Notes under the pieces: model-generated
The model's input: only the letters and a program-made list of their open reading frames with translations
Database searches by the model: none
What the model was told of the DNA's origin: nothing
Source of the DNA: an uncultured Eubacteriales bacterium
Lineage (GTDB): Bacteria; Bacillota; Clostridia; Peptostreptococcales; Anaerovoracaceae
Direction of reading: 5' to 3'
NCBI GenBank assembly: GCA_902798745.1
Contig: CADBXM010000001.1
Location: 164,471-228,470 of the forward strand
Length of the DNA stretch: 64,000 nucleotides
Shown here: positions 1-64,000 of the stretch, in pieces
Position numbering within the stretch: position 1 is the first letter of the stretch
How the letters are laid out: each line of letters opens with the position of its first letter
Translations under genes and position numbers: made by a program

Positions 1-709
1 CGCCCGGCTTATCGAGGTCATACCACTCCGGAAGCGGATCTTGATCGTGCCTCGGCGCAAAGTAGCGCGTAAGAACTTTCTTATATAAAAGCTCTCCCAG
101 CTTGGTCAGATCTTCAGCGCTTGCGCAATCAGTACTTCTCCGAACAAGTTCCTCATATAGATCCAAGACTGTGTCAAAGTCCTTGAACCTCCGCATGATC
201 TCGTCGGTGCCCGGGCCGGCGAGGGAAGGGAATCTCTTGAGAAGCCACCATATGCTGACCCATCCGCGCGAAGAAGATCTCCAGTTGAAAGGGTCATTAC
301 GGAGTATCTCGTTTGCAGCGAGCTCAGCCATGTTTGGAGCTCCCGGACGCTCGCCCTGTATGCGGCAGTTCACCGCGTACTCGAGGCAGCTGTGTACCGC
401 GGGTAGGAACACTCTCATGTCAAACGCCGCATAGCGATATCTGCGGAGCCAGGTACCCAATTCATCCAGACCGAACAGCTTGTCAGCGCCGCCGAGCATC
501 AGTCCCTCGTACACGGAGACCATATCGCCCGCGTCCAGAAAAGGTTTACACATGTAGGTCACATACTCCGGATAGTCGGTCCTGCTGTAGTCGCCGGACA
601 CAGTCATGAACATACTGTCCGCTCTACGTGCATCAAAGGCGCCGGCATCGCCCGCGCCCACGCTTTTATTCATATTTTTGCTTGTGTATCTGCTTCCGAA
701 ATCGCCCAT
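1..709 (-). CDS. Unknown protein, probable partner of the MoxR ATPase (3' end off the window)
   Basis: Read on the minus strand from an ATG at 709, the frame stays open through the left edge, so about 236 N-terminal residues are visible and the C-terminus is missing. The visible part is soluble, with no signal peptide or membrane segment, and begins MGDFGSRYTSKN. It lies 17 bp after the MoxR-like ATPase in the same direction, so the two are probably co-transcribed. MoxR ATPases are usually followed by a von Willebrand A (MIDAS) protein, and a VWA domain could lie in the missing C-terminus. No MIDAS motif is seen in the visible part, so that identity is inferred from context only. The ribosome site is weak. 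Confidence 0.6.
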   Translation of the reverse strand, partial: MGDFGSRYTSKNMNKSVGAGDAGAFDARRADSMFMTVSGDYSRTDYPEYVTYMCKPFLDAGDMVSVYEGLMLGGADKLFGLDELGTWLRRYRYAAFDMRVFLPAVHSCLEYAVNCRIQGERPGAPNMAELAANEILRNDPFNWRSSSRGWVSIWWLLKRFPSLAGPGTDEIMRRFKDFDTVLDLYEELVRRSTDCASAEDLTKLGELLYKKVLTRYFAPRHDQDPLPEWYDLDKPG

Positions 710-726
710 GCTGTCTTTGCGATACT

Positions 727-1581
727 TTACGCAAACCTGCTCATTACTATATCGTCCACCAAAGTATGCTCGTAGTCATCGAAGCATTTGTTGGTGATGC
801 ACATGGTGACAGCGTCACGCGCCGCCATGCCGTTTTCTATAAGTTTGAGTGCTGTGATCAGTCCTCTAAGGTCAACAGCGTTTGGAGAGATCTCGCCGTT
901 GATCGCTTTCTCGTTAAGATCCATGAACAGTCCTACGCAGCTTTTCACTTCTGCTTCAGAAGCTCCCTCTGCCTCCCTCTTAAGAAGCATAGCAAGTCTC
1001 TCCTCGGAAAGGGCAGGCATCCTTATAACTGAGAAGCGTGAAACAAGCGCCTCGTTCAGCTCCCTTGTCCCTGCGTAGCCGTAGTTCATAGTCGCGATGA
1101 AACGCGTAGCAGGATGAACAGGTATAAGTTCATAGCCCGGCACATCGATCAGTCTGCGGTAGTCGAGCACCGAGTGGAGCACAGCGACAGCGTCGTTTTT
1201 TGCCATGTTGATCTCATCGAGTATGCAGAATCCACCATTGACGGCGGCCTCGGAAACGACGCCCGGGCGAAGCTTTACTTCGCCGCCCTTGAATGTATCT
1301 GTTCCTATAAGCGCGCTGCTATCTGTGTTCGCGTTGAAGGAAACAGTATAAACAGGGCGCCTGAACATCCACGCAAGGTTCTCGGCAAGCACATTCTTGC
1401 CGGTGGCCTTAGCGCCTGAGAGTAATAAGTTCTCACCGAGCAGCAGCGCCGAAGCGGCCTGCTCCATAACTTCTTCCCCAATGAATTCAACATAAGGCTT
1501 TATTATGCGAGAGGCAGCAGCACCTTCACACATATATTCATTCCTGAATTCGTCGATCAGTTTTTTCGTTTCTTTTCTCAT
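727..1581 (-). CDS. MoxR-like AAA+ ATPase
   Basis: AAA+ ATPase of the MoxR/RavA type, expected to remodel or mature a partner protein, typically a VWA-domain protein encoded next door. The P-loop reads GAKATGKN, so the usual Ser/Thr after the Walker lysine is Asn. Walker B is intact (CILDEIN). A sensor-type region with MNYGYAGTRELNEALVSRF follows, as in MoxR proteins. The frame extends further upstream, but I start at the ATG at 1581 (MRKETKK) because the upstream residues overlap the transporter gene. The start is 2 bp past the transporter stop, with GAGGA about 14 bases upstream. Length is 284 aa, normal for the family. The substrate is unknown. Confidence 0.82.
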   Translation of the reverse strand: MRKETKKLIDEFRNEYMCEGAAASRIIKPYVEFIGEEVMEQAASALLLGENLLLSGAKATGKNVLAENLAWMFRRPVYTVSFNANTDSSALIGTDTFKGGEVKLRPGVVSEAAVNGGFCILDEINMAKNDAVAVLHSVLDYRRLIDVPGYELIPVHPATRFIATMNYGYAGTRELNEALVSRFSVIRMPALSEERLAMLLKREAEGASEAEVKSCVGLFMDLNEKAINGEISPNAVDLRGLITALKLIENGMAARDAVTMCITNKCFDDYEHTLVDDIVMSRFA

Positions 1582-1583
1582 AA

Positions 1584-2477
1584 TTATTCCACGTCCTCGG
1601 CTTTCCGATATGCGAATGTATCGTATATAGTGAGGACCGACCCCATCAACAGAAGCGCGATGCCCACTATGGAATTCCAATAAATAGTCTCGTGCAGAAC
1701 GGCGATCGCGATGAACGGTGCAATAGCCGGTTTGACAAAGAAGGAGATCGAACCGGTAGAAGCGTCCGAGTAGAGGACACCAAGGAAATATACTAAATAT
1801 CCGAGCCCGGTCACGATAACGCCCACATAGAGTACCATTGGAAGGTTTTCAGCAACGCCCGCAACGATAGGCCTCCCCGTTATAAGCAGCGCGATGAGCA
1901 GGACAGCAGAACCGAAGTAGAATCCAATGCTGGTCTGCGTGAATGTGCCGATGCGCTCGATAGTGCGCCTTCCCATCACGGTATATGCGCCGAAAGTGAT
2001 CGCCGCAATGATGAGCGCGACAAAACCAAGCACACTGTTTCCTTCCTGCATATCCCACGGCCTTATCATAAAGAAGATCGATATGATTCCGAGAGCAAAT
2101 GAGATCCATTTGCGCTTGCTCATTTTCTCTGACGTGAAGATATGAGCGATCAGCATGGCGAACAGAGAGTTGGTGCACACAACAGGGGCTGCCGTGGAAG
2201 CATTCGAGTTCATGACTCCGATCTGGAAGAAGAGCATGCTGATCGAAACGCCCATGATGCCGGTCACAGCCATCCAGCCGAGATCTTTCAGGTTGACCCT
2301 GTATCCGCTCTTCTTACATTCGAGGAACGCGGGAGGAGTCAGAACGATCGCTCCGATAAAGAAGCGCAGGAAGGTGAGCTGTATATTATCGAGACCACGG
2401 CCTCCGAGTTTGAGAGCCACCTCCATGGTGGAAAAAATCAGAGCTGAAAAAACTATGCAAGCAACAACTTTCTTCAA
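1584..2477 (-). CDS. EamA-family drug/metabolite transporter
   Basis: Integral membrane protein of 297 aa with about ten hydrophobic segments arranged as two repeats, the layout of the EamA (DMT/RhaT) superfamily. The family exports or imports metabolites such as amino acids, nucleosides or drugs, but the substrate cannot be told from sequence. Features seen are a long hydrophobic N-terminus (MKKVVACIVFSALIFSTMEV), the repeat junction near SKRKW and the late segment YLVYFLGVLYSDASTGS. The start codon is TTG, with GAAGG roughly 13 bases upstream and no in-frame ATG nearby. It is the first gene of a minus-strand run that continues into the MoxR-like gene 2 bp later. Confidence 0.85.
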   Translation of the reverse strand: MKKVVACIVFSALIFSTMEVALKLGGRGLDNIQLTFLRFFIGAIVLTPPAFLECKKSGYRVNLKDLGWMAVTGIMGVSISMLFFQIGVMNSNASTAAPVVCTNSLFAMLIAHIFTSEKMSKRKWISFALGIISIFFMIRPWDMQEGNSVLGFVALIIAAITFGAYTVMGRRTIERIGTFTQTSIGFYFGSAVLLIALLITGRPIVAGVAENLPMVLYVGVIVTGLGYLVYFLGVLYSDASTGSISFFVKPAIAPFIAIAVLHETIYWNSIVGIALLLMGSVLTIYDTFAYRKAEDVE

Positions 2478-2618
2478 TATAATGTAGGACCTTCTTTTCT
2501 ATTCTATGCATGGCTCTCGGTCAGGAAATAAAATAGCCCAACCGAAATCCATACAATTATATCGCTGTCAGCGTTGGAAATAAAGAGCAGCTTACAGGAG
2601 CTTTCTTTTTCAGATCCT

Positions 2619-2639
2619 TTGGTGTCACTCTGACACCAA
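2619..2639. promoter_or_regulatory. Operator copy 1, GTGTC-N5-GACAC, upstream of sipA-srtB
   Basis: A perfect inverted repeat with 9-bp arms around a CTC spacer; its core GTGTC-ACTCT-GACAC lies at 2622-2636. The core ends 6 bp before the -35 hexamer at 2643, and its centre (2629) is exactly 37 bp before the first base of the -10 at 2666. The same core and spacing recur at 6687-6701 and 10695-10709. I infer an activator site because of the position just upstream of a weak -35. Confidence 0.8.
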
Positions 2640-2642
2640 CCG

Positions 2643-2671
2643 TTCACGCTTAATAGGCTCGATGCTATAAT
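2643..2671 (+). promoter_or_regulatory. Promoter of sipA-srtB
   Basis: A weak -35 TTCACG at 2643-2648, a 17-bp spacer and a perfect extended -10, TGC-TATAAT, ending at 2671. Transcription should start near 2678, giving a leader of about 90 bases. Operator copy 1 abuts it upstream. A poor -35 with an adjacent dyad fits activated transcription. Confidence 0.7.
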
Positions 2672-2768
2672 ATTATTACCGATTTTAGTTGCGTTGCCTC
2701 ATCAGCAGATCAATGACGAATAAAAAGACGCTTCTAATGCTAATATCGCATAAAAGAGGAGGGCTTTA

Positions 2769-3344
2769 ATGTCTGACATCAACAACAGCGCTGTCAACAC
2801 GGCGGTTGAAGATACCAACAAGAAGGGCAAAGACAGCGCAAAAAAGCGTAGCAAGAAAAGTATGAACGACTTCCAGTATTTATGTATGCAGATACTGATA
2901 CTGGTGATGATATTATATGTGCTTTTCGGACATATAGTGGGGATAATGACGATGCCAAACGCCGACATGTATCCGAGGATAGATTCCGGCGATTTCCTGC
3001 TTGTGTACAGACTGGACAAAGACCCTAAAGCGCAGGACATAATGGTGTTCGAAAAGAATGGTACCAGATATGTCGGACGCGCGATTGCCGTTGGAGGTGA
3101 CACTGTCGAGGTGACCGATGGTGCCGTGAAGATCAATGGCTACACTATGGTAGAGACCAATATCTTTTTTGAGACTTACCCTCTTGAAGGGTTTACGGAA
3201 TATCCACTGACGCTTGCTGAGGACGAATGCTTCATCCTCGCCGATCAGCGAAAGGGAACCGAGGACAGCAGATTCTTCGGGCCGGTAAAATACAGAGAAA
3301 TCAAAGGGACAGTCATTTCAGTAATAAGACGTAACAATTTATAG
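2769..3344 (+). CDS. sipA: SipA-like pilus assembly factor (inactive signal peptidase I homologue)
   Basis: Protein of 191 aa with the signal peptidase I fold pattern: a charged N-terminus, one membrane helix (about residues 37-60) and then the family boxes. In active enzymes box B reads SMxPT; here it is N64-A65-D66-M67-Y68-P69, with the catalytic Ser replaced by Asp66. The catalytic Lys of YVKR is Gly103 (Y-V-G-R-A-I-A-V-G-G-D). The same Ser-to-Asp and Lys-to-Gly pair is known for streptococcal SipA, a pilus-assembly protein rather than a peptidase. The gene lies 5 bp before a class B sortase and in the same locus as pilin genes, which fits a chaperone or scaffold role at the membrane. The ribosome site is AGAGGAGGG, ending 6 bases before the ATG. 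Confidence 0.87.
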   Translation: MSDINNSAVNTAVEDTNKKGKDSAKKRSKKSMNDFQYLCMQILILVMILYVLFGHIVGIMTMPNADMYPRIDSGDFLLVYRLDKDPKAQDIMVFEKNGTRYVGRAIAVGGDTVEVTDGAVKINGYTMVETNIFFETYPLEGFTEYPLTLAEDECFILADQRKGTEDSRFFGPVKYREIKGTVISVIRRNNL

Positions 3345-3349
3345 TAAGA

Positions 3350-4642
3350 ATGGGCAAAATCAGTTTAGCAACAATAGCGGGAATAGGGACAAAAGTCGTT
3401 TCGGCGGTCTCGATCGTGCTTGCCTCGACCATGATCGCTTACAGCGGCTTTGCGCTTTACGACACGGTCTACACCGACCGCACTGCTTTTACGTCCTCTG
3501 ATTTGAGCCAGTACCGCCCAACTGCAACTGAAGAAGAGCCGACCTTTGAGGAGATGATGACGATCAATTCGGATACTTGCGCCTGGGTGACCATGCTCGG
3601 CACACACATCGATTACCCGATAGTGCAGGGCAAGGACGATGTTGAGTACGCCAACAAGGATATTTATGGCAAAAGCAGCCTTACCGGATCGATCTATCTT
3701 ACAACGGTCAATAGTAACGAATTCACTGATTCGTTCAACCTCATATACGGTCACCACATGGATAACGGCGGCATGTTCGGCGATATAGAAAAGTATGAAA
3801 ACGACAGATACTTCTATGGCCATCAGGACGGCATACTGGTAACGACAAGAGGCATCTACGACATACATATCTTCGGAAGGCTCTCAGCTGATGCTTATGA
3901 CAGCAAAGTTTATCAGGCCGGCGATAGACCATCGTCGGATTTCCCTAATTACCTTTACTATCTTAAGTCGCTCGCAGTGCAGTGGGACCCTAAGACCGAC
4001 ATAGACGGGATCACAGCCAATATCCAGAAATATATAACCGCGCGTGACCGCAATATTGCTGAAAACGGAAAGTTTGTCTTTAACAAGATGCCTGATGAAG
4101 TGGTGAAGAACGGTATGCAACTGATCGCGTTCAGTACATGCGCCGATGCCACCACGAACGGCCGGCAGCTTCTCGTGGGGACTATGAAGTTCCGCACCGA
4201 GCCGCTACCTGAAGAATACCTGATAGGCGATCGTCCAATACCTCTTGCGGCGTGGGGCCACGGAGAGGCTGAGCATTGGTCTCTCCTTAATGCGATATGC
4301 GTCATCATGTCCCTTGCTGTTACCTTCCCGGGGAAGGCGATCAGAAAAAAATACCGCTATGTCACAGCGGATCTTAAAGCTAGACGTGCAGGCAAAGGCA
4401 AACTGGATATCAAAGACTTCAGCGATATAAAGCTGGTCAGTTTCCTCGGACAGGCACTGCTGTCGGTGTTCGCGCTCTTCTGGTTTATATGGACGCAAAA
4501 CCCGGCGAAGCCAATGGTGATAGTAGACAGATGGACTCTTGGGATGATCGCCGTGTATGTGGCTGTGTGGGTGATAGACGTCTACGTGATAAAGAACTAC
4601 AAAAAGAAAAAGCCTGATCAAATAATTGAACAGGCGTTATAA
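3350..4642 (+). CDS. srtB: Class B sortase with C-terminal three-helix membrane domain
   Basis: Transpeptidase expected to polymerise pilins or anchor the surface proteins encoded downstream. An N-terminal helix (about 10-38) is followed by a typical sortase B core with GTHIDYPIVQ, catalytic His135 in YGHHM, Cys264 in FSTC and Arg272 in NGRQ. After residue 308 there is an extra domain of about 120 aa with three hydrophobic segments and the motif FIWTQNPAKPMVIVDRWT. This tail is absent from canonical SrtB and resembles the C-terminus of the protein at 10768-11787. The gene follows sipA by 5 bp with only a weak ribosome site, suggesting translational coupling. It converges with the kinase gene. 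Confidence 0.9.
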   Translation: MGKISLATIAGIGTKVVSAVSIVLASTMIAYSGFALYDTVYTDRTAFTSSDLSQYRPTATEEEPTFEEMMTINSDTCAWVTMLGTHIDYPIVQGKDDVEYANKDIYGKSSLTGSIYLTTVNSNEFTDSFNLIYGHHMDNGGMFGDIEKYENDRYFYGHQDGILVTTRGIYDIHIFGRLSADAYDSKVYQAGDRPSSDFPNYLYYLKSLAVQWDPKTDIDGITANIQKYITARDRNIAENGKFVFNKMPDEVVKNGMQLIAFSTCADATTNGRQLLVGTMKFRTEPLPEEYLIGDRPIPLAAWGHGEAEHWSLLNAICVIMSLAVTFPGKAIRKKYRYVTADLKARRAGKGKLDIKDFSDIKLVSFLGQALLSVFALFWFIWTQNPAKPMVIVDRWTLGMIAVYVAVWVIDVYVIKNYKKKKPDQIIEQAL

Positions 4643-4658
4643 ATCATAATCAGAAGCA

Positions 4659-5933
4659 TCATTCTTCATCGGGGATATGAATGGTAACGACTGCGCCGCC
4701 ACCCTCGCGATCAGCGAGCTCAAGCTCGGCTCCGACAGCTTCCAGGCGTTCGCGAATATTCGAAAGCGCGATGCGGTTGCCATCTGTTTTCTCAGTGATG
4801 ACAGTAGCTCCAAATCCCGGACCGGTATCGGCAACGATAACATCGTAACCTGTATCGGTTTTTTCTGTGCGGATAGTTACCGTGATCGGATCGAGCTCCG
4901 GGTCGATACCGTGCTTCACGCAGTTCTCTACGAGCGGCTGCAGCGTCAATGGTGGAAGCTCAAAGTCTTTGTATGGAGTGTCATACTCAACAAATAGACT
5001 GTCCTCAAATCGCACCTGCTCTACAGCGAGATATGCCTTCGCGTGCTCCAGTTCCTCCTCGAACGGAATAGGATCTTCGCTCGCTATAGCGGTAAAGTTC
5101 TTTCTCAGATATTTTGAGAAGTCCAGTATTACTTTCTGAGCGCGTTTTGGATCCTCCTCGCAGAGGTAGTAAATGCTCATCATTGTGTTGTATACGAAAT
5201 GCGGACGCATCTGCAGTACTGTAAGGCTGGCCTGCTGATCGGCGATCTTGCGCTGCTGCCTCGCGGCCTGCTCTGTCTGATCGAGAAGAAGTATGATCAT
5301 GAGAAGACCGGTGGCGATAGTGACACCAAGTACAATAAAGTTTATGCCGTTATTTAACATCTGAAGCCCGACCGAGATGAGCGGGATCGCTATGTATGCG
5401 AGGAACGCGTTGAACTGTCTTCGTGTAAGCTTGTCGCGCCTGCGGAAGAGCGCAATGAACATCACCAGCATCATCAGCACAGGCGGTATCATAAGGACAG
5501 GGTAAAGCGGTCCGCGATGAAATACGTTATCCGTACTTACGTAGTAGATGGATTTGCTCATCTGAGCGTAGCCGAGCAACACAAAGAAACCGATCCATAT
5601 GATATCCACTATATACATGACAGGACTTCTTGGAGTCTCGCCACACCTTATCATCATGTACAGAGCCAGCAACGGCAGAAGTAAAGACGAGGAGAGTATC
5701 TCAAAGAACTCTGCGGTCCATGTGATGAGCCAGTTGCCAATGAACTGCTGAGAAGCCATCGACAGCATATTGGACCCCAGGAAGCAAGCGAGTACGATAA
5801 AAATGAGTATCAGAAACCTGCGGGTAGCTTTATCTGAGTATCTGCTCGCTATGGTCATCACAAGCCCGAACAGAACGATCATCAGGCCGGCGACCGGTAT
5901 TGAGAAATTTGCTACTGTCATCCAATCAAGCAT
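4659..5933 (-). CDS. LytS/YehU-type sensor histidine kinase with polytopic membrane sensor
   Basis: Histidine kinase of 424 aa. Residues 8-215 hold six to seven hydrophobic segments with no large outside domain. A short linker follows, then the His_kinase family core with the H-box LQMRPHFVYNTM (His245) and an ATPase domain with PLVENCVKHG (N box) and ADTGPGFG (G1 box). This is the LytS/AgrC-like class that normally pairs with a LytTR regulator. Here the partner is the HTH-receiver fusion whose stop codon is 4 bp before this start. I start at the ATG at 5933 (MLDWMTV); longer forms would overlap the regulator. The signal is unknown; a small peptide or membrane state is plausible. Confidence 0.87.
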   Translation of the reverse strand: MLDWMTVANFSIPVAGLMIVLFGLVMTIASRYSDKATRRFLILIFIVLACFLGSNMLSMASQQFIGNWLITWTAEFFEILSSSLLLPLLALYMMIRCGETPRSPVMYIVDIIWIGFFVLLGYAQMSKSIYYVSTDNVFHRGPLYPVLMIPPVLMMLVMFIALFRRRDKLTRRQFNAFLAYIAIPLISVGLQMLNNGINFIVLGVTIATGLLMIILLLDQTEQAARQQRKIADQQASLTVLQMRPHFVYNTMMSIYYLCEEDPKRAQKVILDFSKYLRKNFTAIASEDPIPFEEELEHAKAYLAVEQVRFEDSLFVEYDTPYKDFELPPLTLQPLVENCVKHGIDPELDPITVTIRTEKTDTGYDVIVADTGPGFGATVITEKTDGNRIALSNIRERLEAVGAELELADREGGGAVVTIHIPDEE

Positions 5934-5937
5934 TTGT

Positions 5938-6528
5938 TTATTTGAACACCAATTCCGGAACAGGGTAGCGCAGCTTCGACAGTTGTTTCTGAACACCTTC
6001 GATAGTAAGAGGCTTCATCAGGAAGCCGGACGCGCCTGTTTCCCATGCATCCAGTGAGTATGTGGTATATGCCGTTAGGAATATCACGTTGATGCGCGGA
6101 TTGATCGCCAGCAACTCACGGCAAAGGTCAAGCCCGCTCACGCGGCCCATCTCGATGTCGAGGAAAGCCAGCGGAACTTTATGCGTCTTAGCAAACTCTA
6201 TCGCTTCGGACGGCTTTGTAAAGCAGACGACTTCAGCCTGAGGTATAGCCTGTTCAAGTATAGGCCTGCCGCCTCTCAAAATGATGCGTTCGTTATCTAC
6301 CATCATCACAAAAGGCTTTTCCCCGAAGCTATCGTCAGAGCCCATAAGGATATTGACATCAACGCCGAGTGAGTCTGCGACCTTGCGTATCGTGACTGCG
6401 TCAGGCACGCGTCTTCCCGTCTCCCAACTGGCGATAGTAGAGCGATCCACAAACAAAAGGTCGGCAAGACGCTGCTGCGAAAGCCCTCTATCTGTTCTAA
6501 TCTTGTGCAGCATTTCTGCAAAAGTCAT
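5938..6528 (-). CDS. XRE-type HTH / receiver-domain fusion transcriptional regulator
   Basis: Protein of 196 aa. Residues 3-62 form a Cro/XRE helix-turn-helix (MLHKIRTDRGLSQQRLADLL, then STIASWETGRRVPD). Residues 72-190 form a response-regulator receiver domain with acidic Asp78, phospho-acceptor Asp124 (AFLDIEM), Thr152 and Lys172. There is no C-terminal LytTR or winged-helix output, so DNA binding must come from the N-terminal HTH, the reverse of normal response-regulator order. Its kinase is the next gene. AAAGGA lies 7 bases before the ATG. It is the obvious candidate to bind the GTGTC-N5-GACAC dyads at 2622, 6687, 10673 and 10695, which is inference from location. Confidence 0.88.
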   Translation of the reverse strand: MTFAEMLHKIRTDRGLSQQRLADLLFVDRSTIASWETGRRVPDAVTIRKVADSLGVDVNILMGSDDSFGEKPFVMMVDNERIILRGGRPILEQAIPQAEVVCFTKPSEAIEFAKTHKVPLAFLDIEMGRVSGLDLCRELLAINPRINVIFLTAYTTYSLDAWETGASGFLMKPLTIEGVQKQLSKLRYPVPELVFK

Positions 6529-6607
6529 GACGCGGTCCTTTCCTTTGTTCTTACAGACACCAACGATTCTGATAAATATGTATCAATTTTGAGCTTTTTT
6601 TCAATTA

Positions 6608-6636
6608 ATTGTAGCTCTTTTGTGTTACCATAACAA
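6608..6636 (-). promoter_or_regulatory. Promoter of the regulator-kinase operon
   Basis: On the minus strand, -35 TTGTTA (6636-6631), a 17-bp spacer and -10 TACAAT (6613-6608). The leader to the ATG at 6528 is about 70 bases. It diverges from the adhesin promoter. Confidence 0.55.
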
Positions 6637-6644
6637 GGGAATAG

Positions 6645-6662
6645 ATTGTGAACCCTCACAAT
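6645..6662. promoter_or_regulatory. Inverted repeat ATTGTGA-N4-TCACAAT between divergent promoters
   Basis: A perfect dyad with 7-bp arms and spacer ACCC. It lies 9 bp upstream of the -35 of the regulator-kinase promoter and 25 bp from operator copy 2. It differs from the GTGTC-type operator and could bind another regulator or serve autoregulation. Confidence 0.55.
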
Positions 6663-6685
6663 AGTTAACAATTTTATAGATATGC

Positions 6686-6702
6686 TGTGTCATAGCGACA
6701 CA
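6686..6702. promoter_or_regulatory. Operator copy 2, GTGTC-N5-GACAC, upstream of the adhesin gene
   Basis: TGTGTC-ATAGC-GACACA, core 6687-6701. Its centre (6694) is 37 bp before the -10 at 6731 and the core ends 6 bp before the -35 at 6708, identical to copy 1. Confidence 0.8.
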
Positions 6703-6707
6703 TAGTA

Positions 6708-6736
6708 TTGTTTGAGTTATTTCACAAGCCTATAAT
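6708..6736 (+). promoter_or_regulatory. Promoter of the beta-helix adhesin gene
   Basis: A very weak -35 TTGTTT (6708-6713), a 17-bp spacer and a perfect -10 TATAAT (6731-6736). The start is expected near 6743 with a leader of about 36 bases holding the site AGAGGGG. Confidence 0.65.
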
Positions 6737-6778
6737 TCAATCGTAGGATGGAATAAGAGGGGAAAGACCCACAAAACA

Positions 6779-9700
6779 ATGAAACTGACACAGAGACTGC
6801 TCGTATTGTTAATAACGGTAACGATGATGCTGTCAGGTTCCTTTGCACAGGCGTTTGCCACAGAGGAGGCCGCAGACGGCGGTTCCGTTGTTGTGTCCGA
6901 AACACCAGGCTCTGAAGATATAGAAGAATCAAAAGAAGACCCAAAAGAAGAAGCAAAAGAAGAAGCCAAGGAAGAAGAGAATGCCGAAGAGCCTAAGGCA
7001 GAAGAAGCTAAAGAAGCTGCTCCTGAGAAAGAAGAGCCAAAGGCTGAGTCTGAATCCAAGGCAAGCAATGAGTCCAAGGCAGAGCCTGAAAAGGAAGCCA
7101 CGGCAAAAGATGACAGTAAAGACGCTGAGAAATTATCTGCCGGAACACTTACTTACAAGTGCGACGAATACACAGTAACTCTCGATTACAGCAAGAAGGC
7201 GGAGATCCCTGAGGGAACAAAGCTCGAAGTCCGCGAGGTCCTTGCTGACAGCGATAGCAAAAAAGAGCAGAAAGAATATAAAGAGTATTACGACAAGTCT
7301 CTCGAGCAACTCCGCAACGAAAAGGGCGGTGACTCGATAGCAAAGCTGAAGTTTGCCAGGTTCTACGATATCGCTCTCATGAGCAAAGGCAAAGAGATCG
7401 AGCCATCGGGTGATGTTAGCGTTAAAATCACGTTCAATGAAGACGCGAGAGAAACAGTCGGAGAGAAGGACGAAGCTGAAAAGAGCCTCAGAATCGTTCG
7501 CCTGACAGAAAACGAAAAGACCGGCAAGCTTGAAGTTGCCTCTATAGATAAGAAAGACACAGAGCTGTCGCTCGATAAAAAGGAGCTTTCTGAGGCTTCT
7601 TTCACAACAGACAGCTTCTCAGTATACGGCATTGTATACACGGTAGACTTCGAGTCTGACAATAAACAGACCGGAAAGACAGAGACGGTCGTCGAGGCAA
7701 AGGGCAAGACTTTCCGTATGGAGGCAGCCTATGACAACGTTGCCGGCATACCTGCGGAGGGAGTGCGCCTTTATGCAAAAGAGTTAAAAGGCGATGATCC
7801 TGATGTCATCACCTTTGACATCAAGATCGTCTCCGTGGAGGATGAGAACGTCGTTTATCAGCCTGCCGAGGGCCACAATGTGGCTCTGACTGTGGTCGTA
7901 CTGGACGACAAGGCCGATACGGACGAGGATACCGCCTCGGTACTGCATGTGTGTGAAGACGGCACGAAGGAGACACTGACCGCTGATCTTGAAACAACAG
8001 ACGAGGGCTATGTCTATTCCTTTGAGACGGAGAGTTTCTCCACATTTACATTTCATAGAAACGGCAGTAGTCTCGAGCGTTTCATTACGACGGTAAAGAC
8101 AGGCCGTTTTGGTGGGAGCCAAACTGAGCTTTCCGGTAGTGCAGAGATATCTAATAACAACAATATGGGCTGGCTAAGCTTTGAAGAAGTGATTGATAAG
8201 TGGAATCCGGCCTACAGCAATGCAGGTTCCAATGGACGATATTCCGTCATTAAAGCCAATGACAGTGGCGGCAACACCAAGCAGTCACTGTGTGCAGTCG
8301 GGTTTTTCGAGGGCAGTATTTCACCTGTCTCGCTCGGACGCATTGCCACCTCTGGAAATGTAAACGGTTCCGCGACGAGTTATGATCTTCAGATAGAACT
8401 GAACGACAACTCCCTGCCGGTGCGGATCACGGCGAATGGCGCTACGGCGGAGACTATATTCGTGCCTTCAGGCAGCGCGACGAGCTTTACGGCAGAGTCC
8501 ATTGCAGCAGAACTCGGATACGACACGGATGGTATGATGGTTACCGGCAAGGTCAATACCGTGTCTGCGGACTCAGTCTCCCGTGCGAAGCTCACTACGA
8601 CAGATATTCCGACAGTCAGCAGTGGGACGTGGTGGACCAGGCTTCTGGCGGGCGAAACGTTTGATGACTTTGGTGCAGGATCCGACTTGATTGTGCTAAA
8701 CTGGGTAAATTACACTGCTACGAACGTATCCTATCCGGCAGCGTATAAGTGGACCTATGATAATGGCGGCACACAGACCGTAATCGGCGATACGCTGTAT
8801 GAGATCGAGATGGTCCCTGCTGTGGCGCAAGTCAGCAATGACGGTGGGACGACCTGGAAGAAATTCGCAAGCCTCATCACGGGCGAATATGATGGAGTGA
8901 CACTGGAAGGGGCATTTAACTATGCGAATTCCCTGAGCGGAGACGTGATCGTTGAAATGCTTTACGACACTCATGAGCGCTACACTCTGAGCAGCGGCTT
9001 CAACTTTAACAATTCAGATATCACAAGCCTTAAACTCAAAGGCGTTGGTGAAGAAACTGATACAACCCAAAAGACTACGCTCGTAAAGGATCAGACAACT
9101 ACGTCGATGATTACAACTACTGGCATCGATACAGTTGAGTTTAACAAGATCATTTTCAACGGCAATGGAGCGATGTCCGTAGTCGGTAATGGCGGTGCCG
9201 TGAAAACAGATGCAAGTAGCCTGAACGTAAGCTACTGTGAATTTAATAATTGTCAGGCCGGTAAAGCTAACTTAACTCCGGGTCAGGGCGGAGGCATTTG
9301 CCACGAGAATACTGCCGGGGAAGCAAGTATTACCAACTGCGTCTTCAATCAGTGCAAAGCCAATGGAAAAGATGATGCCGCAGGCGGAGGTGGTGGATTC
9401 TACACTGACGCTCAGAAATTGACTGTTACAGACTGTACGTTTACAGCTTGCTCAACAGCATCCAGACAGGGCGCCGGCTTCTTCCATAGACGTTTGAAGA
9501 CTGATCCGGGCAATTCCGAAACCAGCGTTAAAGACTGCAACTTTAAGGACTGCACCTCAGTATGGTGCGGTGCCGGAATGGAATCAGATGCCTGGGATGT
9601 CACACTTGATAACTGCACGTTCACTAACTGCGCAGCATCAAAGGGCGGTGCCTTTAACAACTATGCAGATGGACAGGACTCGTCAGGCAACAACACTTCA

Positions 9701-10663
9701 CTCAATGTGAAAGACTGTAAGTTCATCAATTGCACGGGCACAGACAACGGCGGAGCTATCCGCACCACGGCGCTTCATGTGAATTTAACGGATTCTTCGT
9801 TTGAAGGATGCAGCTCAAACGTTAACGGCGGAGCGGTAGCATGTACGAGCAATAAAACCATCGCAATTATTACCGACTGCACGTTCACTGACTGCCATGC
9901 TGATAACGGCAATGGGGGCGCGATCGTTTCTGCCGGCACCAACGCTACGGCAACGACGCTTAGCGGGAATACTATAGAAGATTGCTCGGCAAAGAATGGT
10001 GGAGCAGTACAGTCCGGCAATCTGCTAATGAGCAGCGGGACCATAAAAAACTGCACTGCATCAGCGAAGGGCGGTGCAATCAATTGCTCTCAGAAAATCA
10101 TAATGACCGGCGGTACCGTGACCGGATGTACTACGGGCGGAGAAAGCGCGGCTCTGGATGCTGCCACAGGTGGATCGGGACTCACTTTTTCAGGAGACGT
10201 TAAGGTAGAGGGCAACGTAGGATCAAGTGGCGAAGCCCGCGATGTATACATAGGCACGGATACAGATCGACACATACTTATAGACAGTGCAGGTCTTGGA
10301 GATAACGCGAGCATAGGAGTCTATGTCGCGGATGCAAATTCGGCATTTGATAAACACGGCAAACCTGGTCAGATGTTTGCTCATACCGGAAGTGTACAGG
10401 CTTCGACAATGAACAACCTCGATAAACTGTTCAGCGACAGGCTGGATAACGGAGAGATGCACGGTACGGCTGCTATATCCGGAGAGAACTATCGATATAG
10501 GATCATGTGGCCTGGCAAACCGCCTGTTGCGCCTACCGGATATACCAGCAAATACTTACCATTCATACTGATCCTCATCGGGGGAGTAGCACTGGTAGTT
10601 CTGAAAAAAGTAACAGATCGCAGGAGAAGATCTGAAGACGATACATTTGAAACTGAGGAATGA
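6779..10663 (+). CDS. Large sortase-anchored adhesin with right-handed beta-helix repeats
   Basis: Secreted surface protein of 1294 aa. Residues 1-27 are a signal peptide ending AQAFA. Residues about 38-120 are a Glu/Lys/Ala-rich, probably helical or disordered stalk. Two beta-rich domains follow (about 120-420, each ending near FSVYGIV or FSTFTFH), then a domain of unknown type (about 430-800). Residues about 805-1125 hold roughly ten turns of a Pmp/pectate-lyase-like beta-helix with the motif C-x-F-x-x-C followed by GGA or GGG. The C-terminus has VAPTGY, a hydrophobic helix and RRRR, a sorting signal like streptococcal xVPTG. Its own promoter carries operator copy 2. It is probably the tip adhesin or a wall-anchored partner of the pilus. 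Confidence 0.85.
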   Translation: MKLTQRLLVLLITVTMMLSGSFAQAFATEEAADGGSVVVSETPGSEDIEESKEDPKEEAKEEAKEEENAEEPKAEEAKEAAPEKEEPKAESESKASNESKAEPEKEATAKDDSKDAEKLSAGTLTYKCDEYTVTLDYSKKAEIPEGTKLEVREVLADSDSKKEQKEYKEYYDKSLEQLRNEKGGDSIAKLKFARFYDIALMSKGKEIEPSGDVSVKITFNEDARETVGEKDEAEKSLRIVRLTENEKTGKLEVASIDKKDTELSLDKKELSEASFTTDSFSVYGIVYTVDFESDNKQTGKTETVVEAKGKTFRMEAAYDNVAGIPAEGVRLYAKELKGDDPDVITFDIKIVSVEDENVVYQPAEGHNVALTVVVLDDKADTDEDTASVLHVCEDGTKETLTADLETTDEGYVYSFETESFSTFTFHRNGSSLERFITTVKTGRFGGSQTELSGSAEISNNNNMGWLSFEEVIDKWNPAYSNAGSNGRYSVIKANDSGGNTKQSLCAVGFFEGSISPVSLGRIATSGNVNGSATSYDLQIELNDNSLPVRITANGATAETIFVPSGSATSFTAESIAAELGYDTDGMMVTGKVNTVSADSVSRAKLTTTDIPTVSSGTWWTRLLAGETFDDFGAGSDLIVLNWVNYTATNVSYPAAYKWTYDNGGTQTVIGDTLYEIEMVPAVAQVSNDGGTTWKKFASLITGEYDGVTLEGAFNYANSLSGDVIVEMLYDTHERYTLSSGFNFNNSDITSLKLKGVGEETDTTQKTTLVKDQTTTSMITTTGIDTVEFNKIIFNGNGAMSVVGNGGAVKTDASSLNVSYCEFNNCQAGKANLTPGQGGGICHENTAGEASITNCVFNQCKANGKDDAAGGGGGFYTDAQKLTVTDCTFTACSTASRQGAGFFHRRLKTDPGNSETSVKDCNFKDCTSVWCGAGMESDAWDVTLDNCTFTNCAASKGGAFNNYADGQDSSGNNTSLNVKDCKFINCTGTDNGGAIRTTALHVNLTDSSFEGCSSNVNGGAVACTSNKTIAIITDCTFTDCHADNGNGGAIVSAGTNATATTLSGNTIEDCSAKNGGAVQSGNLLMSSGTIKNCTASAKGGAINCSQKIIMTGGTVTGCTTGGESAALDAATGGSGLTFSGDVKVEGNVGSSGEARDVYIGTDTDRHILIDSAGLGDNASIGVYVADANSAFDKHGKPGQMFAHTGSVQASTMNNLDKLFSDRLDNGEMHGTAAISGENYRYRIMWPGKPPVAPTGYTSKYLPFILILIGGVALVVLKKVTDRRRRSEDDTFETEE

Positions 10664-10672
10664 TCGATAATC

Positions 10673-10687
10673 GTGTCAGGCTGACAC
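10673..10687. promoter_or_regulatory. Operator copy 3 (distal), GTGTC-N5-GACAC
   Basis: GTGTC-AGGCT-GACAC, with perfect 7-bp arms around one base. Its centre (10680) lies 22 bp, two helical turns, upstream of copy 4, so a second dimer could bind on the same DNA face. It begins 9 bp after the adhesin stop codon. Confidence 0.75.
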
Positions 10688-10693
10688 ATCCGC

Positions 10694-10710
10694 TGTGTCA
10701 CTGCGACACA
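10694..10710. promoter_or_regulatory. Operator copy 4 (proximal), GTGTC-N5-GACAC
   Basis: TGTGTC-ACTGC-GACACA, core 10695-10709. Its centre (10702) is 37 bp before the -10 at 10739 and the core ends 6 bp before the -35 at 10716, the same geometry as copies 1 and 2. Confidence 0.8.
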
Positions 10711-10715
10711 ACAAA

Positions 10716-10744
10716 TTGAACGTTAAAATACAGACAGATAAAAT
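10716..10744 (+). promoter_or_regulatory. Promoter of the pilin pair
   Basis: -35 TTGAAC (10716-10721), a 17-bp spacer and -10 TAAAAT (10739-10744). The start should fall near 10751, leaving a short leader with AAGGGGAAAG before the ATG at 10768. Confidence 0.7.
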
Positions 10745-10767
10745 ACAGTTGCAGCAAGGGGAAAGCA

Positions 10768-11787
10768 ATGCGAATAATAAGGCATACCCTTAACAACAGA
10801 ATATGGGGGGCGGTACTGATAGTTCTATCGATACTGTTAGTCGGGCTAATACCAATACGGGCCGTTTACGCGGCATCCGAAGAGGTGAGCATCCCTTACC
10901 GCCAAGAGTGGACCAACAGATCGGGAGAAACTGTAGACAACAGCTTCGAATACAGGCTCACGGCCGTTGATGGAGCGCCTCTTCCGGATGAAGCGAGCGG
11001 AGGCTACTACTCGTTCGTGCTGACAGGCAACGCCAGCGGAAGCATAAAGCTTCACTTCCCGTTTGCTAAGCCGGGGTATTACAACTACCTTGTGAGGGCG
11101 TATATACCTGATAAAGAGCAGTATTACAGCTACGATGATGAGACCTATGATTTGATGATCATGGTGGTCAACTCGGCCGATGGTCTCGAAATCGGAGCAA
11201 TGACCATACAGGACGAGACCTTAGCCAAATACTCCGAGTTGCCATTCAGTATGGCATACACCAAAGCCCCGCCTAACAATGGTGATGATGACAATGGTGG
11301 TGGAAACAGGAATGGCAATGGAGGCGGGGCAGCAGCCCCTGGTACTGTACCGGCAGGCACTACGGTGATCGACGATACGGCACCGCCTGAGACGATCCCT
11401 GATCAAGGCACACCACAAGGTATACTGCCTGACCCGGAAGACTGGGCACTGCTCAACCTGATCCTTCTGATCCTGACCGTGATCGTAGCTCTTGCAGACG
11501 GGATCTTGTACTTCAGAAGCCCTAGAGACAAGTACGGCGACGAGTACGAGTACGAGGATGATGAAGACGAAGAAGTCAGGCGGCACGGCCTACTCAGGAT
11601 AGCGGCCTTCATAACAGCGATCGCATCATTCATACTCTTCATCCTGACAGAGGACATTACCGATCCGATGATCTGGGTGGACGAGTACACGATATGGATG
11701 CTGATACTGTTCATAGCAGCGGTACTCCTGTCGATGCTCTCTAAGAAAGAATACGAAGAAGAGGAGAGCGAACAGGGTGTCACATGA
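10768..11787 (+). CDS. FctA-domain base pilin with three-helix membrane anchor
   Basis: Membrane-anchored surface protein of 339 aa. A signal peptide (about 1-36, ending AVYAA) is followed by one Spy0128/FctA-type pilin isopeptide domain (about 40-150): IPYRQEW, FEYRLTAVDGAPLP, YSFVLTGNASG and PGYYNYLVRAYIP. A Gly/Asn/Asp and Pro-rich linker runs to about 220. The C-terminus (about 224-330) has three hydrophobic segments split by an acidic DEYEYEDDEDEE stretch and no LPxTG-like motif. The tail carries DWALLNL and FILTEDITDPMIWVDEYT, matching the tail of the class B sortase. I infer a pilus base held in the membrane by this domain. It is followed by the major pilin 71 bp downstream without a terminator. 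Confidence 0.82.
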   Translation: MRIIRHTLNNRIWGAVLIVLSILLVGLIPIRAVYAASEEVSIPYRQEWTNRSGETVDNSFEYRLTAVDGAPLPDEASGGYYSFVLTGNASGSIKLHFPFAKPGYYNYLVRAYIPDKEQYYSYDDETYDLMIMVVNSADGLEIGAMTIQDETLAKYSELPFSMAYTKAPPNNGDDDNGGGNRNGNGGGAAAPGTVPAGTTVIDDTAPPETIPDQGTPQGILPDPEDWALLNLILLILTVIVALADGILYFRSPRDKYGDEYEYEDDEDEEVRRHGLLRIAAFITAIASFILFILTEDITDPMIWVDEYTIWMLILFIAAVLLSMLSKKEYEEEESEQGVT

Positions 11788-11858
11788 GGAAGTCAATAAA
11801 CAGAGTTTTTGAAAAACGTTAACTAATCGAAAGATATAAATAGAAAAGGAGAACAACC

Positions 11859-13343
11859 ATGAAAACCAGAAAGTACGGCAAGATCATGACACTGTTCCTT
11901 GCGCTGGCAATGATAATGGCGATGAGCATCAGCTCATTCGCTGCAAGCGGAAGCGGGTCAGACCTTGGGGAAGACAATTCGATCAATCCAAATGATACGG
12001 GCATCATCTCGAACGGGGGCGTTCGCGAGAACGGAGAAGATGCCGGAGGAACAAATACAGGTAAGTATGGTGTATACCAGGCCGTCGGCAATAAGGTAAC
12101 ACTCTACAAGGATATCGTCATCTTCAACACAAGAACTGACAATACCGATGTATATCTGCCAAATATCAAGTACGAGTATACGGTGTCGGCAGTTACAGCG
12201 GCTGAAAACAAGTATATAACTGATGAGTACGGCCTGAAGGGTTCGATCAACAGCGGAGTACCCGCTGCTGCACCATCCGGTAAAGCAAGTGTTGAATACA
12301 ATAATACTACAGCTACAGGCATCAAGCAGGAAGGCACAGGCGACGCTGTAGTCAAAGTCACAACCAACACAAATGGAGTTGCCGCAAGAGGAAGCTTTGA
12401 CCTGACATTTGACCCATCGAAGTTCACAAAGCCTGGCATTTTCCGTTACAAGGTAACAGAGTCTCTGGCAAGCGGCTTTTCGAGAGCAACTGCAGGCGTG
12501 ACTAACGACACATACAACGCAGACAGATATCTGGATGTTTATGTCCAGAACAAGACAGGCGGCGGCTACGAGATCTACGGTTTTGTTCTCTTTGAGGCGA
12601 CTGACAAGGATACAGAGTTTACTGCAGATCCTGGTACAGCTATCACAGCAAAGACAAACGGATTCGTATCCAACAAGTATGATAAGCAGGGCACCACATA
12701 CAGCAAGACTGAAAAGGGCGTAGACATCTACGAGACATCCAATGTCAAGATCAGCAAGACCATCACCGGCGCTATGGCTGACAAGAACAACAAGTTCCCG
12801 TTCAAGGCTACAATTGCAAACACCGCGATCACTAAGGATCCTATCATCTCATTCAAGGTAGTTGGTGACAACGGAAGCCTCACCACTACAGGAGATAATC
12901 CGACAGCTACAATGACAGGCGGTACTGCTACTATCGGAAGTGCTACAGCAACAGTTGCACAGGGAATGGAACTCAATGACGCAGATTACGTATACATCTA
13001 CGGCGTTCCTGGAAAGAATCAGGCTACTAACGTAGTTGCTGAAGAGTACAACAACACCACAGAGGTATACAAGGTATCCGCTAAGTATGACAACACTGAC
13101 CTTACAGTCGTTGCAAGCACTACAGGTACAGTCGCTGACATGAATGCCGCGGCTACAGCCAAGAACCAGACTGCTCAGAATCTCGACATCACAAAGGCAG
13201 AGGATGAGCTCGCTGTAACAAACAACCTCGCAGCTATCTCACCAACAAACGTTGTAATGAGATACGCTCCATATCTCTTCATCCTCGGCGGAGCGATCAT
13301 GCTGCTGGTAATAAGCAGAAGACGCAAAGCTGAGCAGGAGTAA
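11859..13343 (+). CDS. Major pilin, FctA/Spy0128-like
   Basis: Secreted pilin of 494 aa. Signal peptide about 1-29 (MKTRKYGKIMTLFLALAMIM, cleavage after SSFAA). The mature part is rich in Thr, Ala, Asn and Lys and contains VYLPNIKYEYTVSAV and GIFRYKVTESL, as in Spy0128/FctA isopeptide pilins, followed by a second beta domain from about residue 290 (NVKISKTITGAM, FPFKATIAN). The C-terminus is SPTN-VVMRYAPYLFILGG, a hydrophobic helix and RRRK, closely resembling the VPTG-type sorting signal of streptococcal pilins with Asn in place of Gly. An excellent ribosome site (AAAAGGAGAAC) implies high expression. A strong terminator follows at 13391. Confidence 0.87.
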   Translation: MKTRKYGKIMTLFLALAMIMAMSISSFAASGSGSDLGEDNSINPNDTGIISNGGVRENGEDAGGTNTGKYGVYQAVGNKVTLYKDIVIFNTRTDNTDVYLPNIKYEYTVSAVTAAENKYITDEYGLKGSINSGVPAAAPSGKASVEYNNTTATGIKQEGTGDAVVKVTTNTNGVAARGSFDLTFDPSKFTKPGIFRYKVTESLASGFSRATAGVTNDTYNADRYLDVYVQNKTGGGYEIYGFVLFEATDKDTEFTADPGTAITAKTNGFVSNKYDKQGTTYSKTEKGVDIYETSNVKISKTITGAMADKNNKFPFKATIANTAITKDPIISFKVVGDNGSLTTTGDNPTATMTGGTATIGSATATVAQGMELNDADYVYIYGVPGKNQATNVVAEEYNNTTEVYKVSAKYDNTDLTVVASTTGTVADMNAAATAKNQTAQNLDITKAEDELAVTNNLAAISPTNVVMRYAPYLFILGGAIMLLVISRRRKAEQE

Positions 13344-13390
13344 GATTTCTGCAAAAGCGTTTAGAGCAAACCAAATAAACTCTAACTGAT

Positions 13391-13424
13391 AAGAGAGGCC
13401 ACCGAAAGGTGGTCTCTCTTTTAT
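13391..13424 (+). terminator. Terminator of the pilin operon
   Basis: A 13-bp stem (AAGAGAGGCCACC with GGTGGTCTCTCTT, one G-U pair), a GAAA tetraloop and a run of T. Confidence 0.9.
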
Positions 13425-13429
13425 ATTGA

Positions 13430-13438
13430 TGGTACAAT
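13430..13438 (+). promoter_or_regulatory. Extended -10 promoter, apparently leaderless
   Basis: TGG-TACAAT places the transcription start at about 13445, next to the GTG start codon at 13446. There is no ribosome site upstream of that GTG. Confidence 0.5.
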
Positions 13439-13445
13439 CTGTATT

Positions 13446-14069
13446 GTGAAAGGAATGATCGAAACTGCCAAAACATATTACGATAATCGCGAGCGCCTGA
13501 TATACACATATCGCGGCAATGTTTTCACGCGCGGCGGAGAATTGTACGATCCGCAAAACGATGGGCGAGGCCGCATCGACTGCTCGTCTTTGGTCCATCT
13601 TGCGCTTATTGGGGTAACGTATGATCAGAGCCCGTATGTCAGCGGGGATGTGGAGGACTTCTTCAACAAACCTTGCTGCTGGTATCCTGCAGCTGAAACG
13701 ATGAGCGTTGGCGATGTATTTGCCGCGAACTCGGAAAGGGGTTCGGATGTGCGGCGCTCGTATGGCCTTGCAAAGTACTGCAGAGAGAATGGGCTGGAGA
13801 TACAGCCTACAGCTTCCGGCTCATATGATGGACTGCTCATGCCCGGCGATCTGGTTTTCTTTAAAGCGGCTCCGTCAAGGCTGGAAGAGTACATCTATTA
13901 CAAGATATGGCTGCAGATCGCTCATGTGGGCATCGTAATGGATGACACAGATTACATGATCAACGCGACCGGCAGCAGCAAGCACGAGCTCAATGCGAAA
14001 AGAGATCCGATACAGTATACAAAGATCAGCGACAAAGGGACGCCGGTCCTGGCAGCAAGAATGATATGA
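13446..14069 (+). CDS. NlpC/P60-like cysteine peptidase-fold protein
   Basis: Protein of 207 aa with NlpC/P60-like signatures: a Cys nucleophile in RIDCSSLV (Cys46), a GDLVFF strand and a candidate catalytic His in IAHVGIVMDD (His160). The family hydrolyses peptidoglycan stem peptides or other amide bonds. There is no signal peptide, so the site of action is unclear; it may be cytoplasmic or act on another substrate. The GTG at 13446 sits about 8 bases after an extended -10 with no ribosome site, suggesting leaderless translation; an ATG nine bases later is the alternative. Its stop overlaps the next gene by 4 bp (ATGA). It follows the pilus terminator and need not belong to that locus. Confidence 0.72.
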   Translation: MKGMIETAKTYYDNRERLIYTYRGNVFTRGGELYDPQNDGRGRIDCSSLVHLALIGVTYDQSPYVSGDVEDFFNKPCCWYPAAETMSVGDVFAANSERGSDVRRSYGLAKYCRENGLEIQPTASGSYDGLLMPGDLVFFKAAPSRLEEYIYYKIWLQIAHVGIVMDDTDYMINATGSSKHELNAKRDPIQYTKISDKGTPVLAARMI

Positions 14070-14674
14070 AAAAGAAGATAAGAATAGTCGTTAATATTTG
14101 CCTTGCGGTCATGGTGTTTGGAGCCTGGCTCGATATGTTGTTCTTCGCCGAAGGTACTCTTGCAGAGGTGGGTGTCAGGAGCCTGAAGTATTTCACGATA
14201 CAGTCCAATCTCCTTGTTGGCATAGCTGCGGTCATTTGGCTTGCACATTGCAAAAAGGGCGTAAGCAAAGCGGTGGAGAGTTTCAAGTACGTAGCTGCAG
14301 CGGCGGTGGCGCTGACGTTCATCACGGTCATGACTTTTCTTGGCCCTATGTATGGTTACCCGGAGATGCTTGTGGGTGCCAACCTCTGGCTCCACCTGAT
14401 AGTACCGGTAGCCGCCATAGCCGAGATCATATTCCTCTCGGATGCCGAGTACACGCGGAGGGACAACAACTTGGCGATCCTCCCACTCGCAATTTACGGC
14501 ACATTCTACCTTGCCAACAATGTCATAAACGGCATTGGCGAGTGGCCCGACACCAATGACTGGTACCTCTTCCTCACATGGGGTTACCCAATCGGATTCG
14601 TCATATTCGCGCTGCTGTTTCTGGTCACCTGGCTGATGGCATTTGGCATGAGAAAAGCCAGGCGCAGGAGATAA
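14066..14674 (+). CDS. Pr6Pr-like integral membrane protein
   Basis: Membrane protein of 202 aa with six hydrophobic segments, a Lys-rich start (MKKKIR) and a basic end (RKARRRR). The segment KYFTIQSNLLVG and the later GANLWLHLIVP and LTWGYPIGF resemble the Pr6Pr / FAR-17a family of small membrane proteins, whose function is not established. It overlaps the preceding gene by 4 bp, so the two are translationally coupled. No catalytic motif can be named. Confidence 0.68.
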   Translation: MKKKIRIVVNICLAVMVFGAWLDMLFFAEGTLAEVGVRSLKYFTIQSNLLVGIAAVIWLAHCKKGVSKAVESFKYVAAAAVALTFITVMTFLGPMYGYPEMLVGANLWLHLIVPVAAIAEIIFLSDAEYTRRDNNLAILPLAIYGTFYLANNVINGIGEWPDTNDWYLFLTWGYPIGFVIFALLFLVTWLMAFGMRKARRRR

Positions 14675-14731
14675 GCACTATGGCGATATATTTAAAATAG
14701 AGATATAATATAAAAGTTGAAAATAGAAAAG

Positions 14732-14764
14732 ATCCGGCTGAATGGTCAAACTTTGACGCCGGAT
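14732..14764. promoter_or_regulatory. Nested inverted repeats upstream of pfkA
   Basis: Outer arms ATCCGGC (14732-14738) and GCCGGAT (14758-14764) enclose GTCAAA-C-TTTGAC (14745-14757). TATAAT boxes lie on both sides (14704-14709 and 14767-14772). No T run follows, so an operator is more likely than a terminator. Confidence 0.5.
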
Positions 14765-14795
14765 AGTATAATCGGATATTTACGGAGGAAAGACA

Positions 14796-15761
14796 ATGAA
14801 GAGGATAGGAGTGCTGACAAGCGGCGGCGATGCGCCGGGAATGAACGCGGCAGTTAGAGCTGTAGTGAGATATGGTATCTACCACGACATGGAGGTCTAT
14901 GGGATCAAGAGAGGCTATGAGGGCCTGATCGACGGCGATTTCGAGAGACTTTACAGACGCTCGGTCGGCGATATCCTGCAGCGCGGAGGCACTGTGCTGA
15001 AGACCGCCAGAAGTAAACAGTTCATTACCGAGGAGGGAATGGCCAAGGCTGCAGCCAATCTGAAAGAGCTGAAGATCGAAGACCTGGTCGTCATCGGAGG
15101 AAACGGATCGCTCACAGGCGCCAAGATCCTTTCTGAGAAACATGGTATCAACGTGATGGGTATTCCGGGCACGATCGATAATGACCTTGCTTATACGGAT
15201 TACTGCATCGGATTTGACACAGCGATCAACACTGTGCTCGACGCGATCACACGCATAAGAGATACCAGTTCGTCCCACGAGAGAACAAGTATCATCGAGG
15301 TAATGGGACGTAATTGCGGAGACATCGCGCTTTATGCGGGAATCACAGGTGGCGCCGAATGCGTTCTTCTTCCTGAAATAGACAGCGACCTTGACGCAGT
15401 ATATAAGAAGGTGGCTGAGGGCATCGGCTCCGGCAAACTCCATAACATCATAATCAAGGCAGAGGGCGTCGGGGTTGAGACCGATGCTCTGATAAAGATG
15501 CTTAGAGAGAGGACGGAAAGAGACGTCAAGCTGGTAGTGCTTTCATATCTGCAGCGCGGCGGATCTCCAAGCTTCCGCGACAGGATGCTCGCGACACAGT
15601 GTGGCATGAGAGCTATCGAGCTTATAAACCGCGGAGTAGATAACAGAGCGATAGGAGAGAGAGATGGTCAGATCATCGATCTGGATATCGGAGAGGCTCT
15701 TGAAGCGCGCAGGGCTGTAGACCTCGACCTTTACAAAGGTGTAGACATACTGAGCATGTAA
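14796..15761 (+). CDS. pfkA: 6-phosphofructokinase
   Basis: Phosphorylates fructose 6-phosphate to the 1,6-bisphosphate in glycolysis, in the cytoplasm. Length (321 aa) is that of bacterial PfkA. Seen are GVLTSGGDAPGMNAA (nucleotide binding), PGTIDND with the catalytic Asp, MGRNCGD and GGAECVLLPE (sugar-phosphate site) and LQRGGSP. The ATP/Mg box that normally reads GGDGS is GGNGS, so the Mg-coordinating Asp (Asp103 of E. coli) is Asn. ATP is still the likelier donor, because the next residue is Gly rather than the Asp of pyrophosphate enzymes. GGAGGAA precedes the start and a terminator follows, so it is a single-gene unit. Confidence 0.95.
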   Translation: MKRIGVLTSGGDAPGMNAAVRAVVRYGIYHDMEVYGIKRGYEGLIDGDFERLYRRSVGDILQRGGTVLKTARSKQFITEEGMAKAAANLKELKIEDLVVIGGNGSLTGAKILSEKHGINVMGIPGTIDNDLAYTDYCIGFDTAINTVLDAITRIRDTSSSHERTSIIEVMGRNCGDIALYAGITGGAECVLLPEIDSDLDAVYKKVAEGIGSGKLHNIIIKAEGVGVETDALIKMLRERTERDVKLVVLSYLQRGGSPSFRDRMLATQCGMRAIELINRGVDNRAIGERDGQIIDLDIGEALEARRAVDLDLYKGVDILSM

Positions 15762-15775
15762 AATATCATGCGGTG

Positions 15776-15806
15776 CCGTGGCGGGATATACCGCCACGGT
15801 TTTTTG
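15776..15806 (+). terminator. Terminator of pfkA
   Basis: A 9-bp GC-rich stem (CCGTGGCGG with CCGCCACGG), loop GATATA and six T. Confidence 0.95.
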
Positions 15807-15853
15807 TTGCTCAAATTTCCTACCAAATCAACAGGAAAAAACTCGCGAAACGC

Positions 15854-15882
15854 TTGACAGCATTCAATGAATTAGATATAAC
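15854..15882 (+). promoter_or_regulatory. Promoter of the feo operon
   Basis: A consensus -35 TTGACA (15854-15859), 17-bp spacer and -10 TATAAC (15877-15882), with a start near 15889. A promoter this strong needs repression, which the palindromes just downstream could provide. Confidence 0.8.
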
Positions 15883-15896
15883 TAACGCAGGTAGTT

Positions 15897-15922
15897 TTAG
15901 TTAACTAACTATATTCGAATAT
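15897..15922. promoter_or_regulatory. Two adjacent palindromes in the feo leader, putative iron-regulator operator
   Basis: Perfect palindromes TTAGTTAACTAA (15897-15908) and ATATTCGAATAT (15911-15922) lie about 8-33 bases after the predicted transcription start. TTAG/CTAA half-sites are typical of DtxR/IdeR-type boxes. A DtxR-like regulator is encoded at 28555-28953, making it a candidate binder by inference. Confidence 0.55.
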
Positions 15923-15963
15923 TCAAACTTATAACGCACTAGTGACAGGAAAAGGGAAAACAA

Positions 15964-16257
15964 ATGGAACTCACAATGAGATCAGTATTCAAGGCAGATC
16001 AAAATGAATCGGCAGTTGCCGGGAAGGAACAGAGTGACTTAGGTATCACTCTTCTCGAGGCTGAGCCGGGGAAGACTTACATCATCAAAGAGATAAATAC
16101 CGCTGATGATGAAATGAATTCATTCCTCTTTAGACTCGGCTGCTATCCGGGAGAGCCGATCACTCTTATTTCAAAGAAGAAAAAGAGCTGTATCGTCGTC
16201 ATCAAAGACGGCAGATACAACCTTGATAAGCTTCTTTCGGAAGCTATCGTGTTGTAG
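15964..16257 (+). CDS. feoA: FeoA-domain protein
   Basis: Small protein of 97 aa with the SH3-like FeoA fold pattern: LLEAEPGKTYIIKEINT, then FRLGCYPGEPITLI and a short basic strand KKKKSCIVVIKDGRYNLD. FeoA is thought to assist the ferrous iron transporter FeoB at the membrane. About 25 N-terminal residues precede the domain. It is the first gene after the strong, probably iron-controlled promoter, 69 bp ahead of feoB. Confidence 0.9.
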   Translation: MELTMRSVFKADQNESAVAGKEQSDLGITLLEAEPGKTYIIKEINTADDEMNSFLFRLGCYPGEPITLISKKKKSCIVVIKDGRYNLDKLLSEAIVL

Positions 16258-16326
16258 GTCCATTGGTTTCCTTTTGAGTTAGGGAATTATTTATAGGAAT
16301 AGTTTTATTTTTTGGAGGTCATCACT

Positions 16327-18342
16327 ATGAGAATTGCTTTTGCGGGCAATCCAAACAGCGGCAAAACGACCATGTACAACGCTCTCACCGGCAGAAGTGA
16401 GAAAGTCGGAAACTGGGGCGGTGTTACGGTCGGAAGCAAAGAATACACAATCAAGAAAGAAATCGTGGGCAGAGACGATGTTATCGCAGTCGATCTTCCG
16501 GGCGCGTATTCGATGTCACCATTCACACCTGAAGAGGGCATCACAAGTGAGTACGTTAGAACAGCCAACCCTGATGCGATAGTCAATATTGTAGATGCTA
16601 CAAATCTCAGCAGATCTTTATTCTTCACATCCCAGCTCCTCGAGCTCGGTATCCCAGTCGTGGTAGCCTTGAACAAGAGCGACATCAACGAAAAGGAAGG
16701 AACGAAGATCGATACTGCAAAGCTGAGCGAAAAGCTCGGATGCCCAGTATTTGATACAGTGTCCATCGAAGAGAAGGGTCTTGCGGACGTGATCAAGACA
16801 GCTATCTCGCTGGCAGGCACTACTCAGAAGGCCCCATACATGCAGGCTGACATCAATCTGCACGACAAGGTGGCTGTAGACAAGGAAGACCGTAAACGTT
16901 ATGAATTCGTGAACAGTCTCGTGGCAGGAGTTGAGACACGTAAGCAGCTTTCCGCTGAAAAGACAGGCGCTGACTCTGTTGACAACATACTGACAAATCC
17001 TATCGCAGGTATTATCGTATTTGCTTTAGTAATGTGGGGCGTGTTCTGGGTATCACAGGCATGGCTCGGACCGCTCGTGGCAGACTGGCTGGTAGGCTGG
17101 ATCGAAACCTTCCAGGAGTGGGTAGCCGGACAGCTTGAGAACAGCCCGGCGATCCTCTCGGCACTTCTTGCAGATGGTATCGTAGGCGGCGTAGGAGCCG
17201 TAGTCGGATTCCTGCCTCTGGTAATGGTAATGTACTTCCTGATCGCTCTTTTGGAAGACTGCGGATACATGGCGCGTGTAAGCGCAGTTATGGACCCTAT
17301 TTTCAAGAGAGTAGGTCTTTCAGGCAAGTCCGTTATTCCTGTAGTTATCGGTACAGGATGCGGCATCCCGGCCATCATGTCTTGCCGTACCATCCGTGAT
17401 GAGAGAGAGAGAAGAGCTACAACAATGCTCACGACCTTCATCCCTTGCGGCGCCAAGATCCCGATCATCGCTCTCTTTGCAGGAGCGTTCTTCAGCGGAG
17501 CAGGCTGGGTAAGCACACTGTCTTATTTCCTGGGACTTGCGCTCATCTTCCTCGGCGCTCTGCTGATCAAAGCCATCACAGGCTACAAATACAGAAAGTC
17601 ATTCTTCATCATGGAGCTTCCTAAATGGAAAGCGCCAAGCCTTAAGTTTGCGTTCAAGTCCATGATGGAACGTGCAAAAGCATATATCATCAAGGCGGCT
17701 ACCATCATCCTCGTATGCAACACCGTAGTACAGGTAATGCAGACCTTCAACTGGCACTTCCAGGTCGTCGAAGAAGGCGCAGAGGATACATCGATCCTTG
17801 CTTCGATCGCAACGCCGTTCGCATTCCTGCTCATTCCTCTTGGATTCGGAGTATGGCAGCTCGCAGCGGCAGCCATCACTGGTTTCATCGCGAAGGAGAA
17901 CGTTGTCGGTACACTTGCAGTAGTATTCGCGCTGACATCGTTCATCGATACAGAAGAACTTGCTATGACAGGCGGAGCCAACACAGTCGCCGCCACGATG
18001 GGACTGACATCGGTAACAGCTCTGGCATACCTCTTCTTCAATCTGTACACACCGCCGTGCTTCGCGGCTATCGGAGCCATGAATTCAGAGATGAAGAGCA
18101 GAGGCTGGCTCTGGGGAGCCATCGGACTGCAGCTCGGAACAGGCTACACTATCGCGTTCCTCGTGAACCAGTTTGGCACACTCTTTACTGAAGGACACTT
18201 CGCAGCCGGATTCGTTCCTGGCCTGATCGCGGAAGCAGTCATGGTAGTAGTGCTCATACTCATCGCCAGAAAGGTGAGAGCTCACTTTGACGAGCAGTAT
18301 GAACTCCACAGGAAGACTGCGGAGAACGGTGCTGCAGCGTAG
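16327..18342 (+). CDS. feoB: Ferrous iron transporter FeoB
   Basis: Membrane Fe(II) transporter with a cytoplasmic G-protein domain, 671 aa. The G motifs are GNPNSGKTT (G1), DLPGAYSM (G3) and NKSD (G4). A helical linker follows, then two gate regions in the membrane part (VIPVVIGTGCGIPAIM and TFIPCGAKIPIIALF) with their conserved Cys residues, and a C-terminal stretch with YTPPCFAAIGAM. A TTG 15 bases upstream is in frame, but TGGAGGTC lies between it and the ATG at 16327, so the ATG is the start. It forms a unit with feoA before it and a Cys-rich partner after it. Confidence 0.96.
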   Translation: MRIAFAGNPNSGKTTMYNALTGRSEKVGNWGGVTVGSKEYTIKKEIVGRDDVIAVDLPGAYSMSPFTPEEGITSEYVRTANPDAIVNIVDATNLSRSLFFTSQLLELGIPVVVALNKSDINEKEGTKIDTAKLSEKLGCPVFDTVSIEEKGLADVIKTAISLAGTTQKAPYMQADINLHDKVAVDKEDRKRYEFVNSLVAGVETRKQLSAEKTGADSVDNILTNPIAGIIVFALVMWGVFWVSQAWLGPLVADWLVGWIETFQEWVAGQLENSPAILSALLADGIVGGVGAVVGFLPLVMVMYFLIALLEDCGYMARVSAVMDPIFKRVGLSGKSVIPVVIGTGCGIPAIMSCRTIRDERERRATTMLTTFIPCGAKIPIIALFAGAFFSGAGWVSTLSYFLGLALIFLGALLIKAITGYKYRKSFFIMELPKWKAPSLKFAFKSMMERAKAYIIKAATIILVCNTVVQVMQTFNWHFQVVEEGAEDTSILASIATPFAFLLIPLGFGVWQLAAAAITGFIAKENVVGTLAVVFALTSFIDTEELAMTGGANTVAATMGLTSVTALAYLFFNLYTPPCFAAIGAMNSEMKSRGWLWGAIGLQLGTGYTIAFLVNQFGTLFTEGHFAAGFVPGLIAEAVMVVVLILIARKVRAHFDEQYELHRKTAENGAAA

Positions 18343-18377
18343 ACAAGTCATTATTACCTAATAGCATACATTAATAG

Positions 18378-18418
18378 GTCCGTGCAAAAGGATTCATAAT
18401 CACTCCTTCTGCACGGAC
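18378..18418. other. Strong inverted repeat between feoB and the Cys-rich gene
   Basis: 15-bp arms (GTCCGTGCAAAAGGA at 18378-18392, TCCTTCTGCACGGAC at 18404-18418, one mismatch) with an 11-base loop. No T run follows on either strand, so it is more likely an RNA processing or stability element, or a weak attenuator, than a full terminator. Confidence 0.6.
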
Positions 18419-18450
18419 TTATGATATAGTAGAAACCGGAGGAAACAACT

Positions 18451-18633
18451 ATGAATGCGGCAACTGTAATAGCGCTGATCGCGGTCGCGGTGATACTGGG
18501 GCTGGCGATACGGTATATATATAAGGAAAAGAAAAAGGGCACCAAGTGCATAGGATGCCCGTACGCGGATTCGTGTCCGTCCAAGATGTTCGACCCCGAG
18601 ACAGGGGAGTATCGCTGCGGACACCACGGATAG
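18451..18633 (+). CDS. FeoB-associated Cys-rich membrane protein
   Basis: Sixty-residue protein with one membrane helix (about 4-24), a basic patch KEKKKG and a Cys-rich tail C-IGC-PYADSC-PSKM ending YRCGHHG. This is the pattern of the small proteins that follow feoB in many Firmicutes and may bind iron near the transporter exit (function inferred). GGAGGAA lies 6 bases before the ATG. Confidence 0.85.
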   Translation: MNAATVIALIAVAVILGLAIRYIYKEKKKGTKCIGCPYADSCPSKMFDPETGEYRCGHHG

Positions 18634-18686
18634 CTCGTGTTCCGAGACGGATAAGACAGATCAAACATAGTATTACGATATGAGGG

Positions 18687-18724
18687 AACCCCTTTCGCCT
18701 GAGTGAAGACGAAAGGGTTTTTTT
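18687..18724 (+). terminator. Terminator of the feo operon
   Basis: Stem AACCCCTTTCG / CGAAAGGGTT with one bulge, loop of about 12 bases and a run of seven to eight T. Confidence 0.9.
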
Positions 18725-18745
18725 GCTCAATTATCGACCGTATGA

Positions 18746-18754
18746 TGCTATACT
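18746..18754 (+). promoter_or_regulatory. Extended -10 promoter, apparently leaderless, for the MATE gene
   Basis: TGC-TATACT puts the transcription start at about 18761, the A of the ATG. There is no room for a ribosome site. Confidence 0.55.
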
Positions 18755-18760
18755 GTTTTC

Positions 18761-20113
18761 ATGGAAATGAACACCAAAGCGCTCAATCGAAAACTGGCAA
18801 AGATCGCCGCACCGATCGCCGTGCAAGGCGTGGTGACGGCGACGCTTACAATGGTCGATAATCTTATGGTGGGCTTCCTAGGAGAGACTGAACTTGCGGC
18901 GGTCGGAGTAGGCGGGCAACTCTTCATGATCCACTATCTGGTGCTGTTTGGCGTCGTGAGCGGTGCGGCAACTTTTGCTGCGCAGTTTTACGGTACGCGC
19001 GATATGGCAAACATCCGCAAGGTGATAGGTCTCGCGGTGGCAATACTCGCAGCACTCGGTCTTATAGTATTCCTTGCAGCTGATTTTCTGACGTATCCAA
19101 TACTGTCGATCTACACCGAAGACGCAGATGTAAAGGCTCTGGCTGTACAATATGTGAGGATCTGCAGCCCGGCTTTTCTGATGCTCGCGGTGTCATCTCC
19201 AATGGAAATGGCGTTCAGATCAACCCAGCAGGTCAAAATTCCTATGATAGTGAGCGCTGTAGTGTTCAGCAGCAATACCATACTCAATTACATATTCATA
19301 TTCGGTAAATTCGGAATGCCAAGACTCGGAGTGGCAGGGGCAGCTGTCGGCACCATATGTGCCAGGACTCTTGAGATGATCCTCAATCTCTATTTTGCGT
19401 TCAGGGCGTCCAATGAGTTCCGCGGCAGCGTCAGGAGTTACTTCGGCTGGGACAAGGAGCTTGTCAGAAGGGTAATAAAGAACGCGACTCCAACTACTAT
19501 CAACGAGTTCCTGTGGTCGCTCGGGCAGACCATGTACGTGGCGGCATATAATCGCATAGGTACGACTGCTTACGCGGCTTATCAGGCGGCAAATTCCATT
19601 TTCAATATTTTCAATTTCGCGTCGTTCAGTGTGGGCGATGCAGCCCTTATACTTATCGGTGAGAAACTCGGCGAGGGAGACAAGGAATATGCGTGGTTCA
19701 TGTCGAAGCATCTCATCAAAGTGGCAATAGGGGTAGGACTCACGATAGGCATGATCACCATAGCGACAGCCGCGCCTTTGTCCGGACTTTTCAAACTGAG
19801 CGACGAGGGCAGGGTATATACCTTCCGAATACTTGTCGTATTCGGCGCGACCATGTTCATGGATGTGTTCTGTGGTCTGATGATCGTGGGCATACTGAGA
19901 GCAGGAGGAGATACCCGTTTTGCGATGATCGCGGAAAGCATCTCAGTATGGTTCGTTGCGGTACCGCTGGCGTTCATCTCGGCCCTCGTGCTCCATCTTC
20001 CGATCCACCTTGCGGTGCTTTTGACGAGGATGGAATGCCTGGTAAAGGGCATAATACTGATGCAAAGATTCCGCTCCGGGAAATGGGTCAACACTGTAAT
20101 AGAAGATTTGTAA
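18761..20113 (+). CDS. MATE-family multidrug efflux transporter
   Basis: Membrane protein of 450 aa with twelve hydrophobic segments in two halves, the MatE layout. Features are the N-terminal IAAPIAVQGVVTATLTMVDNLMVGFLGETELAAVGVGGQ and the second-half TTINEFLWSLGQTMY and ILRAGGDTRF, both characteristic of Na+/H+-coupled drug exporters. The substrate is unknown. The ATG at 18761 lies directly at the predicted transcription start (ATG at 18767 is an alternative). There is no partner gene; ridA follows 66 bp later with its own ribosome site. Confidence 0.92.
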   Translation: MEMNTKALNRKLAKIAAPIAVQGVVTATLTMVDNLMVGFLGETELAAVGVGGQLFMIHYLVLFGVVSGAATFAAQFYGTRDMANIRKVIGLAVAILAALGLIVFLAADFLTYPILSIYTEDADVKALAVQYVRICSPAFLMLAVSSPMEMAFRSTQQVKIPMIVSAVVFSSNTILNYIFIFGKFGMPRLGVAGAAVGTICARTLEMILNLYFAFRASNEFRGSVRSYFGWDKELVRRVIKNATPTTINEFLWSLGQTMYVAAYNRIGTTAYAAYQAANSIFNIFNFASFSVGDAALILIGEKLGEGDKEYAWFMSKHLIKVAIGVGLTIGMITIATAAPLSGLFKLSDEGRVYTFRILVVFGATMFMDVFCGLMIVGILRAGGDTRFAMIAESISVWFVAVPLAFISALVLHLPIHLAVLLTRMECLVKGIILMQRFRSGKWVNTVIEDL

Positions 20114-20179
20114 GGAATAGTGTATACTTATATTAGCAATTGGTATTGCGATAGAAAATCGATCTAAAAGGAGATTACT

Positions 20180-20551
20180 ATGAAAATAATAAGCACAGAC
20201 AAAGCTCCGGGCGCATTAGGACCATATTCACAGGCTATTATAAGCGGCGGGTTTATATTCGCTTCGGGTCAGATTGCCCTCAATCCGGTCAGCGGAGCGA
20301 TCGCGGGTAATACTATCCAGGAACAGACACACCAGGTATGCAGGAATATAAGAGCCATTCTCGAAGAAGCAGGCACTGACATGTCTAAGGTAGTCAAGAC
20401 AACATGCTTCCTTGCGTATATGGGTGACTTCGATTCATTCAACGCGGTATACGCGGGATATTTCACAGGCAAGCCGGCAAGAAGCTGCGTTGCTGTGAAA
20501 GAACTTCCTAAGGGCGTGCTTTGCGAGATCGAAGTAATCGCAGAACTGTAA
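20180..20551 (+). CDS. ridA: RidA-family enamine/imine deaminase
   Basis: Trimeric cytosolic enzyme of 123 aa that hydrolyses reactive enamines and imines made by PLP enzymes such as threonine dehydratase. Motifs are APGALGPYSQAI at the N-terminus, FASGQIALNP, the central TCFLAYMGDF and the C-terminal ARSCVAVKELPKGVLCEIE with the conserved Arg and Cys. Length is standard. AAAAGGAGA precedes the start by 6 bases. Confidence 0.96.
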   Translation: MKIISTDKAPGALGPYSQAIISGGFIFASGQIALNPVSGAIAGNTIQEQTHQVCRNIRAILEEAGTDMSKVVKTTCFLAYMGDFDSFNAVYAGYFTGKPARSCVAVKELPKGVLCEIEVIAEL

Positions 20552-20589
20552 GCAGACATCTGATTACAAAAACGAATGACAATGAAGAG

Positions 20590-20623
20590 GGAAACTAAAA
20601 CGTGATTTTTAGTTTCCTTTTTT
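20590..20623 (+). terminator. Terminator of ridA
   Basis: An 11-bp stem (GGAAACTAAAA / TTTTAGTTTCC) followed by a T run. Confidence 0.9.
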
Positions 20624-20758
20624 ATTGATTAATAAATATGCTGCATGATACAATCTTTCCAGAGGTTGTATTTATTGTAGATATTGCAGGTTTTGCTTAT
20701 GCGGACAGCGCGGATCAGGCGGGTGTTGGCGGACAGCAATATATAAGAGGTGATACAA

Positions 20759-21541
20759 ATGAAAGAGAATGTTATTTTCTGTTATTCGGGTACAGGCAAC
20801 TGCCTTGATATGGCAAAGAACATTGCCAAGAGCCTCGGTAACACAGACATCATCATGATGCGTAAGTATCCGGCAGTGACTGACGTAAGAGAGGCTAAGA
20901 GGGTAGGATTCATATTCCCATGCTACGGCGGCGGACTTCCGGGACATGTTGAGAGATATCTCCATGACATCAAAGTGAATCCTGATTCCTACACATTCGC
21001 TATCCAGCAGTGTGCTGCTTATCCGGGAGAGGGACTCCATATACTCAATAGCCTGATCCCACTCGACTACTGGAAGAAGGTGACTCATCAGTGTACAGCT
21101 ATCTGGCTCTTCCCTCATGAGATGATGATGCCTCCTATGGGCCCTGAAGCTGCTCAGGCAAGGAGCGAGCACTTCGCAGAAAAGATCGCGAATGAGATCA
21201 AGGCTGAGCTCAAGTCGAAGAGAAAACCTCCTAGAGCGGCAGTCAACACAGTTGAACACGCAAAGTGGACTGATATCGCCCTCAAACTGGGAACTACTCT
21301 CAAGGCAAACGACAACTGCGTGATGTGCGGACAGTGCGCTAAGCTCTGCCCAACAGGCAACATCCGTTACCAGGGCAAGGCTGTCATCTTCGGCGACAAG
21401 TGCGTTTCCTGTTGCGGCTGCGTTGAATACTGCCCACAGGAAGCTATCAACTTCGGCAAGATCACAGAGAAGAGAGAGCGTTATCACAATGTGAACGTTA
21501 CTCCTGATGACCTTTCAGAGGAGATCATTTCGTTCGAATAA
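20759..21541 (+). CDS. EFR1-family ferrodoxin (flavodoxin domain plus two 4Fe-4S clusters)
   Basis: Cytosolic electron-transfer protein of 260 aa. The N-terminus is flavodoxin-like: YSGTGNCLDMAKNIA is the FMN phosphate loop and FPCYGGGLPGHVERYL follows. The C-terminal part (about 185-240) holds two clusters, CVMCGQCAKLCPTGNI and CVSCCGCVEYCPQEAI. This fusion is known as EFR1 ferrodoxin in anaerobes; its partner is unknown. A GTG three codons upstream is in frame, but AGAGGTGAT overlaps it, so the ATG at 20759 is the start. An extended -10 (TGA-TACAAT near 20645) would give a leader of about 100 bases. Confidence 0.92.
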   Translation: MKENVIFCYSGTGNCLDMAKNIAKSLGNTDIIMMRKYPAVTDVREAKRVGFIFPCYGGGLPGHVERYLHDIKVNPDSYTFAIQQCAAYPGEGLHILNSLIPLDYWKKVTHQCTAIWLFPHEMMMPPMGPEAAQARSEHFAEKIANEIKAELKSKRKPPRAAVNTVEHAKWTDIALKLGTTLKANDNCVMCGQCAKLCPTGNIRYQGKAVIFGDKCVSCCGCVEYCPQEAINFGKITEKRERYHNVNVTPDDLSEEIISFE

Positions 21542-21569
21542 AAAGATTTGAGTCTGTCAAAGAAAATGT

Positions 21570-21598
21570 TTGACAAGGCAATAGCATAATGCTAATAT
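21570..21598 (+). promoter_or_regulatory. Promoter of the ylxM-ffh operon
   Basis: Consensus -35 TTGACA (21570-21575), 17-bp spacer and -10 TAATAT (21593-21598). The start near 21605 falls inside the hairpin that follows. Confidence 0.75.
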
Positions 21599-21600
21599 AT

Positions 21601-21640
21601 AGCGGTGCGAATGGCGAAAAGCCTCGCACCGCTGTTTTTT
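21601..21640 (+). terminator. Intrinsic terminator/attenuator hairpin at the start of the ylxM leader
   Basis: A 10-bp stem (AGCGGTGCGA at 21601-21610, TCGCACCGCT at 21624-21633) followed by G and six T. It can end the ferrodoxin transcript coming from upstream. The ylxM promoter starts inside its left arm, so RNA made from that promoter keeps only a shortened stem, which may let it pass. Confidence 0.75.
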
Positions 21641-21651
21641 CGGAGATTGAA

Positions 21652-21996
21652 ATGAGAGAGGATATCGACAGAGTAGAATACGCGAGCATGCTATATGACT
21701 TCTACGGAAGCCTGCTGAATGAAGCGGGGAGAGAGGTCATGTCCATGTATCACGAAGACAATCTCTCACTCTCCGAGATCGCCGAAGAGCTCGGGCAGAG
21801 CAGGCAGGCGGTGCATTATACGCTGAAAAAGGCAGAGAAAGCGCTCGGTGAGTACGAGGAAAAGCTTGGACTCATAGCCGCATATAAGAAAAATCAGGAG
21901 CGGGCTGCGGTGGCTTTTGGGATCATCGGAGACTCAGGGCTCAGCGAAAAAGATGCGGAAAAACTGAAGGCGCTTATAGCAGATATTACGGAGTAG
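21652..21996 (+). CDS. ylxM: YlxM-family SRP-associated HTH protein
   Basis: DNA- or RNA-binding-like protein of 114 aa with a sigma-70 region 4 type helix-turn-helix: MYHEDNLSLSEIAEELGQSRQAVHYTLKKAEKAL. YlxM proteins are nearly always encoded just before ffh and modulate signal recognition particle function. The frame runs further upstream through the terminator hairpin, so I start at the ATG at 21652 with GGAG 6 bases before it. ffh starts 7 bp after the stop. Confidence 0.9.
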   Translation: MREDIDRVEYASMLYDFYGSLLNEAGREVMSMYHEDNLSLSEIAEELGQSRQAVHYTLKKAEKALGEYEEKLGLIAAYKKNQERAAVAFGIIGDSGLSEKDAEKLKALIADITE

Positions 21997-22003
21997 AGCA
22001 TCA

Positions 22004-23347
22004 ATGGCATTTGAAGGATTATCCGAAAAATTACAGGGAGCGTTCAAGGACCTCAGAGGCCAGGGCGTGGTATCCGAGAAGGACTTCGAAGACGCGATGC
22101 GCGTCGTCAAGATGGCTCTTCTTGAGGCCGACGTCAACTTCAAGGTCGTAAAGGACTTCGTTGCCGTAGTAAAAGAGAAATCGCTCGGCGCGGGAGTGCT
22201 CGAAAGCCTGACACCTGATCAGATGGTCATCAAGATCGTCAAGGATGAGCTCGTGGACATGATGGGAGGCTCAGCCAGCAAGCTGACATACTCTCCAAGC
22301 GGATTCACGGTGATCATGCTCGTCGGTCTCCAGGGTACAGGTAAAACAACCACAGCCGGCAAGCTCGCGGCATGGCTCAAGCAGACGGGCAAGCACCCTA
22401 TGCTCGCAGCCTGCGACATCTACAGGCCGGCGGCTATAGATCAGCTCGAGATCGTGGGCAAAGCGGTCAACACTCCTGTTTATGTCAACAGGGAGTCGCG
22501 TAACGCGGTTCAGATCGCTGAAGAGGCGATCGATGACGCTCAGCGCAAGGGCTGTAATGTGCTCATAGTCGATACTGCAGGACGTCTTCAGATCGACGAG
22601 GAGCTGATGAACGAGCTCAAGAATCTCAAAGCTTCGATCAAGCCTCACGAGATACTGCTCGTAGTCGATGCCCTCACAGGTCAGGATGCGGTCAACATAG
22701 CCGACGGTTTCAACAAGGCACTCGGCGTGGATGGCATCATCATGACCAAAATGGACGGTGACTCCAGAGGCGGTGCTGCTCTCTCAGTCAAGTCCGTTAC
22801 GGGCAAGCCGATCAAGTTCATGGGTACGGGCGAGAAGTACAACGCACTTGAGCCTTTCCATCCTGACAGGATAGCTTCGAGGATACTCGGCATGGGCGAC
22901 GTTATGTCGCTGATCGAGCAGGCGGAAAACGCCTTCGATGAAGAGGAGTCCCGCAAACTCGAGGAGAAGATCAGGCGCAACAAGTTCGACCTCGAGGACT
23001 TCCTCGGGCAGATGAGACAGATCAACAAACTCGGCGGTATCAGCAAACTGATCGACATGATTCCTGGCATATCCGCAGCTCAGAAGCGCGAGATCAACTT
23101 CGAACAGAGCAGGGCAGAGCTCAAGAAATGGGAGGCCATCATACTTTCTATGACACCTTTCGAGAGGGCAAAACCTAATGTGCTCAACGCTTCGAGGCGC
23201 AAGAGGATAGCCGCGGGAAGCGGGCACACCGTGCAGGATGTAAATCAGCTCATCAAAAAGTACGAAGAAATGAAGAAGATGACAAAGGTCATCGCGAATC
23301 CGGATTCAAAAAAAGCCAGGAGTATGATGAGGAATCTTGGACTTTAA
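22004..23347 (+). CDS. ffh: Signal recognition particle protein Ffh
   Basis: GTPase of 447 aa that binds 4.5S/6S SRP RNA and delivers nascent membrane proteins to FtsY. The N domain (1-90) is followed by the G domain with GLQGTGKTT (G1), DTAGRLQIDEEL (G3) and TKMDGDSRGG (G4), then the Met-rich M domain (about 300-447) with GMGDVMSLIEQ, IPGISAAQ and the RNA-binding signature RKRIAAGSGHTVQDVNQLIK. Length is standard. It is co-transcribed with ylxM. Confidence 0.97.
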   Translation: MAFEGLSEKLQGAFKDLRGQGVVSEKDFEDAMRVVKMALLEADVNFKVVKDFVAVVKEKSLGAGVLESLTPDQMVIKIVKDELVDMMGGSASKLTYSPSGFTVIMLVGLQGTGKTTTAGKLAAWLKQTGKHPMLAACDIYRPAAIDQLEIVGKAVNTPVYVNRESRNAVQIAEEAIDDAQRKGCNVLIVDTAGRLQIDEELMNELKNLKASIKPHEILLVVDALTGQDAVNIADGFNKALGVDGIIMTKMDGDSRGGAALSVKSVTGKPIKFMGTGEKYNALEPFHPDRIASRILGMGDVMSLIEQAENAFDEEESRKLEEKIRRNKFDLEDFLGQMRQINKLGGISKLIDMIPGISAAQKREINFEQSRAELKKWEAIILSMTPFERAKPNVLNASRRKRIAAGSGHTVQDVNQLIKKYEEMKKMTKVIANPDSKKARSMMRNLGL

Positions 23348-23422
23348 CAAAGGCATATCATCCAAATTGGATCTTAGCATAATCAACAAATCAAACTAAT
23401 TATAAATGGAGGAAAAACAAAA

Positions 23423-23665
23423 ATGGTAAAGATCAGACTTAAGAGAATGGGAGCTCATAAGAAGCCTTTCTACAGAGTAGTTGTAGCAGATTCGAGAACA
23501 CCTAGAAACGGAAAGTTCATCGAGGAGATCGGAACTTACGATCCACTGAAGGACCCAAGCGAGATCATCATCGACAACGAAGCTGCAAAGAAATGGCTTG
23601 CTAATGGAGCTCAGCCTACTGATACAGTTCGCGCACTTCTCAAGAAATCTGGCGCGATCGAATAA
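23423..23665 (+). CDS. rpsP: 30S ribosomal protein S16
   Basis: Small-subunit protein of 80 aa, with the opening [41 protein letters not shown] diagnostic for S16. Strong TGGAGGAAAA ribosome site. It is part of the conserved ffh-rpsP-khpA-rimM-trmD order. Confidence 0.98.
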
Positions 23666-23676
23666 GGAGGCGCATC

Positions 23677-23916
23677 ATGGGAAGTCTGGTAGAAGTAATC
23701 GCTAAGGCGCTTGTGACCAGACCCGATGAAGTTCAGGTAAGTGAAGAGGTCGACGGCAGAAACATAGTCGTCAGGCTTAAGGTTGCCGATGAGGATATCG
23801 GCAAGATCATCGGAAAGTCCGGAAGGATCGCGAAGGCGATCAGGACTGTGGTCAAGGCGGCTGCGATCAAGCAGAACGTCAGAGTCTCGGTAGAGATAGT
23901 TGAAGAAGACGAATAG
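23677..23916 (+). CDS. khpA: KH-domain RNA-binding protein KhpA
   Basis: A single KH domain of 79 aa with the loop IGKIIGKSGRIAKAIRTVVKAA (GxxG seen as GKSG). KhpA acts with KhpB as an RNA chaperone in Gram-positive cell elongation and division control. It starts 11 bp after rpsP with AAGGAGG, and its end overlaps the start of rimM by 17 bp. Confidence 0.95.
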   Translation: MGSLVEVIAKALVTRPDEVQVSEEVDGRNIVVRLKVADEDIGKIIGKSGRIAKAIRTVVKAAAIKQNVRVSVEIVEEDE

Positions 23917-24442
23917 CGATGAGCAGGTCTTAATAGGCAAAGTCGGAAGTCCTAACGGGCTGAAGGGCGAGGTGAGGATCACGCTTTATCAGCATGACTC
24001 GACAAATCTGAAGGAGGGCAAAGTCCTCCTTCTTAAGCGTGCGAAAGAAAACCTTAGGGCTGAGATCGAGCGGGTAAGATATCAGAAGGACAGGCCTGTC
24101 GTGAAGCTGAAAGGCATAGATGACAGGAATACTGCCGAAGAGATACGCGGGCTGGAAGTGTTCATCGAAGCCGATGCGCTCGAGCCTCTCCCTGAAGGAG
24201 AGCATTATGTCAGAAACATCATCGGCTGTAAGGTCATAGATATTGCCGGCTCGGATGGAGACGGCGAGGGCCGCGAGATCGGAGTGCTTCGCGATGTGAT
24301 ACAGAACACTGCTCAAAGCATACTCGAAGTCGAAACAGCCGAAGGAAAGACAGTGCTGATACCCGCTGTGGACGAGTTCATGCGCGGGATAGATGAGGAA
24401 GAAGGAATCATAACCGTAGAATTGATCCCGGGGTTCATCTGA
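23900..24442 (+). CDS. rimM: Ribosome maturation factor RimM
   Basis: 16S rRNA processing factor that binds S19, 180 aa. The N-terminal RimM domain has LIGKVGSPNGLKGEVRITLYQHD and the C-terminal PRC-barrel part has HYVRNIIGCKV, LRDVIQNTAQSILEVE and LIPAVDEFM. The only suitable start is a TTG at 23900 inside the khpA gene with GAGAT just upstream; no ATG exists in frame before the conserved region. The stop overlaps trmD (TGATG). Confidence 0.94.
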   Translation: MKKTNSDEQVLIGKVGSPNGLKGEVRITLYQHDSTNLKEGKVLLLKRAKENLRAEIERVRYQKDRPVVKLKGIDDRNTAEEIRGLEVFIEADALEPLPEGEHYVRNIIGCKVIDIAGSDGDGEGREIGVLRDVIQNTAQSILEVETAEGKTVLIPAVDEFMRGIDEEEGIITVELIPGFI

Positions 24443-25167
24443 TGAAGATCAATATACTTACGATCTTTCCCGAGATGTTCTCGCCTCTTCGCGAGAGCAT
24501 GACAGGAAGAGCGATAGACAAAGGAATAATAGAGCTTAATGTCGTGGATATCAGAGACTATACGACTGACAAGCACAACAGAGTCGATGATACGCCTTAC
24601 GGAGGCGGCGCCGGCATGGTGATGCAGGCACAGCCGATCATGGAGGCGTATAGGCAGAGCGGCTTCGGCGGCGACGTCATTTACATGTCACCGCGCGGCG
24701 AGATGCTCTCGCGCGAGCTCGCTTGCGAGCTCTCCGAAGCCGACGAGATCACTATACTCTGCGGACACTACGAGGGCGTAGACCAGCGGGCTCTTGACAT
24801 GCTCGGCGCCCGCGAGGTCTCCATAGGTGACTACGTGCTTACAGGGGGAGAACTCCCTGCAATGGTGCTCGTAGATGCTGTCTCGAGGCTGATCCCGGGA
24901 GTGCTTTCGGGCGAAGAGTCGGCTCTTGACGAGTCCATCTATTCTGGGTTGCTCGAATATCCACATTATTCGAGGCCGGCAGAGTATGAGGGGGCGCCTG
25001 TCCCTGAAGTTCTCCTCTCCGGAGACCATGGAGAAGTGGATATATGGCGATGGGAACAGTCTCTTGCGCTCACAAAGGAGAGACGCCCGGATCTGTTCAA
25101 AAAGTATGTTGACAGCGACCCACCGCTGACAAAGAGACAAAAAAAGATACTGGAGAAATATCTGTAA
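24442..25167 (+). CDS. trmD: tRNA (guanine37-N1)-methyltransferase TrmD
   Basis: SPOUT-class methyltransferase of 241 aa that makes m1G37 in tRNA and prevents frameshifting. Motifs: INILTIFPEMF, DDTPYGGGAGMVM, CGHYEGVDQRA (SAM knot) and SIGDYVLTGGELPAM. It is followed by a terminator rather than rplS, which normally closes this operon. Confidence 0.97.
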   Translation: MKINILTIFPEMFSPLRESMTGRAIDKGIIELNVVDIRDYTTDKHNRVDDTPYGGGAGMVMQAQPIMEAYRQSGFGGDVIYMSPRGEMLSRELACELSEADEITILCGHYEGVDQRALDMLGAREVSIGDYVLTGGELPAMVLVDAVSRLIPGVLSGEESALDESIYSGLLEYPHYSRPAEYEGAPVPEVLLSGDHGEVDIWRWEQSLALTKERRPDLFKKYVDSDPPLTKRQKKILEKYL

Positions 25168-25200
25168 CGGTATCGCAACACAAAATGTGGTAATTACAAT

Positions 25201-25239
25201 GCTTCCGAATAAATACATATTGTATTCGGAAGCTTTTTT
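25201..25239 (+). terminator. Terminator of the ylxM-trmD operon
   Basis: An 11-bp stem (GCTTCCGAATA / TATTCGGAAGC) and six T. Confidence 0.93.
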
Positions 25240-25264
25240 GTTGTATACTATGCCAAGAAGACCT

Positions 25265-26443
25265 ATGAATAAAAAATGGATCGCAGCAATAGCGGTATAC
25301 ATCGGGCTTATTGCGACCTGTGTGATCGCGGTTTACGCAGTCCCATCAGTCAGGGGCATGCTCGAGAAGACATATATAGCGGAATACGGTAGCATAGACG
25401 TCAAGGATGAGGTCTCTGCTTTTATTGTGAGAGATGAGACTGTTTATGTAGCGGCTCAGCCGAGCACGATCAACAGGCTCGCCGACCCGGACAAACTCGT
25501 CAAGGCCCACACTCACGTTGTCGAACTGACACCTGATGCAGATGCGGCAGGCCCCGGCGAAGTCGTTTCCAACGGCGAGAAAGAGGATGTTTCCCCGGAC
25601 TCCAACACGGAGAATTACGGCAAGTATACCAATGTACTGAATGAGCTTGGAGACTCGGTCAAATCCACCGAGCAGGGCTACAACAAGGGCGCGGGCTACG
25701 TTTGCTACTATGTGGACGGCGCCGAGGCAAAACTCAGTACAGATGCGCTCGAAAGCCTCAGCTACAAAGACTATAAAGCGCTTACAGGGCGTAAAGCGAT
25801 CGAAACGCCTGAGAAATCCTGTGGCGAAGGCTATCCGATATTCAAGATAGTCAAGAACGCCAAGTGGTATCTCGTCTACTACATAAGCAACAAAAAGGCT
25901 GAGAAATATGTGCCGGGCGAAACCGTGATAATCGACGCGAACGGGACTGATGTCGAGGTTACTGTGAGCCAGGTGCTGACAGGGAGAAAGTATTCAAAGA
26001 TCACACTTTCCTGCAAGTCGTTCTTCGATGGATTCTTCAAGGTGAGGAATCTCGACACCACTGTGACGCTCAGGCGCGCGGAGGGACTGGTGCTTCAGGA
26101 CGACAGCATCGTCGAGACGCCTGAAGGACAGATAGGAGTGTTCGTAAAGAACAAGCTCGGAGAGCATGTTTTCAAACCTATCGCCAAGAAAGCCGATGAC
26201 GGTTCCAGGTGCGTTGTATTTTCGGATCTGTACGTGGACGAAGGCGGCAATTACGTCGAGACCATAGCTACGTATGACGAGATAGTATGCGAGCCGACCG
26301 AAGAAGATCTTGCAAGTCTCAATGCTCCGGCCGAGGAAGAAGCCGCGCAGGAGTCTGCAGAAGGCGACGCGGCAGGCGATCAGAAAGCATCCAAGGATGC
26401 AGCTGAGAAAGACACTTCAAAAGAGCAAAAGGAATCAGAATAA
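25265..26443 (+). CDS. HlyD-like membrane-anchored protein of the division cluster
   Basis: Protein of about 392 aa with one N-terminal membrane helix (MNKKWIAAIAVYIGLIATCV), a beta-rich outside region with a lipoyl/barrel-sandwich look (VKDEVSAFIVRDETVYVAAQ) and an Ala/Glu/Lys-rich tail of about 50 residues. HlyD-like proteins of this kind are often found before yggS-sepF in Clostridia; the function is unproven. The frame starts earlier, but those codons lie in the terminator hairpin. A -10 TATACT at 25244-25249 makes the ATG at 25265 the first one transcribed (25250 is the alternative). There is no clear ribosome site. Confidence 0.72.
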   Translation: MNKKWIAAIAVYIGLIATCVIAVYAVPSVRGMLEKTYIAEYGSIDVKDEVSAFIVRDETVYVAAQPSTINRLADPDKLVKAHTHVVELTPDADAAGPGEVVSNGEKEDVSPDSNTENYGKYTNVLNELGDSVKSTEQGYNKGAGYVCYYVDGAEAKLSTDALESLSYKDYKALTGRKAIETPEKSCGEGYPIFKIVKNAKWYLVYYISNKKAEKYVPGETVIIDANGTDVEVTVSQVLTGRKYSKITLSCKSFFDGFFKVRNLDTTVTLRRAEGLVLQDDSIVETPEGQIGVFVKNKLGEHVFKPIAKKADDGSRCVVFSDLYVDEGGNYVETIATYDEIVCEPTEEDLASLNAPAEEEAAQESAEGDAAGDQKASKDAAEKDTSKEQKESE

Positions 26444-26454
26444 AAGTTACAGAT

Positions 26455-27153
26455 ATGAGCATTAGTGAAAGATACGCAGAAGTAAAAAAACGGGCGGATG
26501 AGGCCGCGAAGAGAAGTGGCAGAAATCCCGAAGATATAAAACTGATAGCGGTCACAAAGACGCATCCGGCTTCGGAGATAAATGAAGCGATAGACGCGGG
26601 CGCAACAGACATCGGTGAGAACCGTGTCCAGGAAGTGCTCGAGAAATACGAAGACGTAAAACCTGTGAAGTGGCATCTCATTGGCCACCTTCAGACCAAC
26701 AAGGTAAGACAGATAATAGACAAGGTCGTCATGATCCACTCGGTCGATTCGCTCAAGTTGGCGCATGAGATAGATAAGCGTGCCAAGGCTCACGGCATCG
26801 TGATGGACATACTGATCGAGATCAACTCCGCGATGGAGGAGACCAAGTCGGGCATTTCGGCAGACGACCTGAAGCAGCTTTGCGAAGAGATAACAGCGCA
26901 GTGCGACAGCGTAAGGATATGCGGACTTATGTGCATACCGCCTATGGCTGCCGAGCCTGAAGACGCAAGGCCGTATTTCAAAGAAGCGGCGGCTCTCTTC
27001 AGCGAGATGAAGAGCTGGGATCTTCCGAAAGACCGCTTCAACCCTACAGAGCTTTCGATGGGAATGTCGGGCGACTTCGAGGTTGCGATAGAGGAAGGAT
27101 CAACAATAGTCAGAGTAGGCAGTTCGATATTCGGACCGCGTAACTACAGATAG
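26455..27153 (+). CDS. yggS: YggS-family PLP homeostasis protein
   Basis: PLP-binding TIM-barrel protein of 232 aa that buffers pyridoxal phosphate and affects amino and keto acid balance. Lys35 in LIAVTKTHP is the PLP-binding residue. WHLIGHLQTNKVR, SVDSLKLA and the C-terminal LSMGMSGDFEVAIEEGSTIVRVGSSIFG are all diagnostic. In Gram-positives it commonly lies before sepF, as here (17-bp gap, AGAGGAGG). Confidence 0.95.
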   Translation: MSISERYAEVKKRADEAAKRSGRNPEDIKLIAVTKTHPASEINEAIDAGATDIGENRVQEVLEKYEDVKPVKWHLIGHLQTNKVRQIIDKVVMIHSVDSLKLAHEIDKRAKAHGIVMDILIEINSAMEETKSGISADDLKQLCEEITAQCDSVRICGLMCIPPMAAEPEDARPYFKEAAALFSEMKSWDLPKDRFNPTELSMGMSGDFEVAIEEGSTIVRVGSSIFGPRNYR

Positions 27154-27170
27154 AGGAGGATGCAATCAAT

Positions 27171-27710
27171 ATGGGTTTCATGGATAAAATGAAAGATCTG
27201 GTCGGAATCGTAGATGAAGACTATGAAGATATGGATGATATCACTCAGGAAGAAATAGACGAGTATAAGAGAGAACTCAGAGGATCTGCGGCTCCTGCTC
27301 CTGTTTCGAGCAAGCCGGTCAGTACGGGCATCATCAACCCGCCTCCTATGAGCGCGGTCGAGCCTCCTCAGAGATTCGCGGCGAGCAAGGATACCGTTGA
27401 CAGAGCTTCGAGAAACGATTCGGGCGCATTCAGGATGGTAGTCATTGAGCCTAAGAATATCGATGAATGTCGCAAGCTCGTCGACAATCTCAGGAACAAC
27501 AAGCCTGTGATCATCAACCTCGAAAAGGTCGAGACAGATCTGGCGCGCAAGATGTTCGACTTCCTCAGCGGAGCCACATACGCGCTTTCCGGCAACATTC
27601 AGAGAGTAAATCAGAACATCTACCTTTTTGCTCCTCATAATGTTAACATTAAGGCAATGGTAGACAGAGCGACAGAAGCGGGCAAGACAAAGACCGAAAG
27701 CCCGTGGTAA
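27171..27710 (+). CDS. sepF: Cell division protein SepF
   Basis: FtsZ-binding membrane tether of 179 aa. An N-terminal amphipathic helix (MGFMDKMKDLVGIV) is followed by an acidic and then Pro/Ser-rich linker (about 12-85) and the SepF fold (FRMVVIEPKNIDECRKLVDN, KPVIINLEKVETDLARKMFDFLSGATYALSG, YLFAP). It aligns FtsZ filaments at the septum. It is co-oriented with yggS and divIVA. Confidence 0.96.
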   Translation: MGFMDKMKDLVGIVDEDYEDMDDITQEEIDEYKRELRGSAAPAPVSSKPVSTGIINPPPMSAVEPPQRFAASKDTVDRASRNDSGAFRMVVIEPKNIDECRKLVDNLRNNKPVIINLEKVETDLARKMFDFLSGATYALSGNIQRVNQNIYLFAPHNVNIKAMVDRATEAGKTKTESPW

Positions 27711-27772
27711 AGATATACGGATACGGAGACACACGATAAACAACCAAAAGTGAAAGGTGAGGTGCAGACACT

Positions 27773-28438
27773 ATGATAATGCCTATTGATATCGATAAGA
27801 AAGAATTCAGCCGTGACAAAAAGGGATACAACTCCAGAGAAGTAGATGAGTTCCTCGACATCATCGTTGCAGATTATGAGAAGGTGCTCAACGACAACAG
27901 GTCGATGGCTCACAAGATCAAACAGCTCGAGAAGCAGCTTGAAGAGGCTCAGAAAGACGACAACGCTATGGTCGAGACTCTTGAGACAGCCAAGAAGCTG
28001 ATGGCAGACATCTCGGCAAGCGCTGAGAGAAGAGCTGAGCTGATCATGAGAGACGCCGAGCTCGAGGCTGAGAATATGCTCCTCGACGCAAAGGTCAACG
28101 TCAGAAAGCTGACCGATGAGCACTCCATACTCAGCGCCAAGGTGAACAGACTCAGAGAGAACTTCCGCAAGATGCTCAAGGAAGAGCTCAGCAGGATCGA
28201 CAGCGACGAGTTCGATCTGATCAGAGATCTCGAGATCGAGGCAGAGCCAGTGGAAGCGGTTCCTGAGGAGGAGCCTGTTACAAAGGCTGCTACACTTGTG
28301 ATGGATAAGACTCCGATCGAAGAAGCTGCTCCTTCAGAAGAGCCAGCAAAGACCGCTACAGTGTCAGACCTCGCTGAAAGCCTCAAGGCAATGGCGGAAG
28401 AGCCACAGGAGATCGACAACACGATCATTCTTAAGTAG
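27773..28438 (+). CDS. divIVA: DivIVA-domain protein
   Basis: Coiled-coil polar and septal scaffold of 221 aa. The N-terminal membrane-binding motif FSRDKKGYNSREVDEFLDIIVADYEKVL is followed by two coiled-coil stretches (about 45-150) and an acidic, Glu-rich tail. It recruits division or wall-synthesis proteins to curved membrane. AAGGTGAGGTG precedes the start; an ATG two codons later is possible. The yggS-sepF-divIVA order supports the call. Confidence 0.94.
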   Translation: MIMPIDIDKKEFSRDKKGYNSREVDEFLDIIVADYEKVLNDNRSMAHKIKQLEKQLEEAQKDDNAMVETLETAKKLMADISASAERRAELIMRDAELEAENMLLDAKVNVRKLTDEHSILSAKVNRLRENFRKMLKEELSRIDSDEFDLIRDLEIEAEPVEAVPEEEPVTKAATLVMDKTPIEEAAPSEEPAKTATVSDLAESLKAMAEEPQEIDNTIILK

Positions 28439-28477
28439 GGTATTCAAAGCAAGATCACTATCATTCACAAAAGAAAA

Positions 28478-28521
28478 ACCGGGAAGCTTCTCTTCGCGAG
28501 TCGCTTTCCGGTCGTTTTTTT
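28478..28521. terminator. Bidirectional terminator between divIVA and the DtxR-like gene
   Basis: Stem ACCGGGAAGC / GCTTTCCGGT with a 15-base loop. Seven T follow on the plus strand and TTTTTCTTTT on the minus strand, so it can serve both converging genes. Confidence 0.88.
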
Positions 28522-28554
28522 CATATGTGTTTTTAAATCACAGCGAGACATACA

Positions 28555-28953
28555 TCATTCAAAATCGTATGATCCGAGCTTTTCTTCTTCACCTTCATTG
28601 ACAAAATCGCATATCGCAACATATGTCTCGTGACTAATAACGTGCTCGATCTCACAAGCGTCTTCCTCAGATTGATCCTCGCTGACACCGAGCTTTTGGA
28701 GGAATGCGGTAAGCGCTTTGTGCCTTTCGTAGATCCTCTTCGCTATCTTGTACCCCGCAGGAGCCAGAGCAATAGGACCATTGGCATCCATATTGATGTA
28801 GCCGCTTTCACGAAGTTTCTTACACGCGTATGACACGCTCGGCTTGCTGACTCCGAGACGCCTGGCGATATCTACAGATCTAATGTAGCCTTTCTCCTCC
28901 TCGAGTATAAGCATGGCCTCAAGATAATCTTCAGCGGATTTGTGGATCTTCAT
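28555..28953 (-). CDS. DtxR/MntR-family metal-dependent regulator
   Basis: Regulator of 132 aa with an N-terminal winged helix (SAEDYLEAMLILEEEKGYIRSVDIARRLGVSKPSVSYACKKLRESGYI) and a dimerisation/metal-binding domain (HKALTAFLQKLGVSEDQSEEDACEIEHVIS, where Cys, Glu and His sit at the usual metal positions). It lacks the C-terminal SH3-like domain, as MntR does. It probably senses Fe(II) or Mn(II) and represses uptake genes; the palindromes upstream of feoA are a candidate target. AGGAGGAAG lies 5 bases before the ATG. Confidence 0.9.
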   Translation of the reverse strand: MKIHKSAEDYLEAMLILEEEKGYIRSVDIARRLGVSKPSVSYACKKLRESGYINMDANGPIALAPAGYKIAKRIYERHKALTAFLQKLGVSEDQSEEDACEIEHVISHETYVAICDFVNEGEEEKLGSYDFE

Positions 28954-29199
28954 AAGCGCTTCCTCCTATAAGATAGGTAAAGAATAGCATAAAAGTGCGG
29001 ATTCAATCAATTGTCCCTCTTACAGAGGTGAGAAATACCTCAAATTACAGCAATGAACCATAGTTGAATTTTTTGTGAAAAATGTATCGAATTAGGTGCA
29101 AGACAATTAAAGATGTGTTAATATAACGGCGTAGCACGAGCGAGGGGAAAAGCCCTCTCAGATGCAGAAAATCATTTACTGATAATAGGAGGAAACATT

Positions 29200-29742
29200 A
29201 TGGCAAAATGGGTATGCAGCGTATGCGGTTATGTTCATGAAGGCGACACACCACCTGAAAAGTGCCCTCAGTGCGGAGTTCCTGCTGAGAAGTTCAACAA
29301 GCAGGAAGGCGAGATGAGCTGGGCAGCAGAGCACGTAGTAGGCGTTGCTCAAGGCGTTGATCCTGAGATCATCGAAGGACTCAGAGCAAACTTCCAGGGT
29401 GAGTGCTCCGAGGTAGGTATGTATCTTGCTATGGCAAGAGTTGCTCACAGAGAGGGTTATCCTGAGATCGGACTCTACTGGGAGAAGGCTGCTTATGAAG
29501 AAGCAGAGCATGCCGCGAAGTTCGCAGAGCTCCTCGGCGAGGTAGTGACAGACAGCACAAAGAAGAATCTCGAGATGAGAGTAGAAGCTGAGAATGGCGC
29601 TACAGCCGGCAAGACAGAACTTGCAAAGAAGGCCAAAGAGCTCGGACTCGACGCTATCCACGATACAGTTCACGAAATGGCTCGTGACGAGGCAAGACAC
29701 GGCAAGGCTCTGAAGGGACTGCTCGACAGGTACTTCGGCTAA
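29200..29742 (+). CDS. Reverse rubrerythrin
   Basis: Peroxide-reducing protein of 180 aa for anaerobes. Unlike classical rubrerythrin, the rubredoxin-type FeS4 domain is at the N-terminus ([29 protein letters not shown]) and the diiron four-helix domain follows ([45 protein letters not shown]). It reduces H2O2 with electrons from NAD(P)H via a reductase. The 75-base leader has a small hairpin (29142-29157) and a -10 TAATAT near 29119 with the string ATGTGTTAATAT also seen at the tRNA promoter. Confidence 0.95.
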
Positions 29743-29771
29743 TACAAGAGCCTAAATTTCAATGACTGATG

Positions 29772-29803
29772 AAGAGACTATCACTTGGTGGTAGTCTCTT
29801 TTC
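29772..29803 (+). terminator. Terminator of reverse rubrerythrin
   Basis: A 9-bp stem AAGAGACTA / TAGTCTCTT, with extra CAC-GTG pairing inside, and a short T run. Confidence 0.85.
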
Positions 29804-29856
29804 ATATGGTTTTGCTCGACCTATCCGTAATAATATCTGAAAATGAATAATAACGA

Positions 29857-29885
29857 TTGAGCGTATATTGCGGTTTTTCTATAAT
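29857..29885 (+). promoter_or_regulatory. Promoter of the acyltransferase gene
   Basis: -35 TTGAGC (29857-29862), 17-bp spacer and a perfect TATAAT (29880-29885). The start near 29892 leaves a leader of about 15 bases with GGAGAGAG. Confidence 0.7.
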
Positions 29886-29906
29886 CTAATTGGAGAGAGA
29901 TGATTG

Positions 29907-31025
29907 ATGCCAATTGCAGGGAAAAGAACAAGAAACTCAAATATTGAATTAATGCGAATAGTTGCGATGCTACTCATTGTCGCACATCACTTTTCGTACC
30001 ACGGCGGGTTTTCATTCGATCCGGCGACGATCACTTTTAACATGCTGTGGATACAGTTCATACAATTGGGAGGGAAAGTCGGAGTAAATGTATTCGTTCT
30101 GATATCAGGCTATTTTCTTGTTGCTAAAAGGACATCGATAATAACAAAAGCAATGAAGCTCTGGATGCAGATGCTGACATATTCCCTGGCCATATCTCTC
30201 GCTGCGGTGCTCCTTGGATTTATGGTTTTTAACAAGGACTTGCTTCTGGAAGCTATATTCCCCGTGAGCACGCATCAATGGTGGTTCGCAACATCATACT
30301 TTTATTTATTATTACTATCGCCGCTGATCAATTACATAATAGTGTTGTTGAAAAAGAATGGGCACAGGGTGGTGCTGGCTATTATGCTGCTTGTCTGGTG
30401 CGTACTGCCTTCGATCGGATATGTTTCTCCGAACGTGAATGTTGGTGCGCCGTATTACAGCAATCTGGCATGGTTCATCACACTATACGCAACAGGGGCA
30501 TATATCCGCCTGTGGCATGATGAGTTAAAGAGAAACGCCGCATTTTATATTATCGCTGCAGCCGGGGTATATCTTCTTACCTTCATCTCGGCAGTTGTGT
30601 ATGATCACCTTAATACGATACAGAACGAGATCGAGTATTATCCTACAGCCTTTTATGAGATGAACAGTCTGCTTGTTCTCATCGCGGCAGTCCTCTTGTT
30701 TATGGGGTTCAAGACATTATCCATAAATCGATCGAGGCTGATCAACACCATCGCGTCGGCTTCATTCGGTGTCTATTTATTGCACGACCATGATCTGACC
30801 AGACCGTTTATATGGGACATGTTATTCAAAAACGCGTCTTTCGAGAATTCGCCATATCTGGTTCTGTATTCGATCTTTGCAGTACTGGTTGTGTATATCG
30901 TGTGCACCTTGGTCGAGCTGATGAGGCAAGGATTATTGGAAAAGCATTACATGCCGCTGATAAAAAAAGTAAGCGGATGGATCAACGGAAAGATAGAAGC
31001 GCTGGCGGTAAAGCGTGTGATTTAG
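29907..31025 (+). CDS. Acyltransferase 3 family membrane protein
   Basis: Integral membrane O-acyltransferase of 372 aa with about ten helices. The opening RNSNIELMRIVAMLLIVAHHFSYHGG contains the family's RxxELMR start and the conserved His pair. Such enzymes acetylate or acylate wall polymers, exopolysaccharides or lipids at the membrane; the acceptor is unknown. A TTG one codon before the ATG is in frame, but the ATG at 29907 follows GGAGAGAG properly. The base composition looks a little more AT-rich than its neighbours by eye. Confidence 0.9.
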   Translation: MPIAGKRTRNSNIELMRIVAMLLIVAHHFSYHGGFSFDPATITFNMLWIQFIQLGGKVGVNVFVLISGYFLVAKRTSIITKAMKLWMQMLTYSLAISLAAVLLGFMVFNKDLLLEAIFPVSTHQWWFATSYFYLLLLSPLINYIIVLLKKNGHRVVLAIMLLVWCVLPSIGYVSPNVNVGAPYYSNLAWFITLYATGAYIRLWHDELKRNAAFYIIAAAGVYLLTFISAVVYDHLNTIQNEIEYYPTAFYEMNSLLVLIAAVLLFMGFKTLSINRSRLINTIASASFGVYLLHDHDLTRPFIWDMLFKNASFENSPYLVLYSIFAVLVVYIVCTLVELMRQGLLEKHYMPLIKKVSGWINGKIEALAVKRVI

Positions 31026-31069
31026 TAAAATATATACGGTAACACATAGTATTGCGGACGGAGATCAAT

Positions 31070-32611
31070 ATGCTTATGAAAAAGAGGGTCATATCGATAT
31101 TGGTGGTAATGGCGATGGTGCTGACATTAAGCGTCACGCCTTCATTTGCCGTTTCCAAGAAAAATGCGCCAAAGCTTTCAGCATCAAAAGTCTCGCTGGA
31201 TATAGGCGTAAAGAAGACCATCAAGCTCAAAAACGCAAAGAGCAAGGTGAAATGGAGCAGCAGTAATGAGAAAGTCGCGGTCGTTACAAAAAAGCGTGGC
31301 AAACGCGGCTCGATCATCACGATCAAAACGAAGAAGCACGGAACGTGCAAGATCGTCGCTGAATCCGGCGGTAAGAAGTACAAGTGTACTGTTAAGGTGA
31401 GCAAGGTCGTGATCAAGCCTCTCAGCTCCTCATCTGTGGAAAAAAGCGGCAAGTACAAATACAAAAAGAAGCTCGGGACTTCGGGCGGAAAACAATTCAG
31501 AGTTGCTGTTTCCGATTTTTCCTTCGACCTGCTCGGCAAGCTTGCAGACAAAAGTAATGGCTCTGACAGACAGAATATCCTGATCTCTCCTGCATCCATT
31601 CTCACAGCTATGGTCATAACAGAGAACGGAGCGCGTGGTAAAACCCTTACCGAGATGCAGAATACTCTGTCGGGCGGCATAGACTCCAAGACCTTCAATG
31701 GGAACATTGCGGGCCTTAATAGCAGGCTTTGCGGTTCAAAGAGCATGATCTATCAGCAGGCAAATTCGCTCTGGATCAGGAAGAAGTCAGTAAAAGTCAA
31801 GAAATCATTCCTCAAGAAGAATAAGGAATACCATAATGCAAAGGTGTACTACGCTCCTTTCAATTCTAAGACCGTAAAGGACATAAACACCTGGGTGTTC
31901 AACAACAGCCGTAATATGATCGACCGTATAATCAACAGACTTGACACGGCAGATCGCATGGTGATCGTAAACACTACGGCCTTTGAGGGCAAATGGGCCG
32001 AACCTTTCAGGGATCCTCAAAAGGAAAAGTTTACGTCTGCTGACGGCAGTGTAAGTAGAGTCAACATGCTCGCAGCTTCCGGCTATCATCGTTACATAAA
32101 GCTGAACGGAGGTAAGGGATTCGCCAAATACTATATCGGTGATGACAAAAATCATTCCATTGCTTTTGTCGGTATCCTTCCACCGGAGGGGACTGATGTA
32201 AATGATTTTGCAAAAGGGATAAGCGGATCTGACTGGATCAATGCATGGAACAGCAGCAAAAGCGAGAATCTGGTCATCAAGGTCCCGGAATTCAAATATG
32301 ATTATTCTGCATCGCTTGGTAATCCTCTGGCTGCTATGGGCATGAAAACGGCCTTTACACCGGGCGCGGATTTCTCGAGGATGACTTCCGGTCCGGATAG
32401 ATTACAGATAGACGATGTGCTTCACAAGACTCATATAGAACTTGATAAGAACGGCACCAAAGCTGCAGCTGCTACGGCTGTCGTTATGAAGGCCTCCAGT
32501 ATCATGATGGATGAGCCGATCGAAGTATACCTCAACAGACCATTCGTATACGCGTTGGTCGATGCAAAGACAGGGATACCGCTTTTCGCAGGCATCATAT
32601 ACAGGCCATAG
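31070..32611 (+). CDS. Secreted serpin with N-terminal Ig-like (Big2-type) domain
   Basis: Secreted protease inhibitor of 513 aa. A signal peptide (about 1-29, ending PSFAV) is followed by a Lys-rich bacterial Ig-like domain (about 35-110: KLSASKVSLDIGVKKTIKLK, VKWSSSNEKVAVV) and a complete serpin fold from about 140: NILISPASILTAMVITENGARG, ANSLWIRKK, VNTTAFEGKWAEPF and the C-terminal NRPFVYALVDAKTGIPLFAG. The reactive loop has an inhibitory hinge, NGTKAAAATAVVMKASSIMM; counting from the hinge puts P1-P1' near Ser-Ser or Ala-Ser. It probably protects against host or competitor serine proteases. The start is the ATG at 31070 after ACGGAG. Confidence 0.93.
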   Translation: MLMKKRVISILVVMAMVLTLSVTPSFAVSKKNAPKLSASKVSLDIGVKKTIKLKNAKSKVKWSSSNEKVAVVTKKRGKRGSIITIKTKKHGTCKIVAESGGKKYKCTVKVSKVVIKPLSSSSVEKSGKYKYKKKLGTSGGKQFRVAVSDFSFDLLGKLADKSNGSDRQNILISPASILTAMVITENGARGKTLTEMQNTLSGGIDSKTFNGNIAGLNSRLCGSKSMIYQQANSLWIRKKSVKVKKSFLKKNKEYHNAKVYYAPFNSKTVKDINTWVFNNSRNMIDRIINRLDTADRMVIVNTTAFEGKWAEPFRDPQKEKFTSADGSVSRVNMLAASGYHRYIKLNGGKGFAKYYIGDDKNHSIAFVGILPPEGTDVNDFAKGISGSDWINAWNSSKSENLVIKVPEFKYDYSASLGNPLAAMGMKTAFTPGADFSRMTSGPDRLQIDDVLHKTHIELDKNGTKAAAATAVVMKASSIMMDEPIEVYLNRPFVYALVDAKTGIPLFAGIIYRP

Positions 32612-32624
32612 GATCTGTAATAAG

Positions 32625-32655
32625 GAGGTCGTTCGTAAGAACGGCCTCTTTTTTT
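32625..32655 (+). terminator. Terminator of the serpin gene
   Basis: A 10-bp stem GAGGTCGTTC / GAACGGCCTC, loop GTAA and seven T. Confidence 0.93.
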
Positions 32656-32676
32656 ATAAAAAACATCAAAATGAAA

Positions 32677-32724
32677 CAACAATATATTGACATGAATAAA
32701 GCACTTGACTACAATATATAGTGT
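32677..32724 (+). promoter_or_regulatory. nrdD promoter overlapped by two NrdR boxes
   Basis: Consensus -35 TTGACA (32687-32692), 17-bp spacer and -10 TACAAT (32710-32715). An NrdR-like box (CAACAATATATTGACA, 32677-32692) covers the -35, and a second, better one (CTACAATATATAGTGT, 32709-32724) covers the -10. Their 32-bp offset (three helical turns) is typical of tandem NrdR boxes, so NrdR-dATP should shut this promoter. NrdR itself is not in the window. Confidence 0.85.
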
Positions 32725-32828
32725 TCGGAGATGAGCGCTTTTTTTACGCTCGGAAAAAACAGAACGAACTCGAAAAGGACAGAAAGAATAGAAAGAACAA
32801 CTAGGAGAGAATCGGAGAAAGAACAGCT

Positions 32829-35105
32829 ATGAACACTATCATCAAAAGAGACGGCAAGGAAGTAGCCTTTGACGAATCCAAGATCTTCAACGCCATCTAC
32901 GCTGCCAACAAGGCCGTAGACGGAGAGAAGATGACGAGCATCGACTTTACTTATCTTACAAAGAAAGTCGTAGAGCAGCTCGAAGGCGACACCTGCACAG
33001 TAGAGCAGGTACAGGATATCGTTGAGCAGATGCTCATCAAGTACGACTGGGAGAAGACAGCCAAGGCATATATCCTCTATCGTGCTGAGCATGCAAAGAT
33101 CAGAGAGGCAGAGTCCGATCTGATGAACATCTACAACGAGCTCACATATTCATACTCCAAGGATGCGGATATAAAGAGAGAAAATGCCAACATCGACGGA
33201 GATACATCGATGGGCACGATGCTCAAATACGGCTCTGAAGGTGCTAAGTACTTCGTGGATAATTATGTACTGCCTAAAGATATCGCGAAGGCGCATATCA
33301 ACGGCGATATCCACATCCACGACAAGGATTTCTACATGCTCACAGAGACCTGCTGCCAGATCGACCTCATAAAGCTGTTCAAGGACGGATTCTGCACAGG
33401 CCACGGCTACCTCAGAGAGCCACAGTCGATCATGAGTTATGCGTCGCTCGCCTGCATCGCCATTCAGGCAAACCAGAACGAGATGCACGGCGGACAGTCG
33501 GTACCTAACTTCGACTACTCCATGGCTTCGGGCGTAGCACGCACATATATAAAGGAATTCTTCTCCGCTCTCACAGAGATAATCGCAGCCAGACTCGACT
33601 GCACTTATGATGTTGCTAAGGAACTGTCCGACAAAATCAAGTCAGAGGCAGTTGCTCCTACACTTTCCACAAACGGTAAGTACGGAGAGGAACTCGAGAA
33701 ATGGTATGAAGCTCACGGCGAAGGTACGGGATTCACAAGAGAACAGATCGTACGCTGCGGTGAACAGGCCGCGGAAGCTGCTTGGGCAAGGACGGATAAG
33801 ATGACATATCAGGCCATGGAGGCCCTTATCCACAACCTCAACACCATGAACTCAAGAGCAGGCGCTCAGGTTCCGTTCAGCTCTGTAAACTACGGAACAG
33901 ACACATCGCCTGAAGGTCGCATGGTCATCAAGAACCTGCTCCTCGCGACAGAGGCGGGTCTCGGCAACGGTGAGACACCTATCTTCCCGGTACAGATCTT
34001 CAAGGTCAAGGAAGGCGTTAACTTCAACGAGGGAGACCCTAACTACGATCTCTTCAAGCTGGCAGTAAGATGCTCGGCACTGAGGCTGTTCCCTAACTTC
34101 AGCTTCCTGGACGCTCCTTTCAACAAGAAATTCTATAAAGAGGGTGACTACAATTCAGAGGTGGCATACATGGGATGCCGCACAAGAGTTATGGCCAACA
34201 ACTACGACCCGACAAAGGCTGTGGTATGCGGCAGAGGCAACCTTTCGTTCACATCGATCAACCTTCCTAGGATCGGTATCGAGGCGAACCGCGACTTCGA
34301 AGTGTTCTACAAGAAACTCGACGCGATGATGGAACTGGTATCCAGACAGCTTCTCCACAGATTCAGAATACAGTGCGGCAAGAAGGGCCGTAACTATCCG
34401 TTCCTGATGGGACAGGGCATCTGGATCGACTCAGACGATATTGGGCCTGATGACAGCGTAGCTGAGATCCTCAAGAACGGTACTCTCTCGATCGGCTTTA
34501 TCGGACTTGCGGAGACGATGAAAGCTCTTACGGGTAAACATCATGGTGAGGACGAGACTGTAAGAAAGCAGGCGTTTGAAGTCATAAAGCACATGAGAGA
34601 ATTCTGCGACAGAAAGAGCGCTGAGACAGGCCTCAACTTCACGCTTCTTGCTACTCCGGCTGAAGGACTATCGGGACGTTTTGTCAAGATCGACAGAGAA
34701 AAATACGGCAAGTTGCCTGGGATCACTGACAGGGATTACTACACCAACTCGTTCCATATCCCTGTATATTATCCGATCGGCGCGTTTGAGAAGATCGCGA
34801 TCGAGGCGCCTTATCACAATCTGACTAACGCCGGGCATATCAGTTATGTTGAGCTCGACGGAGATACGGCAAAGAACCCTGAAGCGTTCGAGACTATCAT
34901 CAGATACATGAAGGAAGCCGGGATCGGTTACGGCTCGGTCAATCACCCGGTAGACAGAGACCCTGTCTGCGGATACACAGGTGTTATCGACGACGTATGT
35001 CCACGCTGCGGAAGACGCGAAGGTGAGCCTGTTTCGATCGAGAGACTCAACGAGCTTCGCATGAAGTTCCCGAGCGTGCCGGTACCTTGCGACTGCATAC
35101 ACTAG
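32829..35105 (+). CDS. nrdD: Anaerobic ribonucleoside-triphosphate reductase, catalytic subunit lacking the glycyl-radical domain
   Basis: Class III ribonucleotide reductase large chain of 758 aa, reducing NTPs to dNTPs without oxygen. Residues 1-95 form an ATP-cone (IIKRDGKEVAFDESKIFNAI) for allosteric control, followed by the ten-stranded barrel (GDIHIHDKDFYM, NLNTMNSRAGAQVPFSS, MGCRTRVMAN) and a zinc region (C714, C724, C727 in DVCPRCGR). Normally the zinc region leads straight into RRITGYLVG with the radical Gly. Here the chain diverges after VSIERLNEL and stops at VPCDCIH with no such motif. The missing piece is encoded separately at 35272. The extra CxC tail is unusual. Confidence 0.92.
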   Translation: MNTIIKRDGKEVAFDESKIFNAIYAANKAVDGEKMTSIDFTYLTKKVVEQLEGDTCTVEQVQDIVEQMLIKYDWEKTAKAYILYRAEHAKIREAESDLMNIYNELTYSYSKDADIKRENANIDGDTSMGTMLKYGSEGAKYFVDNYVLPKDIAKAHINGDIHIHDKDFYMLTETCCQIDLIKLFKDGFCTGHGYLREPQSIMSYASLACIAIQANQNEMHGGQSVPNFDYSMASGVARTYIKEFFSALTEIIAARLDCTYDVAKELSDKIKSEAVAPTLSTNGKYGEELEKWYEAHGEGTGFTREQIVRCGEQAAEAAWARTDKMTYQAMEALIHNLNTMNSRAGAQVPFSSVNYGTDTSPEGRMVIKNLLLATEAGLGNGETPIFPVQIFKVKEGVNFNEGDPNYDLFKLAVRCSALRLFPNFSFLDAPFNKKFYKEGDYNSEVAYMGCRTRVMANNYDPTKAVVCGRGNLSFTSINLPRIGIEANRDFEVFYKKLDAMMELVSRQLLHRFRIQCGKKGRNYPFLMGQGIWIDSDDIGPDDSVAEILKNGTLSIGFIGLAETMKALTGKHHGEDETVRKQAFEVIKHMREFCDRKSAETGLNFTLLATPAEGLSGRFVKIDREKYGKLPGITDRDYYTNSFHIPVYYPIGAFEKIAIEAPYHNLTNAGHISYVELDGDTAKNPEAFETIIRYMKEAGIGYGSVNHPVDRDPVCGYTGVIDDVCPRCGRREGEPVSIERLNELRMKFPSVPVPCDCIH

Positions 35106-35137
35106 TTTTCCACACGTTTTCCACAGGCTTATCCACA
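35106..35137 (+). promoter_or_regulatory. Three phased DnaA-box-like repeats after nrdD
   Basis: TTTTCCACA (35106-35114), TTTTCCACA (35117-35125) and TTATCCACA (35129-35137), all on the plus strand and spaced 11 and 12 bp, about one helical turn each. The third is a perfect DnaA box. They begin at the first base after the nrdD stop codon. DnaA may couple dNTP supply to replication, or the array may titrate DnaA (inference). Confidence 0.6.
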
Positions 35138-35271
35138 ATATGATGTGGTCTGATGGAAATAAAACAACAATATACATTAATAATGCTTTACAAATGCGTC
35201 CGTGAAGATTAAAATAATCTCGCACGAAAAAATAAGGATAGATTGTAATAGGACCGTATGGAGGTATTGAT

Positions 35272-35439
35272 ATGAATAATAAGGTAGTTAAGAATGTAAA
35301 TGGCCAGGTTGGTGAAGGCGTAGGCTTCGAGAGGATCAGAAGGATCACAGGTTATCTCGTAGGTACACTCGACAGATTCAACAACGGCAAGAGAGCCGAG
35401 GTTGAAGATCGTGTTAAGCACGGAATGGCTAGAAACTAA
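35272..35439 (+). CDS. Stand-alone glycyl-radical subunit of class III ribonucleotide reductase
   Basis: A 55-aa protein beginning MNNKVVKNVNGQ whose residues 20-50 match the C-terminal glycyl-radical segment of NrdD: ERIRRITGYLVGTLDRFNNG, then KRAEVEDRVKH. Gly27 in RRITGYL is the predicted radical residue activated by NrdG. The ATG has an excellent ribosome site (GGAGGT, 35260-35265) and there are stop codons between it and nrdD, so it is translated as its own protein. It must dock on the NrdD barrel next to the active-site Cys, much as the spare-part protein YfiD does for pyruvate formate-lyase. It lies between nrdD and nrdG in the same direction. Confidence 0.87.
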   Translation: MNNKVVKNVNGQVGEGVGFERIRRITGYLVGTLDRFNNGKRAEVEDRVKHGMARN

Positions 35440-35462
35440 TACGACCGCTTAACGGAAAATTG

Positions 35463-35498
35463 AATGACCGCCTCGGCTTGGATCCTTGGGCGGTCATT
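35463..35498 (+). terminator. Hairpin between the glycyl-radical gene and nrdG, weak terminator or attenuator
   Basis: A 10-bp stem AATGACCGCC / GGCGGTCATT with a 16-base loop. Only a poor T stretch follows, so partial read-through into nrdG is likely, which would keep the activase below its substrates. Confidence 0.6.
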
Positions 35499-35530
35499 TC
35501 TATTGGACAGGAAAAAATACTGATATAGAA

Positions 35531-36091
35531 ATGTCTGCAAGCGATACGAAGAAAAACATCAGAATGTGCGGGATAGAGCCCGAGTCGATAGTCGACGGGC
35601 CTGGGTTCAGGTTCGTGCTCTTTGTGCAGGGCTGCCCGCATCATTGCCACGGTTGCCACAACCCTGAGTCATGGTCCTTCGATGGAGGATACGATATTTC
35701 CGTGGATGAAGTATTTGCGCAGATAAAGGAAAGGAAGGGCCTCCGCGGCGTTACGTTCAGCGGAGGAGAGCCATTTGAGCAGGTGCCGGCGCTTCTTGAA
35801 CTCGCGAAACTTGTAAAAGGCGAGGGGCTCACGCTTATGAGCTACACGGGATATACGCTTGATGAGCTCGAAAATAGACACGATCCGGAGACGGACGAGC
35901 TGCTCGGTATGCTGGATATACTTGTCGACGGAAGATATGACGAGAAGCTAAGGAACCTGACACTTATCTATTGCGGGTCAGAGAACCAACGCGTCATAGA
36001 TATGAGAAAGACGAGGAAGGCGAGGGAGAGCGGTGACCACGGAATTGTGATACCGTATAAATCGGACTTCGATATAGATATACAGATCTGA
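35531..36091 (+). CDS. nrdG: Anaerobic ribonucleotide reductase activating protein
   Basis: Radical SAM activase of 186 aa that installs the glycyl radical using SAM and a 4Fe-4S cluster. The cluster motif is CPHHCHGC, preceded by SIVDGPGFRFVLFVQG and followed by HNPESW. FSGGEPF and TGYTLDELE are further SAM-binding elements. The frame extends back through the upstream hairpin; I start at the ATG at 35531 (MSASDTKK). The ribosome site is poor, consistent with low expression. Its substrate here is the Gly27 of the separate 55-aa subunit. Confidence 0.92.
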   Translation: MSASDTKKNIRMCGIEPESIVDGPGFRFVLFVQGCPHHCHGCHNPESWSFDGGYDISVDEVFAQIKERKGLRGVTFSGGEPFEQVPALLELAKLVKGEGLTLMSYTGYTLDELENRHDPETDELLGMLDILVDGRYDEKLRNLTLIYCGSENQRVIDMRKTRKARESGDHGIVIPYKSDFDIDIQI

Positions 36092-36098
36092 AAGAAAT

Positions 36099-36138
36099 GC
36101 CCGGCTGCTTACGCGAGCCGGGCGAGTATTTTTTTTGT
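36099..36138. terminator. Terminator between nrdG and the SH3b gene
   Basis: Stem GCCCGGCT / AGCCGGGC with a 9-base loop, then GAGTA and eight T on the plus strand. It reaches the stop codon of the convergent minus gene. Confidence 0.85.
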
Positions 36139-37490
36139 CATTGAAGATCCTTTATATTGAGCGGAGTCTTCCATATATAGTCTGTTGTGCTTTTGTGGTT
36201 GATCAGAAGCCTTACATAGCCGTCTTTGCCTACTACGGCGCTTTCTATCTCTCCCATAGTCACTTTTATCGATCCGAGGTATTTTCTGTCGCTTATCCTG
36301 TATACATCTAGATAATTGACTGTGCGGTAATTCCGCCCGCTTATGCCGTGGAAAAGGAATCCTCCGCCTGCGCCGCAGTCCTGCGCGGAATGCCAGAACT
36401 TGTGATCGCATCGACCGAAAGCCGAAGCCAGTTTGAACTTACCGTTGACGTTGTATGTAAACATGCACGGCTTTGATGACGCATAGATCATTTTGGTATT
36501 GGCATCGTACGCTCCGCCGGAAGCGTTGTACGGTGTTTTTGATTTCCCGAATTTATTCGTCTTCGGATCCCAAGTGTATATTTTTGGATGATGGCCTTTG
36601 AAGATGTAGCACTTACGAGTCTTCGGATCCCAGGTGATACCATTGGGATGACCGATCGAAAAAGAGAAGCGCGTCGCTTTGAGACGTTTTCCCTTGGCGG
36701 AATAGGTGACTATGCGCTGACCGTAATCATTGCCGTAAAGAACATAGTAACGCTTGCCGGTGAAAGCCATTCCCTGAGGAGTCGTGACACCGCTGTAGCC
36801 GGTGACAGAGAAAAGCCGCTTGCAGTTTTTCGAGTTGAATGTGTATACATATCTGGCCTTGCCACCCTTGGTCGGATTTGAAAGAAGCGCTTTGGCGACC
36901 TTGGGCTTGCCCTTAAGCATCGGTTTCGGCGATGGTTCGGGCGCTGTAGTACGAGCTACGTATTTCTTTATCAGATATGAAGTCTTTCCCTTGATCTTAG
37001 TCTTGTACCAGACCTCCTTGCTGTTTTTTACCCTTGCAGGCAGCATGATCTTTATTTCAGTTCCCCAGTCGAGAACTCCCCGGGATTTAAAACCGGTACC
37101 GGGGCCGGTACGATAGTTGAGCTCATCCACGGTGACTCCGCGCTCAGAACCGTACACTATGTTTCTGATATTATCTGTCCTGACATAGCCGGTCTTTCCG
37201 CCAGCCTTCACTTTGTACCAGCGTGTTTTCGAGGGATCTTTCTTTGATGTGAAAACTTCTTCTTTTATTGTGACGACCATGCCCGCTTCCAGAGATGAAA
37301 GCGTTCCGGATGATGATGACGGCTTTTTCCTGAGCTTCGTCCCATCGGAACTGATAGTGCCGCTTGCGCTTATGGATGCCGCATGGACATCAAATGTTCC
37401 GAGCAGCGGCAGGGCAGAGAAAGCCGTGACGGCGATCAGAAATATCAGCGCGGACTGTTTTATGATCAAAAGAATGTGATTTTTATTCAT
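36138..37490 (-). CDS. Secreted protein with two SH3b domains and a beta-propeller-like region
   Basis: Exported protein of 450 aa. A signal peptide (about 1-37, ending VHAAS) is followed by two bacterial SH3-like domains (about 40-105: GTKLRKKPSSSSGTLSSLEAG, WYKVKAGGKTGYV; about 110-175: LNYRTGPGTGFKSRGVLDWG, WYKTKIKGKTSYL), which usually bind peptidoglycan. The C-terminal 250 residues have repeated short strands such as ITWDPKTRKCYIF and YTWDPKTNKFG, suggesting a propeller of the NHL/Kelch kind, with no catalytic residues I can name. The start is the ATG at 37490 with AAAGGAGA about 12 bases upstream. It diverges from the methyltransferase gene. Confidence 0.75.
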   Translation of the reverse strand: MNKNHILLIIKQSALIFLIAVTAFSALPLLGTFDVHAASISASGTISSDGTKLRKKPSSSSGTLSSLEAGMVVTIKEEVFTSKKDPSKTRWYKVKAGGKTGYVRTDNIRNIVYGSERGVTVDELNYRTGPGTGFKSRGVLDWGTEIKIMLPARVKNSKEVWYKTKIKGKTSYLIKKYVARTTAPEPSPKPMLKGKPKVAKALLSNPTKGGKARYVYTFNSKNCKRLFSVTGYSGVTTPQGMAFTGKRYYVLYGNDYGQRIVTYSAKGKRLKATRFSFSIGHPNGITWDPKTRKCYIFKGHHPKIYTWDPKTNKFGKSKTPYNASGGAYDANTKMIYASSKPCMFTYNVNGKFKLASAFGRCDHKFWHSAQDCGAGGGFLFHGISGRNYRTVNYLDVYRISDRKYLGSIKVTMGEIESAVVGKDGYVRLLINHKSTTDYIWKTPLNIKDLQ

Positions 37491-37606
37491 CGTTGAGCTG
37501 TTCTCCTTTGTATAAGAATTATAGCATGCGATATGCCGACACAATAAGACAGCTTTTATGGTATTATGAATATCACGACGATAAAGTAGAAAAAAGGGGA
37601 TCCGGA

Positions 37607-38797
37607 GTGAAACTTGAACTTGTTGCGACCGCGACTTTCGGCCTTGAGGCTGTGGTAAAGCGTGAGATCGAAGCGCTTGGATACAAAATAATAAAGACAG
37701 AAGACGGTCGCGTCACATACATGGGTGATGAGCGCGCGATCGTGAGGTCCAATCTGTGGCTCAGAAGCGCGGACAGGGTCTATGTTCGCATGGGTGAATT
37801 CAGGGCGACGGAGTTCGAGGAACTATTCCAGCAGACTAAGGCGCTTGAGTGGGAGAACATCATTCCGATCGATGGAGTGTTCCCTGTAGTGGGAGGCTCC
37901 GTTAAATCGGCGCTGCACAGCGTGCCGGCCTGTCAGAAGATAGTCAAAAAAGCTGTCTCGGTGAGACTGTCGGAATTCTATTGCCGGGAGACAATGCCCG
38001 AGACCGGAGCAGAGTACAGGATAAGGTTTATCGCTCACAAGGATAATTTCCTGCTGCTTATAGATACGAGCGGCGCAGGGCTTCATAAGAGGGGGTACAG
38101 GGTGCGCGATGTGGCGGCTCCTATGAAGGAGACGCTGGCCGCAGCACTGGTGCAGCTCTCTTTCTATAAGGCGGATAGGTTTCTGGTGGACCCGTGCTGC
38201 GGCTCCGGGACGATCCCGATCGAGGCCGCAATGATCGCCCGGAACATCGCGCCGGGATTATCACGCAGCTTCGTTTCCGAAGAGTGGGATATATTAACGG
38301 ATGACGCACAAACGGGTAATTCACCTGTATGGAAAGAAGAGCGCCGGCTCGCGTTTGAAGCCATCGACAGCGAAGCTGTGCTTCGCATCACAGCCATGGA
38401 TATCGACCCGCGGGCGGTAAAGGCAGCCAAGGAAAATTCCGAGGAAGCGGGAGCGTCCGATGACATCGATATAGTTAAAATGGATATGACGAAATGGGAG
38501 CCGGGAGGAGGCATCCCAAAGGGCGCAGGCAAAGATGATCATGTGGTCGTGATCTCCAATCTCCCTTATGGTAAACGTATTGGGGAGGACGAGGGAATAA
38601 AAGCCATATATCGCCATATCAAGTCGATCATGGACGAATGTCCGAATTGGTCGTTTTTCCTGATAACATCCGATAAAATGCTCGAAAAAGAGATAGGACG
38701 TAGAGCGGATCGCAGGCGAAAGTTGTATAATGGGACCATAGAAACACAGTTCTACCAGTTCCACGGCGCAAAGCCGGCAAGAAAGGACAAGAAATGA
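37607..38797 (+). CDS. THUMP-domain class I SAM-dependent RNA methyltransferase (RlmL/YpsC-like)
   Basis: RNA N2-guanine methyltransferase family protein of 396 aa, probably acting on 23S rRNA. The N-terminal THUMP region (about 1-160) starts LELVATATFGLEAVVKREIEALGY. The catalytic part has DPCCGSGTIPIEAAMIARNIAPG (SAM loop), MDIDPRAVKAAKENSEEAG and motif IV as ISNLPYGKRIGED. Motif IV is usually NPPYG, so the first Pro is Leu. I start at the GTG at 37607, 6 bases after AGGGGAT, where family similarity begins. An extended -10 (TGG-TATTAT, 37559-37567) lies upstream. Confidence 0.88.
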   Translation: MKLELVATATFGLEAVVKREIEALGYKIIKTEDGRVTYMGDERAIVRSNLWLRSADRVYVRMGEFRATEFEELFQQTKALEWENIIPIDGVFPVVGGSVKSALHSVPACQKIVKKAVSVRLSEFYCRETMPETGAEYRIRFIAHKDNFLLLIDTSGAGLHKRGYRVRDVAAPMKETLAAALVQLSFYKADRFLVDPCCGSGTIPIEAAMIARNIAPGLSRSFVSEEWDILTDDAQTGNSPVWKEERRLAFEAIDSEAVLRITAMDIDPRAVKAAKENSEEAGASDDIDIVKMDMTKWEPGGGIPKGAGKDDHVVVISNLPYGKRIGEDEGIKAIYRHIKSIMDECPNWSFFLITSDKMLEKEIGRRADRRRKLYNGTIETQFYQFHGAKPARKDKK

Positions 38798-39729
38798 ACA
38801 AGAAAGACATCTACTATCCGTCTGCTGACGGCAAAACACAGATCCATGCTATAAAATGGGAACCGGAAGGCAAGCCTAAGGCTATCCTTCAGATAATCCA
38901 CGGAATGGTGGAATTCATCGATAGATATGACGGCTTTGCCACTTTCCTTACAGAGCACGGCTATCTGGTCACAGGCGAGGACCACCTCGGCCACGGCGAG
39001 TCGGTACAGTCCGATGAATACCATGGCTTCTTCGGAAAAGAGGGAAATGCCTGGGTGATCGCTGATATCCATCACCTGAGAGAGATGACTCAGAAAGAGT
39101 TCCCTGATTTGCCTTATCTGATGCTGGGCCACAGCATGGGGTCCTTCCTGATCAGGCAGTATATCACGGAGAATATGGGCGCATACGCAGAAGGACTCTC
39201 CGGCGTTATCGTCATGGGAACAGGCTGGCAGCCGGGCGCTGTCCTTACAGCGGGAAAGATTGTCGCGAAGATGCTCGGAACAAAAGCTCACGGCAAGGCA
39301 GCCAAGCTGATCGACGGTATGTCGTTCGGATCCTACCTCAAGAAGATAGAGAATCCGAGAACTATCTCCGACTGGCTCACAAAGGACGAGTCCATAGTAG
39401 ACTGGTACAGAAAGCAGCCGTGGTGCACATTCCACTTCTCGCCTAATGCTTATTACCATATGTTCAGCGGTATGCAGAAGGCTCACGATGTAAAGCGTAT
39501 GAGGAGGCTGCCTGAGGGACTGCCTATCCTCTTCGTATCCGGAGCTGAAGACCCTGTAGGCAACTGGGGCGAGGGCGTACGCAAGGCGTTCATGGTATAT
39601 AAGGAAAATACCAAGTGCAAAGTCTCGATCAAACTCTACGACGGGGACAGACACGAGATCCTCAACGAGACTGATAAAGAGCAGGTCTACGCAGACTTGC
39701 TGGAGTTCCTCGAGGATTGCCAAAAGTAG
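38794..39729 (+). CDS. Alpha/beta hydrolase, monoacylglycerol lipase-like
   Basis: Cytosolic serine hydrolase of 311 aa. Nucleophile Ser114 in LGHSMGS, oxyanion region LQIIHGMVEFIDRYDGFATFL, GEDHLGHGES near residue 62, Asp in SGAEDPVGN and His in DGDRHEIL complete the triad. It resembles Hydrolase_4 lysophospholipase or monoglyceride lipases. The substrate is not known. It overlaps the methyltransferase stop by 4 bp (ATGA), so it is translationally coupled. Confidence 0.9.
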   Translation: MNKKDIYYPSADGKTQIHAIKWEPEGKPKAILQIIHGMVEFIDRYDGFATFLTEHGYLVTGEDHLGHGESVQSDEYHGFFGKEGNAWVIADIHHLREMTQKEFPDLPYLMLGHSMGSFLIRQYITENMGAYAEGLSGVIVMGTGWQPGAVLTAGKIVAKMLGTKAHGKAAKLIDGMSFGSYLKKIENPRTISDWLTKDESIVDWYRKQPWCTFHFSPNAYYHMFSGMQKAHDVKRMRRLPEGLPILFVSGAEDPVGNWGEGVRKAFMVYKENTKCKVSIKLYDGDRHEILNETDKEQVYADLLEFLEDCQK

Positions 39730-39745
39730 ATCTTAAAAGGGGCCG

Positions 39746-40501
39746 ATGCAGATAGACACAGCTCTGATATTAAGAATAATAACCGCGATCATCGCCGCCG
39801 TTCTCTTCGGAAACGGCAGCGTTGTCGCGTTTAATAGGATGGATCGCAGCTGGTTCCTGGATTATGACGACGAGGACCCGGGCGAAGTAAAAAATAAGAT
39901 CCTTCCTCCGAAACTGCTCGAGGCAGAACAAGCAGGCAGGCAGAGGCTGCCAAGCAGTCCCTGGAAGTACGCTTTCGTCTCATATTTTGCGATATGCGGG
40001 CTTTATCTGGCGATAAGGGGCGGGAGCCTCACTTTCGAGATTTCGGTGCTCTGTGTGCTGTTTATCATGCTTGAGATGGCTATCGCAGACCAGCTATACC
40101 AAACAGTGCCCGACCAGTTCATGGTAGCGCTCGCTGTCTGCGCGATAGCATTTATCGAGTATCACGAGAAGTGGTATGAGCCTCTATTGGGAGCGCTTGT
40201 CGGCCTCGGCGTCTCTTTGGTGATACTGCTCATCGGGCTGGTCCTTTTCAAGTCGGGATCCATCGGAGGGGCAGACATCAAATTCTTCGCATGCATCGGC
40301 CTTGTAACAGGCAGGACAGGGGTCGCGATCATCTTCGTTCTTACGACTCTGCTCTTCGCTTTGTACTCGTTCGTACGCATAGCGAGCGGGCGCAGCACTT
40401 TAAAAGACAGGAATGCGATGCTGCCATCGGCAGCTGTCGCTGTGACGATATACTTTCTCTTCCTCTTCAATGTGGGAGACATGTTGGTGATAAATCTTTA
40501 A
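39746..40501 (+). CDS. A24-family prepilin peptidase
   Basis: Integral membrane aspartyl peptidase of 251 aa with about seven helices. The two catalytic Asp residues appear as Asp115 (IADQLYQTVPDQ) and Asp177 in GGADIKFF (the GxxD-like motif). There is no N-terminal methyltransferase domain with Cys pairs, so it is the short form. It would process type IV-pilin-like leaders, but no such pilins or assembly genes occur in the window, so the partners must be elsewhere. The stop overlaps the truA start (TAATG). Confidence 0.86.
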   Translation: MQIDTALILRIITAIIAAVLFGNGSVVAFNRMDRSWFLDYDDEDPGEVKNKILPPKLLEAEQAGRQRLPSSPWKYAFVSYFAICGLYLAIRGGSLTFEISVLCVLFIMLEMAIADQLYQTVPDQFMVALAVCAIAFIEYHEKWYEPLLGALVGLGVSLVILLIGLVLFKSGSIGGADIKFFACIGLVTGRTGVAIIFVLTTLLFALYSFVRIASGRSTLKDRNAMLPSAAVAVTIYFLFLFNVGDMLVINL

Positions 40502-41274
40502 TGGGTAGTAATGTGCTGATAAAAATAGAATACGACGGCACGAATTTCAAAGGCTGGCAGATACAGCCCCATGAGCGCACAGTGCAGGGCGAGATAGAGC
40601 ATGTGCTCAAATACATCGCCGGAGAGGACGTCCATATTCATGGCACGAGCCGTACGGACTCGGGAGTCCATGCTCTCGGACAGTGCGCGACATTTGAATG
40701 GAATTCTCCTATGCCGGTGGAAAAACTCCCCGAAGTGATGAACAGAAGGTTTGGAGCCGGGGGAGAGGGAAGAAGCGGAGCCCCGGGAGACATACGCATA
40801 CTCTCGGCCGAAGTCGTTCCCGATGATTTCCATGCGAGATACAGCTGCACCGGCAAGACATACAGATACATCATCGACAAGACCGGGGACATATTCCTCA
40901 GGAACCGGGCGTTCCAGTATCCGGGCGCAGGCAGCCTCGATCTTGACGCGATGAGAGAAGCCGCGGGATACATCGTCGGTACCCACGATTTCAAATGCTT
41001 CGAGACCTCGGGAGGGACTCCGCGCGAGACCACTGTCAGGACCGTTTCAAAGCTTGACATCACCGATGAGGGACAGTCGATCTGCATAGAGATCACCGGC
41101 GATGGATTTCTGTATAATATGGTAAGGATAATAACAGGGACTCTGGTAGAGGCAGGAGACGGCAGACGCACTCCAGGGAGCGTGAGAGACGCCATCGAAA
41201 GCCGAGACCGCGGAAATGCAGGGTTCACCGCGCCGCCTCAGGGACTGTACCTGAAAGAAATATATTTCGACTGA
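40501..41274 (+). CDS. truA: tRNA pseudouridine(38-40) synthase TruA
   Basis: Makes pseudouridine at tRNA positions 38-40; 257 aa. Starts LIKIEYDGTNFKGWQIQP; the catalytic Asp53 lies in SRTDSGVHALGQ. YRYIIDKTGDIFLRNRAFQY and GDGFLYNMVRIITGTLVEAG are typical. The frame is open upstream inside the prepilin peptidase gene, but homology begins at the ATG at 40501, which overlaps that gene by one base. A short Gly/Arg-rich insert (GAGGEGRSGAPG) is present. Confidence 0.95.
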   Translation: MGSNVLIKIEYDGTNFKGWQIQPHERTVQGEIEHVLKYIAGEDVHIHGTSRTDSGVHALGQCATFEWNSPMPVEKLPEVMNRRFGAGGEGRSGAPGDIRILSAEVVPDDFHARYSCTGKTYRYIIDKTGDIFLRNRAFQYPGAGSLDLDAMREAAGYIVGTHDFKCFETSGGTPRETTVRTVSKLDITDEGQSICIEITGDGFLYNMVRIITGTLVEAGDGRRTPGSVRDAIESRDRGNAGFTAPPQGLYLKEIYFD

Positions 41275-41286
41275 AGGAAACAATAA

Positions 41287-42093
41287 ATGTACAAAGTCAG
41301 GATCGACAAATTCGAAGGCCCTTTCGACCTTCTCATATACCTGCTCGAAAACGCGAGGATGGATATCTATGACATCAAAGTCGCGGAGATCACCGAGCAA
41401 TACATCGCCTACCTCAAGGAGATGGAAGAGCTAAACGCTGAGGTAGACACTGAGTTTATAGTGCTTGCGGCCGTGCTGATAAGGCTCAAATCACGCATGC
41501 TGCTTCCGCGCATGAACAAAGAGGGCGAATTCGAGATCGTTGAAGACCCGAGACAAGAACTTGCGGGCAGGCTGCTCGATTACATGCGCACCAAGAAAGC
41601 GGCGGAGATGCTGCAGGCTGCCGAGGAGTATAATCTCGCGATACACGAAAAGCCTGCCGAGGATATGTCCGCCTACCTTGAGGATCCGGATGAGATACTC
41701 AAAGCCAGCGATGAGCAGCTCGTGAACGCATTCATCCTATTCCTGACCCGCAAAAAGAGGGTCGAGGAAGTCGCGAAGCGTTACCAGCGAGTGCGCCGCC
41801 GCAAGGAGACGATCGAAGCGCGCATCAGAGACATGACCGACTTCCTTGAGAAGAAGTTCAAAGAAGGGGGCGACAATGTGCTCTTTACGGATCTTCTCCC
41901 TGAAGAGCCCGACAGGTATGATGTGACGCTTAGCTTTATGTCACTGCTTTCAATGATAAAGAATCAGAACTACGATGCCGAGCAGAAAGAGAATTTCGGC
42001 GAGATAAAAGTGATACAGAGAGAAAAGCAGACGCCTGTTGAAGGCTCTGCCGGAGACTGGGATACGGAAATTGAAGATTACGGGGAGGCTTAG
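41287..42093 (+). CDS. scpA: Segregation and condensation protein ScpA
   Basis: Kleisin subunit of the SMC condensin complex, 268 aa. The opening YKVRIDKFEGPFDLLIYLLENARMDIYDIKVAEITEQYIAYL is the ScpA signature; VLAAVLIRLKSRMLLP follows. The C-terminal winged helix contains VTLSFMSLLSMIKNQN. It bridges the SMC heads with ScpB to organise the chromosome. It starts 12 bp after truA and is followed 2 bp later by scpB. Confidence 0.95.
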   Translation: MYKVRIDKFEGPFDLLIYLLENARMDIYDIKVAEITEQYIAYLKEMEELNAEVDTEFIVLAAVLIRLKSRMLLPRMNKEGEFEIVEDPRQELAGRLLDYMRTKKAAEMLQAAEEYNLAIHEKPAEDMSAYLEDPDEILKASDEQLVNAFILFLTRKKRVEEVAKRYQRVRRRKETIEARIRDMTDFLEKKFKEGGDNVLFTDLLPEEPDRYDVTLSFMSLLSMIKNQNYDAEQKENFGEIKVIQREKQTPVEGSAGDWDTEIEDYGEA

Positions 42094-42095
42094 GA

Positions 42096-42734
42096 ATGTA
42101 CAGCAATAAAACAATGAAATCCGCGCTCGAGACCATGATGTTCATGTGGGGCGGGCCTCTTGCCGTAAAGGACGCGGCCGAGGTGCTCGAAGCAGACAAG
42201 AAGGAAGTAAGAGAACTGTTCAAAGAACTGCAGAACGAGTATGAGCAGGAAGGCCGAGGGATAAGGATCCGCGAGGTGGACGATGCTTTCGGATTCGTGA
42301 CACATGTCGAAAACGATATTTTCGTAAAGAAACTCTGCACCCCTGTAAGGGTGAGGAGGCTTTCACAGGCGGCTCTTGAGGTGCTTGCCATAATAGCATA
42401 TCGCCAGCCGGTCACCAGATCGGAGATCGACTCCATAAGAGGCATCAAGAGCGAGAGAGTCATTGACGGACTTCTCGACAAAGAACTTATAGAAGTGACG
42501 GGAAGATCGGAAGGCGTAGGACGTCCGCTCATTTACGGGACGACTTCTGAGTTTCTCAGAAAGTTCGGCTTTGCTTCTCTCAAAGATCTCCCGGAAGTTC
42601 CTGAGTATGAGGAACTGAGACGTGAAAGAGAAGAGGAAGGTTACGGTCAGCTTGCTCTGGACTTCGAATCAGGTGATACAGGCAGGGAAGAACCTGCACC
42701 GACCGAGGACGAAAAAATGGAAACAGCAGAGTAA
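42096..42734 (+). CDS. scpB: Segregation and condensation protein ScpB
   Basis: Condensin accessory subunit of 212 aa with two winged-helix domains: KSALETMMFMWGGPLAVKDAAEVLEADKKEVRELFKELQNEYE and LSQAALEVLAIIAYRQPVTRSEIDSIRGI. A Glu-rich tail follows residue 180. GGGGAGG near the scpA stop serves as ribosome site. It pairs with ScpA. Confidence 0.95.
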   Translation: MYSNKTMKSALETMMFMWGGPLAVKDAAEVLEADKKEVRELFKELQNEYEQEGRGIRIREVDDAFGFVTHVENDIFVKKLCTPVRVRRLSQAALEVLAIIAYRQPVTRSEIDSIRGIKSERVIDGLLDKELIEVTGRSEGVGRPLIYGTTSEFLRKFGFASLKDLPEVPEYEELRREREEEGYGQLALDFESGDTGREEPAPTEDEKMETAE

Positions 42735-42764
42735 ACAAAATAATCAATAAGGGGATAATAATCA

Positions 42765-43466
42765 ATGAGGATCAACCAGTACATCGCATCTGCCGGCGTC
42801 TGCAGCAGGCGCAAGGCGGATGAACTGATAGAAGAAAAACGCGTAAAGGTCAACGGAGAGGTGCTTACTTCGCCGGGATATCATGTGGAGGATGGCGATG
42901 TCGTGGAAGTCGACGGAGTCAATGTAGAGCCTGCATCGAAAAAGGTATACTACCTACTCAACAAACCGACCGGCTATGTGACATCAACAGCAGATAAAGA
43001 GGGGAGACCGCTCGTGACCGAACTGGTGCCTGACAGCGTAAGAGTTTTCCCTGTCGGCAGACTCGATCTCAACACTTCCGGTCTTCTTATCCTCACAAAT
43101 GACGGAGATCTTTCGAACAAGCTGATGCATCCGTCACACGGCTTCAATAAGAGATACCTTGTAAGGGCACAGGGAATAATCGGAAGAAGAGAAGCTGAGT
43201 GGCTCGAGAAGGGCGTGAACATAGGAGATTTCGTCACATCGCCTGCGGAGGTGCATCTTCTCAAGCATGACAGGAACTCCACAGTCTGCGAGATCATCAT
43301 CCATGAAGGAAAGAACCGTCAGGTGCGCCGCATGTTCAAAGCGATCGGGCACCCGGTGCTCGAACTGAGCCGCACAGGGCTCGGTGATCTCACTATAGGA
43401 AAGCTGGCGACCGGGCAGTGCCGCAAGTTGAGTCCCGCGGAAGTAGAGTATCTCAAAAGAGTGTGA
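42765..43466 (+). CDS. rluB: 23S rRNA pseudouridine synthase, RluB family
   Basis: RsuA/RluB/E/F-type synthase of 233 aa. An S4 RNA-binding domain (MRINQYIASAGVCSRRKADELIEEKRVKVNG) precedes the catalytic domain with Asp in VGRLDLNTSGLLILTNDG, NKRYLVRAQG and IIIHEGKNRQVRRMFKAIGHPVLEL. It follows scpA-scpB, the usual Firmicute order in which it is annotated RluB. The exact target uridine is inferred. Confidence 0.92.
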   Translation: MRINQYIASAGVCSRRKADELIEEKRVKVNGEVLTSPGYHVEDGDVVEVDGVNVEPASKKVYYLLNKPTGYVTSTADKEGRPLVTELVPDSVRVFPVGRLDLNTSGLLILTNDGDLSNKLMHPSHGFNKRYLVRAQGIIGRREAEWLEKGVNIGDFVTSPAEVHLLKHDRNSTVCEIIIHEGKNRQVRRMFKAIGHPVLELSRTGLGDLTIGKLATGQCRKLSPAEVEYLKRV

Positions 43467-43493
43467 TCACGGAAATATAGCAGAAGATTGAAA

Positions 43494-43523
43494 AAGAGGG
43501 CGGTCATTTGACCGTCCTCTTTT
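43494..43523. terminator. Bidirectional terminator between rluB and livF
   Basis: A 13-bp stem (AAGAGGGCGGTCA / TGACCGTCCTCTT, one G-U) with a 2-base loop and T runs on both strands. Confidence 0.9.
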
Positions 43524-43539
43524 GATTTGTTTTCTGTAT

Positions 43540-44244
43540 TTATTCTCCGAGGTATGCCTGCTGTACTCTAGGATCGTTTAGCAGGGCTTTGCCCGGCCCG
43601 GCCATCGTGATGACGCCGGTTTCCATTACGTAAGCGTAATCGGAGATATCCAGAGCAGCCTTGGCGTTCTGCTCGATCAGCAGGATGTTCACTCCGTCTT
43701 CTTTGATCTTCTGGATACAGTCAAAGATGTCCTTGATGACTAGCGGCGCCAGTCCGAGTGAAGGCTCGTCCAGCATCAGTAGTTTTGGCCTGGACATCAG
43801 CGCGCGAGCTACCGCGAGCATTTGCTGTTCTCCGCCCGATAGAGTAGCTCCGAGCTGCCATGTCCTCCCGGCGATCCTTGGGAAGAGTTCATACACCCAG
43901 TCTCTGTCCCTTGCGATCTCGGCCTTGTCCTTCCTCAGATACGCGCCGGCTGCGATGTTCTCATCCACTGTGAGGTCCGGGAAGATGCGTCTGCCTTCAG
44001 GGCAGAGGATGATCCCTTTGCCTACGATGTCCTTGGTCTTGAGATTGGTGATCTCGGTGTCGTCCCAGTAAACGTGTCCGTCGCTCTTAGGAACGAGTCC
44101 CATGACCGACTTCAGCGTCGTTGACTTGCCTGCGCCGTTGGCTCCGATAAGCGAGATGATCTTGCCATCAGGAACGTCGATGTCTATTCCTCTGAGAGCA
44201 TGGATACCGCCGTAATGTACATTCAGGTTTCTGATTGCCAGCAT
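43540..44244 (-). CDS. livF: Branched-chain amino acid ABC transporter ATP-binding protein LivF
   Basis: ATPase subunit of 234 aa. Walker A GANGAGKST, signature LSGGEQQMLAVARAL, Walker B LLMLDEPSLGLAP and the H-loop in IEQNAKAALD. The N-terminus IRNLNVHYGGIHALRGIDIDVPDG and the absence of the LivG insert mark it as LivF. It powers Leu/Ile/Val uptake with LivG. It overlaps livG by one base. Confidence 0.96.
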   Translation of the reverse strand: MLAIRNLNVHYGGIHALRGIDIDVPDGKIISLIGANGAGKSTTLKSVMGLVPKSDGHVYWDDTEITNLKTKDIVGKGIILCPEGRRIFPDLTVDENIAAGAYLRKDKAEIARDRDWVYELFPRIAGRTWQLGATLSGGEQQMLAVARALMSRPKLLMLDEPSLGLAPLVIKDIFDCIQKIKEDGVNILLIEQNAKAALDISDYAYVMETGVITMAGPGKALLNDPRVQQAYLGE

Positions 44245-45098
44245 TATTCATCACCTCCCAGATAAGCTTCTATTACCGCAGGGTTGGCCTGGATCTCAGC
44301 AGGAGTGCCATCGGCGATCTGGCCGCCGTAATTGAGCACGTAAATGTGCTCGCAGATGCCCATTATCACCTGCATGTGGTGCTCGATCATGAGTATCGAC
44401 AGGTCGAACTCGTCACGTATGCGTCCGATGAACTTCATAAGGTCGTCAGACTCCTGCGGGTTCATACCGGCTGCCGGTTCATCGAGCAGCAGGATAGTAG
44501 GGTGAGTCGCGAGAGCTCGTGCGATCTCAAGATGTCTCTGCTTGCCGTATGGGAGCGAGGTCGCGAGGTCATTGCGGTTCTCGTACAGATCCACTTTCTT
44601 AAGAAGCTCAGCGGCTTCCTCGCGCATTGCTTTCTCCTCAGCGCGGGCCTTCTTGCTTCTGAAGGTGGCGCCGAACACTGACTCTGTCTGGTTCATGTGC
44701 ATTGCGACCATGACGTTCTCTATAACGGTCATACCCTTGAAGAGTCTGATGTTCTGGAATGTACGTGCTACTCCCAGCTTTGTGACCTTGTCAGGCAGCA
44801 TGGTGATCGCTTTGGTGTACTTACCGGCGTTTTTGCCTTTGTAAGCGTCCTTCATCTTGCCCTGTGGGTGATTTTCTATTACTACTTCTCCGTTGATCTC
44901 AACGGAACCGTTTGTTGGCTCATATACGCCTGTGATGCAGTTGAAAGCCGTCGTCTTGCCGGCACCGTTAGGACCAATCAGACCGACGATCTCATTTTTG
45001 TGTACGTCGAGGTTGAGGTTGTCGACGGCTACTACTCCGCCGAACTGCATGGTGATGTCGGAAAGCCTCAATACGACTTCTCTTTTGTCTTCAGCCAT
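44244..45098 (-). CDS. livG: Branched-chain amino acid ABC transporter ATP-binding protein LivG
   Basis: ATPase subunit of 284 aa. Walker A GPNGAGKTT, LivG-type insert (YKGKNAGKYTKAITMLPDKVTKLGVARTFQNIRLF), signature LPYGKQRHLEIARALA in place of a strict LSGGQ, Walker B ILLLDEPAAGMNP and H-loop MIEHHMQV. It pairs with LivF below the LivHM channel. The stop overlaps the livF start codon. Confidence 0.96.
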   Translation of the reverse strand: MAEDKREVVLRLSDITMQFGGVVAVDNLNLDVHKNEIVGLIGPNGAGKTTAFNCITGVYEPTNGSVEINGEVVIENHPQGKMKDAYKGKNAGKYTKAITMLPDKVTKLGVARTFQNIRLFKGMTVIENVMVAMHMNQTESVFGATFRSKKARAEEKAMREEAAELLKKVDLYENRNDLATSLPYGKQRHLEIARALATHPTILLLDEPAAGMNPQESDDLMKFIGRIRDEFDLSILMIEHHMQVIMGICEHIYVLNYGGQIADGTPAEIQANPAVIEAYLGGDE

Positions 45099-45099
45099 A

Positions 45100-46407
45100 T
45101 TACTTGCCCTCCTTGTCGAATACCATTACAGTGTCGGAAACCTCAAGCGGAGTGAAGAGGGCTTCGCCCGAAGCCATCCTCGCCGCGTTGGATTCGGCGG
45201 CTTCCTTCGCTCTTGCTTTTGCGGCTGCTTTTGCTTCTTTTGCCTCGCGCTTTGCGGCTGCTTTTGCCTTGCGTTTCTCAGGCCAGGCTTTCAGGTTTGC
45301 AGGGAGGTTCTTGCACCAACCGAGGAAGCTTTCCCAGCTGAACTCTTTGTCTCCCATGATGCCGCGTGAGTAGAAGAGCACGATCAACATGATCAGCACC
45401 GCGAAGACTACCTTACGGAATCCCGGTCTCATGAAGGTCGCGGAGATACCGAGCCAGCGCCCCGCGTCGAGACCTCTGAGCCACCACTCGGATGCGGCCG
45501 TGAAGAGGAACGCTCCTATGACTGAACCCGTGATGGATCCGATACCGCCTATGACGACTATGAGAAGGATCTCGTAAGTCATCACGGTGTTGAACGGTGT
45601 GGCGTTGATCGTTGTCTGGAACATCGCCAGAAGCGCGCCGCTGATGCCGGCAAAGAACGAAGATATAACGAAAGATATCTCCTTGTGCTTGAAGAGGTTG
45701 ATACCCATCGCTTCTGCAGCGATCTCGTCATCTCGGATCGCGCGGAAAGCGCGCCCGTAAGTGGAGTTGATCAGCAGCACTATTATTGCAATGCATATTC
45801 CCGCTATCAGCACAGGGAATATCGCGTTTCCGTATGTAGTGTACTTACGCAGAACATTCGATCCGTTGGTGACCGGGCCGAGTGTGTTCCACTGGAAGAA
45901 AGCTCTTAGGATCTCGGCAAAGCCGAGGGTCGCAATCGCCAGATAGTCGGACTTTAGCCTCAGCACCGGTATACCGATGAGGAAGGCTATGACCGCGACA
46001 ATAAGGCCGGCGCCCAGCATAGGGATCAGCATTCCGAGATAGTGTCCGAACACTCCAAGGCTTCCCTCGAGCATTTCGACTAATGACCACTTGATGACAC
46101 CGCCCTCAAAGTACTGATAGACGGCATCGTGCGAAGCGGCAGGAATGGTGAATATGGCGTAAGTGTATGCTCCGATGAGCATGAATCCCGCCTGACCGAG
46201 TGAGAACAGCCCCGTGAAGCCGTTCAGAAGGTTCATTGAAGCCGCTACGAGAGCGTAGATGGAACCTTTCTCGATAACGGTAATGAGCATCTTCCAGTTC
46301 GAACCGGCAGGAATGACGGTGTCGCCCAAATATACCAGTATAAGGAAGAGCAATATGACGGCAACGGAGAGGACCGATTTGGTTTTCTTGTTCATTGTAT
46401 TTACCAT
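45100..46407 (-). CDS. livM: Branched-chain amino acid ABC transporter permease LivM with charged C-terminal tail
   Basis: Permease of 435 aa with eight to ten helices; ASMNLLNGFTGLFSLGQAGFMLIGAY and FRAIRDDEIAAEAMGINLFKHK (the coupling loop) are diagnostic. After about residue 360 there is a cytoplasmic tail of some 70 residues rich in Ala, Lys, Arg and Glu (KAKAAAKREAKEAKAAAKAR), probably helical, that most LivM proteins lack. The start at 46407 has AGGAGGG 6 bases upstream. It lies between livH and livG. Confidence 0.94.
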   Translation of the reverse strand: MVNTMNKKTKSVLSVAVILLFLILVYLGDTVIPAGSNWKMLITVIEKGSIYALVAASMNLLNGFTGLFSLGQAGFMLIGAYTYAIFTIPAASHDAVYQYFEGGVIKWSLVEMLEGSLGVFGHYLGMLIPMLGAGLIVAVIAFLIGIPVLRLKSDYLAIATLGFAEILRAFFQWNTLGPVTNGSNVLRKYTTYGNAIFPVLIAGICIAIIVLLINSTYGRAFRAIRDDEIAAEAMGINLFKHKEISFVISSFFAGISGALLAMFQTTINATPFNTVMTYEILLIVVIGGIGSITGSVIGAFLFTAASEWWLRGLDAGRWLGISATFMRPGFRKVVFAVLIMLIVLFYSRGIMGDKEFSWESFLGWCKNLPANLKAWPEKRKAKAAAKREAKEAKAAAKARAKEAAESNAARMASGEALFTPLEVSDTVMVFDKEGK

Positions 46408-46416
46408 GGCGCCCTC

Positions 46417-47295
46417 CTATACCTTGTCGATATTCTTCTCGCCGAAGAGTCCCGTAGGCTTTACCATGAGGATCACGATGAGAAGCACGAATGTGAATGC
46501 GTCCGAGAAGGTGGTCCAGCCCGCGCCTTTGATCAGGTTCTCGCAGACGCCTATTACAAAGGCTCCGACGACAGCGCCAGGAACTGATCCTATTCCTCCG
46601 AATACAGCGGCTACGAAGGCCTTGAGACCCGGCATAGCGCCCGACATCGGATTGATACCGGTGTAGTTGGAGAAGTAGAGGACCGAGCCGATAGCGGCGA
46701 GTGCGCAGCCTATTACGAACGTGACTGTTATTACCCTGTTTATGTCTATGCCCATAAGTGAGCTTGTTTCGAAATCACGTGATACCGCACGCATCGCCAT
46801 TCCGATCTTTGTATACTTGATAAGCATTACGAGAAGAACGACGAGCACTATGGTAAGTATCGGGGTGATGAGAGTGACCATCTTAGTGGTCGCTGAGCCG
46901 ATCTTTACGGTCTTCTGCAAGAAATTGATTGCAGGGTATGTCTTTGTGAGGCCTCCTGTTATGTAGAGCGCGAAGTTCTGCAGCAGGTAGGATACGCCGA
47001 TCGCGGATATCATGATGGACATTCGCGGCGCCGACCTGAGAGGCCTGTAAGCGACTTTTTCTATAGTGGTACCGAGGATTATCGCGAAGATGATGACCAG
47101 TATTACCGATGCCCAAAGAGGGAGCACGGTAATAAGGTAGACCATGATGAGTCCCGACCACATGAATACGTCGCCATGCGCGAAGTTGATGAGCCTCAGG
47201 ATACCGTATACCATCGTGTATCCTATGGCTATCAGCGCGTATTGTCCACCGACTGCAATGCCGGCGAGTATATATGGTAACCAGGTCTGTAACAT
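46417..47295 (-). CDS. livH: Branched-chain amino acid ABC transporter permease LivH
   Basis: Permease of 292 aa with about eight helices. The opening ILAGIAVGGQYALIAIGYTMVYGILRLINFAHGDVFM is the LivH signature, and MRAVSRDFETSSLMGID is the ATPase coupling loop. GGACAAG precedes the ATG at 47295. Confidence 0.96.
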   Translation of the reverse strand: MLQTWLPYILAGIAVGGQYALIAIGYTMVYGILRLINFAHGDVFMWSGLIMVYLITVLPLWASVILVIIFAIILGTTIEKVAYRPLRSAPRMSIMISAIGVSYLLQNFALYITGGLTKTYPAINFLQKTVKIGSATTKMVTLITPILTIVLVVLLVMLIKYTKIGMAMRAVSRDFETSSLMGIDINRVITVTFVIGCALAAIGSVLYFSNYTGINPMSGAMPGLKAFVAAVFGGIGSVPGAVVGAFVIGVCENLIKGAGWTTFSDAFTFVLLIVILMVKPTGLFGEKNIDKV

Positions 47296-47318
47296 TTCTT
47301 GTCCTTTTTACAAAATCA

Positions 47319-47341
47319 CGGGAAGCCGCGAGGGCTTCCCG
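47319..47341 (-). terminator. Hairpin between livJ and livH, likely partial terminator
   Basis: A 9-bp stem CGGGAAGCC / GGCTTCCCG with a 5-base loop. On the minus strand it is followed only by TGATTTTGT, so read-through to livHMGF should occur while most transcripts end after the binding-protein gene. Confidence 0.65.
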
Positions 47342-47397
47342 CTTCTGTTATTTTACGTTGCGTGTGTAAAGCTTAAAGCTTCGATGGTATCAGCAGA

Positions 47398-48576
47398 TTA
47401 TTCCGCAGACTGTGTCTTTACGAACTCCCATGCGCCTGACTCTGTGTTGCAGTGCTTTACGAACGCCTCGGTCTTATTGGCATCGCCTGTCTCGTTGAAC
47501 GAAACATCTCCGCAAACCAGACCGCTTACCTTCAGCGAAGGAAGAGCAGCGAGGACGTCAGCAGGATCAGTCGAGCCTGCAGCCTTCAGTGCCTCGAGTG
47601 CTACGAAGTATGCGTCATATCCCAATGCAGTTACAGCAGCGAGGTCTGTGTTTCCACCGTTGTTTGTCATTGCTGTTGAATTGTTCTCCATCCATTCCTT
47701 GATGCCTTCGTCGAATTCAGGGTTTCCGCCTTCCTGATAGAAGGTAGTAACTGTGATGTCAACGTTCTTGCCCTTGGCGGCATCAGTGATTACGTTGGAA
47801 TCCCATGTATCACCTGCGAGGATAGGCATTCCGAGTGCCTGAGCCTCAGCCTGGTCGATGATGAGTGCAGCAGCCTCTGTGGATACAGGTGCGAAGAATA
47901 CATCGCAGCCTTTGTTCTTTGCGTTTGCTACATAGGATGTGAAGTCGGAGTTCTTGTCTGGGAACTGCTCTTCAACGACTTCACCGCCGAGCTCCTTGAA
48001 GGCCTCTACGAAGTAGTTAACAAGTCCTACTGAATAGTCATCGCCCAGCTTGGAGAGGCAGTATGCTTTCTTGCATCCGCTTTCCCATGCGTAGTTGGCG
48101 AGAACTGTGCCCTGGAAAGGATCCAGGAAGCAGATCCTGAAGTACTGCTCGCAGTCAGCTGTTACCTGTGGGTTAGTACATGATACACCGATAGCAGGCA
48201 TGCCTGCGTCAGCGAATACATCAGCAGCGGCGATCGATACGCCGGAACCATAGGATCCGAGTACGACCGATACGTTCTGGGATACGAGGTTCTGAGCTGC
48301 TGTTACAGCCTTGGAGTTGTCGGACTCATTATCTACCTTAACGAGTTCAACATTGTACTCTTTATCACCAATAGTAACTGTAGGAGTCATCTCGTTAGCA
48401 TATTCCATACCGAGAATTTCCTGTTTTCCGCCTGCGCCGTTGTCACCCGAAGCAGGTTCGAATACACCGATCTTGACTGTGTCGCCACCGCCGCCGGAAC
48501 CTGAGCCGCCACCGCAGCCTGCGAGAGCCAGCATTGCGAGCACGAGAGAAAGTGCCAATACTAGAATTTTCTTCAT
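47398..48576 (-). CDS. livJ: Branched-chain amino acid ABC transporter substrate-binding lipoprotein
   Basis: Extracytoplasmic binding protein of 392 aa. The lipoprotein signal peptide has lipobox LALAGC followed by a Gly/Ser linker. The Leu-binding-protein fold is seen in VKIGVFEPASGDNGAGGKQEILGMEYA, VLGSYGSGVSIAAADVFADAGMPAIGVSCTNP and ADTWDSNVITDA-type strands. It captures Leu/Ile/Val or related amino acids for LivHMGF. It is the first gene of the operon, and the hairpin after it suits higher expression of this subunit. Confidence 0.95.
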   Translation of the reverse strand: MKKILVLALSLVLAMLALAGCGGGSGSGGGGDTVKIGVFEPASGDNGAGGKQEILGMEYANEMTPTVTIGDKEYNVELVKVDNESDNSKAVTAAQNLVSQNVSVVLGSYGSGVSIAAADVFADAGMPAIGVSCTNPQVTADCEQYFRICFLDPFQGTVLANYAWESGCKKAYCLSKLGDDYSVGLVNYFVEAFKELGGEVVEEQFPDKNSDFTSYVANAKNKGCDVFFAPVSTEAAALIIDQAEAQALGMPILAGDTWDSNVITDAAKGKNVDITVTTFYQEGGNPEFDEGIKEWMENNSTAMTNNGGNTDLAAVTALGYDAYFVALEALKAAGSTDPADVLAALPSLKVSGLVCGDVSFNETGDANKTEAFVKHCNTESGAWEFVKTQSAE

Positions 48577-48702
48577 CTTGATTCCTCCCTAATTTTTCTT
48601 TTTGAAATACGGACCGGCCGCTTATGACCGGTCCCAATAATGAATGAAATGATAATAAAATTTTACATTAAATCTCAGATAATTCAAGGCGTGCAGGTAT
48701 AA

Positions 48703-48733
48703 GCGAAAAGAAAAAGCGGCGGAATTCCGCCGC
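48703..48733 (-). terminator. Terminator of the cytidylate-kinase-like gene
   Basis: A perfect 18-bp palindrome GCGGCGGAATTCCGCCGC (48716-48733), followed on the minus strand by TTTTTCTTTT. A second hairpin, GTCCGCG-AAT-CGCGGAC (48756-48772), lies between it and the stop codon. Confidence 0.85.
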
Positions 48734-48787
48734 ACACGCACATTACGATTTCTCCGTCCGCGAATCGCGGACTTTTGTCTATTTCTG

Positions 48788-49441
48788 CTACATATCAGAC
48801 AGAAGATCTTTGCCGTGGCTTCCCTGGATATACGCTTCGATTATATCCACAGCTCCGTTGACGCCTGATCGACTCGTGTTGATCAGAAGATCGTATACCT
48901 CGCGGCCACCCCATTTATTGTCGGTATAGAACTCGTAATATCTGCGGCGCTGCTTGTCGGTCTGCTTCACCAGCTTTTCCATCGAAACCTCGTCAGTCGG
49001 CTCATCGGTCTCGTTCATCTTTGCGAGTTTGAGCTTTCTTTTCACTCTGTCTTCGATAGGAGCGAAAAGGAATATACTGACATGATCCGCTTCTCTTAGG
49101 ATGTAGTCCGCGGCGCGACCGACTATGACACAGCCGGTTTCCTCAGTCGCTATTTCTCGGATGATCTTGAACTCGCCCTCCTGTATCTTTGAGAAAGGGG
49201 AGTTCTGGAAACTGTCAAAACTTCCGAACATGCCGGTCAGCGTCAGCTCAGGAGCCTTTTCGTCATTGTTCTTTATATATGCCTCGTGGTAGCCCGTCTC
49301 TGCCGCCGCCCTTGCGATGATCTCTTCATCATAGAGAGGCACGCCAAGTCTGTCCGCGAGCCTACGGGCAACCTCATGACCGCCGCTTCCGAATTCGCGG
49401 TCTATCGTTACTATTATTTTATGATCTAATTTACGATCCAC
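48788..49441 (-). CDS. Cytidylate kinase-like family protein
   Basis: P-loop nucleotide kinase of 217 aa in the Cmk-like family, distinct from true Cmk. Nucleotide loop REFGSGGHEVARRLADRLGVPLYDEEII; later IVGRAADYIL and a lid segment with DKQRRRYYEFYTDNKWG. The substrate is uncertain; these proteins occur widely in Firmicutes beside housekeeping genes. AGGAGGT lies 13 bases before the ATG. Confidence 0.88.
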   Translation of the reverse strand: MDRKLDHKIIVTIDREFGSGGHEVARRLADRLGVPLYDEEIIARAAAETGYHEAYIKNNDEKAPELTLTGMFGSFDSFQNSPFSKIQEGEFKIIREIATEETGCVIVGRAADYILREADHVSIFLFAPIEDRVKRKLKLAKMNETDEPTDEVSMEKLVKQTDKQRRRYYEFYTDNKWGGREVYDLLINTSRSGVNGAVDIIEAYIQGSHGKDLLSDM

Positions 49442-49496
49442 TTCTCGTTACCTCCTCATGTTCAGAATTAATACTATTATAGCATTATTGCGTTGA

Positions 49497-50720
49497 TCAC
49501 TCTGTGACAGCTTTGATGAAATCCTGCATATCCCGGCTGTTTTCGAACACGGCTCTCGCGTTATCCGGTCTGCCTCCGCCGCGCCCGCCATACTTCGACG
49601 CGAACTCCTTCACGATGTTGCCGCACTTCCGATCTTCGTCCGATGAAAGCAGCAGGCAGGTATTTACTGCAGGATGAGCCATTACCAGAAACAGGCCCGC
49701 GTGTTTGTTTATGACATTGAAACCGAGTTTCAGCAGATCGTCGACATCGAGAAGATCCGATGAATAAACGAAATAGTCTGTCCCCGCGCTCTCGAGTCCG
49801 GCTTCGATCTTTTGCTCTTCCGTATCCTTGATATATCCCTTCATCGATGTGAGCTGAGCCTTCAGTTCAGCCGTGTTTGCTTCTTCTATCTCGAGACGAC
49901 CAGGAAGGTCTGCCGGGCTGCAGGAATGCTTTTTGGCGATCTCACCGAGTATGTGTGAGTCCGCAGAAAGCTTATCCTTAGCCATGGAGCCGCAGTCAAA
50001 GTAAATGCGGTTCATACCTTTGTTTGGCTCGCACTTGTATATGGCGAGAAGCCCCACCTCTGATGAGCGGGAAGGGTGAGTTCCGCAGCATGCTATTCGG
50101 TCAAAAGGATCATCCTCGTCTCCGACTGTGACTACACTGACTCGTCCTTCGTGAGGCATCTGCTTACGGGCGGGAAGTGAGAGAGAACTCTCGTAGTCAT
50201 CAAACCATGTGACCGTGACCGGAAGATCAGCCCATATGGCTTCATTGACAGTGCGCTCGGCCAGATCGAGTTCTTCGTCTGTGAACATGCGGCCTCCGAG
50301 ATCGATGTCTACAGTAATGTATTCTTCACCCATGTGAAAGCCCTTATTTGCTCCGTCGAAAAGGGAGTATACAGCGCCGCTCAGCATGTGCTCGCCCAGA
50401 TGTCGCTGCATATTGCTGAAGCGATAGTCAAAGTCTATGGTGAGAGTCACGCTGTCACCGACTTGGAACGTGCCTGCTGGCGCGTCAGTCAAATGCCATA
50501 CATCCGATTCCAGGCTTTCATCAAAGACATGAGTCACCTCAAAGATTCCTTTGTTCGAAGCGACGGTCCCGGTATCCGACGGCTGTCCGCCACCTTCAGG
50601 GAAGAAGACAGATGAGTCGCACGAAATGACATCAAAACCGTCTTTTTCTTGTACTTCAATTATTACAGCGTCGTTAGCAACAGCGTATTGATCTGTTTGA
50701 TAAATCCTTTCAGTAGCCAT
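49497..50720 (-). CDS. AlaX-type alanyl-tRNA editing protein with DHHA1 domain
   Basis: Trans-editing hydrolase of 407 aa that removes Ser or Gly from mischarged tRNA-Ala. The editing core has the zinc motifs HLGEH (His107, His111) and CCGTHPSRSSEVG, with FFPEGGGQPSDTG at the N-terminus as in the AlaRS editing domain. The C-terminal DHHA1 region ends FASKYGGRGGGRPDNARAVF. There is no aminoacylation domain, so it is a free-standing long AlaX. AAAGGA lies upstream of the ATG. The 320-bp region before it carries TTTTCCACA repeats. Confidence 0.92.
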   Translation of the reverse strand: MATERIYQTDQYAVANDAVIIEVQEKDGFDVISCDSSVFFPEGGGQPSDTGTVASNKGIFEVTHVFDESLESDVWHLTDAPAGTFQVGDSVTLTIDFDYRFSNMQRHLGEHMLSGAVYSLFDGANKGFHMGEEYITVDIDLGGRMFTDEELDLAERTVNEAIWADLPVTVTWFDDYESSLSLPARKQMPHEGRVSVVTVGDEDDPFDRIACCGTHPSRSSEVGLLAIYKCEPNKGMNRIYFDCGSMAKDKLSADSHILGEIAKKHSCSPADLPGRLEIEEANTAELKAQLTSMKGYIKDTEEQKIEAGLESAGTDYFVYSSDLLDVDDLLKLGFNVINKHAGLFLVMAHPAVNTCLLLSSDEDRKCGNIVKEFASKYGGRGGGRPDNARAVFENSRDMQDFIKAVTE

Positions 50721-51040
50721 GCAGGTCCTTTCTTTTTATTGTTTCACGCGTTTCACAAAATCGAACAAACACTAAGTTTTTTGATTTTCAAAAATCTGTG
50801 GAAAAATCCTGTTGACATGAGAGCAAAATCGTCGCAAGCGTTGAAATTTCAACAAAGTTATTTGAGGAGTTTTCCACATGCACTAGTGGAAAAAATCGTA
50901 TACAATTTTTGCGATCCCTGTGGAAAAGTCCCAAAGCTTGAAAAAATCGCCACTTTCGTTTTGTTGAAAAAGCATCGACCAAAAAACGAACAAAGTTTGA
51001 TCAGCATGTATATTAAAAAAATATATTTTTGTTTTTGTCC
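50721..51040. other. Gene-free region with repeated DnaA-box-like sites
   Basis: No gene is seen in these 320 bases. It holds exact copies of TTTTCCACA or its complement at 50797-50805, 50870-50878 and 50919-50927, a one-mismatch copy at 50885-50893, a perfect palindrome GTTGAAATTTCAAC (50840-50853) and the dyad GATTTT-CA-AAAATC (50783-50796). TTTTCCACA also occurs twice after nrdD. It must contain the promoter of the AlaX gene, which I cannot place with certainty. Confidence 0.6.
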
Positions 51041-52330
51041 TTATTCATCACCGGGCTCTACCATGTCCGAAAATGCAGCTCCAGGCATCATGCAAAGGGT
51101 CTGAAAAACGGAGGTATCGATCCTGTATCTTCCTCTTAGCTCTAGATAAGGAGCGTAGAAAGAATAGGCAAGGGCATCATCGATCGAGGTGATATCCCTT
51201 AGCTCATGACTCATCAGTACTATCTCTCCCGAAAGTGACATGAGAGCGTAGCCTGTCACATCTCCTTCGAGCCTGTATTCCGCTTTGTCGACGTGAGAAT
51301 TATCCGGCTTGTATGCTGTAAAGAGCAGTCCGTTTGGCGTGATCTCCGATTCAGCGCCTCTGAAAGGTCCGACGGCGGATACGTCAACTTTATCGCTATC
51401 GCTCCCCCGGATGCCGAACACGGTTATGTATTCCGGCCTTGTGAGCTGCATCGCGGCTTCGTATTCCGACAACTTGAGTGTGGAACCTACCTTTATATCC
51501 GTGACAAGAGGGTCTTTTGACAGCAAGCTTCCGCTCAACCATATGACAAAGGTGGAGTGGTAATACCTGTTTCTCCCAAGCGTCGTGATGCGGCAGCGGA
51601 AAGGGTGCGAGCCGTCGGCAGAAGGATCACCTTTTCTGCTGCTCCTCTCTATATTGCATTTCATGAGAGTCTGTATCCCCGGCTCGGTCAGCTCGATATC
51701 TTTGAGCTTCTCCATATCTATGGTAGTCAGCACGGACGCGGCCGGAAAGTCGTGGTCGACTAGTCTCATGATGAAATAGTTGATGGTCTCGTACGCGCCA
51801 AGCCTTGCCGGCATCGCGGCTCTGATGGCATAGTCTGAGCTGCAGTCCGACTCGCTGAAGCCTGCTGCGTGTAGTGCGTCCATCATGTATCTTATGCGCA
51901 GGAGAGCGTAGTTTCTGAACTCGCGGTTCTCGTCGCTGTCATACTCGCGGCTGATATCTTCTCCGGCAAGCGGGAGCGCGTCGACGATAAGCCTCATCAT
52001 AACGTGAGCATCGACCTCTGTGACTTCCCCGCCCATCACTGATATGAAATGGTTCCACAGAGCGCTCATCTCGCGTCTGTTGTCTGCGTTATCCGGTTCA
52101 CCGGGAATGCATTCGAATTCACGGTACTCATCCACGCCGTATTCGGAGTAGTCGAGATGAATGATCTGGTAAAAAACGGCGTTCTTGTTATTCTTCCCGC
52201 GCCATTTTACCTTAAGGGCCGTGACGCCCATAAGCCTTGAAGCTATCACTCTGCAGGACTTGAATTCATAGTCGCCGAAGTGGTCGTATTTTATCGATTT
52301 TCTTCCGTGTATTATCCTCAGTTCAGCCAT
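51041..52330 (-). CDS. Protein of unknown function, 429 aa
   Basis: I do not recognise this protein. It has no signal peptide or membrane segment and is acidic overall. An N-terminal beta-rich part (about 1-90: IKYDHFGDYEFKSCRVIASRLMGV, VKWRGKNNKNAVFYQIIHLDYSEYGVDEY) is followed by a mostly helical middle (about 90-230) and another beta-rich C-terminus. There are no obvious catalytic motifs. The codon choice matches its neighbours and the opposite strand lacks a better candidate, so it is very likely a real gene. It diverges from the SAM riboswitch-metK unit 57 bp away and ends 320 bp before the AlaX gene. Confidence 0.75.
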   Translation of the reverse strand: MAELRIIHGRKSIKYDHFGDYEFKSCRVIASRLMGVTALKVKWRGKNNKNAVFYQIIHLDYSEYGVDEYREFECIPGEPDNADNRREMSALWNHFISVMGGEVTEVDAHVMMRLIVDALPLAGEDISREYDSDENREFRNYALLRIRYMMDALHAAGFSESDCSSDYAIRAAMPARLGAYETINYFIMRLVDHDFPAASVLTTIDMEKLKDIELTEPGIQTLMKCNIERSSRKGDPSADGSHPFRCRITTLGRNRYYHSTFVIWLSGSLLSKDPLVTDIKVGSTLKLSEYEAAMQLTRPEYITVFGIRGSDSDKVDVSAVGPFRGAESEITPNGLLFTAYKPDNSHVDKAEYRLEGDVTGYALMSLSGEIVLMSHELRDITSIDDALAYSFYAPYLELRGRYRIDTSVFQTLCMMPGAAFSDMVEPGDE

Positions 52331-52352
52331 AAATGAATTCTAACATACTCTA

Positions 52353-52380
52353 TTGACTTTGGGTGCATTGAGACTATAAT
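52353..52380 (+). promoter_or_regulatory. Promoter of the SAM riboswitch-metK operon
   Basis: -35 TTGACT (52353-52358), 16-bp spacer and a perfect TATAAT (52375-52380). The start near 52387 is directly at the first base of the riboswitch. Confidence 0.85.
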
Positions 52381-52387
52381 TATACCA

Positions 52388-52527
52388 TCCTTATTAAGAG
52401 CGAGGGAGGGAATGGGCCCTGCGATCTCGCGGCAACCTCACAGGAAGTGAAGGTGCCAAATCCCACGGGGGATCATCCTCCGGCAGATGAGGACTTTGGG
52501 TTCTCTCTGCGTGAGAGAATTTTTTTA
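52388..52527 (+). ncRNA. SAM-I (S-box) riboswitch with terminator
   Basis: The aptamer contains the S-box core: TTATTAAGAGCGAGGGAGGGA, a GGCCC-type loop, GCGGCAACC, then AAGGTGCCAAATCC. P1 pairs TCCTTAT (52388-52394) with ATGAGGA (52487-52493). The expression platform is the hairpin TTCTCTC (52501-52507) / GAGAGAA (52513-52519) followed by seven T. SAM binding should favour termination and switch off metK, dut and the flavoprotein genes. Confidence 0.95.
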
Positions 52528-52542
52528 TGCGAGGAGACAAAA

Positions 52543-53727
52543 ATGAAAAGACTATTTACTTCCGAATCGGTTACTGAAGGACATCCTGACAAGCTTTGCG
52601 ATCAGGTGTCAGACGCTATACTCGACGCTATCCTGGCGCAGGATCCAAAGGCTCACGTAGCTTGTGAGTGCGCAACAAAGACAGGCTTCTTCCTTATTTT
52701 CGGAGAGGCATCGGGAAACTTTGATGTAGACTATGAGGCTATAGCGCGCAAGACCATATGCGAGATCGGTTACGACCGCGAGGAAGCCTGCTTCGACGGA
52801 AACACATGCGAGATAATGGTTCGCATGGAGGAGCAGTCAGCAGACATCGCGATGGGTGTCAATGAATCGTTTGAGAAGAAATCCGGTAAGGAGTTCGATG
52901 AAGACGCGCTTATCGGAGCGGGCGATCAGGGAATGATGTTTGGTTACGCCTGCAAAGAGACCGATGAGCTGATGCCGCTTTCGGCAAAGTATGCTCACCT
53001 GCTGTCAAAGAGGCTTGCTGCTGTGAGAAAAGACGGCACGCTTCCTTATCTCGGGCCGGACGGAAAGACTCAGGTGACTGTGGAGTATAATGACGATAAG
53101 ATCACAAGGATCGACACCGTGGTAGTTTCGACACAGCACAGCGCCGATGTGAGCCTTGAACAGGTGAGAGCGGATATGCTGAAGCATGTTATCGAGCCGG
53201 TGATCCCTGAAGGACTTATCGATGATGACACGATCTATTACGTAAATCCTACGGGCAGATTCGTGATCGGCGGACCTATGGGAGACAGCGGCCTCACCGG
53301 GCGCAAGATAATAGTAGATACTTACGGCGGCCACTCGTCGCACGGCGGCGGAGCGTTTTCGGGAAAGGATCCTACGAAGGTCGACCGTTCGGCGGCTTAT
53401 ATGGCGCGCTATATAGCAAAGAACATCGTGGCTGCGGGCATTGCGAGAGAATGCGAGGTCCAGCTTGCGTATGCGATCGGAGTCGCTGAGCCTGTATCGA
53501 TATGCGTCGATACTTTCGGCACGAGCGAGCTTGACGGCGAGCAGATCGCGAAGCTGATCAGGGACAATTTCGATATGCGCCCTGCGGCAATCATCAAAAA
53601 ACTGGGGCTTGATAAGCCTATCTACAGAAAACTTGCCGCTTACGGACACATGGGACGAACTGATCTCGGCGTAAAGTGGGAAGATACTGACATGGCGGAG
53701 ACATTATGTCGCACTTTGAAAAAGTAA
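52543..53727 (+). CDS. metK: S-adenosylmethionine synthetase
   Basis: Makes SAM from methionine and ATP; 394 aa, cytosolic tetramer. [24 protein letters not shown], the ATP motif [12 protein letters not shown] and the loop [22 protein letters not shown] are diagnostic. An open frame extends upstream into the riboswitch, but homology and GAGGAGA indicate the ATG at 52543. Controlled by the SAM-I riboswitch. Its 3' end overlaps dut by 22 bp. Confidence 0.98.
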
Positions 53728-54209
53728 GTTTCAAAAGATGGAAATCCGACTGCGGCGTCAAGGGCCTCAAGGACAAGGACCTCAGGGAGTGGTACGACGC
53801 TATCAGATTGCCTGCTCAGGCGACGGCTGCTTCGGCGGGATGCGATTTTTATATGCCGTTCAATCTCAACTTTGAATCCGGCACCAAATTCAGGATCGCG
53901 ACCGGTATACGCTGGGTGTGCGATGAGGGTGAAAGAGACAGGGTGCTGCTTGTGATGCCGAGGAGCGGCCTTGGCTTCAAGTATGGCATTCGCCTGTCAA
54001 ATACTGTCGGAGTGATAGACGCTGACTATGCCGATTCAGACAACGAAGGGCATATTATAATAAGTTTGGAAAACCCGTCGACTGAGGATGTTCAGCTGGA
54101 AGAGGGCAAACCTTTCGCACAGGGGATAGTGGTAAGGTATGAGGTCCCTGAAGGCGCGGGGTCTGAGGAAAGCCGCAACGGAGGATTCGGAAGCACCGAC
54201 AAGAAGTGA
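53706..54209 (+). CDS. dut: dUTP diphosphatase
   Basis: Trimeric dUTPase of 167 aa that hydrolyses dUTP to dUMP and keeps uracil out of DNA. Motifs I to V are visible: [38 protein letters not shown] and the C-terminal RNGGFGST arm. The ATG at 53706 lies inside metK in another frame, giving a 22-bp overlap, so expression is tied to metK. About 30 residues precede motif I, longer than in E. coli Dut. Confidence 0.93.
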
Positions 54210-55516
54210 TGAAGGTCCATAGCAGAAAAACTGATGTAGTGATAATAGGCGGCGGCGCTTCGGGGCTTGCGGCGGCAATAACGCTCAGGATGCGCACCAA
54301 ACTTGACGTGCTCGTGATCGAAAAGCTTGATGAGCCTGCCCGCAAGATAAGAGCCACCGGTAGCGGCAGATGCAATATCACAAACACGGCTGCAGCTGAC
54401 TATCTCAAGATAGTCAGCTTCTTTACACTGATAGGACTTGTGACGAAGTCTTACGAGAACGGGCTTGTTTATCCGTATTCCGAGTCGGCAGCGGATGTGG
54501 CTGACATACTTATTGCGAGGACAAAACAGCTCGGGGCAGAGCTTGCCTGCGGTGAGGAAGTCGTATCTGTCAGTAAGGAACAAGGTGCTGATACTGATAG
54601 GAGCTTCGCAGTGGTGTCAAAATATAAGGACGCGGACGGAGAGCATGAGGTCAGTACAGAAGCGAAGTATGTAATATTGGCATGCGGAGGCAAGGCGGGC
54701 CCTATGTTCGGAACTACGGGAGACGGCTACAGGATAGCGAGGTCGCTTGGTCACAGCATAGTGACTCCGGTTCCGGTGCTCACGGGCATCGAATGCGCTG
54801 AGTGGGATAAGGACCGCAGACCGTGCGCTGTTTCTCTTGCGGGGACAAGATCGCGCGGTGTGGTTTCTCTGTATAAAAAAGGACAGCATGGGGGAGATAC
54901 GGTAGAGGACGCGGATCGTACTGACAAGATCTTCGAGGAGGAAGGCGAGATACAGTTCACGAAGTACGGGCTCTCGGGTATATGCATCTTCAATATGACA
55001 CGTCATATGAGGTTTGACTCAGCCGGTGGCGAAAGCCTCTCGGACTTCGTAATTACAGCAGACCTGTTTCCGGGCAGAGATATAGAAAAAGTCCTCAGGG
55101 TTAGGCGCGATAGGGCCTTCCCGCATGAAAGGACAAGTGAGGTGCTTAGGGGCGTGCTGAAAGAGAACGTGGCGGAGTACGTACTTGGATCGGTATATGC
55201 GCCCGGCAAGGAATCGTTGGACAAAGAGATCAGAAGCATTCCTGACAGAGAGATGACCGCCATAGGTGATGCGGTGCACTCCATGACTTTCCATCCTGTC
55301 AGACTGAGAGGCTGGAAAGACGCCCAAGCGACTGCGGGCGGAGTATCCTTACGCGAGATAGACGAAGAGACTTCAGGATCCAAGCTGGTAGACGGTCTGT
55401 ATATAACGGGCGAACTCGCGGATAAGGATTATCAATGCGGAGGCTTCAATCTAAGCAACGCCTGGATAAGCGGTCTCAGAGCCGCAGAGGCGATAGCAGA
55501 TCATCATACAAAATGA
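54209..55516 (+). CDS. BaiN/HI0933-family NAD(P)/FAD-dependent oxidoreductase
   Basis: Flavoprotein of 435 aa. The FAD-binding site VVIIGGGASGLAAAITL is followed by KIRATGSGRCNITNT, both typical of HI0933/YhiN/BaiN proteins. The C-terminus ITGELADKDYQCGGFNLSNAWISG matches the family closing motif. Some members reduce bile-acid intermediates, but most have no proven substrate and the neighbours give no hint. The ATG at 54209 overlaps the dut stop (TGATG). Confidence 0.9.
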   Translation: MKVHSRKTDVVIIGGGASGLAAAITLRMRTKLDVLVIEKLDEPARKIRATGSGRCNITNTAAADYLKIVSFFTLIGLVTKSYENGLVYPYSESAADVADILIARTKQLGAELACGEEVVSVSKEQGADTDRSFAVVSKYKDADGEHEVSTEAKYVILACGGKAGPMFGTTGDGYRIARSLGHSIVTPVPVLTGIECAEWDKDRRPCAVSLAGTRSRGVVSLYKKGQHGGDTVEDADRTDKIFEEEGEIQFTKYGLSGICIFNMTRHMRFDSAGGESLSDFVITADLFPGRDIEKVLRVRRDRAFPHERTSEVLRGVLKENVAEYVLGSVYAPGKESLDKEIRSIPDREMTAIGDAVHSMTFHPVRLRGWKDAQATAGGVSLREIDEETSGSKLVDGLYITGELADKDYQCGGFNLSNAWISGLRAAEAIADHHTK

Positions 55517-57090
55517 AATACAGACTCGCGCAGATAAAAACTGAAATGAATGAGCCTATGGAAATCATCCCGGGAATCATCGCGAAGACCCTTCACATCA
55601 AGGAGAGCGATATAAAGGACTGGGAGATCAGGCGCAGATCGATCGATTCGAGAAAGAAGCCGCATATACAGTTTGTGTATACGGCTGATTTTGTTACGGA
55701 TAAAAAACTGAATGCAAAGAAAAACCGCGATCTTATGCTGGTGGATGAAGAGGCCGAGGCAGCATCGGTAAGAGCGCCTGAGCCGGGCGATGAGAAGATG
55801 AGCGGAAGGCCGGTAGTGGTCGGGATGGGCCCGGCAGGGCTCTTCGCGGCTCTTGAGCTCGCGAAGGCGGGCTACCGCCCGCTGGTCCTCGAGCGAGGCC
55901 CAGCCATGCCGGGCAGGATCGAGGCCGTTGAACGCTTCAGAAAAGAAAGAGTACTGGACCCCGAGGCCAACATGCTGTTCGGCGAAGGCGGAGCGGGAAC
56001 GTTCTCTGACGGCAAGATCGGAACGGGTATAAAGGATAGCCTCATACGTTTGGTGCTCACCGAGTTCAGAGATGCCGGGGCAGGGGAAGATATCATGTAC
56101 CTCGCGAAGCCTCACATAGGGACCGATGTGCTTCGGGAAGTGATAGTCAACATGCGCAAAAGGATAGAGTCGCTTGGCGGTGAGATCCTGTTCGATACCA
56201 AACTGGAGTCACTGATCATAGAGGACGGAAATCTTAGCGGGCTCAGGGTGATACAGCACGATCCATCAAAGAGTGATCAAGAGAGCATTATTATTGAGAC
56301 AAACGTGCTTATACTGGCGATCGGCCATAGCGCGCGCGATACATTTGCCATGATCCGAAGCGCCGGCCTCAATATGGAGCAAAAACCGTTCTCCATTGGG
56401 GTCCGCATGGAACATCCGCAGGCTCTGATAGACGCTGCGCAGTACGGTGAGGAAAACGTCGGCAAGCTTCCGCCTGCTGACTATAAGATCAATTACAAGG
56501 CTTCGAACGGACGCGGAGTGTACTCGTTCTGCATGTGCCCTGGCGGAGAGGTAGTGGTATGCTCGACCGCGGAAGGGGAGCTCTGCGTCAATGGCATGAG
56601 CAATAGAAAGCGCGACAGCGGAGTGGCCAACAGCGGCATACTCTGCGATGTGAGAACAGAAGATTTCGGTTCGGACGATGTGCTCGAGGGAGTGAGATTC
56701 CAGGAGAAATATGAGAGACTGGCATTCAAAAATGGAGGAGGCAATTACGATCCTCCGACCTGCACTATGGATGGATTCTTAAGCGAAGACAAGTCAGCTG
56801 ATCCGGTCATAGATTCTCTTCCGGCATTCGCGTCGGAGGCGATAAGAGAAGCAGTGCCGGCATTCGCCCGCAAAATAAAAAAATACGACAGCCCTGGCGC
56901 GGTGGTCAAAGCTGTCGAAACTCGCAGTTCTTCACCGGTGCGCATCTTGAGAGATGAGCATGGTGAGAGCAATATAAAAGGCATATATCCTGCCGGAGAG
57001 GGAGCGGGTTACGCCGGCGGCATCACATCAGCCGCAATCGACGGCATCCGCGCCGCACGTCATATCATCGAAAGATACAGCCCTTTCTAG
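55513..57090 (+). CDS. FAD-dependent oxidoreductase of the COG2509 type
   Basis: Protein of 525 aa. The N-terminal 85 residues form a small ferredoxin-like domain (RLAQIKTEMNEPMEIIPGII, then DIKDWEIRRRSIDSRKKPHI), followed by an FAD domain with PVVVGMGPAGLFAALELAKAGYRPLVLERG and ANMLFGEGGAGTFSDGKI. The C-terminus IKGIYPAGEGAGYAGGITSAAIDG closes the Rossmann fold. Members are common in Firmicutes and their reaction is unknown. An open frame runs back to 55435, but the ATG at 55513, overlapping the previous stop as ATGA, begins the conserved part. Confidence 0.9.
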   Translation: MKYRLAQIKTEMNEPMEIIPGIIAKTLHIKESDIKDWEIRRRSIDSRKKPHIQFVYTADFVTDKKLNAKKNRDLMLVDEEAEAASVRAPEPGDEKMSGRPVVVGMGPAGLFAALELAKAGYRPLVLERGPAMPGRIEAVERFRKERVLDPEANMLFGEGGAGTFSDGKIGTGIKDSLIRLVLTEFRDAGAGEDIMYLAKPHIGTDVLREVIVNMRKRIESLGGEILFDTKLESLIIEDGNLSGLRVIQHDPSKSDQESIIIETNVLILAIGHSARDTFAMIRSAGLNMEQKPFSIGVRMEHPQALIDAAQYGEENVGKLPPADYKINYKASNGRGVYSFCMCPGGEVVVCSTAEGELCVNGMSNRKRDSGVANSGILCDVRTEDFGSDDVLEGVRFQEKYERLAFKNGGGNYDPPTCTMDGFLSEDKSADPVIDSLPAFASEAIREAVPAFARKIKKYDSPGAVVKAVETRSSSPVRILRDEHGESNIKGIYPAGEGAGYAGGITSAAIDGIRAARHIIERYSPF

Positions 57091-57096
57091 GGCTGT
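57077..57096. terminator. Compact shared hairpin covering two stop codons
   Basis: An 8-bp stem ACAGCCCT / AGGGCTGT with loop TTCT. It includes the stop codon of the plus-strand flavoprotein gene and touches that of the minus-strand deaminase gene, followed by short T-rich stretches on both sides. Confidence 0.65.
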
Positions 57097-57587
57097 TACT
57101 TTTGCACTTTGAAATCAAGCACCAGCTCGCTGATGTCAGGCTTCATCTGTGTCAGTTTGACGCCCGCGGTGCTGAGCATAAGCTTTGATGCTTTTGTGGC
57201 CGGAGTGTCGGCATACTTATCCGACAGATATACAACTTCTTTTATTCCAGCCTGGATTATGGCCTTTGCGCATTCATTGCAAGGGAAGAGCGCAACATAA
57301 AGCTTGGCTCCGCGCAGATCTTTGCCCGACGCGTTGAGTATCGCGTTCAGCTCGGCGTGCACCACATAAGGATATTTGGTGTTTTCCCCCTCACGATCCC
57401 ATGGAAATTCGTCGTCAGAGCAGCCCTTTGGGAAGCCGTTGTATCCGGTTGTAAGTATCACGTTGTTCTCGTCCACTATGCAGCATCCGACCTGTGTATT
57501 CGGGTCCTTGCTCCTCATGGAAGCAAGCAGCGCGACACCCATAAAGTACTCGTCCCAACTGATGTAATCACTTCTCTTGCAAGTCAT
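57096..57587 (-). CDS. dCMP deaminase family protein
   Basis: Zinc-dependent cytidylate deaminase of 163 aa making dUMP from dCMP for thymidylate synthesis, in the ComEB/dCMP deaminase group. Zinc ligands are His77 in VVHAELNAIL, with Glu79 as proton shuttle, and Cys103 and Cys106 in FPCNEC. The opening SWDEYFMGVALLASMRSKDPNTQVGCCIVD is typical. GGAGGCGG lies 4 bases before the ATG. It works on the same dUMP pool as the nearby dUTPase. Confidence 0.94.
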   Translation of the reverse strand: MTCKRSDYISWDEYFMGVALLASMRSKDPNTQVGCCIVDENNVILTTGYNGFPKGCSDDEFPWDREGENTKYPYVVHAELNAILNASGKDLRGAKLYVALFPCNECAKAIIQAGIKEVVYLSDKYADTPATKASKLMLSTAGVKLTQMKPDISELVLDFKVQK

Positions 57588-57702
57588 GTCCGCCTCCGTT
57601 CAAAAATCAGTTTCTCACCTTGTGATTGTACAACTGAAACCTTGAATAAACAAGGCGCGAAGTGGTAGAATACTTCGTAATTATGGCTTGAAGAAGGAAC
57701 CA

Positions 57703-59619
57703 ATGAAAAATAACAAAAAACTGACCAAAACAGTATCCATCATAAACAGGTTTACGGGGCGCGCATTGCTGCTCGCTATTATCTTTGTATTTGCAGCAGT
57801 TTCACTCGTTGTCACGGACATCGCGCATGTTTACGCAGAGCCATCTGCAGCCGCTGAAACCACTGAAAATGAGGAGAACAAAGCCGGAGTTGAGGGCGGA
57901 GCTTACGAAGTTACTGCCTATACTCTTCGTGCGACCGTAAACAAGGATCATTCATATGCTGTGGACGAGAAGATAAGCGTCAGCATACCGGACAAGCTTC
58001 AGAACATAGAATTCGCTGTCCCAAGCGGCAACTTCCGCATCTCAGATATCATGGTAGAGAATGCTCCTTACAGAGCGAGGAAGACTCAGAATGCCGGCAA
58101 GGTCTCCATAACAGACCCGGCAAAACTGACCACCGGAGAACACGAATATACTATCAGTTATCGCATACAGGAATATCAGGACGGAGATCGCAGCAGAGAC
58201 ATATTCTATTACAGCGCTTTGCTTCCGGAGTGGAAACAGCCGATCGGCAAGGTGGATATCGAAGTCAGCTTCCCCGATGATTTCCCGTTCGATGATATGC
58301 AGTGCTACGCCGGCCAGTTCGGTGTACAGGATTCGACAAACAAAATCACATTCAAGACGAAAGAAAGCAGCAAGACCGTAAAAGTCACAGGAAAATTGAT
58401 CCCTGAAAACTACGGCATAACGCTCAAAGCGCAACTTCCGGAAGGCTACTGGACCGGAGCGCTAAGCGGGACGACTGCATACATATCGATAATCATGTCG
58501 ATGGTCGCTGTAGTTCTGATCCTTACCGTTTTGTGGTTCATAGGCGGAAGAGATCCTAGGATCAAGAGGAAGAAACGTTCAAAGCCTATCGAAGGCTTCT
58601 CACCGGTCGAGCTTGGATATGTTTATAACAGCCACGTAAGCATCAAAGACGTGGTGAGGATGCTGCTTGAGTTCGCGATCAAGGGCTATCTCAGGATCAG
58701 CGAGTACGAGCCAAAGAACTACAGGATATACAGGGAAGAGGATCCGGCCGAAGAAGAGAAGATGTACAGGAGTGCTTATAACATCCTGTTCGAGGATGTC
58801 TTTAAAGACAGAGCGGTCGAGATGGATGAACTGATACCTAGGCTCCACCTTATAAAGCGCAGTATAAGCGATGACGTCGCAGCAGGATTTGCCTCTTCGG
58901 AAAGTTCTCCGTTCACTCCTATATCCAGAATATTCAGATATGTGGGCGCGGCTGTGCTCGGAGTGGGACTCGCGATAGCGAACGCTGTCTCATATGTATA
59001 CGCTCATCAGTCGATCAACTATGTCGAGAGCATATTTATGGGTGTCATTTTGGCCGCTGCATCGATCATTCTCTGCATGGCTGTTGACGCCAGAGACTCA
59101 TCATCAGATAAAGCAGGGAACATATATGTAGCCGTTGCTTCGCTGATATCGGCTATCCCGATCTTCTATGTATCGTATGTTCTGACGAGGAACACGAGAG
59201 ACCCTATACCGGCTATTGCGGTGCTGATCACTACTGGAGTTGCGCTCTTCCTGATCATAATCATGAGAGCGAGAGGCAGGGAAAACGCCGAACTGATAAC
59301 AGGGCTTAGACAGCTGAGGCAGTTCATATATCATCCTACGCCTAAGGAGCTCCTTGAAAACCATCTGGCAGATGACAAGTACTACTACGAGATGATGCTT
59401 TACGCGCTCGCGTACGGAGCCGAGGAATCATGGGCGATCTCATTCCTTACACTCGATGTCAAGGAGCCGGAATGGTTCACAGACGATATAGAAGGCGAAG
59501 CGTTCTCCAACCTCAAGGTAAAGAAGGAGACCGTAGACTACGCAAAGGACATAAAATCATTTGTCAGGACCGTTGAAAACGCGTACAACGACATGATAAG
59601 ACATAACAGCAAATACTGA
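57703..59619 (+). CDS. DUF2207-like membrane protein
   Basis: Protein of 638 aa. A signal-anchor (about 14-45) is followed by an extracellular beta domain (about 65-260: YEVTAYTLRATVNKDHSYAVDEKISVSI, LTTGEHEYTISYRI), a membrane helix (about 265-290), a cytoplasmic winged-helix-like region (VELGYVYNSHVSIKDVVRMLLEFAIKGYLRI), then three to four further helices and a conserved cytoplasmic end (YYEMMLYALAYGAEESW). This is the layout of the DUF2207 family, whose function is unknown. A TTG five codons earlier is in frame, but AAGGA 5 bases before the ATG at 57703 decides the start. Confidence 0.87.
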   Translation: MKNNKKLTKTVSIINRFTGRALLLAIIFVFAAVSLVVTDIAHVYAEPSAAAETTENEENKAGVEGGAYEVTAYTLRATVNKDHSYAVDEKISVSIPDKLQNIEFAVPSGNFRISDIMVENAPYRARKTQNAGKVSITDPAKLTTGEHEYTISYRIQEYQDGDRSRDIFYYSALLPEWKQPIGKVDIEVSFPDDFPFDDMQCYAGQFGVQDSTNKITFKTKESSKTVKVTGKLIPENYGITLKAQLPEGYWTGALSGTTAYISIIMSMVAVVLILTVLWFIGGRDPRIKRKKRSKPIEGFSPVELGYVYNSHVSIKDVVRMLLEFAIKGYLRISEYEPKNYRIYREEDPAEEEKMYRSAYNILFEDVFKDRAVEMDELIPRLHLIKRSISDDVAAGFASSESSPFTPISRIFRYVGAAVLGVGLAIANAVSYVYAHQSINYVESIFMGVILAAASIILCMAVDARDSSSDKAGNIYVAVASLISAIPIFYVSYVLTRNTRDPIPAIAVLITTGVALFLIIIMRARGRENAELITGLRQLRQFIYHPTPKELLENHLADDKYYYEMMLYALAYGAEESWAISFLTLDVKEPEWFTDDIEGEAFSNLKVKKETVDYAKDIKSFVRTVENAYNDMIRHNSKY

Positions 59620-59642
59620 TAAGACAGGGGATGTAAAACAAG

Positions 59643-61526
59643 ATGTCAGACAGACAAAAGATAATCAACATTGCGGTAATAGCGCACGTAGACGCAGGCA
59701 AGTCCACACTGGTGGACGCTCTGCTCGCGCAGTCACAGGTGTTCAGAGATAATGAGCAGATAGTGGACTGTGTGATGGATTCCGACGCGATCGAAAGAGA
59801 GCGCGGCATCACGATCTATTCCAAAAACTGCTCCATAATGTACAAGGACTACAAGATCAACATCGTGGATACGCCGGGCCACGCCGACTTCAGCTCCGAG
59901 GTAGAGCGAATCATGAAGACGGTCGATACGGTCATCCTGCTTGTTGACTCGAGTGAGGGACCGATGCCGCAGACAAGGTTCGTACTCAGCAAGTCTCTCG
60001 CACAGGGAATCAATCCTATCCTTTTCATCAATAAAATCGATAAGAAGGACGCGCGTATCGATGAAGTAGTCGATGAGACATATGAACTCTTCATGGATCT
60101 CGAGGCCAATGATGACCAGCTCGATTTTCCTATTCTGTATGGAATAGCAAGGCAGGGCATCGCGGTAAACGATCCTTCTGAGGTCGTGGGCATAGACGTG
60201 GGCGAAGGCAATGCCAAGATAAAGAAATCTCCAAAGGGCTACGGAGGGCTCAATATAGAGCCACTGCTCGAATGCATAACCTCTCACTGCGACCCGTATC
60301 CGGACAGAGACGACGAGCCGCTCCAGATGCAGGTCTCGACACTCGCTTATGACGACTATATCGGAAGACTCGGCATAGGACGCATCACAAGAGGCAGCAT
60401 CAAAGAAGCTCAGATGGTTTCCGTCACACGCTCCGACGGCAGCTTCACAAAAAACAAGATCAACCAGGTGTTCGTTTACAAGGGCCTGAGCCGTGTCGCG
60501 GTCCCTGAGGCAAGCGCAGGTGACATAGTCGTTGTATCAGGAATCTCGGATATCTCCATAGGTGATACCATCTGCGATCCGGATCATCCTGAGTCGCTCG
60601 GCATCATTGAGATCGAGGAGCCTACTCTATCGATGAATTTCATGGTCAACGCTTCGCCGTTCGCGGGCAAGGAAGGTAAATACGTCACTTCAAGGCATAT
60701 CAAAGAGAGACTCGAAAAAGAGCTTGAAGTAAACGTGGGTCTTCTGGTGGAGCCTACATCATCCACGGATTCCTTCAAGGTGTCCGGAAGAGGTGAACTC
60801 CATCTTTCTATCCTCATCGAGAACATGCGCCGCGAGGGTTACGAGCTGGCGGTGTCGAAACCTGAAGTAGTGATCAAACGCGGTGAAAACGGCGAGAAGC
60901 TTGAACCTGTCGAGGAGCTCGTAATAAGCGTGCCTGATGAATATACCGGCCCTGTCATCTCAAAGCTCAACCTCAGAAAGGCCATGATGAAAGAGATGAT
61001 GAGCGAAGGAAACGGCTATTCACGAATCGTGTTCACGGCGCCTACCCGCGGTCTGATGGGATACCGCTCCGAATTCATCAACGACACCAGAGGCGAAGGC
61101 ACAATGGTAAGACGCTTCAGCGGATTCGAGCCTTGGAAAGGCGAGATAGCAGGTCGCACCAACGGCGTCGCTGTCGCTCAGGAAGAAGGACACTGCACTG
61201 CATACGCGATCTTCACGATACAGGAAAGAGTGCAGATGTTCGTAAAGCCTCAGGATCATGTATATGAGGGAATGCTTGTTGGCATGAACGCCAGATCTGA
61301 CGACATGGTGGTCAATCCGTGCAGGGCAAAGAAAGCGACCAACATGAGAGCGGCGGGCTCCGATGATACTATCAAGCTCACTCCTCCACGCACATTCACG
61401 CTGGAAGAAGCTCTCGAATTCATAGATGACGATGAGCTCGTGGAAGTCACTCCATCAGACATCCGTCTCAGGAAAAAACTGCTGACTGAGCTCGAAAGAA
61501 GGAAGTATAATAACAGAAACAGATAG
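59643..61526 (+). CDS. typA: Translational GTPase TypA/BipA
   Basis: Ribosome-associated GTPase of 627 aa needed for stress or low-temperature ribosome assembly. G motifs: AHVDAGKSTLVDAL (G1), RERGITIYSKN (G2), DTPGHADF (G3) and INKIDKKDAR (G4). EF-G-like domains follow, and the C-terminus has the TypA-specific RGLMGYRSEFINDTRGEGTMVRRF and PCRAKKATNMRAAGSDDTIKLTPPR. Length is standard. Confidence 0.97.
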   Translation: MSDRQKIINIAVIAHVDAGKSTLVDALLAQSQVFRDNEQIVDCVMDSDAIERERGITIYSKNCSIMYKDYKINIVDTPGHADFSSEVERIMKTVDTVILLVDSSEGPMPQTRFVLSKSLAQGINPILFINKIDKKDARIDEVVDETYELFMDLEANDDQLDFPILYGIARQGIAVNDPSEVVGIDVGEGNAKIKKSPKGYGGLNIEPLLECITSHCDPYPDRDDEPLQMQVSTLAYDDYIGRLGIGRITRGSIKEAQMVSVTRSDGSFTKNKINQVFVYKGLSRVAVPEASAGDIVVVSGISDISIGDTICDPDHPESLGIIEIEEPTLSMNFMVNASPFAGKEGKYVTSRHIKERLEKELEVNVGLLVEPTSSTDSFKVSGRGELHLSILIENMRREGYELAVSKPEVVIKRGENGEKLEPVEELVISVPDEYTGPVISKLNLRKAMMKEMMSEGNGYSRIVFTAPTRGLMGYRSEFINDTRGEGTMVRRFSGFEPWKGEIAGRTNGVAVAQEEGHCTAYAIFTIQERVQMFVKPQDHVYEGMLVGMNARSDDMVVNPCRAKKATNMRAAGSDDTIKLTPPRTFTLEEALEFIDDDELVEVTPSDIRLRKKLLTELERRKYNNRNR

Positions 61527-61553
61527 GGTAGAGATATAGGAGAAAAAAGAACG

Positions 61554-62621
61554 ATGAAAGTATTAGTGATCAATCCGGGCGCTACTTCAACGAAGGTATG
61601 TGTATTCGATGACGAAGACGAAGTGATGCGCGTGGGTATCAGCCATGACGCTGCAGAGATAGCCAAGTATCCTCACGTTGTCGATCAGGCTCCTTTCAGA
61701 AGGGAAGCCATACTGGACACGATCGAGAGGAACGGATACAAACTCGAAGACTTCGACGCGATCTGCGGAAGAGGCGGGCTCTTGAAACACATCCCATCGG
61801 GCACATACAAAGTGAACGATGCCGTGATCAGAGACATCGAGAACCCTCCGTATGGAGAGCATGCAGCCAACCTCGGCGCGTATATCGCGGGCGAGCTTGC
61901 CGACTCAGTAGGGATCCCGGCATTCTTTGTAGACCCTGTTTGCGTAGACGAGCTGGAACCGCTTGCCAGATACTCGGGGCTCGGACTTCCGGGATTTGAG
62001 AGACAGTCTTTCTTCCATCCGCTCAATCACAAATCTGTTGCCAGAAAGGCAGCGATGCAGCTCGGCAGACCGTATGAGCAGCTCAACCTCATAGTCTGCC
62101 ATCTCGGAGGAGGCGTATCGGTAGCCGCTCACAAAAAGGGCAGAGTCATTGATGTCAACAACGTCAAAGATGACGGAGCAATGGGAATGGACAGAGGTGG
62201 TTCACTTCCTGCAAACGCACTCGTCAATCTCTGTTTCCAGGAAGGCATGACCAAAGCAGATGCGAAGAGGATCATCGGGCAGGAAGCCGGTATTTATTCA
62301 TACACAGGCACAAAGGACTTCAAGGAAGTCGAGCGGGCTGCGTTTGAAGACGGCGATGAGAACATGCTCATGGCGTTCAAGGCCATAGCCTATCAGCTAG
62401 CAAAAGATATTGGAGCTATGTCAGCCGTTCTCCGCTTCGAAGTGGATGCTATCATCCTCACAGGTGGCATGGCATATTCAGACAGATTCTGCGACGAGAT
62501 CTGCTCTTACGTTGAGAAGATCGCACCGATAATGAAATTCCCGGGCGAGGAAGAGATGAGAGCTCTCGCTGAGGGCGCGCTGAACGCGCTCCGAACAGAC
62601 CACTGGGAGATATACGAATAG
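61554..62621 (+). CDS. buk: Butyrate kinase
   Basis: Acetokinase-family enzyme of 355 aa converting butyryl phosphate and ADP to butyrate and ATP. VLVINPGATSTKVCVF (phosphate loop), GRGGLLKHIPSGTY, CHLGGGVSVAAHKKGRVIDVNN and AIILTGGMAYS are characteristic of butyrate rather than acetate kinases. The phosphotransbutyrylase gene (ptb) that normally precedes it is not adjacent. Branched-chain acyl phosphates are possible substrates too, which would fit the Liv uptake system (inference). Confidence 0.94.
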   Translation: MKVLVINPGATSTKVCVFDDEDEVMRVGISHDAAEIAKYPHVVDQAPFRREAILDTIERNGYKLEDFDAICGRGGLLKHIPSGTYKVNDAVIRDIENPPYGEHAANLGAYIAGELADSVGIPAFFVDPVCVDELEPLARYSGLGLPGFERQSFFHPLNHKSVARKAAMQLGRPYEQLNLIVCHLGGGVSVAAHKKGRVIDVNNVKDDGAMGMDRGGSLPANALVNLCFQEGMTKADAKRIIGQEAGIYSYTGTKDFKEVERAAFEDGDENMLMAFKAIAYQLAKDIGAMSAVLRFEVDAIILTGGMAYSDRFCDEICSYVEKIAPIMKFPGEEEMRALAEGALNALRTDHWEIYE

Positions 62622-62646
62622 AGTACTGATACGGTACGAATAAGGA

Positions 62647-63600
62647 ATGAAGACAAGAGTGATAAGAACAGCGGTAATGATGCTTGTTATGATGGCGCTA
62701 TTTGCCGCTGTTTTTTCTTATGCTGTTGTCGATGGCGAGTATTATGATACAAGGGAAGAAGCTGCCGTGGCACTGCGGGATGCTATGAAGCATCGCGAAA
62801 AGTATGTGACTGTCGCGATCTACGAAAAGGTCGACGAGGAAAGCATCAAGACCATAATCGGCGATGTCTTTGCGATGGCGCTCGAGCATACCGGCAAGCC
62901 TAAGGAAGGTGACTATCTGAAGTATCAGTTTGCCGAATACAAAGGCAAGGCTGAGACTGATCTTCACTGGGGTTCCCCGGTGGTGATCATCAGATATGTG
63001 ATCGACTACTATACAGACAAGGAACAGGAGAAACTAACTAACGAAAAGGTCAAGGAAATAATAAAAACTCTCGACCTTAAAGGTAAATCAGACTACCGCA
63101 AGATAAGGGCCATACATGATTATCTTTGTGACAATATCGATTACGACGTAGAAAAGTCAGGAGATCATAAAGGCGGCACTGAACATACGGCGTATGGCGC
63201 ACTGGTCGAAGGCGAGGCCGTATGCCAGGGCTACGCTCTTTCGATGTACAGGCTGCTCCTCGAGGCAGGAGTCGACTGCAGGATAGTAGATGGAGAAGGT
63301 ACAGAGACGAACGGTCTCTCAAGTCCCCACTCGTGGAATATAGTAAGCATAGGAGGTGTGTATTTCTATGTTGATACGACTTGGGATGACAGTTCGGGTA
63401 GCATGGATTACTTCCTTAGAAACAGGGACGACTTCGAGACCGATCATGTTATCAGTGAGGAATACGGCGAGGCCTTCGTTACGGAGGAATACCCTGTAAG
63501 CCAATCAGGATTCCCGGTCGACTACGATACGCCGGTCAAGGCCATCAGGAAAGCATCGAAGTCCCTGATCAAAGCGTTTGATTCTCTCGAAGCGGCGTAG
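62647..63600 (+). CDS. Exported transglutaminase-like protein
   Basis: Protein of 317 aa with an N-terminal signal-anchor (about 8-27) and a transglutaminase-like fold. The catalytic triad is visible as Cys193 (GEAVCQGYALSMYRLLLEAG), His228 (SPHSWNIVSIGG) and Asp243 (YVDTTWDD). In bacteria such proteins are mostly peptidases or have unknown wall-associated roles. A linker domain (about 30-145) precedes the core. It starts 25 bp after buk with no terminator between, so it may be co-transcribed. Confidence 0.85.
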   Translation: MKTRVIRTAVMMLVMMALFAAVFSYAVVDGEYYDTREEAAVALRDAMKHREKYVTVAIYEKVDEESIKTIIGDVFAMALEHTGKPKEGDYLKYQFAEYKGKAETDLHWGSPVVIIRYVIDYYTDKEQEKLTNEKVKEIIKTLDLKGKSDYRKIRAIHDYLCDNIDYDVEKSGDHKGGTEHTAYGALVEGEAVCQGYALSMYRLLLEAGVDCRIVDGEGTETNGLSSPHSWNIVSIGGVYFYVDTTWDDSSGSMDYFLRNRDDFETDHVISEEYGEAFVTEEYPVSQSGFPVDYDTPVKAIRKASKSLIKAFDSLEAA

Positions 63601-63694
63601 TCTTACGCTTGCGCTTTATGATCCGGTCGGCGCTGCAAAAAGCGCTTAAAAAACCGGCCTGTGCATGGGCCCGCAAAATGAATTATTTCCCTTG

Positions 63695-63723
63695 TTGAAA
63701 AACTATTTGCCATGTGTTAATAT
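63695..63723 (+). promoter_or_regulatory. Promoter of tRNA-Ser
   Basis: -35 TTGAAA (63695-63700), 17-bp spacer and -10 TAATAT (63718-63723). The string ATGTGTTAATAT is shared with the rubrerythrin upstream region. A leader of about 55 bases precedes the tRNA. Confidence 0.75.
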
Positions 63724-63785
63724 GTACGGGCTGAGCAAAAAGCTCGGCGCATTCTAAATACATAATTGCATAAAAAACTTACCGT

Positions 63786-63873
63786 GGAGAGTTGACCGAG
63801 CGGCTAAGGAGCTCGCCTGGAAAGCGAGTAGGGTGTAACAGCCTCGTGGGTTCGAGTCCCATGCTCTCCGCCA
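63786..63873 (+). tRNA. tRNA-Ser (anticodon GGA)
   Basis: Cloverleaf of 88 bases: acceptor GGAGAGT pairs with GCTCTCC, the anticodon arm CTCGC-CTGGAAA-GCGAG shows anticodon GGA, a long variable arm (class II) follows, then the GTTCGAGTC T-loop, discriminator G and an encoded CCA (63871-63873). It reads UCC/UCU serine codons. Confidence 0.97.
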
Positions 63874-63877
63874 AAAG

Positions 63878-63907
63878 ACGACTGTTGAAATATACAGTCG
63901 TTTTTTT
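63878..63907 (+). terminator. Terminator of tRNA-Ser
   Basis: An 8-bp stem ACGACTGT / ACAGTCGT with an 8-base loop and seven T. Confidence 0.93.
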
Positions 63908-63917
63908 GTTAGAAGAA

Positions 63918-63940
63918 AACCCCGCGTTAGACGCGGGGTT
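63918..63940 (-). terminator. Probable minus-strand terminator at the right edge
   Basis: A 10-bp stem AACCCCGCGT / ACGCGGGGTT with a 3-base loop. TTTTCTTC follows on the minus strand, so it probably ends a gene lying beyond the right edge. The last 60 bases hold no coding region I can support. Confidence 0.6.
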
Positions 63941-64000
63941 CTGTGAACGCTATGCGTTTGACCAGAAATCCTCCAAACCTTAGAATTGTGACTGCGGTCT

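Follow-up and report, generated by a model that had tools for sequence, protein, structure and literature searches.

How can an anaerobic ribonucleotide reductase (RNR) operate when its catalytic chain ends before the glycine that carries the radical? This question is raised by a locus in the window analysed here, a stretch of 64,000 nucleotides from an uncultured Eubacteriales bacterium. Three genes lie there on the plus strand, all where the initial annotation had placed them: nrdD, encoding a 758-aa class III RNR core (32829-35105), a gene for a 55-aa protein (35272-35439) and nrdG, encoding the radical-SAM activase of NrdD (35486-36091). Our analysis indicates that the window very probably encodes a two-chain class III (anaerobic) RNR, composed of the NrdD core and the 55-aa radical chain. 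The adjacent activase was recognized by the NCBIfam model TIGR02491 (146.6 bits versus a cut-off of 126.1), and its translation likely starts at an ATG near 35531 rather than at 35486.

In a profile search, the window NrdD matched Pfam NRDD over positions 1-531 of 562 (PF13597, 4.3e-188), together with an ATP-cone (PF03477, 9e-19), and scored 1052.6 bits with the NCBIfam model PRK07111 (cut-off 764). The closest solved relative is the NrdD of Prevotella copri (PDB 8P23, PMC11226230), which shares the ATP-cone, barrel, cysteine loop and zinc region; its radical domain, however, forms the C-terminal end of NrdD itself, whereas that of the window is a separate protein. The two sequences can be aligned as far as the zinc region of 8P23. 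The barrel cysteine loop is present in the window NrdD (YMGCRTR opposite TMGCRTR), and an Asp stands at the first zinc cysteine of 8P23 (RDPVC versus RCLDC), as it does in the full-length NrdDs compared from the window family. The radical glycine motif is absent from the chain, and the profile match stops at 531 of 562. Thus the stop after the zinc region without a glycine motif, as initially described, stands, but the chain does not finish just at the end of that region: a C-terminal tail (residues 730-758) extends past it and includes an apparent degenerate copy of the radical-domain start, GEPVSIERLNEL (35022-35057, plus strand), which resembles GEGVGFERIRRI. When the tail was locally aligned with the 55-aa protein of the window itself, a score as high came up in 3 of 500 shuffles, the tail motif having been defined after inspection of the tails; the resemblance is stronger in some other short-type splits, and among ten short-type NrdDs one, L216, shows it weakly (80 of 500 shuffles). 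Separately, a CxC occurs within the tail of the window NrdD.

The segment missing from NrdD is encoded by the small gene, as had been proposed. Its product matches NRDD positions 533-562 (3.1e-8, 33.2 bits, cut-off 26.2), and the two chains, covering 1-531 and 533-562, are complementary almost to the residue. The 55-aa protein contains the motif RRITGYLVG, with the predicted radical glycine at Gly27 (codon 35350-35352), followed by a C-terminal tail. The ribosome-binding site claimed for the gene is also present, read from the sequence as GGAGG at 35260-35264 on the plus strand, ahead of the ATG at 35272. In two congeners, the ORF shows a dN of 0.08-0.14 versus a dS of 0.70-1.31, and by this comparison the gene is under purifying selection. 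For the 55-aa protein and three related proteins of about 92 aa, NRDD alone passed the Pfam cut-off and NrdD models alone led the NCBIfam results, and no Gly_radical or GrcA model was among the Pfam and NCBIfam hits to an E-value of 1.

We propose that the 55-aa chain would dock in the barrel of the NrdD core, at the place taken by the covalent radical domain of an ordinary NrdD, that NrdG would generate the glycyl radical on this small chain, and that the radical would then move from its glycine to the barrel cysteine. The initial annotation had allowed for another full-length NrdD doing the work; no second NrdD was found in the window genome, which is 93% complete and has only two PF13597 pieces, nor any match to the class I/II large-subunit barrel PF02867. 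The presence of a class I/II RNR, and identity of the locus as the split class II enzyme NrdJab, which is B12-dependent and has no glycyl radical, were rejected because PF02867 had no match in the genome. In 17 genomes the split NrdD was the only RNR found, and two of these (G395 and G346) are single contigs, although most of the genomes analysed are incomplete assemblies and the statement may fail for some. The PF02867 matches in G049 and G119 are weak, and a divergent RNR could therefore be missed elsewhere.

The same pair of a truncated nrdD and a small ORF is present in four further genomes, two congeners and two members of another genus; nrdG adjoins it in G135, G049 and G119, and the contig of G082 ends there. 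Among the 148 genomes of the window family, a separate radical-domain gene accompanies all nine NrdDs whose match ends at 531/539 (complete ORFs only). A sample of the phylum (86 genomes, 71 with a match) gave a separate gene in six of six genomes with a truncated NrdD, the window genome being one; two of the six separate matches (G151 and G198) fall below the Pfam cut-off, and weak or two-part matches (G165, G182, G186, G195, G203, G204, G210, G212 and G221), like the extra rows of G197, were not counted as truncated. In family f39 (61 genomes, 58 with a match), a separate glycyl-radical gene was found in 54 of 54 genomes whose NrdD stops short of the glycine and in none of three with only a full-length NrdD; the C-termini were read in all 54 and in the three, and G618, in which nrdD runs off the contig, was set aside. 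Two genomes, G118 (an N run inside nrdD, L047) and G100 (a contig end, L048), were excluded from the truncated set and from the tree. In G083, G136 and G077, NrdD stops just before the glycine and the sole motif detected lies on another contig, and G102 has a separate radical domain while its only full NrdD is unlike the window's type. A detachable radical subunit, as first suggested, is thus well supported by a split kept across species, genera and families and by the search of the 93%-complete window genome, in which no other NrdD or class I/II large subunit was found.

The separate domain is also found where nothing appears to be missing: within the window family, at least 31 genomes combine a full-length NrdD with a separate copy, and Ruminococcus flavefaciens also has both. 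In the family the small protein looks like a spare part, and the parallel with YfiD drawn in the initial annotation fits these relatives better than the window, whose subunit looks obligate and lacks a Gly_radical match. The separate version of about 92 aa, which coexists with full-length NrdD in relatives, has its own N-terminal domain, modelled by AlphaFold as beta-alpha-beta-beta with a pLDDT of about 80, the radical part being of low confidence; this domain has no significant Foldseek relative (best E 0.97) and nothing consistent in Pfam beyond NRDD. Virus records selected for holding the small gene also contain nrdD in 4 of 49 cases, these being the 49 of 80 virus loci left after exclusion of those with a full-length NrdD and of most of those on short records.

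The joint occurrence of full-length NrdD and a separate copy raises the possibility, with a probability slightly under even, that the protein serves mainly in repair, replacing oxygen-cleaved radical domains as YfiD does, and that the split became obligate only afterwards, as an elaboration. Replacement after oxygen damage, also part of the first interpretation, is plausible: spare parts for other glycyl-radical enzymes have been suggested as possible by Andorfer et al. 2021 (PMC8683613), and the C-termini of the split cores lie near that of an NrdD cleaved by oxygen at its glycine. However, neither the window nor the split f39 genomes, with the exception of G291, which also has a full NrdD copy, retain an attached domain to be replaced. 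The upstream sequences bear on the same question. Scored over 16 positions against ACACWATATATWGTGT, which we take to be the NrdR-box consensus, sites with at least 13 matches lie upstream of 30 of 118 separate radical-domain genes versus 14 of 719 control ORFs, and suggest control by dNTP rather than by oxygen; none of 15 short-type rows, the window's own included, has such a site, so this signal comes from the longer type.

The same sites, present upstream of many copies, would also suit a role in regulation or competition, with the separate protein displacing the radical domain attached to a full-length NrdD, and the small genes of the virus records could alter host dNTP supply. We consider this role improbable, since separate and attached copies conserve the radical motif equally and, in other genomes, no glycine source apart from the separate copies was found. 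Still less credible is the proposal that the small ORF is a relic and that the truncated NrdD either needs no glycyl radical for activity or is no longer a working gene: the NrdD tails past the zinc region do differ among genomes, but the two pieces co-occur throughout the three collections (54 of 54, 6 of 6 and 9 of 9), the small gene appears to be under purifying selection, and the 17 genomes yielded no other RNR. That the two ORFs are a single gene, through a sequencing or assembly error, frameshifting or readthrough, has a negligible probability, since the pieces, close together and in order as they are, lie in different reading frames and 166 bp apart, are found on different contigs in many genomes, are separated by about 430 kb of a single contig in G346, and are split likewise in assemblies from further species, genera and families, a conservation on which the frame error entertained at the outset is rejected.

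The split arose repeatedly. On a tree of 77 rows, fused and split forms require 10 changes (9-10 in bootstraps, with at least 8 of them forced); the labels of L062, L204, L207, L208 and L218 were corrected by eye ahead of the trees, and a second tree omitted the long branches L062 and L218. One further genome set was mostly chosen for the separate radical domain, and neither this set nor the tree drawing on it gives frequencies. In the short-type split, the radical-domain coding region was probably duplicated, and the NrdD-borne copy then decayed; in some lineages, the attached domain may have been lost after a spare-part stage, which would have made the separate domain obligatory. Taken more broadly, we think it fairly probable that an obligate two-chain class III RNR is widespread, with a dissociable radical subunit of approximately 45-105 aa, that it arose repeatedly as the attached domain was duplicated and then lost, in some lineages via a spare-part stage, and that phages carry the spare part alone and may thereby keep up, or start again, the dNTP synthesis of an infected host.

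Spare-part proteins have been validated only for pyruvate formate-lyase, namely YfiD/GrcA of Escherichia coli and Y06I of phage T4, and others may exist, according to Andorfer et al. 2021 (PMC8683613). As in those systems, a small glycyl-radical protein acts, in our proposal, in trans to a glycine-cut barrel, and is found in cells and phages; the N-terminal half of the known spare parts aids their binding. Unlike them, the protein described here would serve another enzyme, matches NRDD rather than Gly_radical and, in the window, looks obligate and has no extra N-terminal domain. NrdJa and NrdJb of Pseudomonas aeruginosa likewise form an RNR of two polypeptides from one operon, both needed, but with 734 and 229 residues both chains are larger (PMC4520616). 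Aminoacyl radical enzymes, relatives of the glycyl-radical enzymes, also lack the canonical glycine in the chain, but in them it is swapped in place for Ala, Ser or Thr, and the class III RNRs reported from the search in that study were glycine-bearing only (PMC11528403). The literature searched, as far as its text was available and with preprints and many subscription papers left out, yielded no description of a split NrdD or of an NrdD spare part.

The separate domains thus make up a large natural family of spare-part candidates for a different, essential enzyme, and in some genomes the separate part is the sole source of a radical glycine found. The split cores are natural mimics of oxygen-cleaved NrdD, and the system would allow radical transfer over a non-covalent interface to be studied and is a simple target for tests of how anaerobes maintain DNA synthesis after oxygen exposure. 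Owing to its size, such a radical subunit may escape annotation although the enzyme is essential.

Two further elements were observed at the locus. An NrdR-box-like site, CTACAATATATAGTGT (32709-32724, plus strand), with 14 of 16 matches to the presumed consensus, lies upstream of nrdD. In the spacer between nrdD and the small gene, TTATCCACA, which we take to resemble a DnaA box, overlaps the NrdR-box-like CCACAATATGATGTGG (35129-35148, plus strand), whose score of 12 of 16 is also reached by 50 of 719 control ORFs, and the corresponding spacer of G135 contains a one-base variant of this site.

The anaerobic (class III) ribonucleotide reductase (RNR) of the window is encoded by three plus-strand genes in the order nrdD (32829-35105, 758 aa), a 55-aa ORF (35272-35439) and the activase gene nrdG (35486-36091). 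The Pfam NRDD profile (PF13597, 562 positions) matches NrdD over positions 1-531 and the 55-aa protein over 533-562; because the two ranges are complementary, the 55-aa protein is the part missing from NrdD, including RRITGYLVG with Gly27. This coverage confirms the initial annotation, which had placed the radical motif outside NrdD and in a separate small ORF. The best solved relative of the window NrdD is that of Prevotella copri (8p23), the alignment reaching the zinc region, and a profile of separate radical-domain proteins matches the 8p23 radical loop at 1.7e-11. In an AlphaFold model of a separate, approximately 92-aa radical-domain protein alone, the radical part is of low confidence, in keeping with folding on the core but no proof of it.

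Our searches also addressed the RNR content of genomes with a split NrdD, a chain that stops before the radical glycine. PF13597 detected two pieces in the window's genome, NrdD and the 55-aa ORF, and no more, so the second full-length NrdD named beforehand as a refutation was not found, and PF02867 (the class I/II large-subunit barrel) had no match there, with 11 of 14 control genomes positive. The split NrdD is the sole RNR found in this genome, which is 93% complete. PF02867 was likewise without a match in 19 of the 32 split genomes tested; two of these (G005 and G462) have another NrdD, full or nearly full, and in the 17 others, including the single contigs G395 and G346, no RNR was found besides the split NrdD. 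No description of a split NrdD or of an NrdD spare part was found in the literature; the known parallels are YfiD/Y06I, spare parts of pyruvate formate-lyase, and split class II RNR.

The initial annotation had proposed a search for motif-less NrdDs with an adjoining small ORF, and such pairs were recovered in two congeners (G135 and G082) and two genomes of another genus (G049 and G119), where a radical-domain gene of 54-60 aa comes after the one for the truncated NrdD; nrdG is next in G135, G049 and G119, and the contig of G082 stops after the small gene. Comparison of the small gene among the three congeners gave dN of 0.08-0.14 versus dS of 0.70-1.31. A further radical-domain gene of G082, for 57 aa (L025, 7302-7475), lies on a fetched stretch without nrdD.

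Across the 148 genomes of the window's family, the 55-aa query matched 75, many matches being C-termini of full-length NrdDs, and in 31 genomes, counted from match rows, a short ORF apart from the full-length NrdD also carries the motif. Ten of these short ORFs were fetched (L028, L030, L032-L036 and L040-L042); counted from the likely start they have 92-97 aa, of which about 48 at the N-terminus form a conserved part. PF13597 matched 137 of the 148 genomes, and nine complete NrdD ORFs among them stop before the glycine (G118, with a run of N, and G100, at a contig end, stand outside this set), the profile match ending at 531 in G000 (the window's genome), G082, G135, G049 and G119 and at 539 in G083, G136, G077 and G005. 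All nine genomes have a separate radical-domain gene. In the latter four, whose NrdDs end in FERIPRL, HERIQRLDIR, GFERIERILP and SEHIKRMIPGEAANAN, respectively, nrdG directly follows nrdD, and the glycine motif lies on a different contig in a gene of the longer type; G005 has an additional full-length NrdD of a different type.

A phylum-wide sample of 86 genomes (71 with a match) and the family f39 agree with this pattern. NrdD matches end at 531-540 in six sampled genomes (G000, G151, G198, G214, G228 and G176), and each of the six also has a separate match at 530-562. In G151 and G198, of the same genus, this second match scores 21.9 bits, under Pfam's cut-off; profile A1 finds it in both too. 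G228 apparently has a different NrdD subclass, and its 45-aa radical-domain ORF (L305, 1246-1383, minus strand) lies past an nrdG-like gene. In f39, the family of G464, which we take to be Selenomonadaceae because G612 matches the genome of L170 (Megamonas, Selenomonadaceae) in coordinates and scores, 58 of 61 genomes match; NrdD matches end at 529-552 in 54, all with a separate match, and the glycine motif is absent from the NrdD C-termini read for these 54 (51 in one set, the other three via L215, L217 and L170). Three others (G608, G625 and G644) have only a full-length NrdD with the motif and no separate match, and in the remaining one (G618) nrdD runs into a contig end. G291 has two NrdD copies, one truncated and one full. 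The window arrangement is one form of something broader. At L085, L086, L087, L089 and L094 the radical-domain gene is immediately upstream of nrdG and the truncated nrdD on a different contig. Two-part NRDD matches in 1042-1209-aa open frames, as from an intein, were seen in G182:C4, G204:C110 and G212:C43.

The domain was also found on further genome contigs and on virus contigs. A genome-contig scan gave at least 594 relatives, the best 80 coming from Ruminococcus flavefaciens, Sporobacter termitidis, Gordonibacter pamelaeae and Adlercreutzia agrestimuris, among others. In these 80, no ORF with the domain exceeds 331 aa (78 are under 200 aa), and nrdD is inside the fetched stretch for two (L156 and L170). 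Among the best 80 of 270 virus-contig loci (L223-L302), 73 radical-domain ORFs are under 200 aa and six lie within full-length NrdDs. In 49 virus records chosen from these, the domain is present in 48, accompanied by an NrdD core in four (all cores ending at 538-541) and alone, with no nrdD seen, in 44. In L238 the neighbour of the gene encodes a tail protein, and in L290 genes for a tail fibre and an integrase are close by, but L252 looked partly cellular, and these records could be fragmentary or include host sequence.

A tree of 77 NrdD cores (22 truncated), built without the C-terminus, requires 10 changes between fused and split (bootstrap range 9-10, no fewer than 8 forced); an earlier 79-row tree gave 11 changes, at least 8 forced. 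These counts denote events and not frequency, because genomes with separate domains are over-represented in the sample. The NrdD tails of short-type splits, those with a small gene as in the window, resemble the radical domain. The tails of L220 and L221 can be aligned with it over its full length, though they lack the glycine motif (0 of 500 shuffles as high), and the window tail (GEPVSIERLNEL versus GEGVGFERIRRI) is equaled by 3 of 500 and other short-type tails by 1 to 10 of 500, except for the weak L216 (80 of 500). A tail motif, defined after the tails were seen, occurs in nine of ten short-type NrdDs and none of 12 others. From these sequence likenesses we infer that the radical domain was probably duplicated and the attached copy then decayed.

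We propose that the small chain would dock at the site of the covalent domain, where NrdG would activate it, and that the radical would move on to the barrel cysteine; contact with the small chain may be made by the tail of NrdD in the short form.

Of 118 separate radical-domain ORFs, 30 have, in the 300 bp upstream, a site matching an NrdR-box consensus at 13 or more of 16 positions; the same holds for 14 of 719 controls (2e-17 by Fisher's test) and for none of the 15 short-type rows. Upstream of nrdD the window has a site scoring 14, and upstream of the 55-aa gene a weak one, scoring 12. In addition, the spacer that separates nrdD from the small gene (window 35105-35148; L023 7010-7184) carries TTATCCACA-like, DnaA-box-like repeats, with two perfect copies in the G135 spacer and none in that of G082.

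Other window genes, as read from sequence or translation, encode, just 5' of nrdD, a serpin-like protein whose N-terminus has an Ig-like (Big2-like) region (31052-32611), a rubrerythrin-like protein (29200-29742), a possible sign of oxygen exposure, and signal-peptidase, sortase and large surface proteins (2769-13343), probably a pilus-type cluster.
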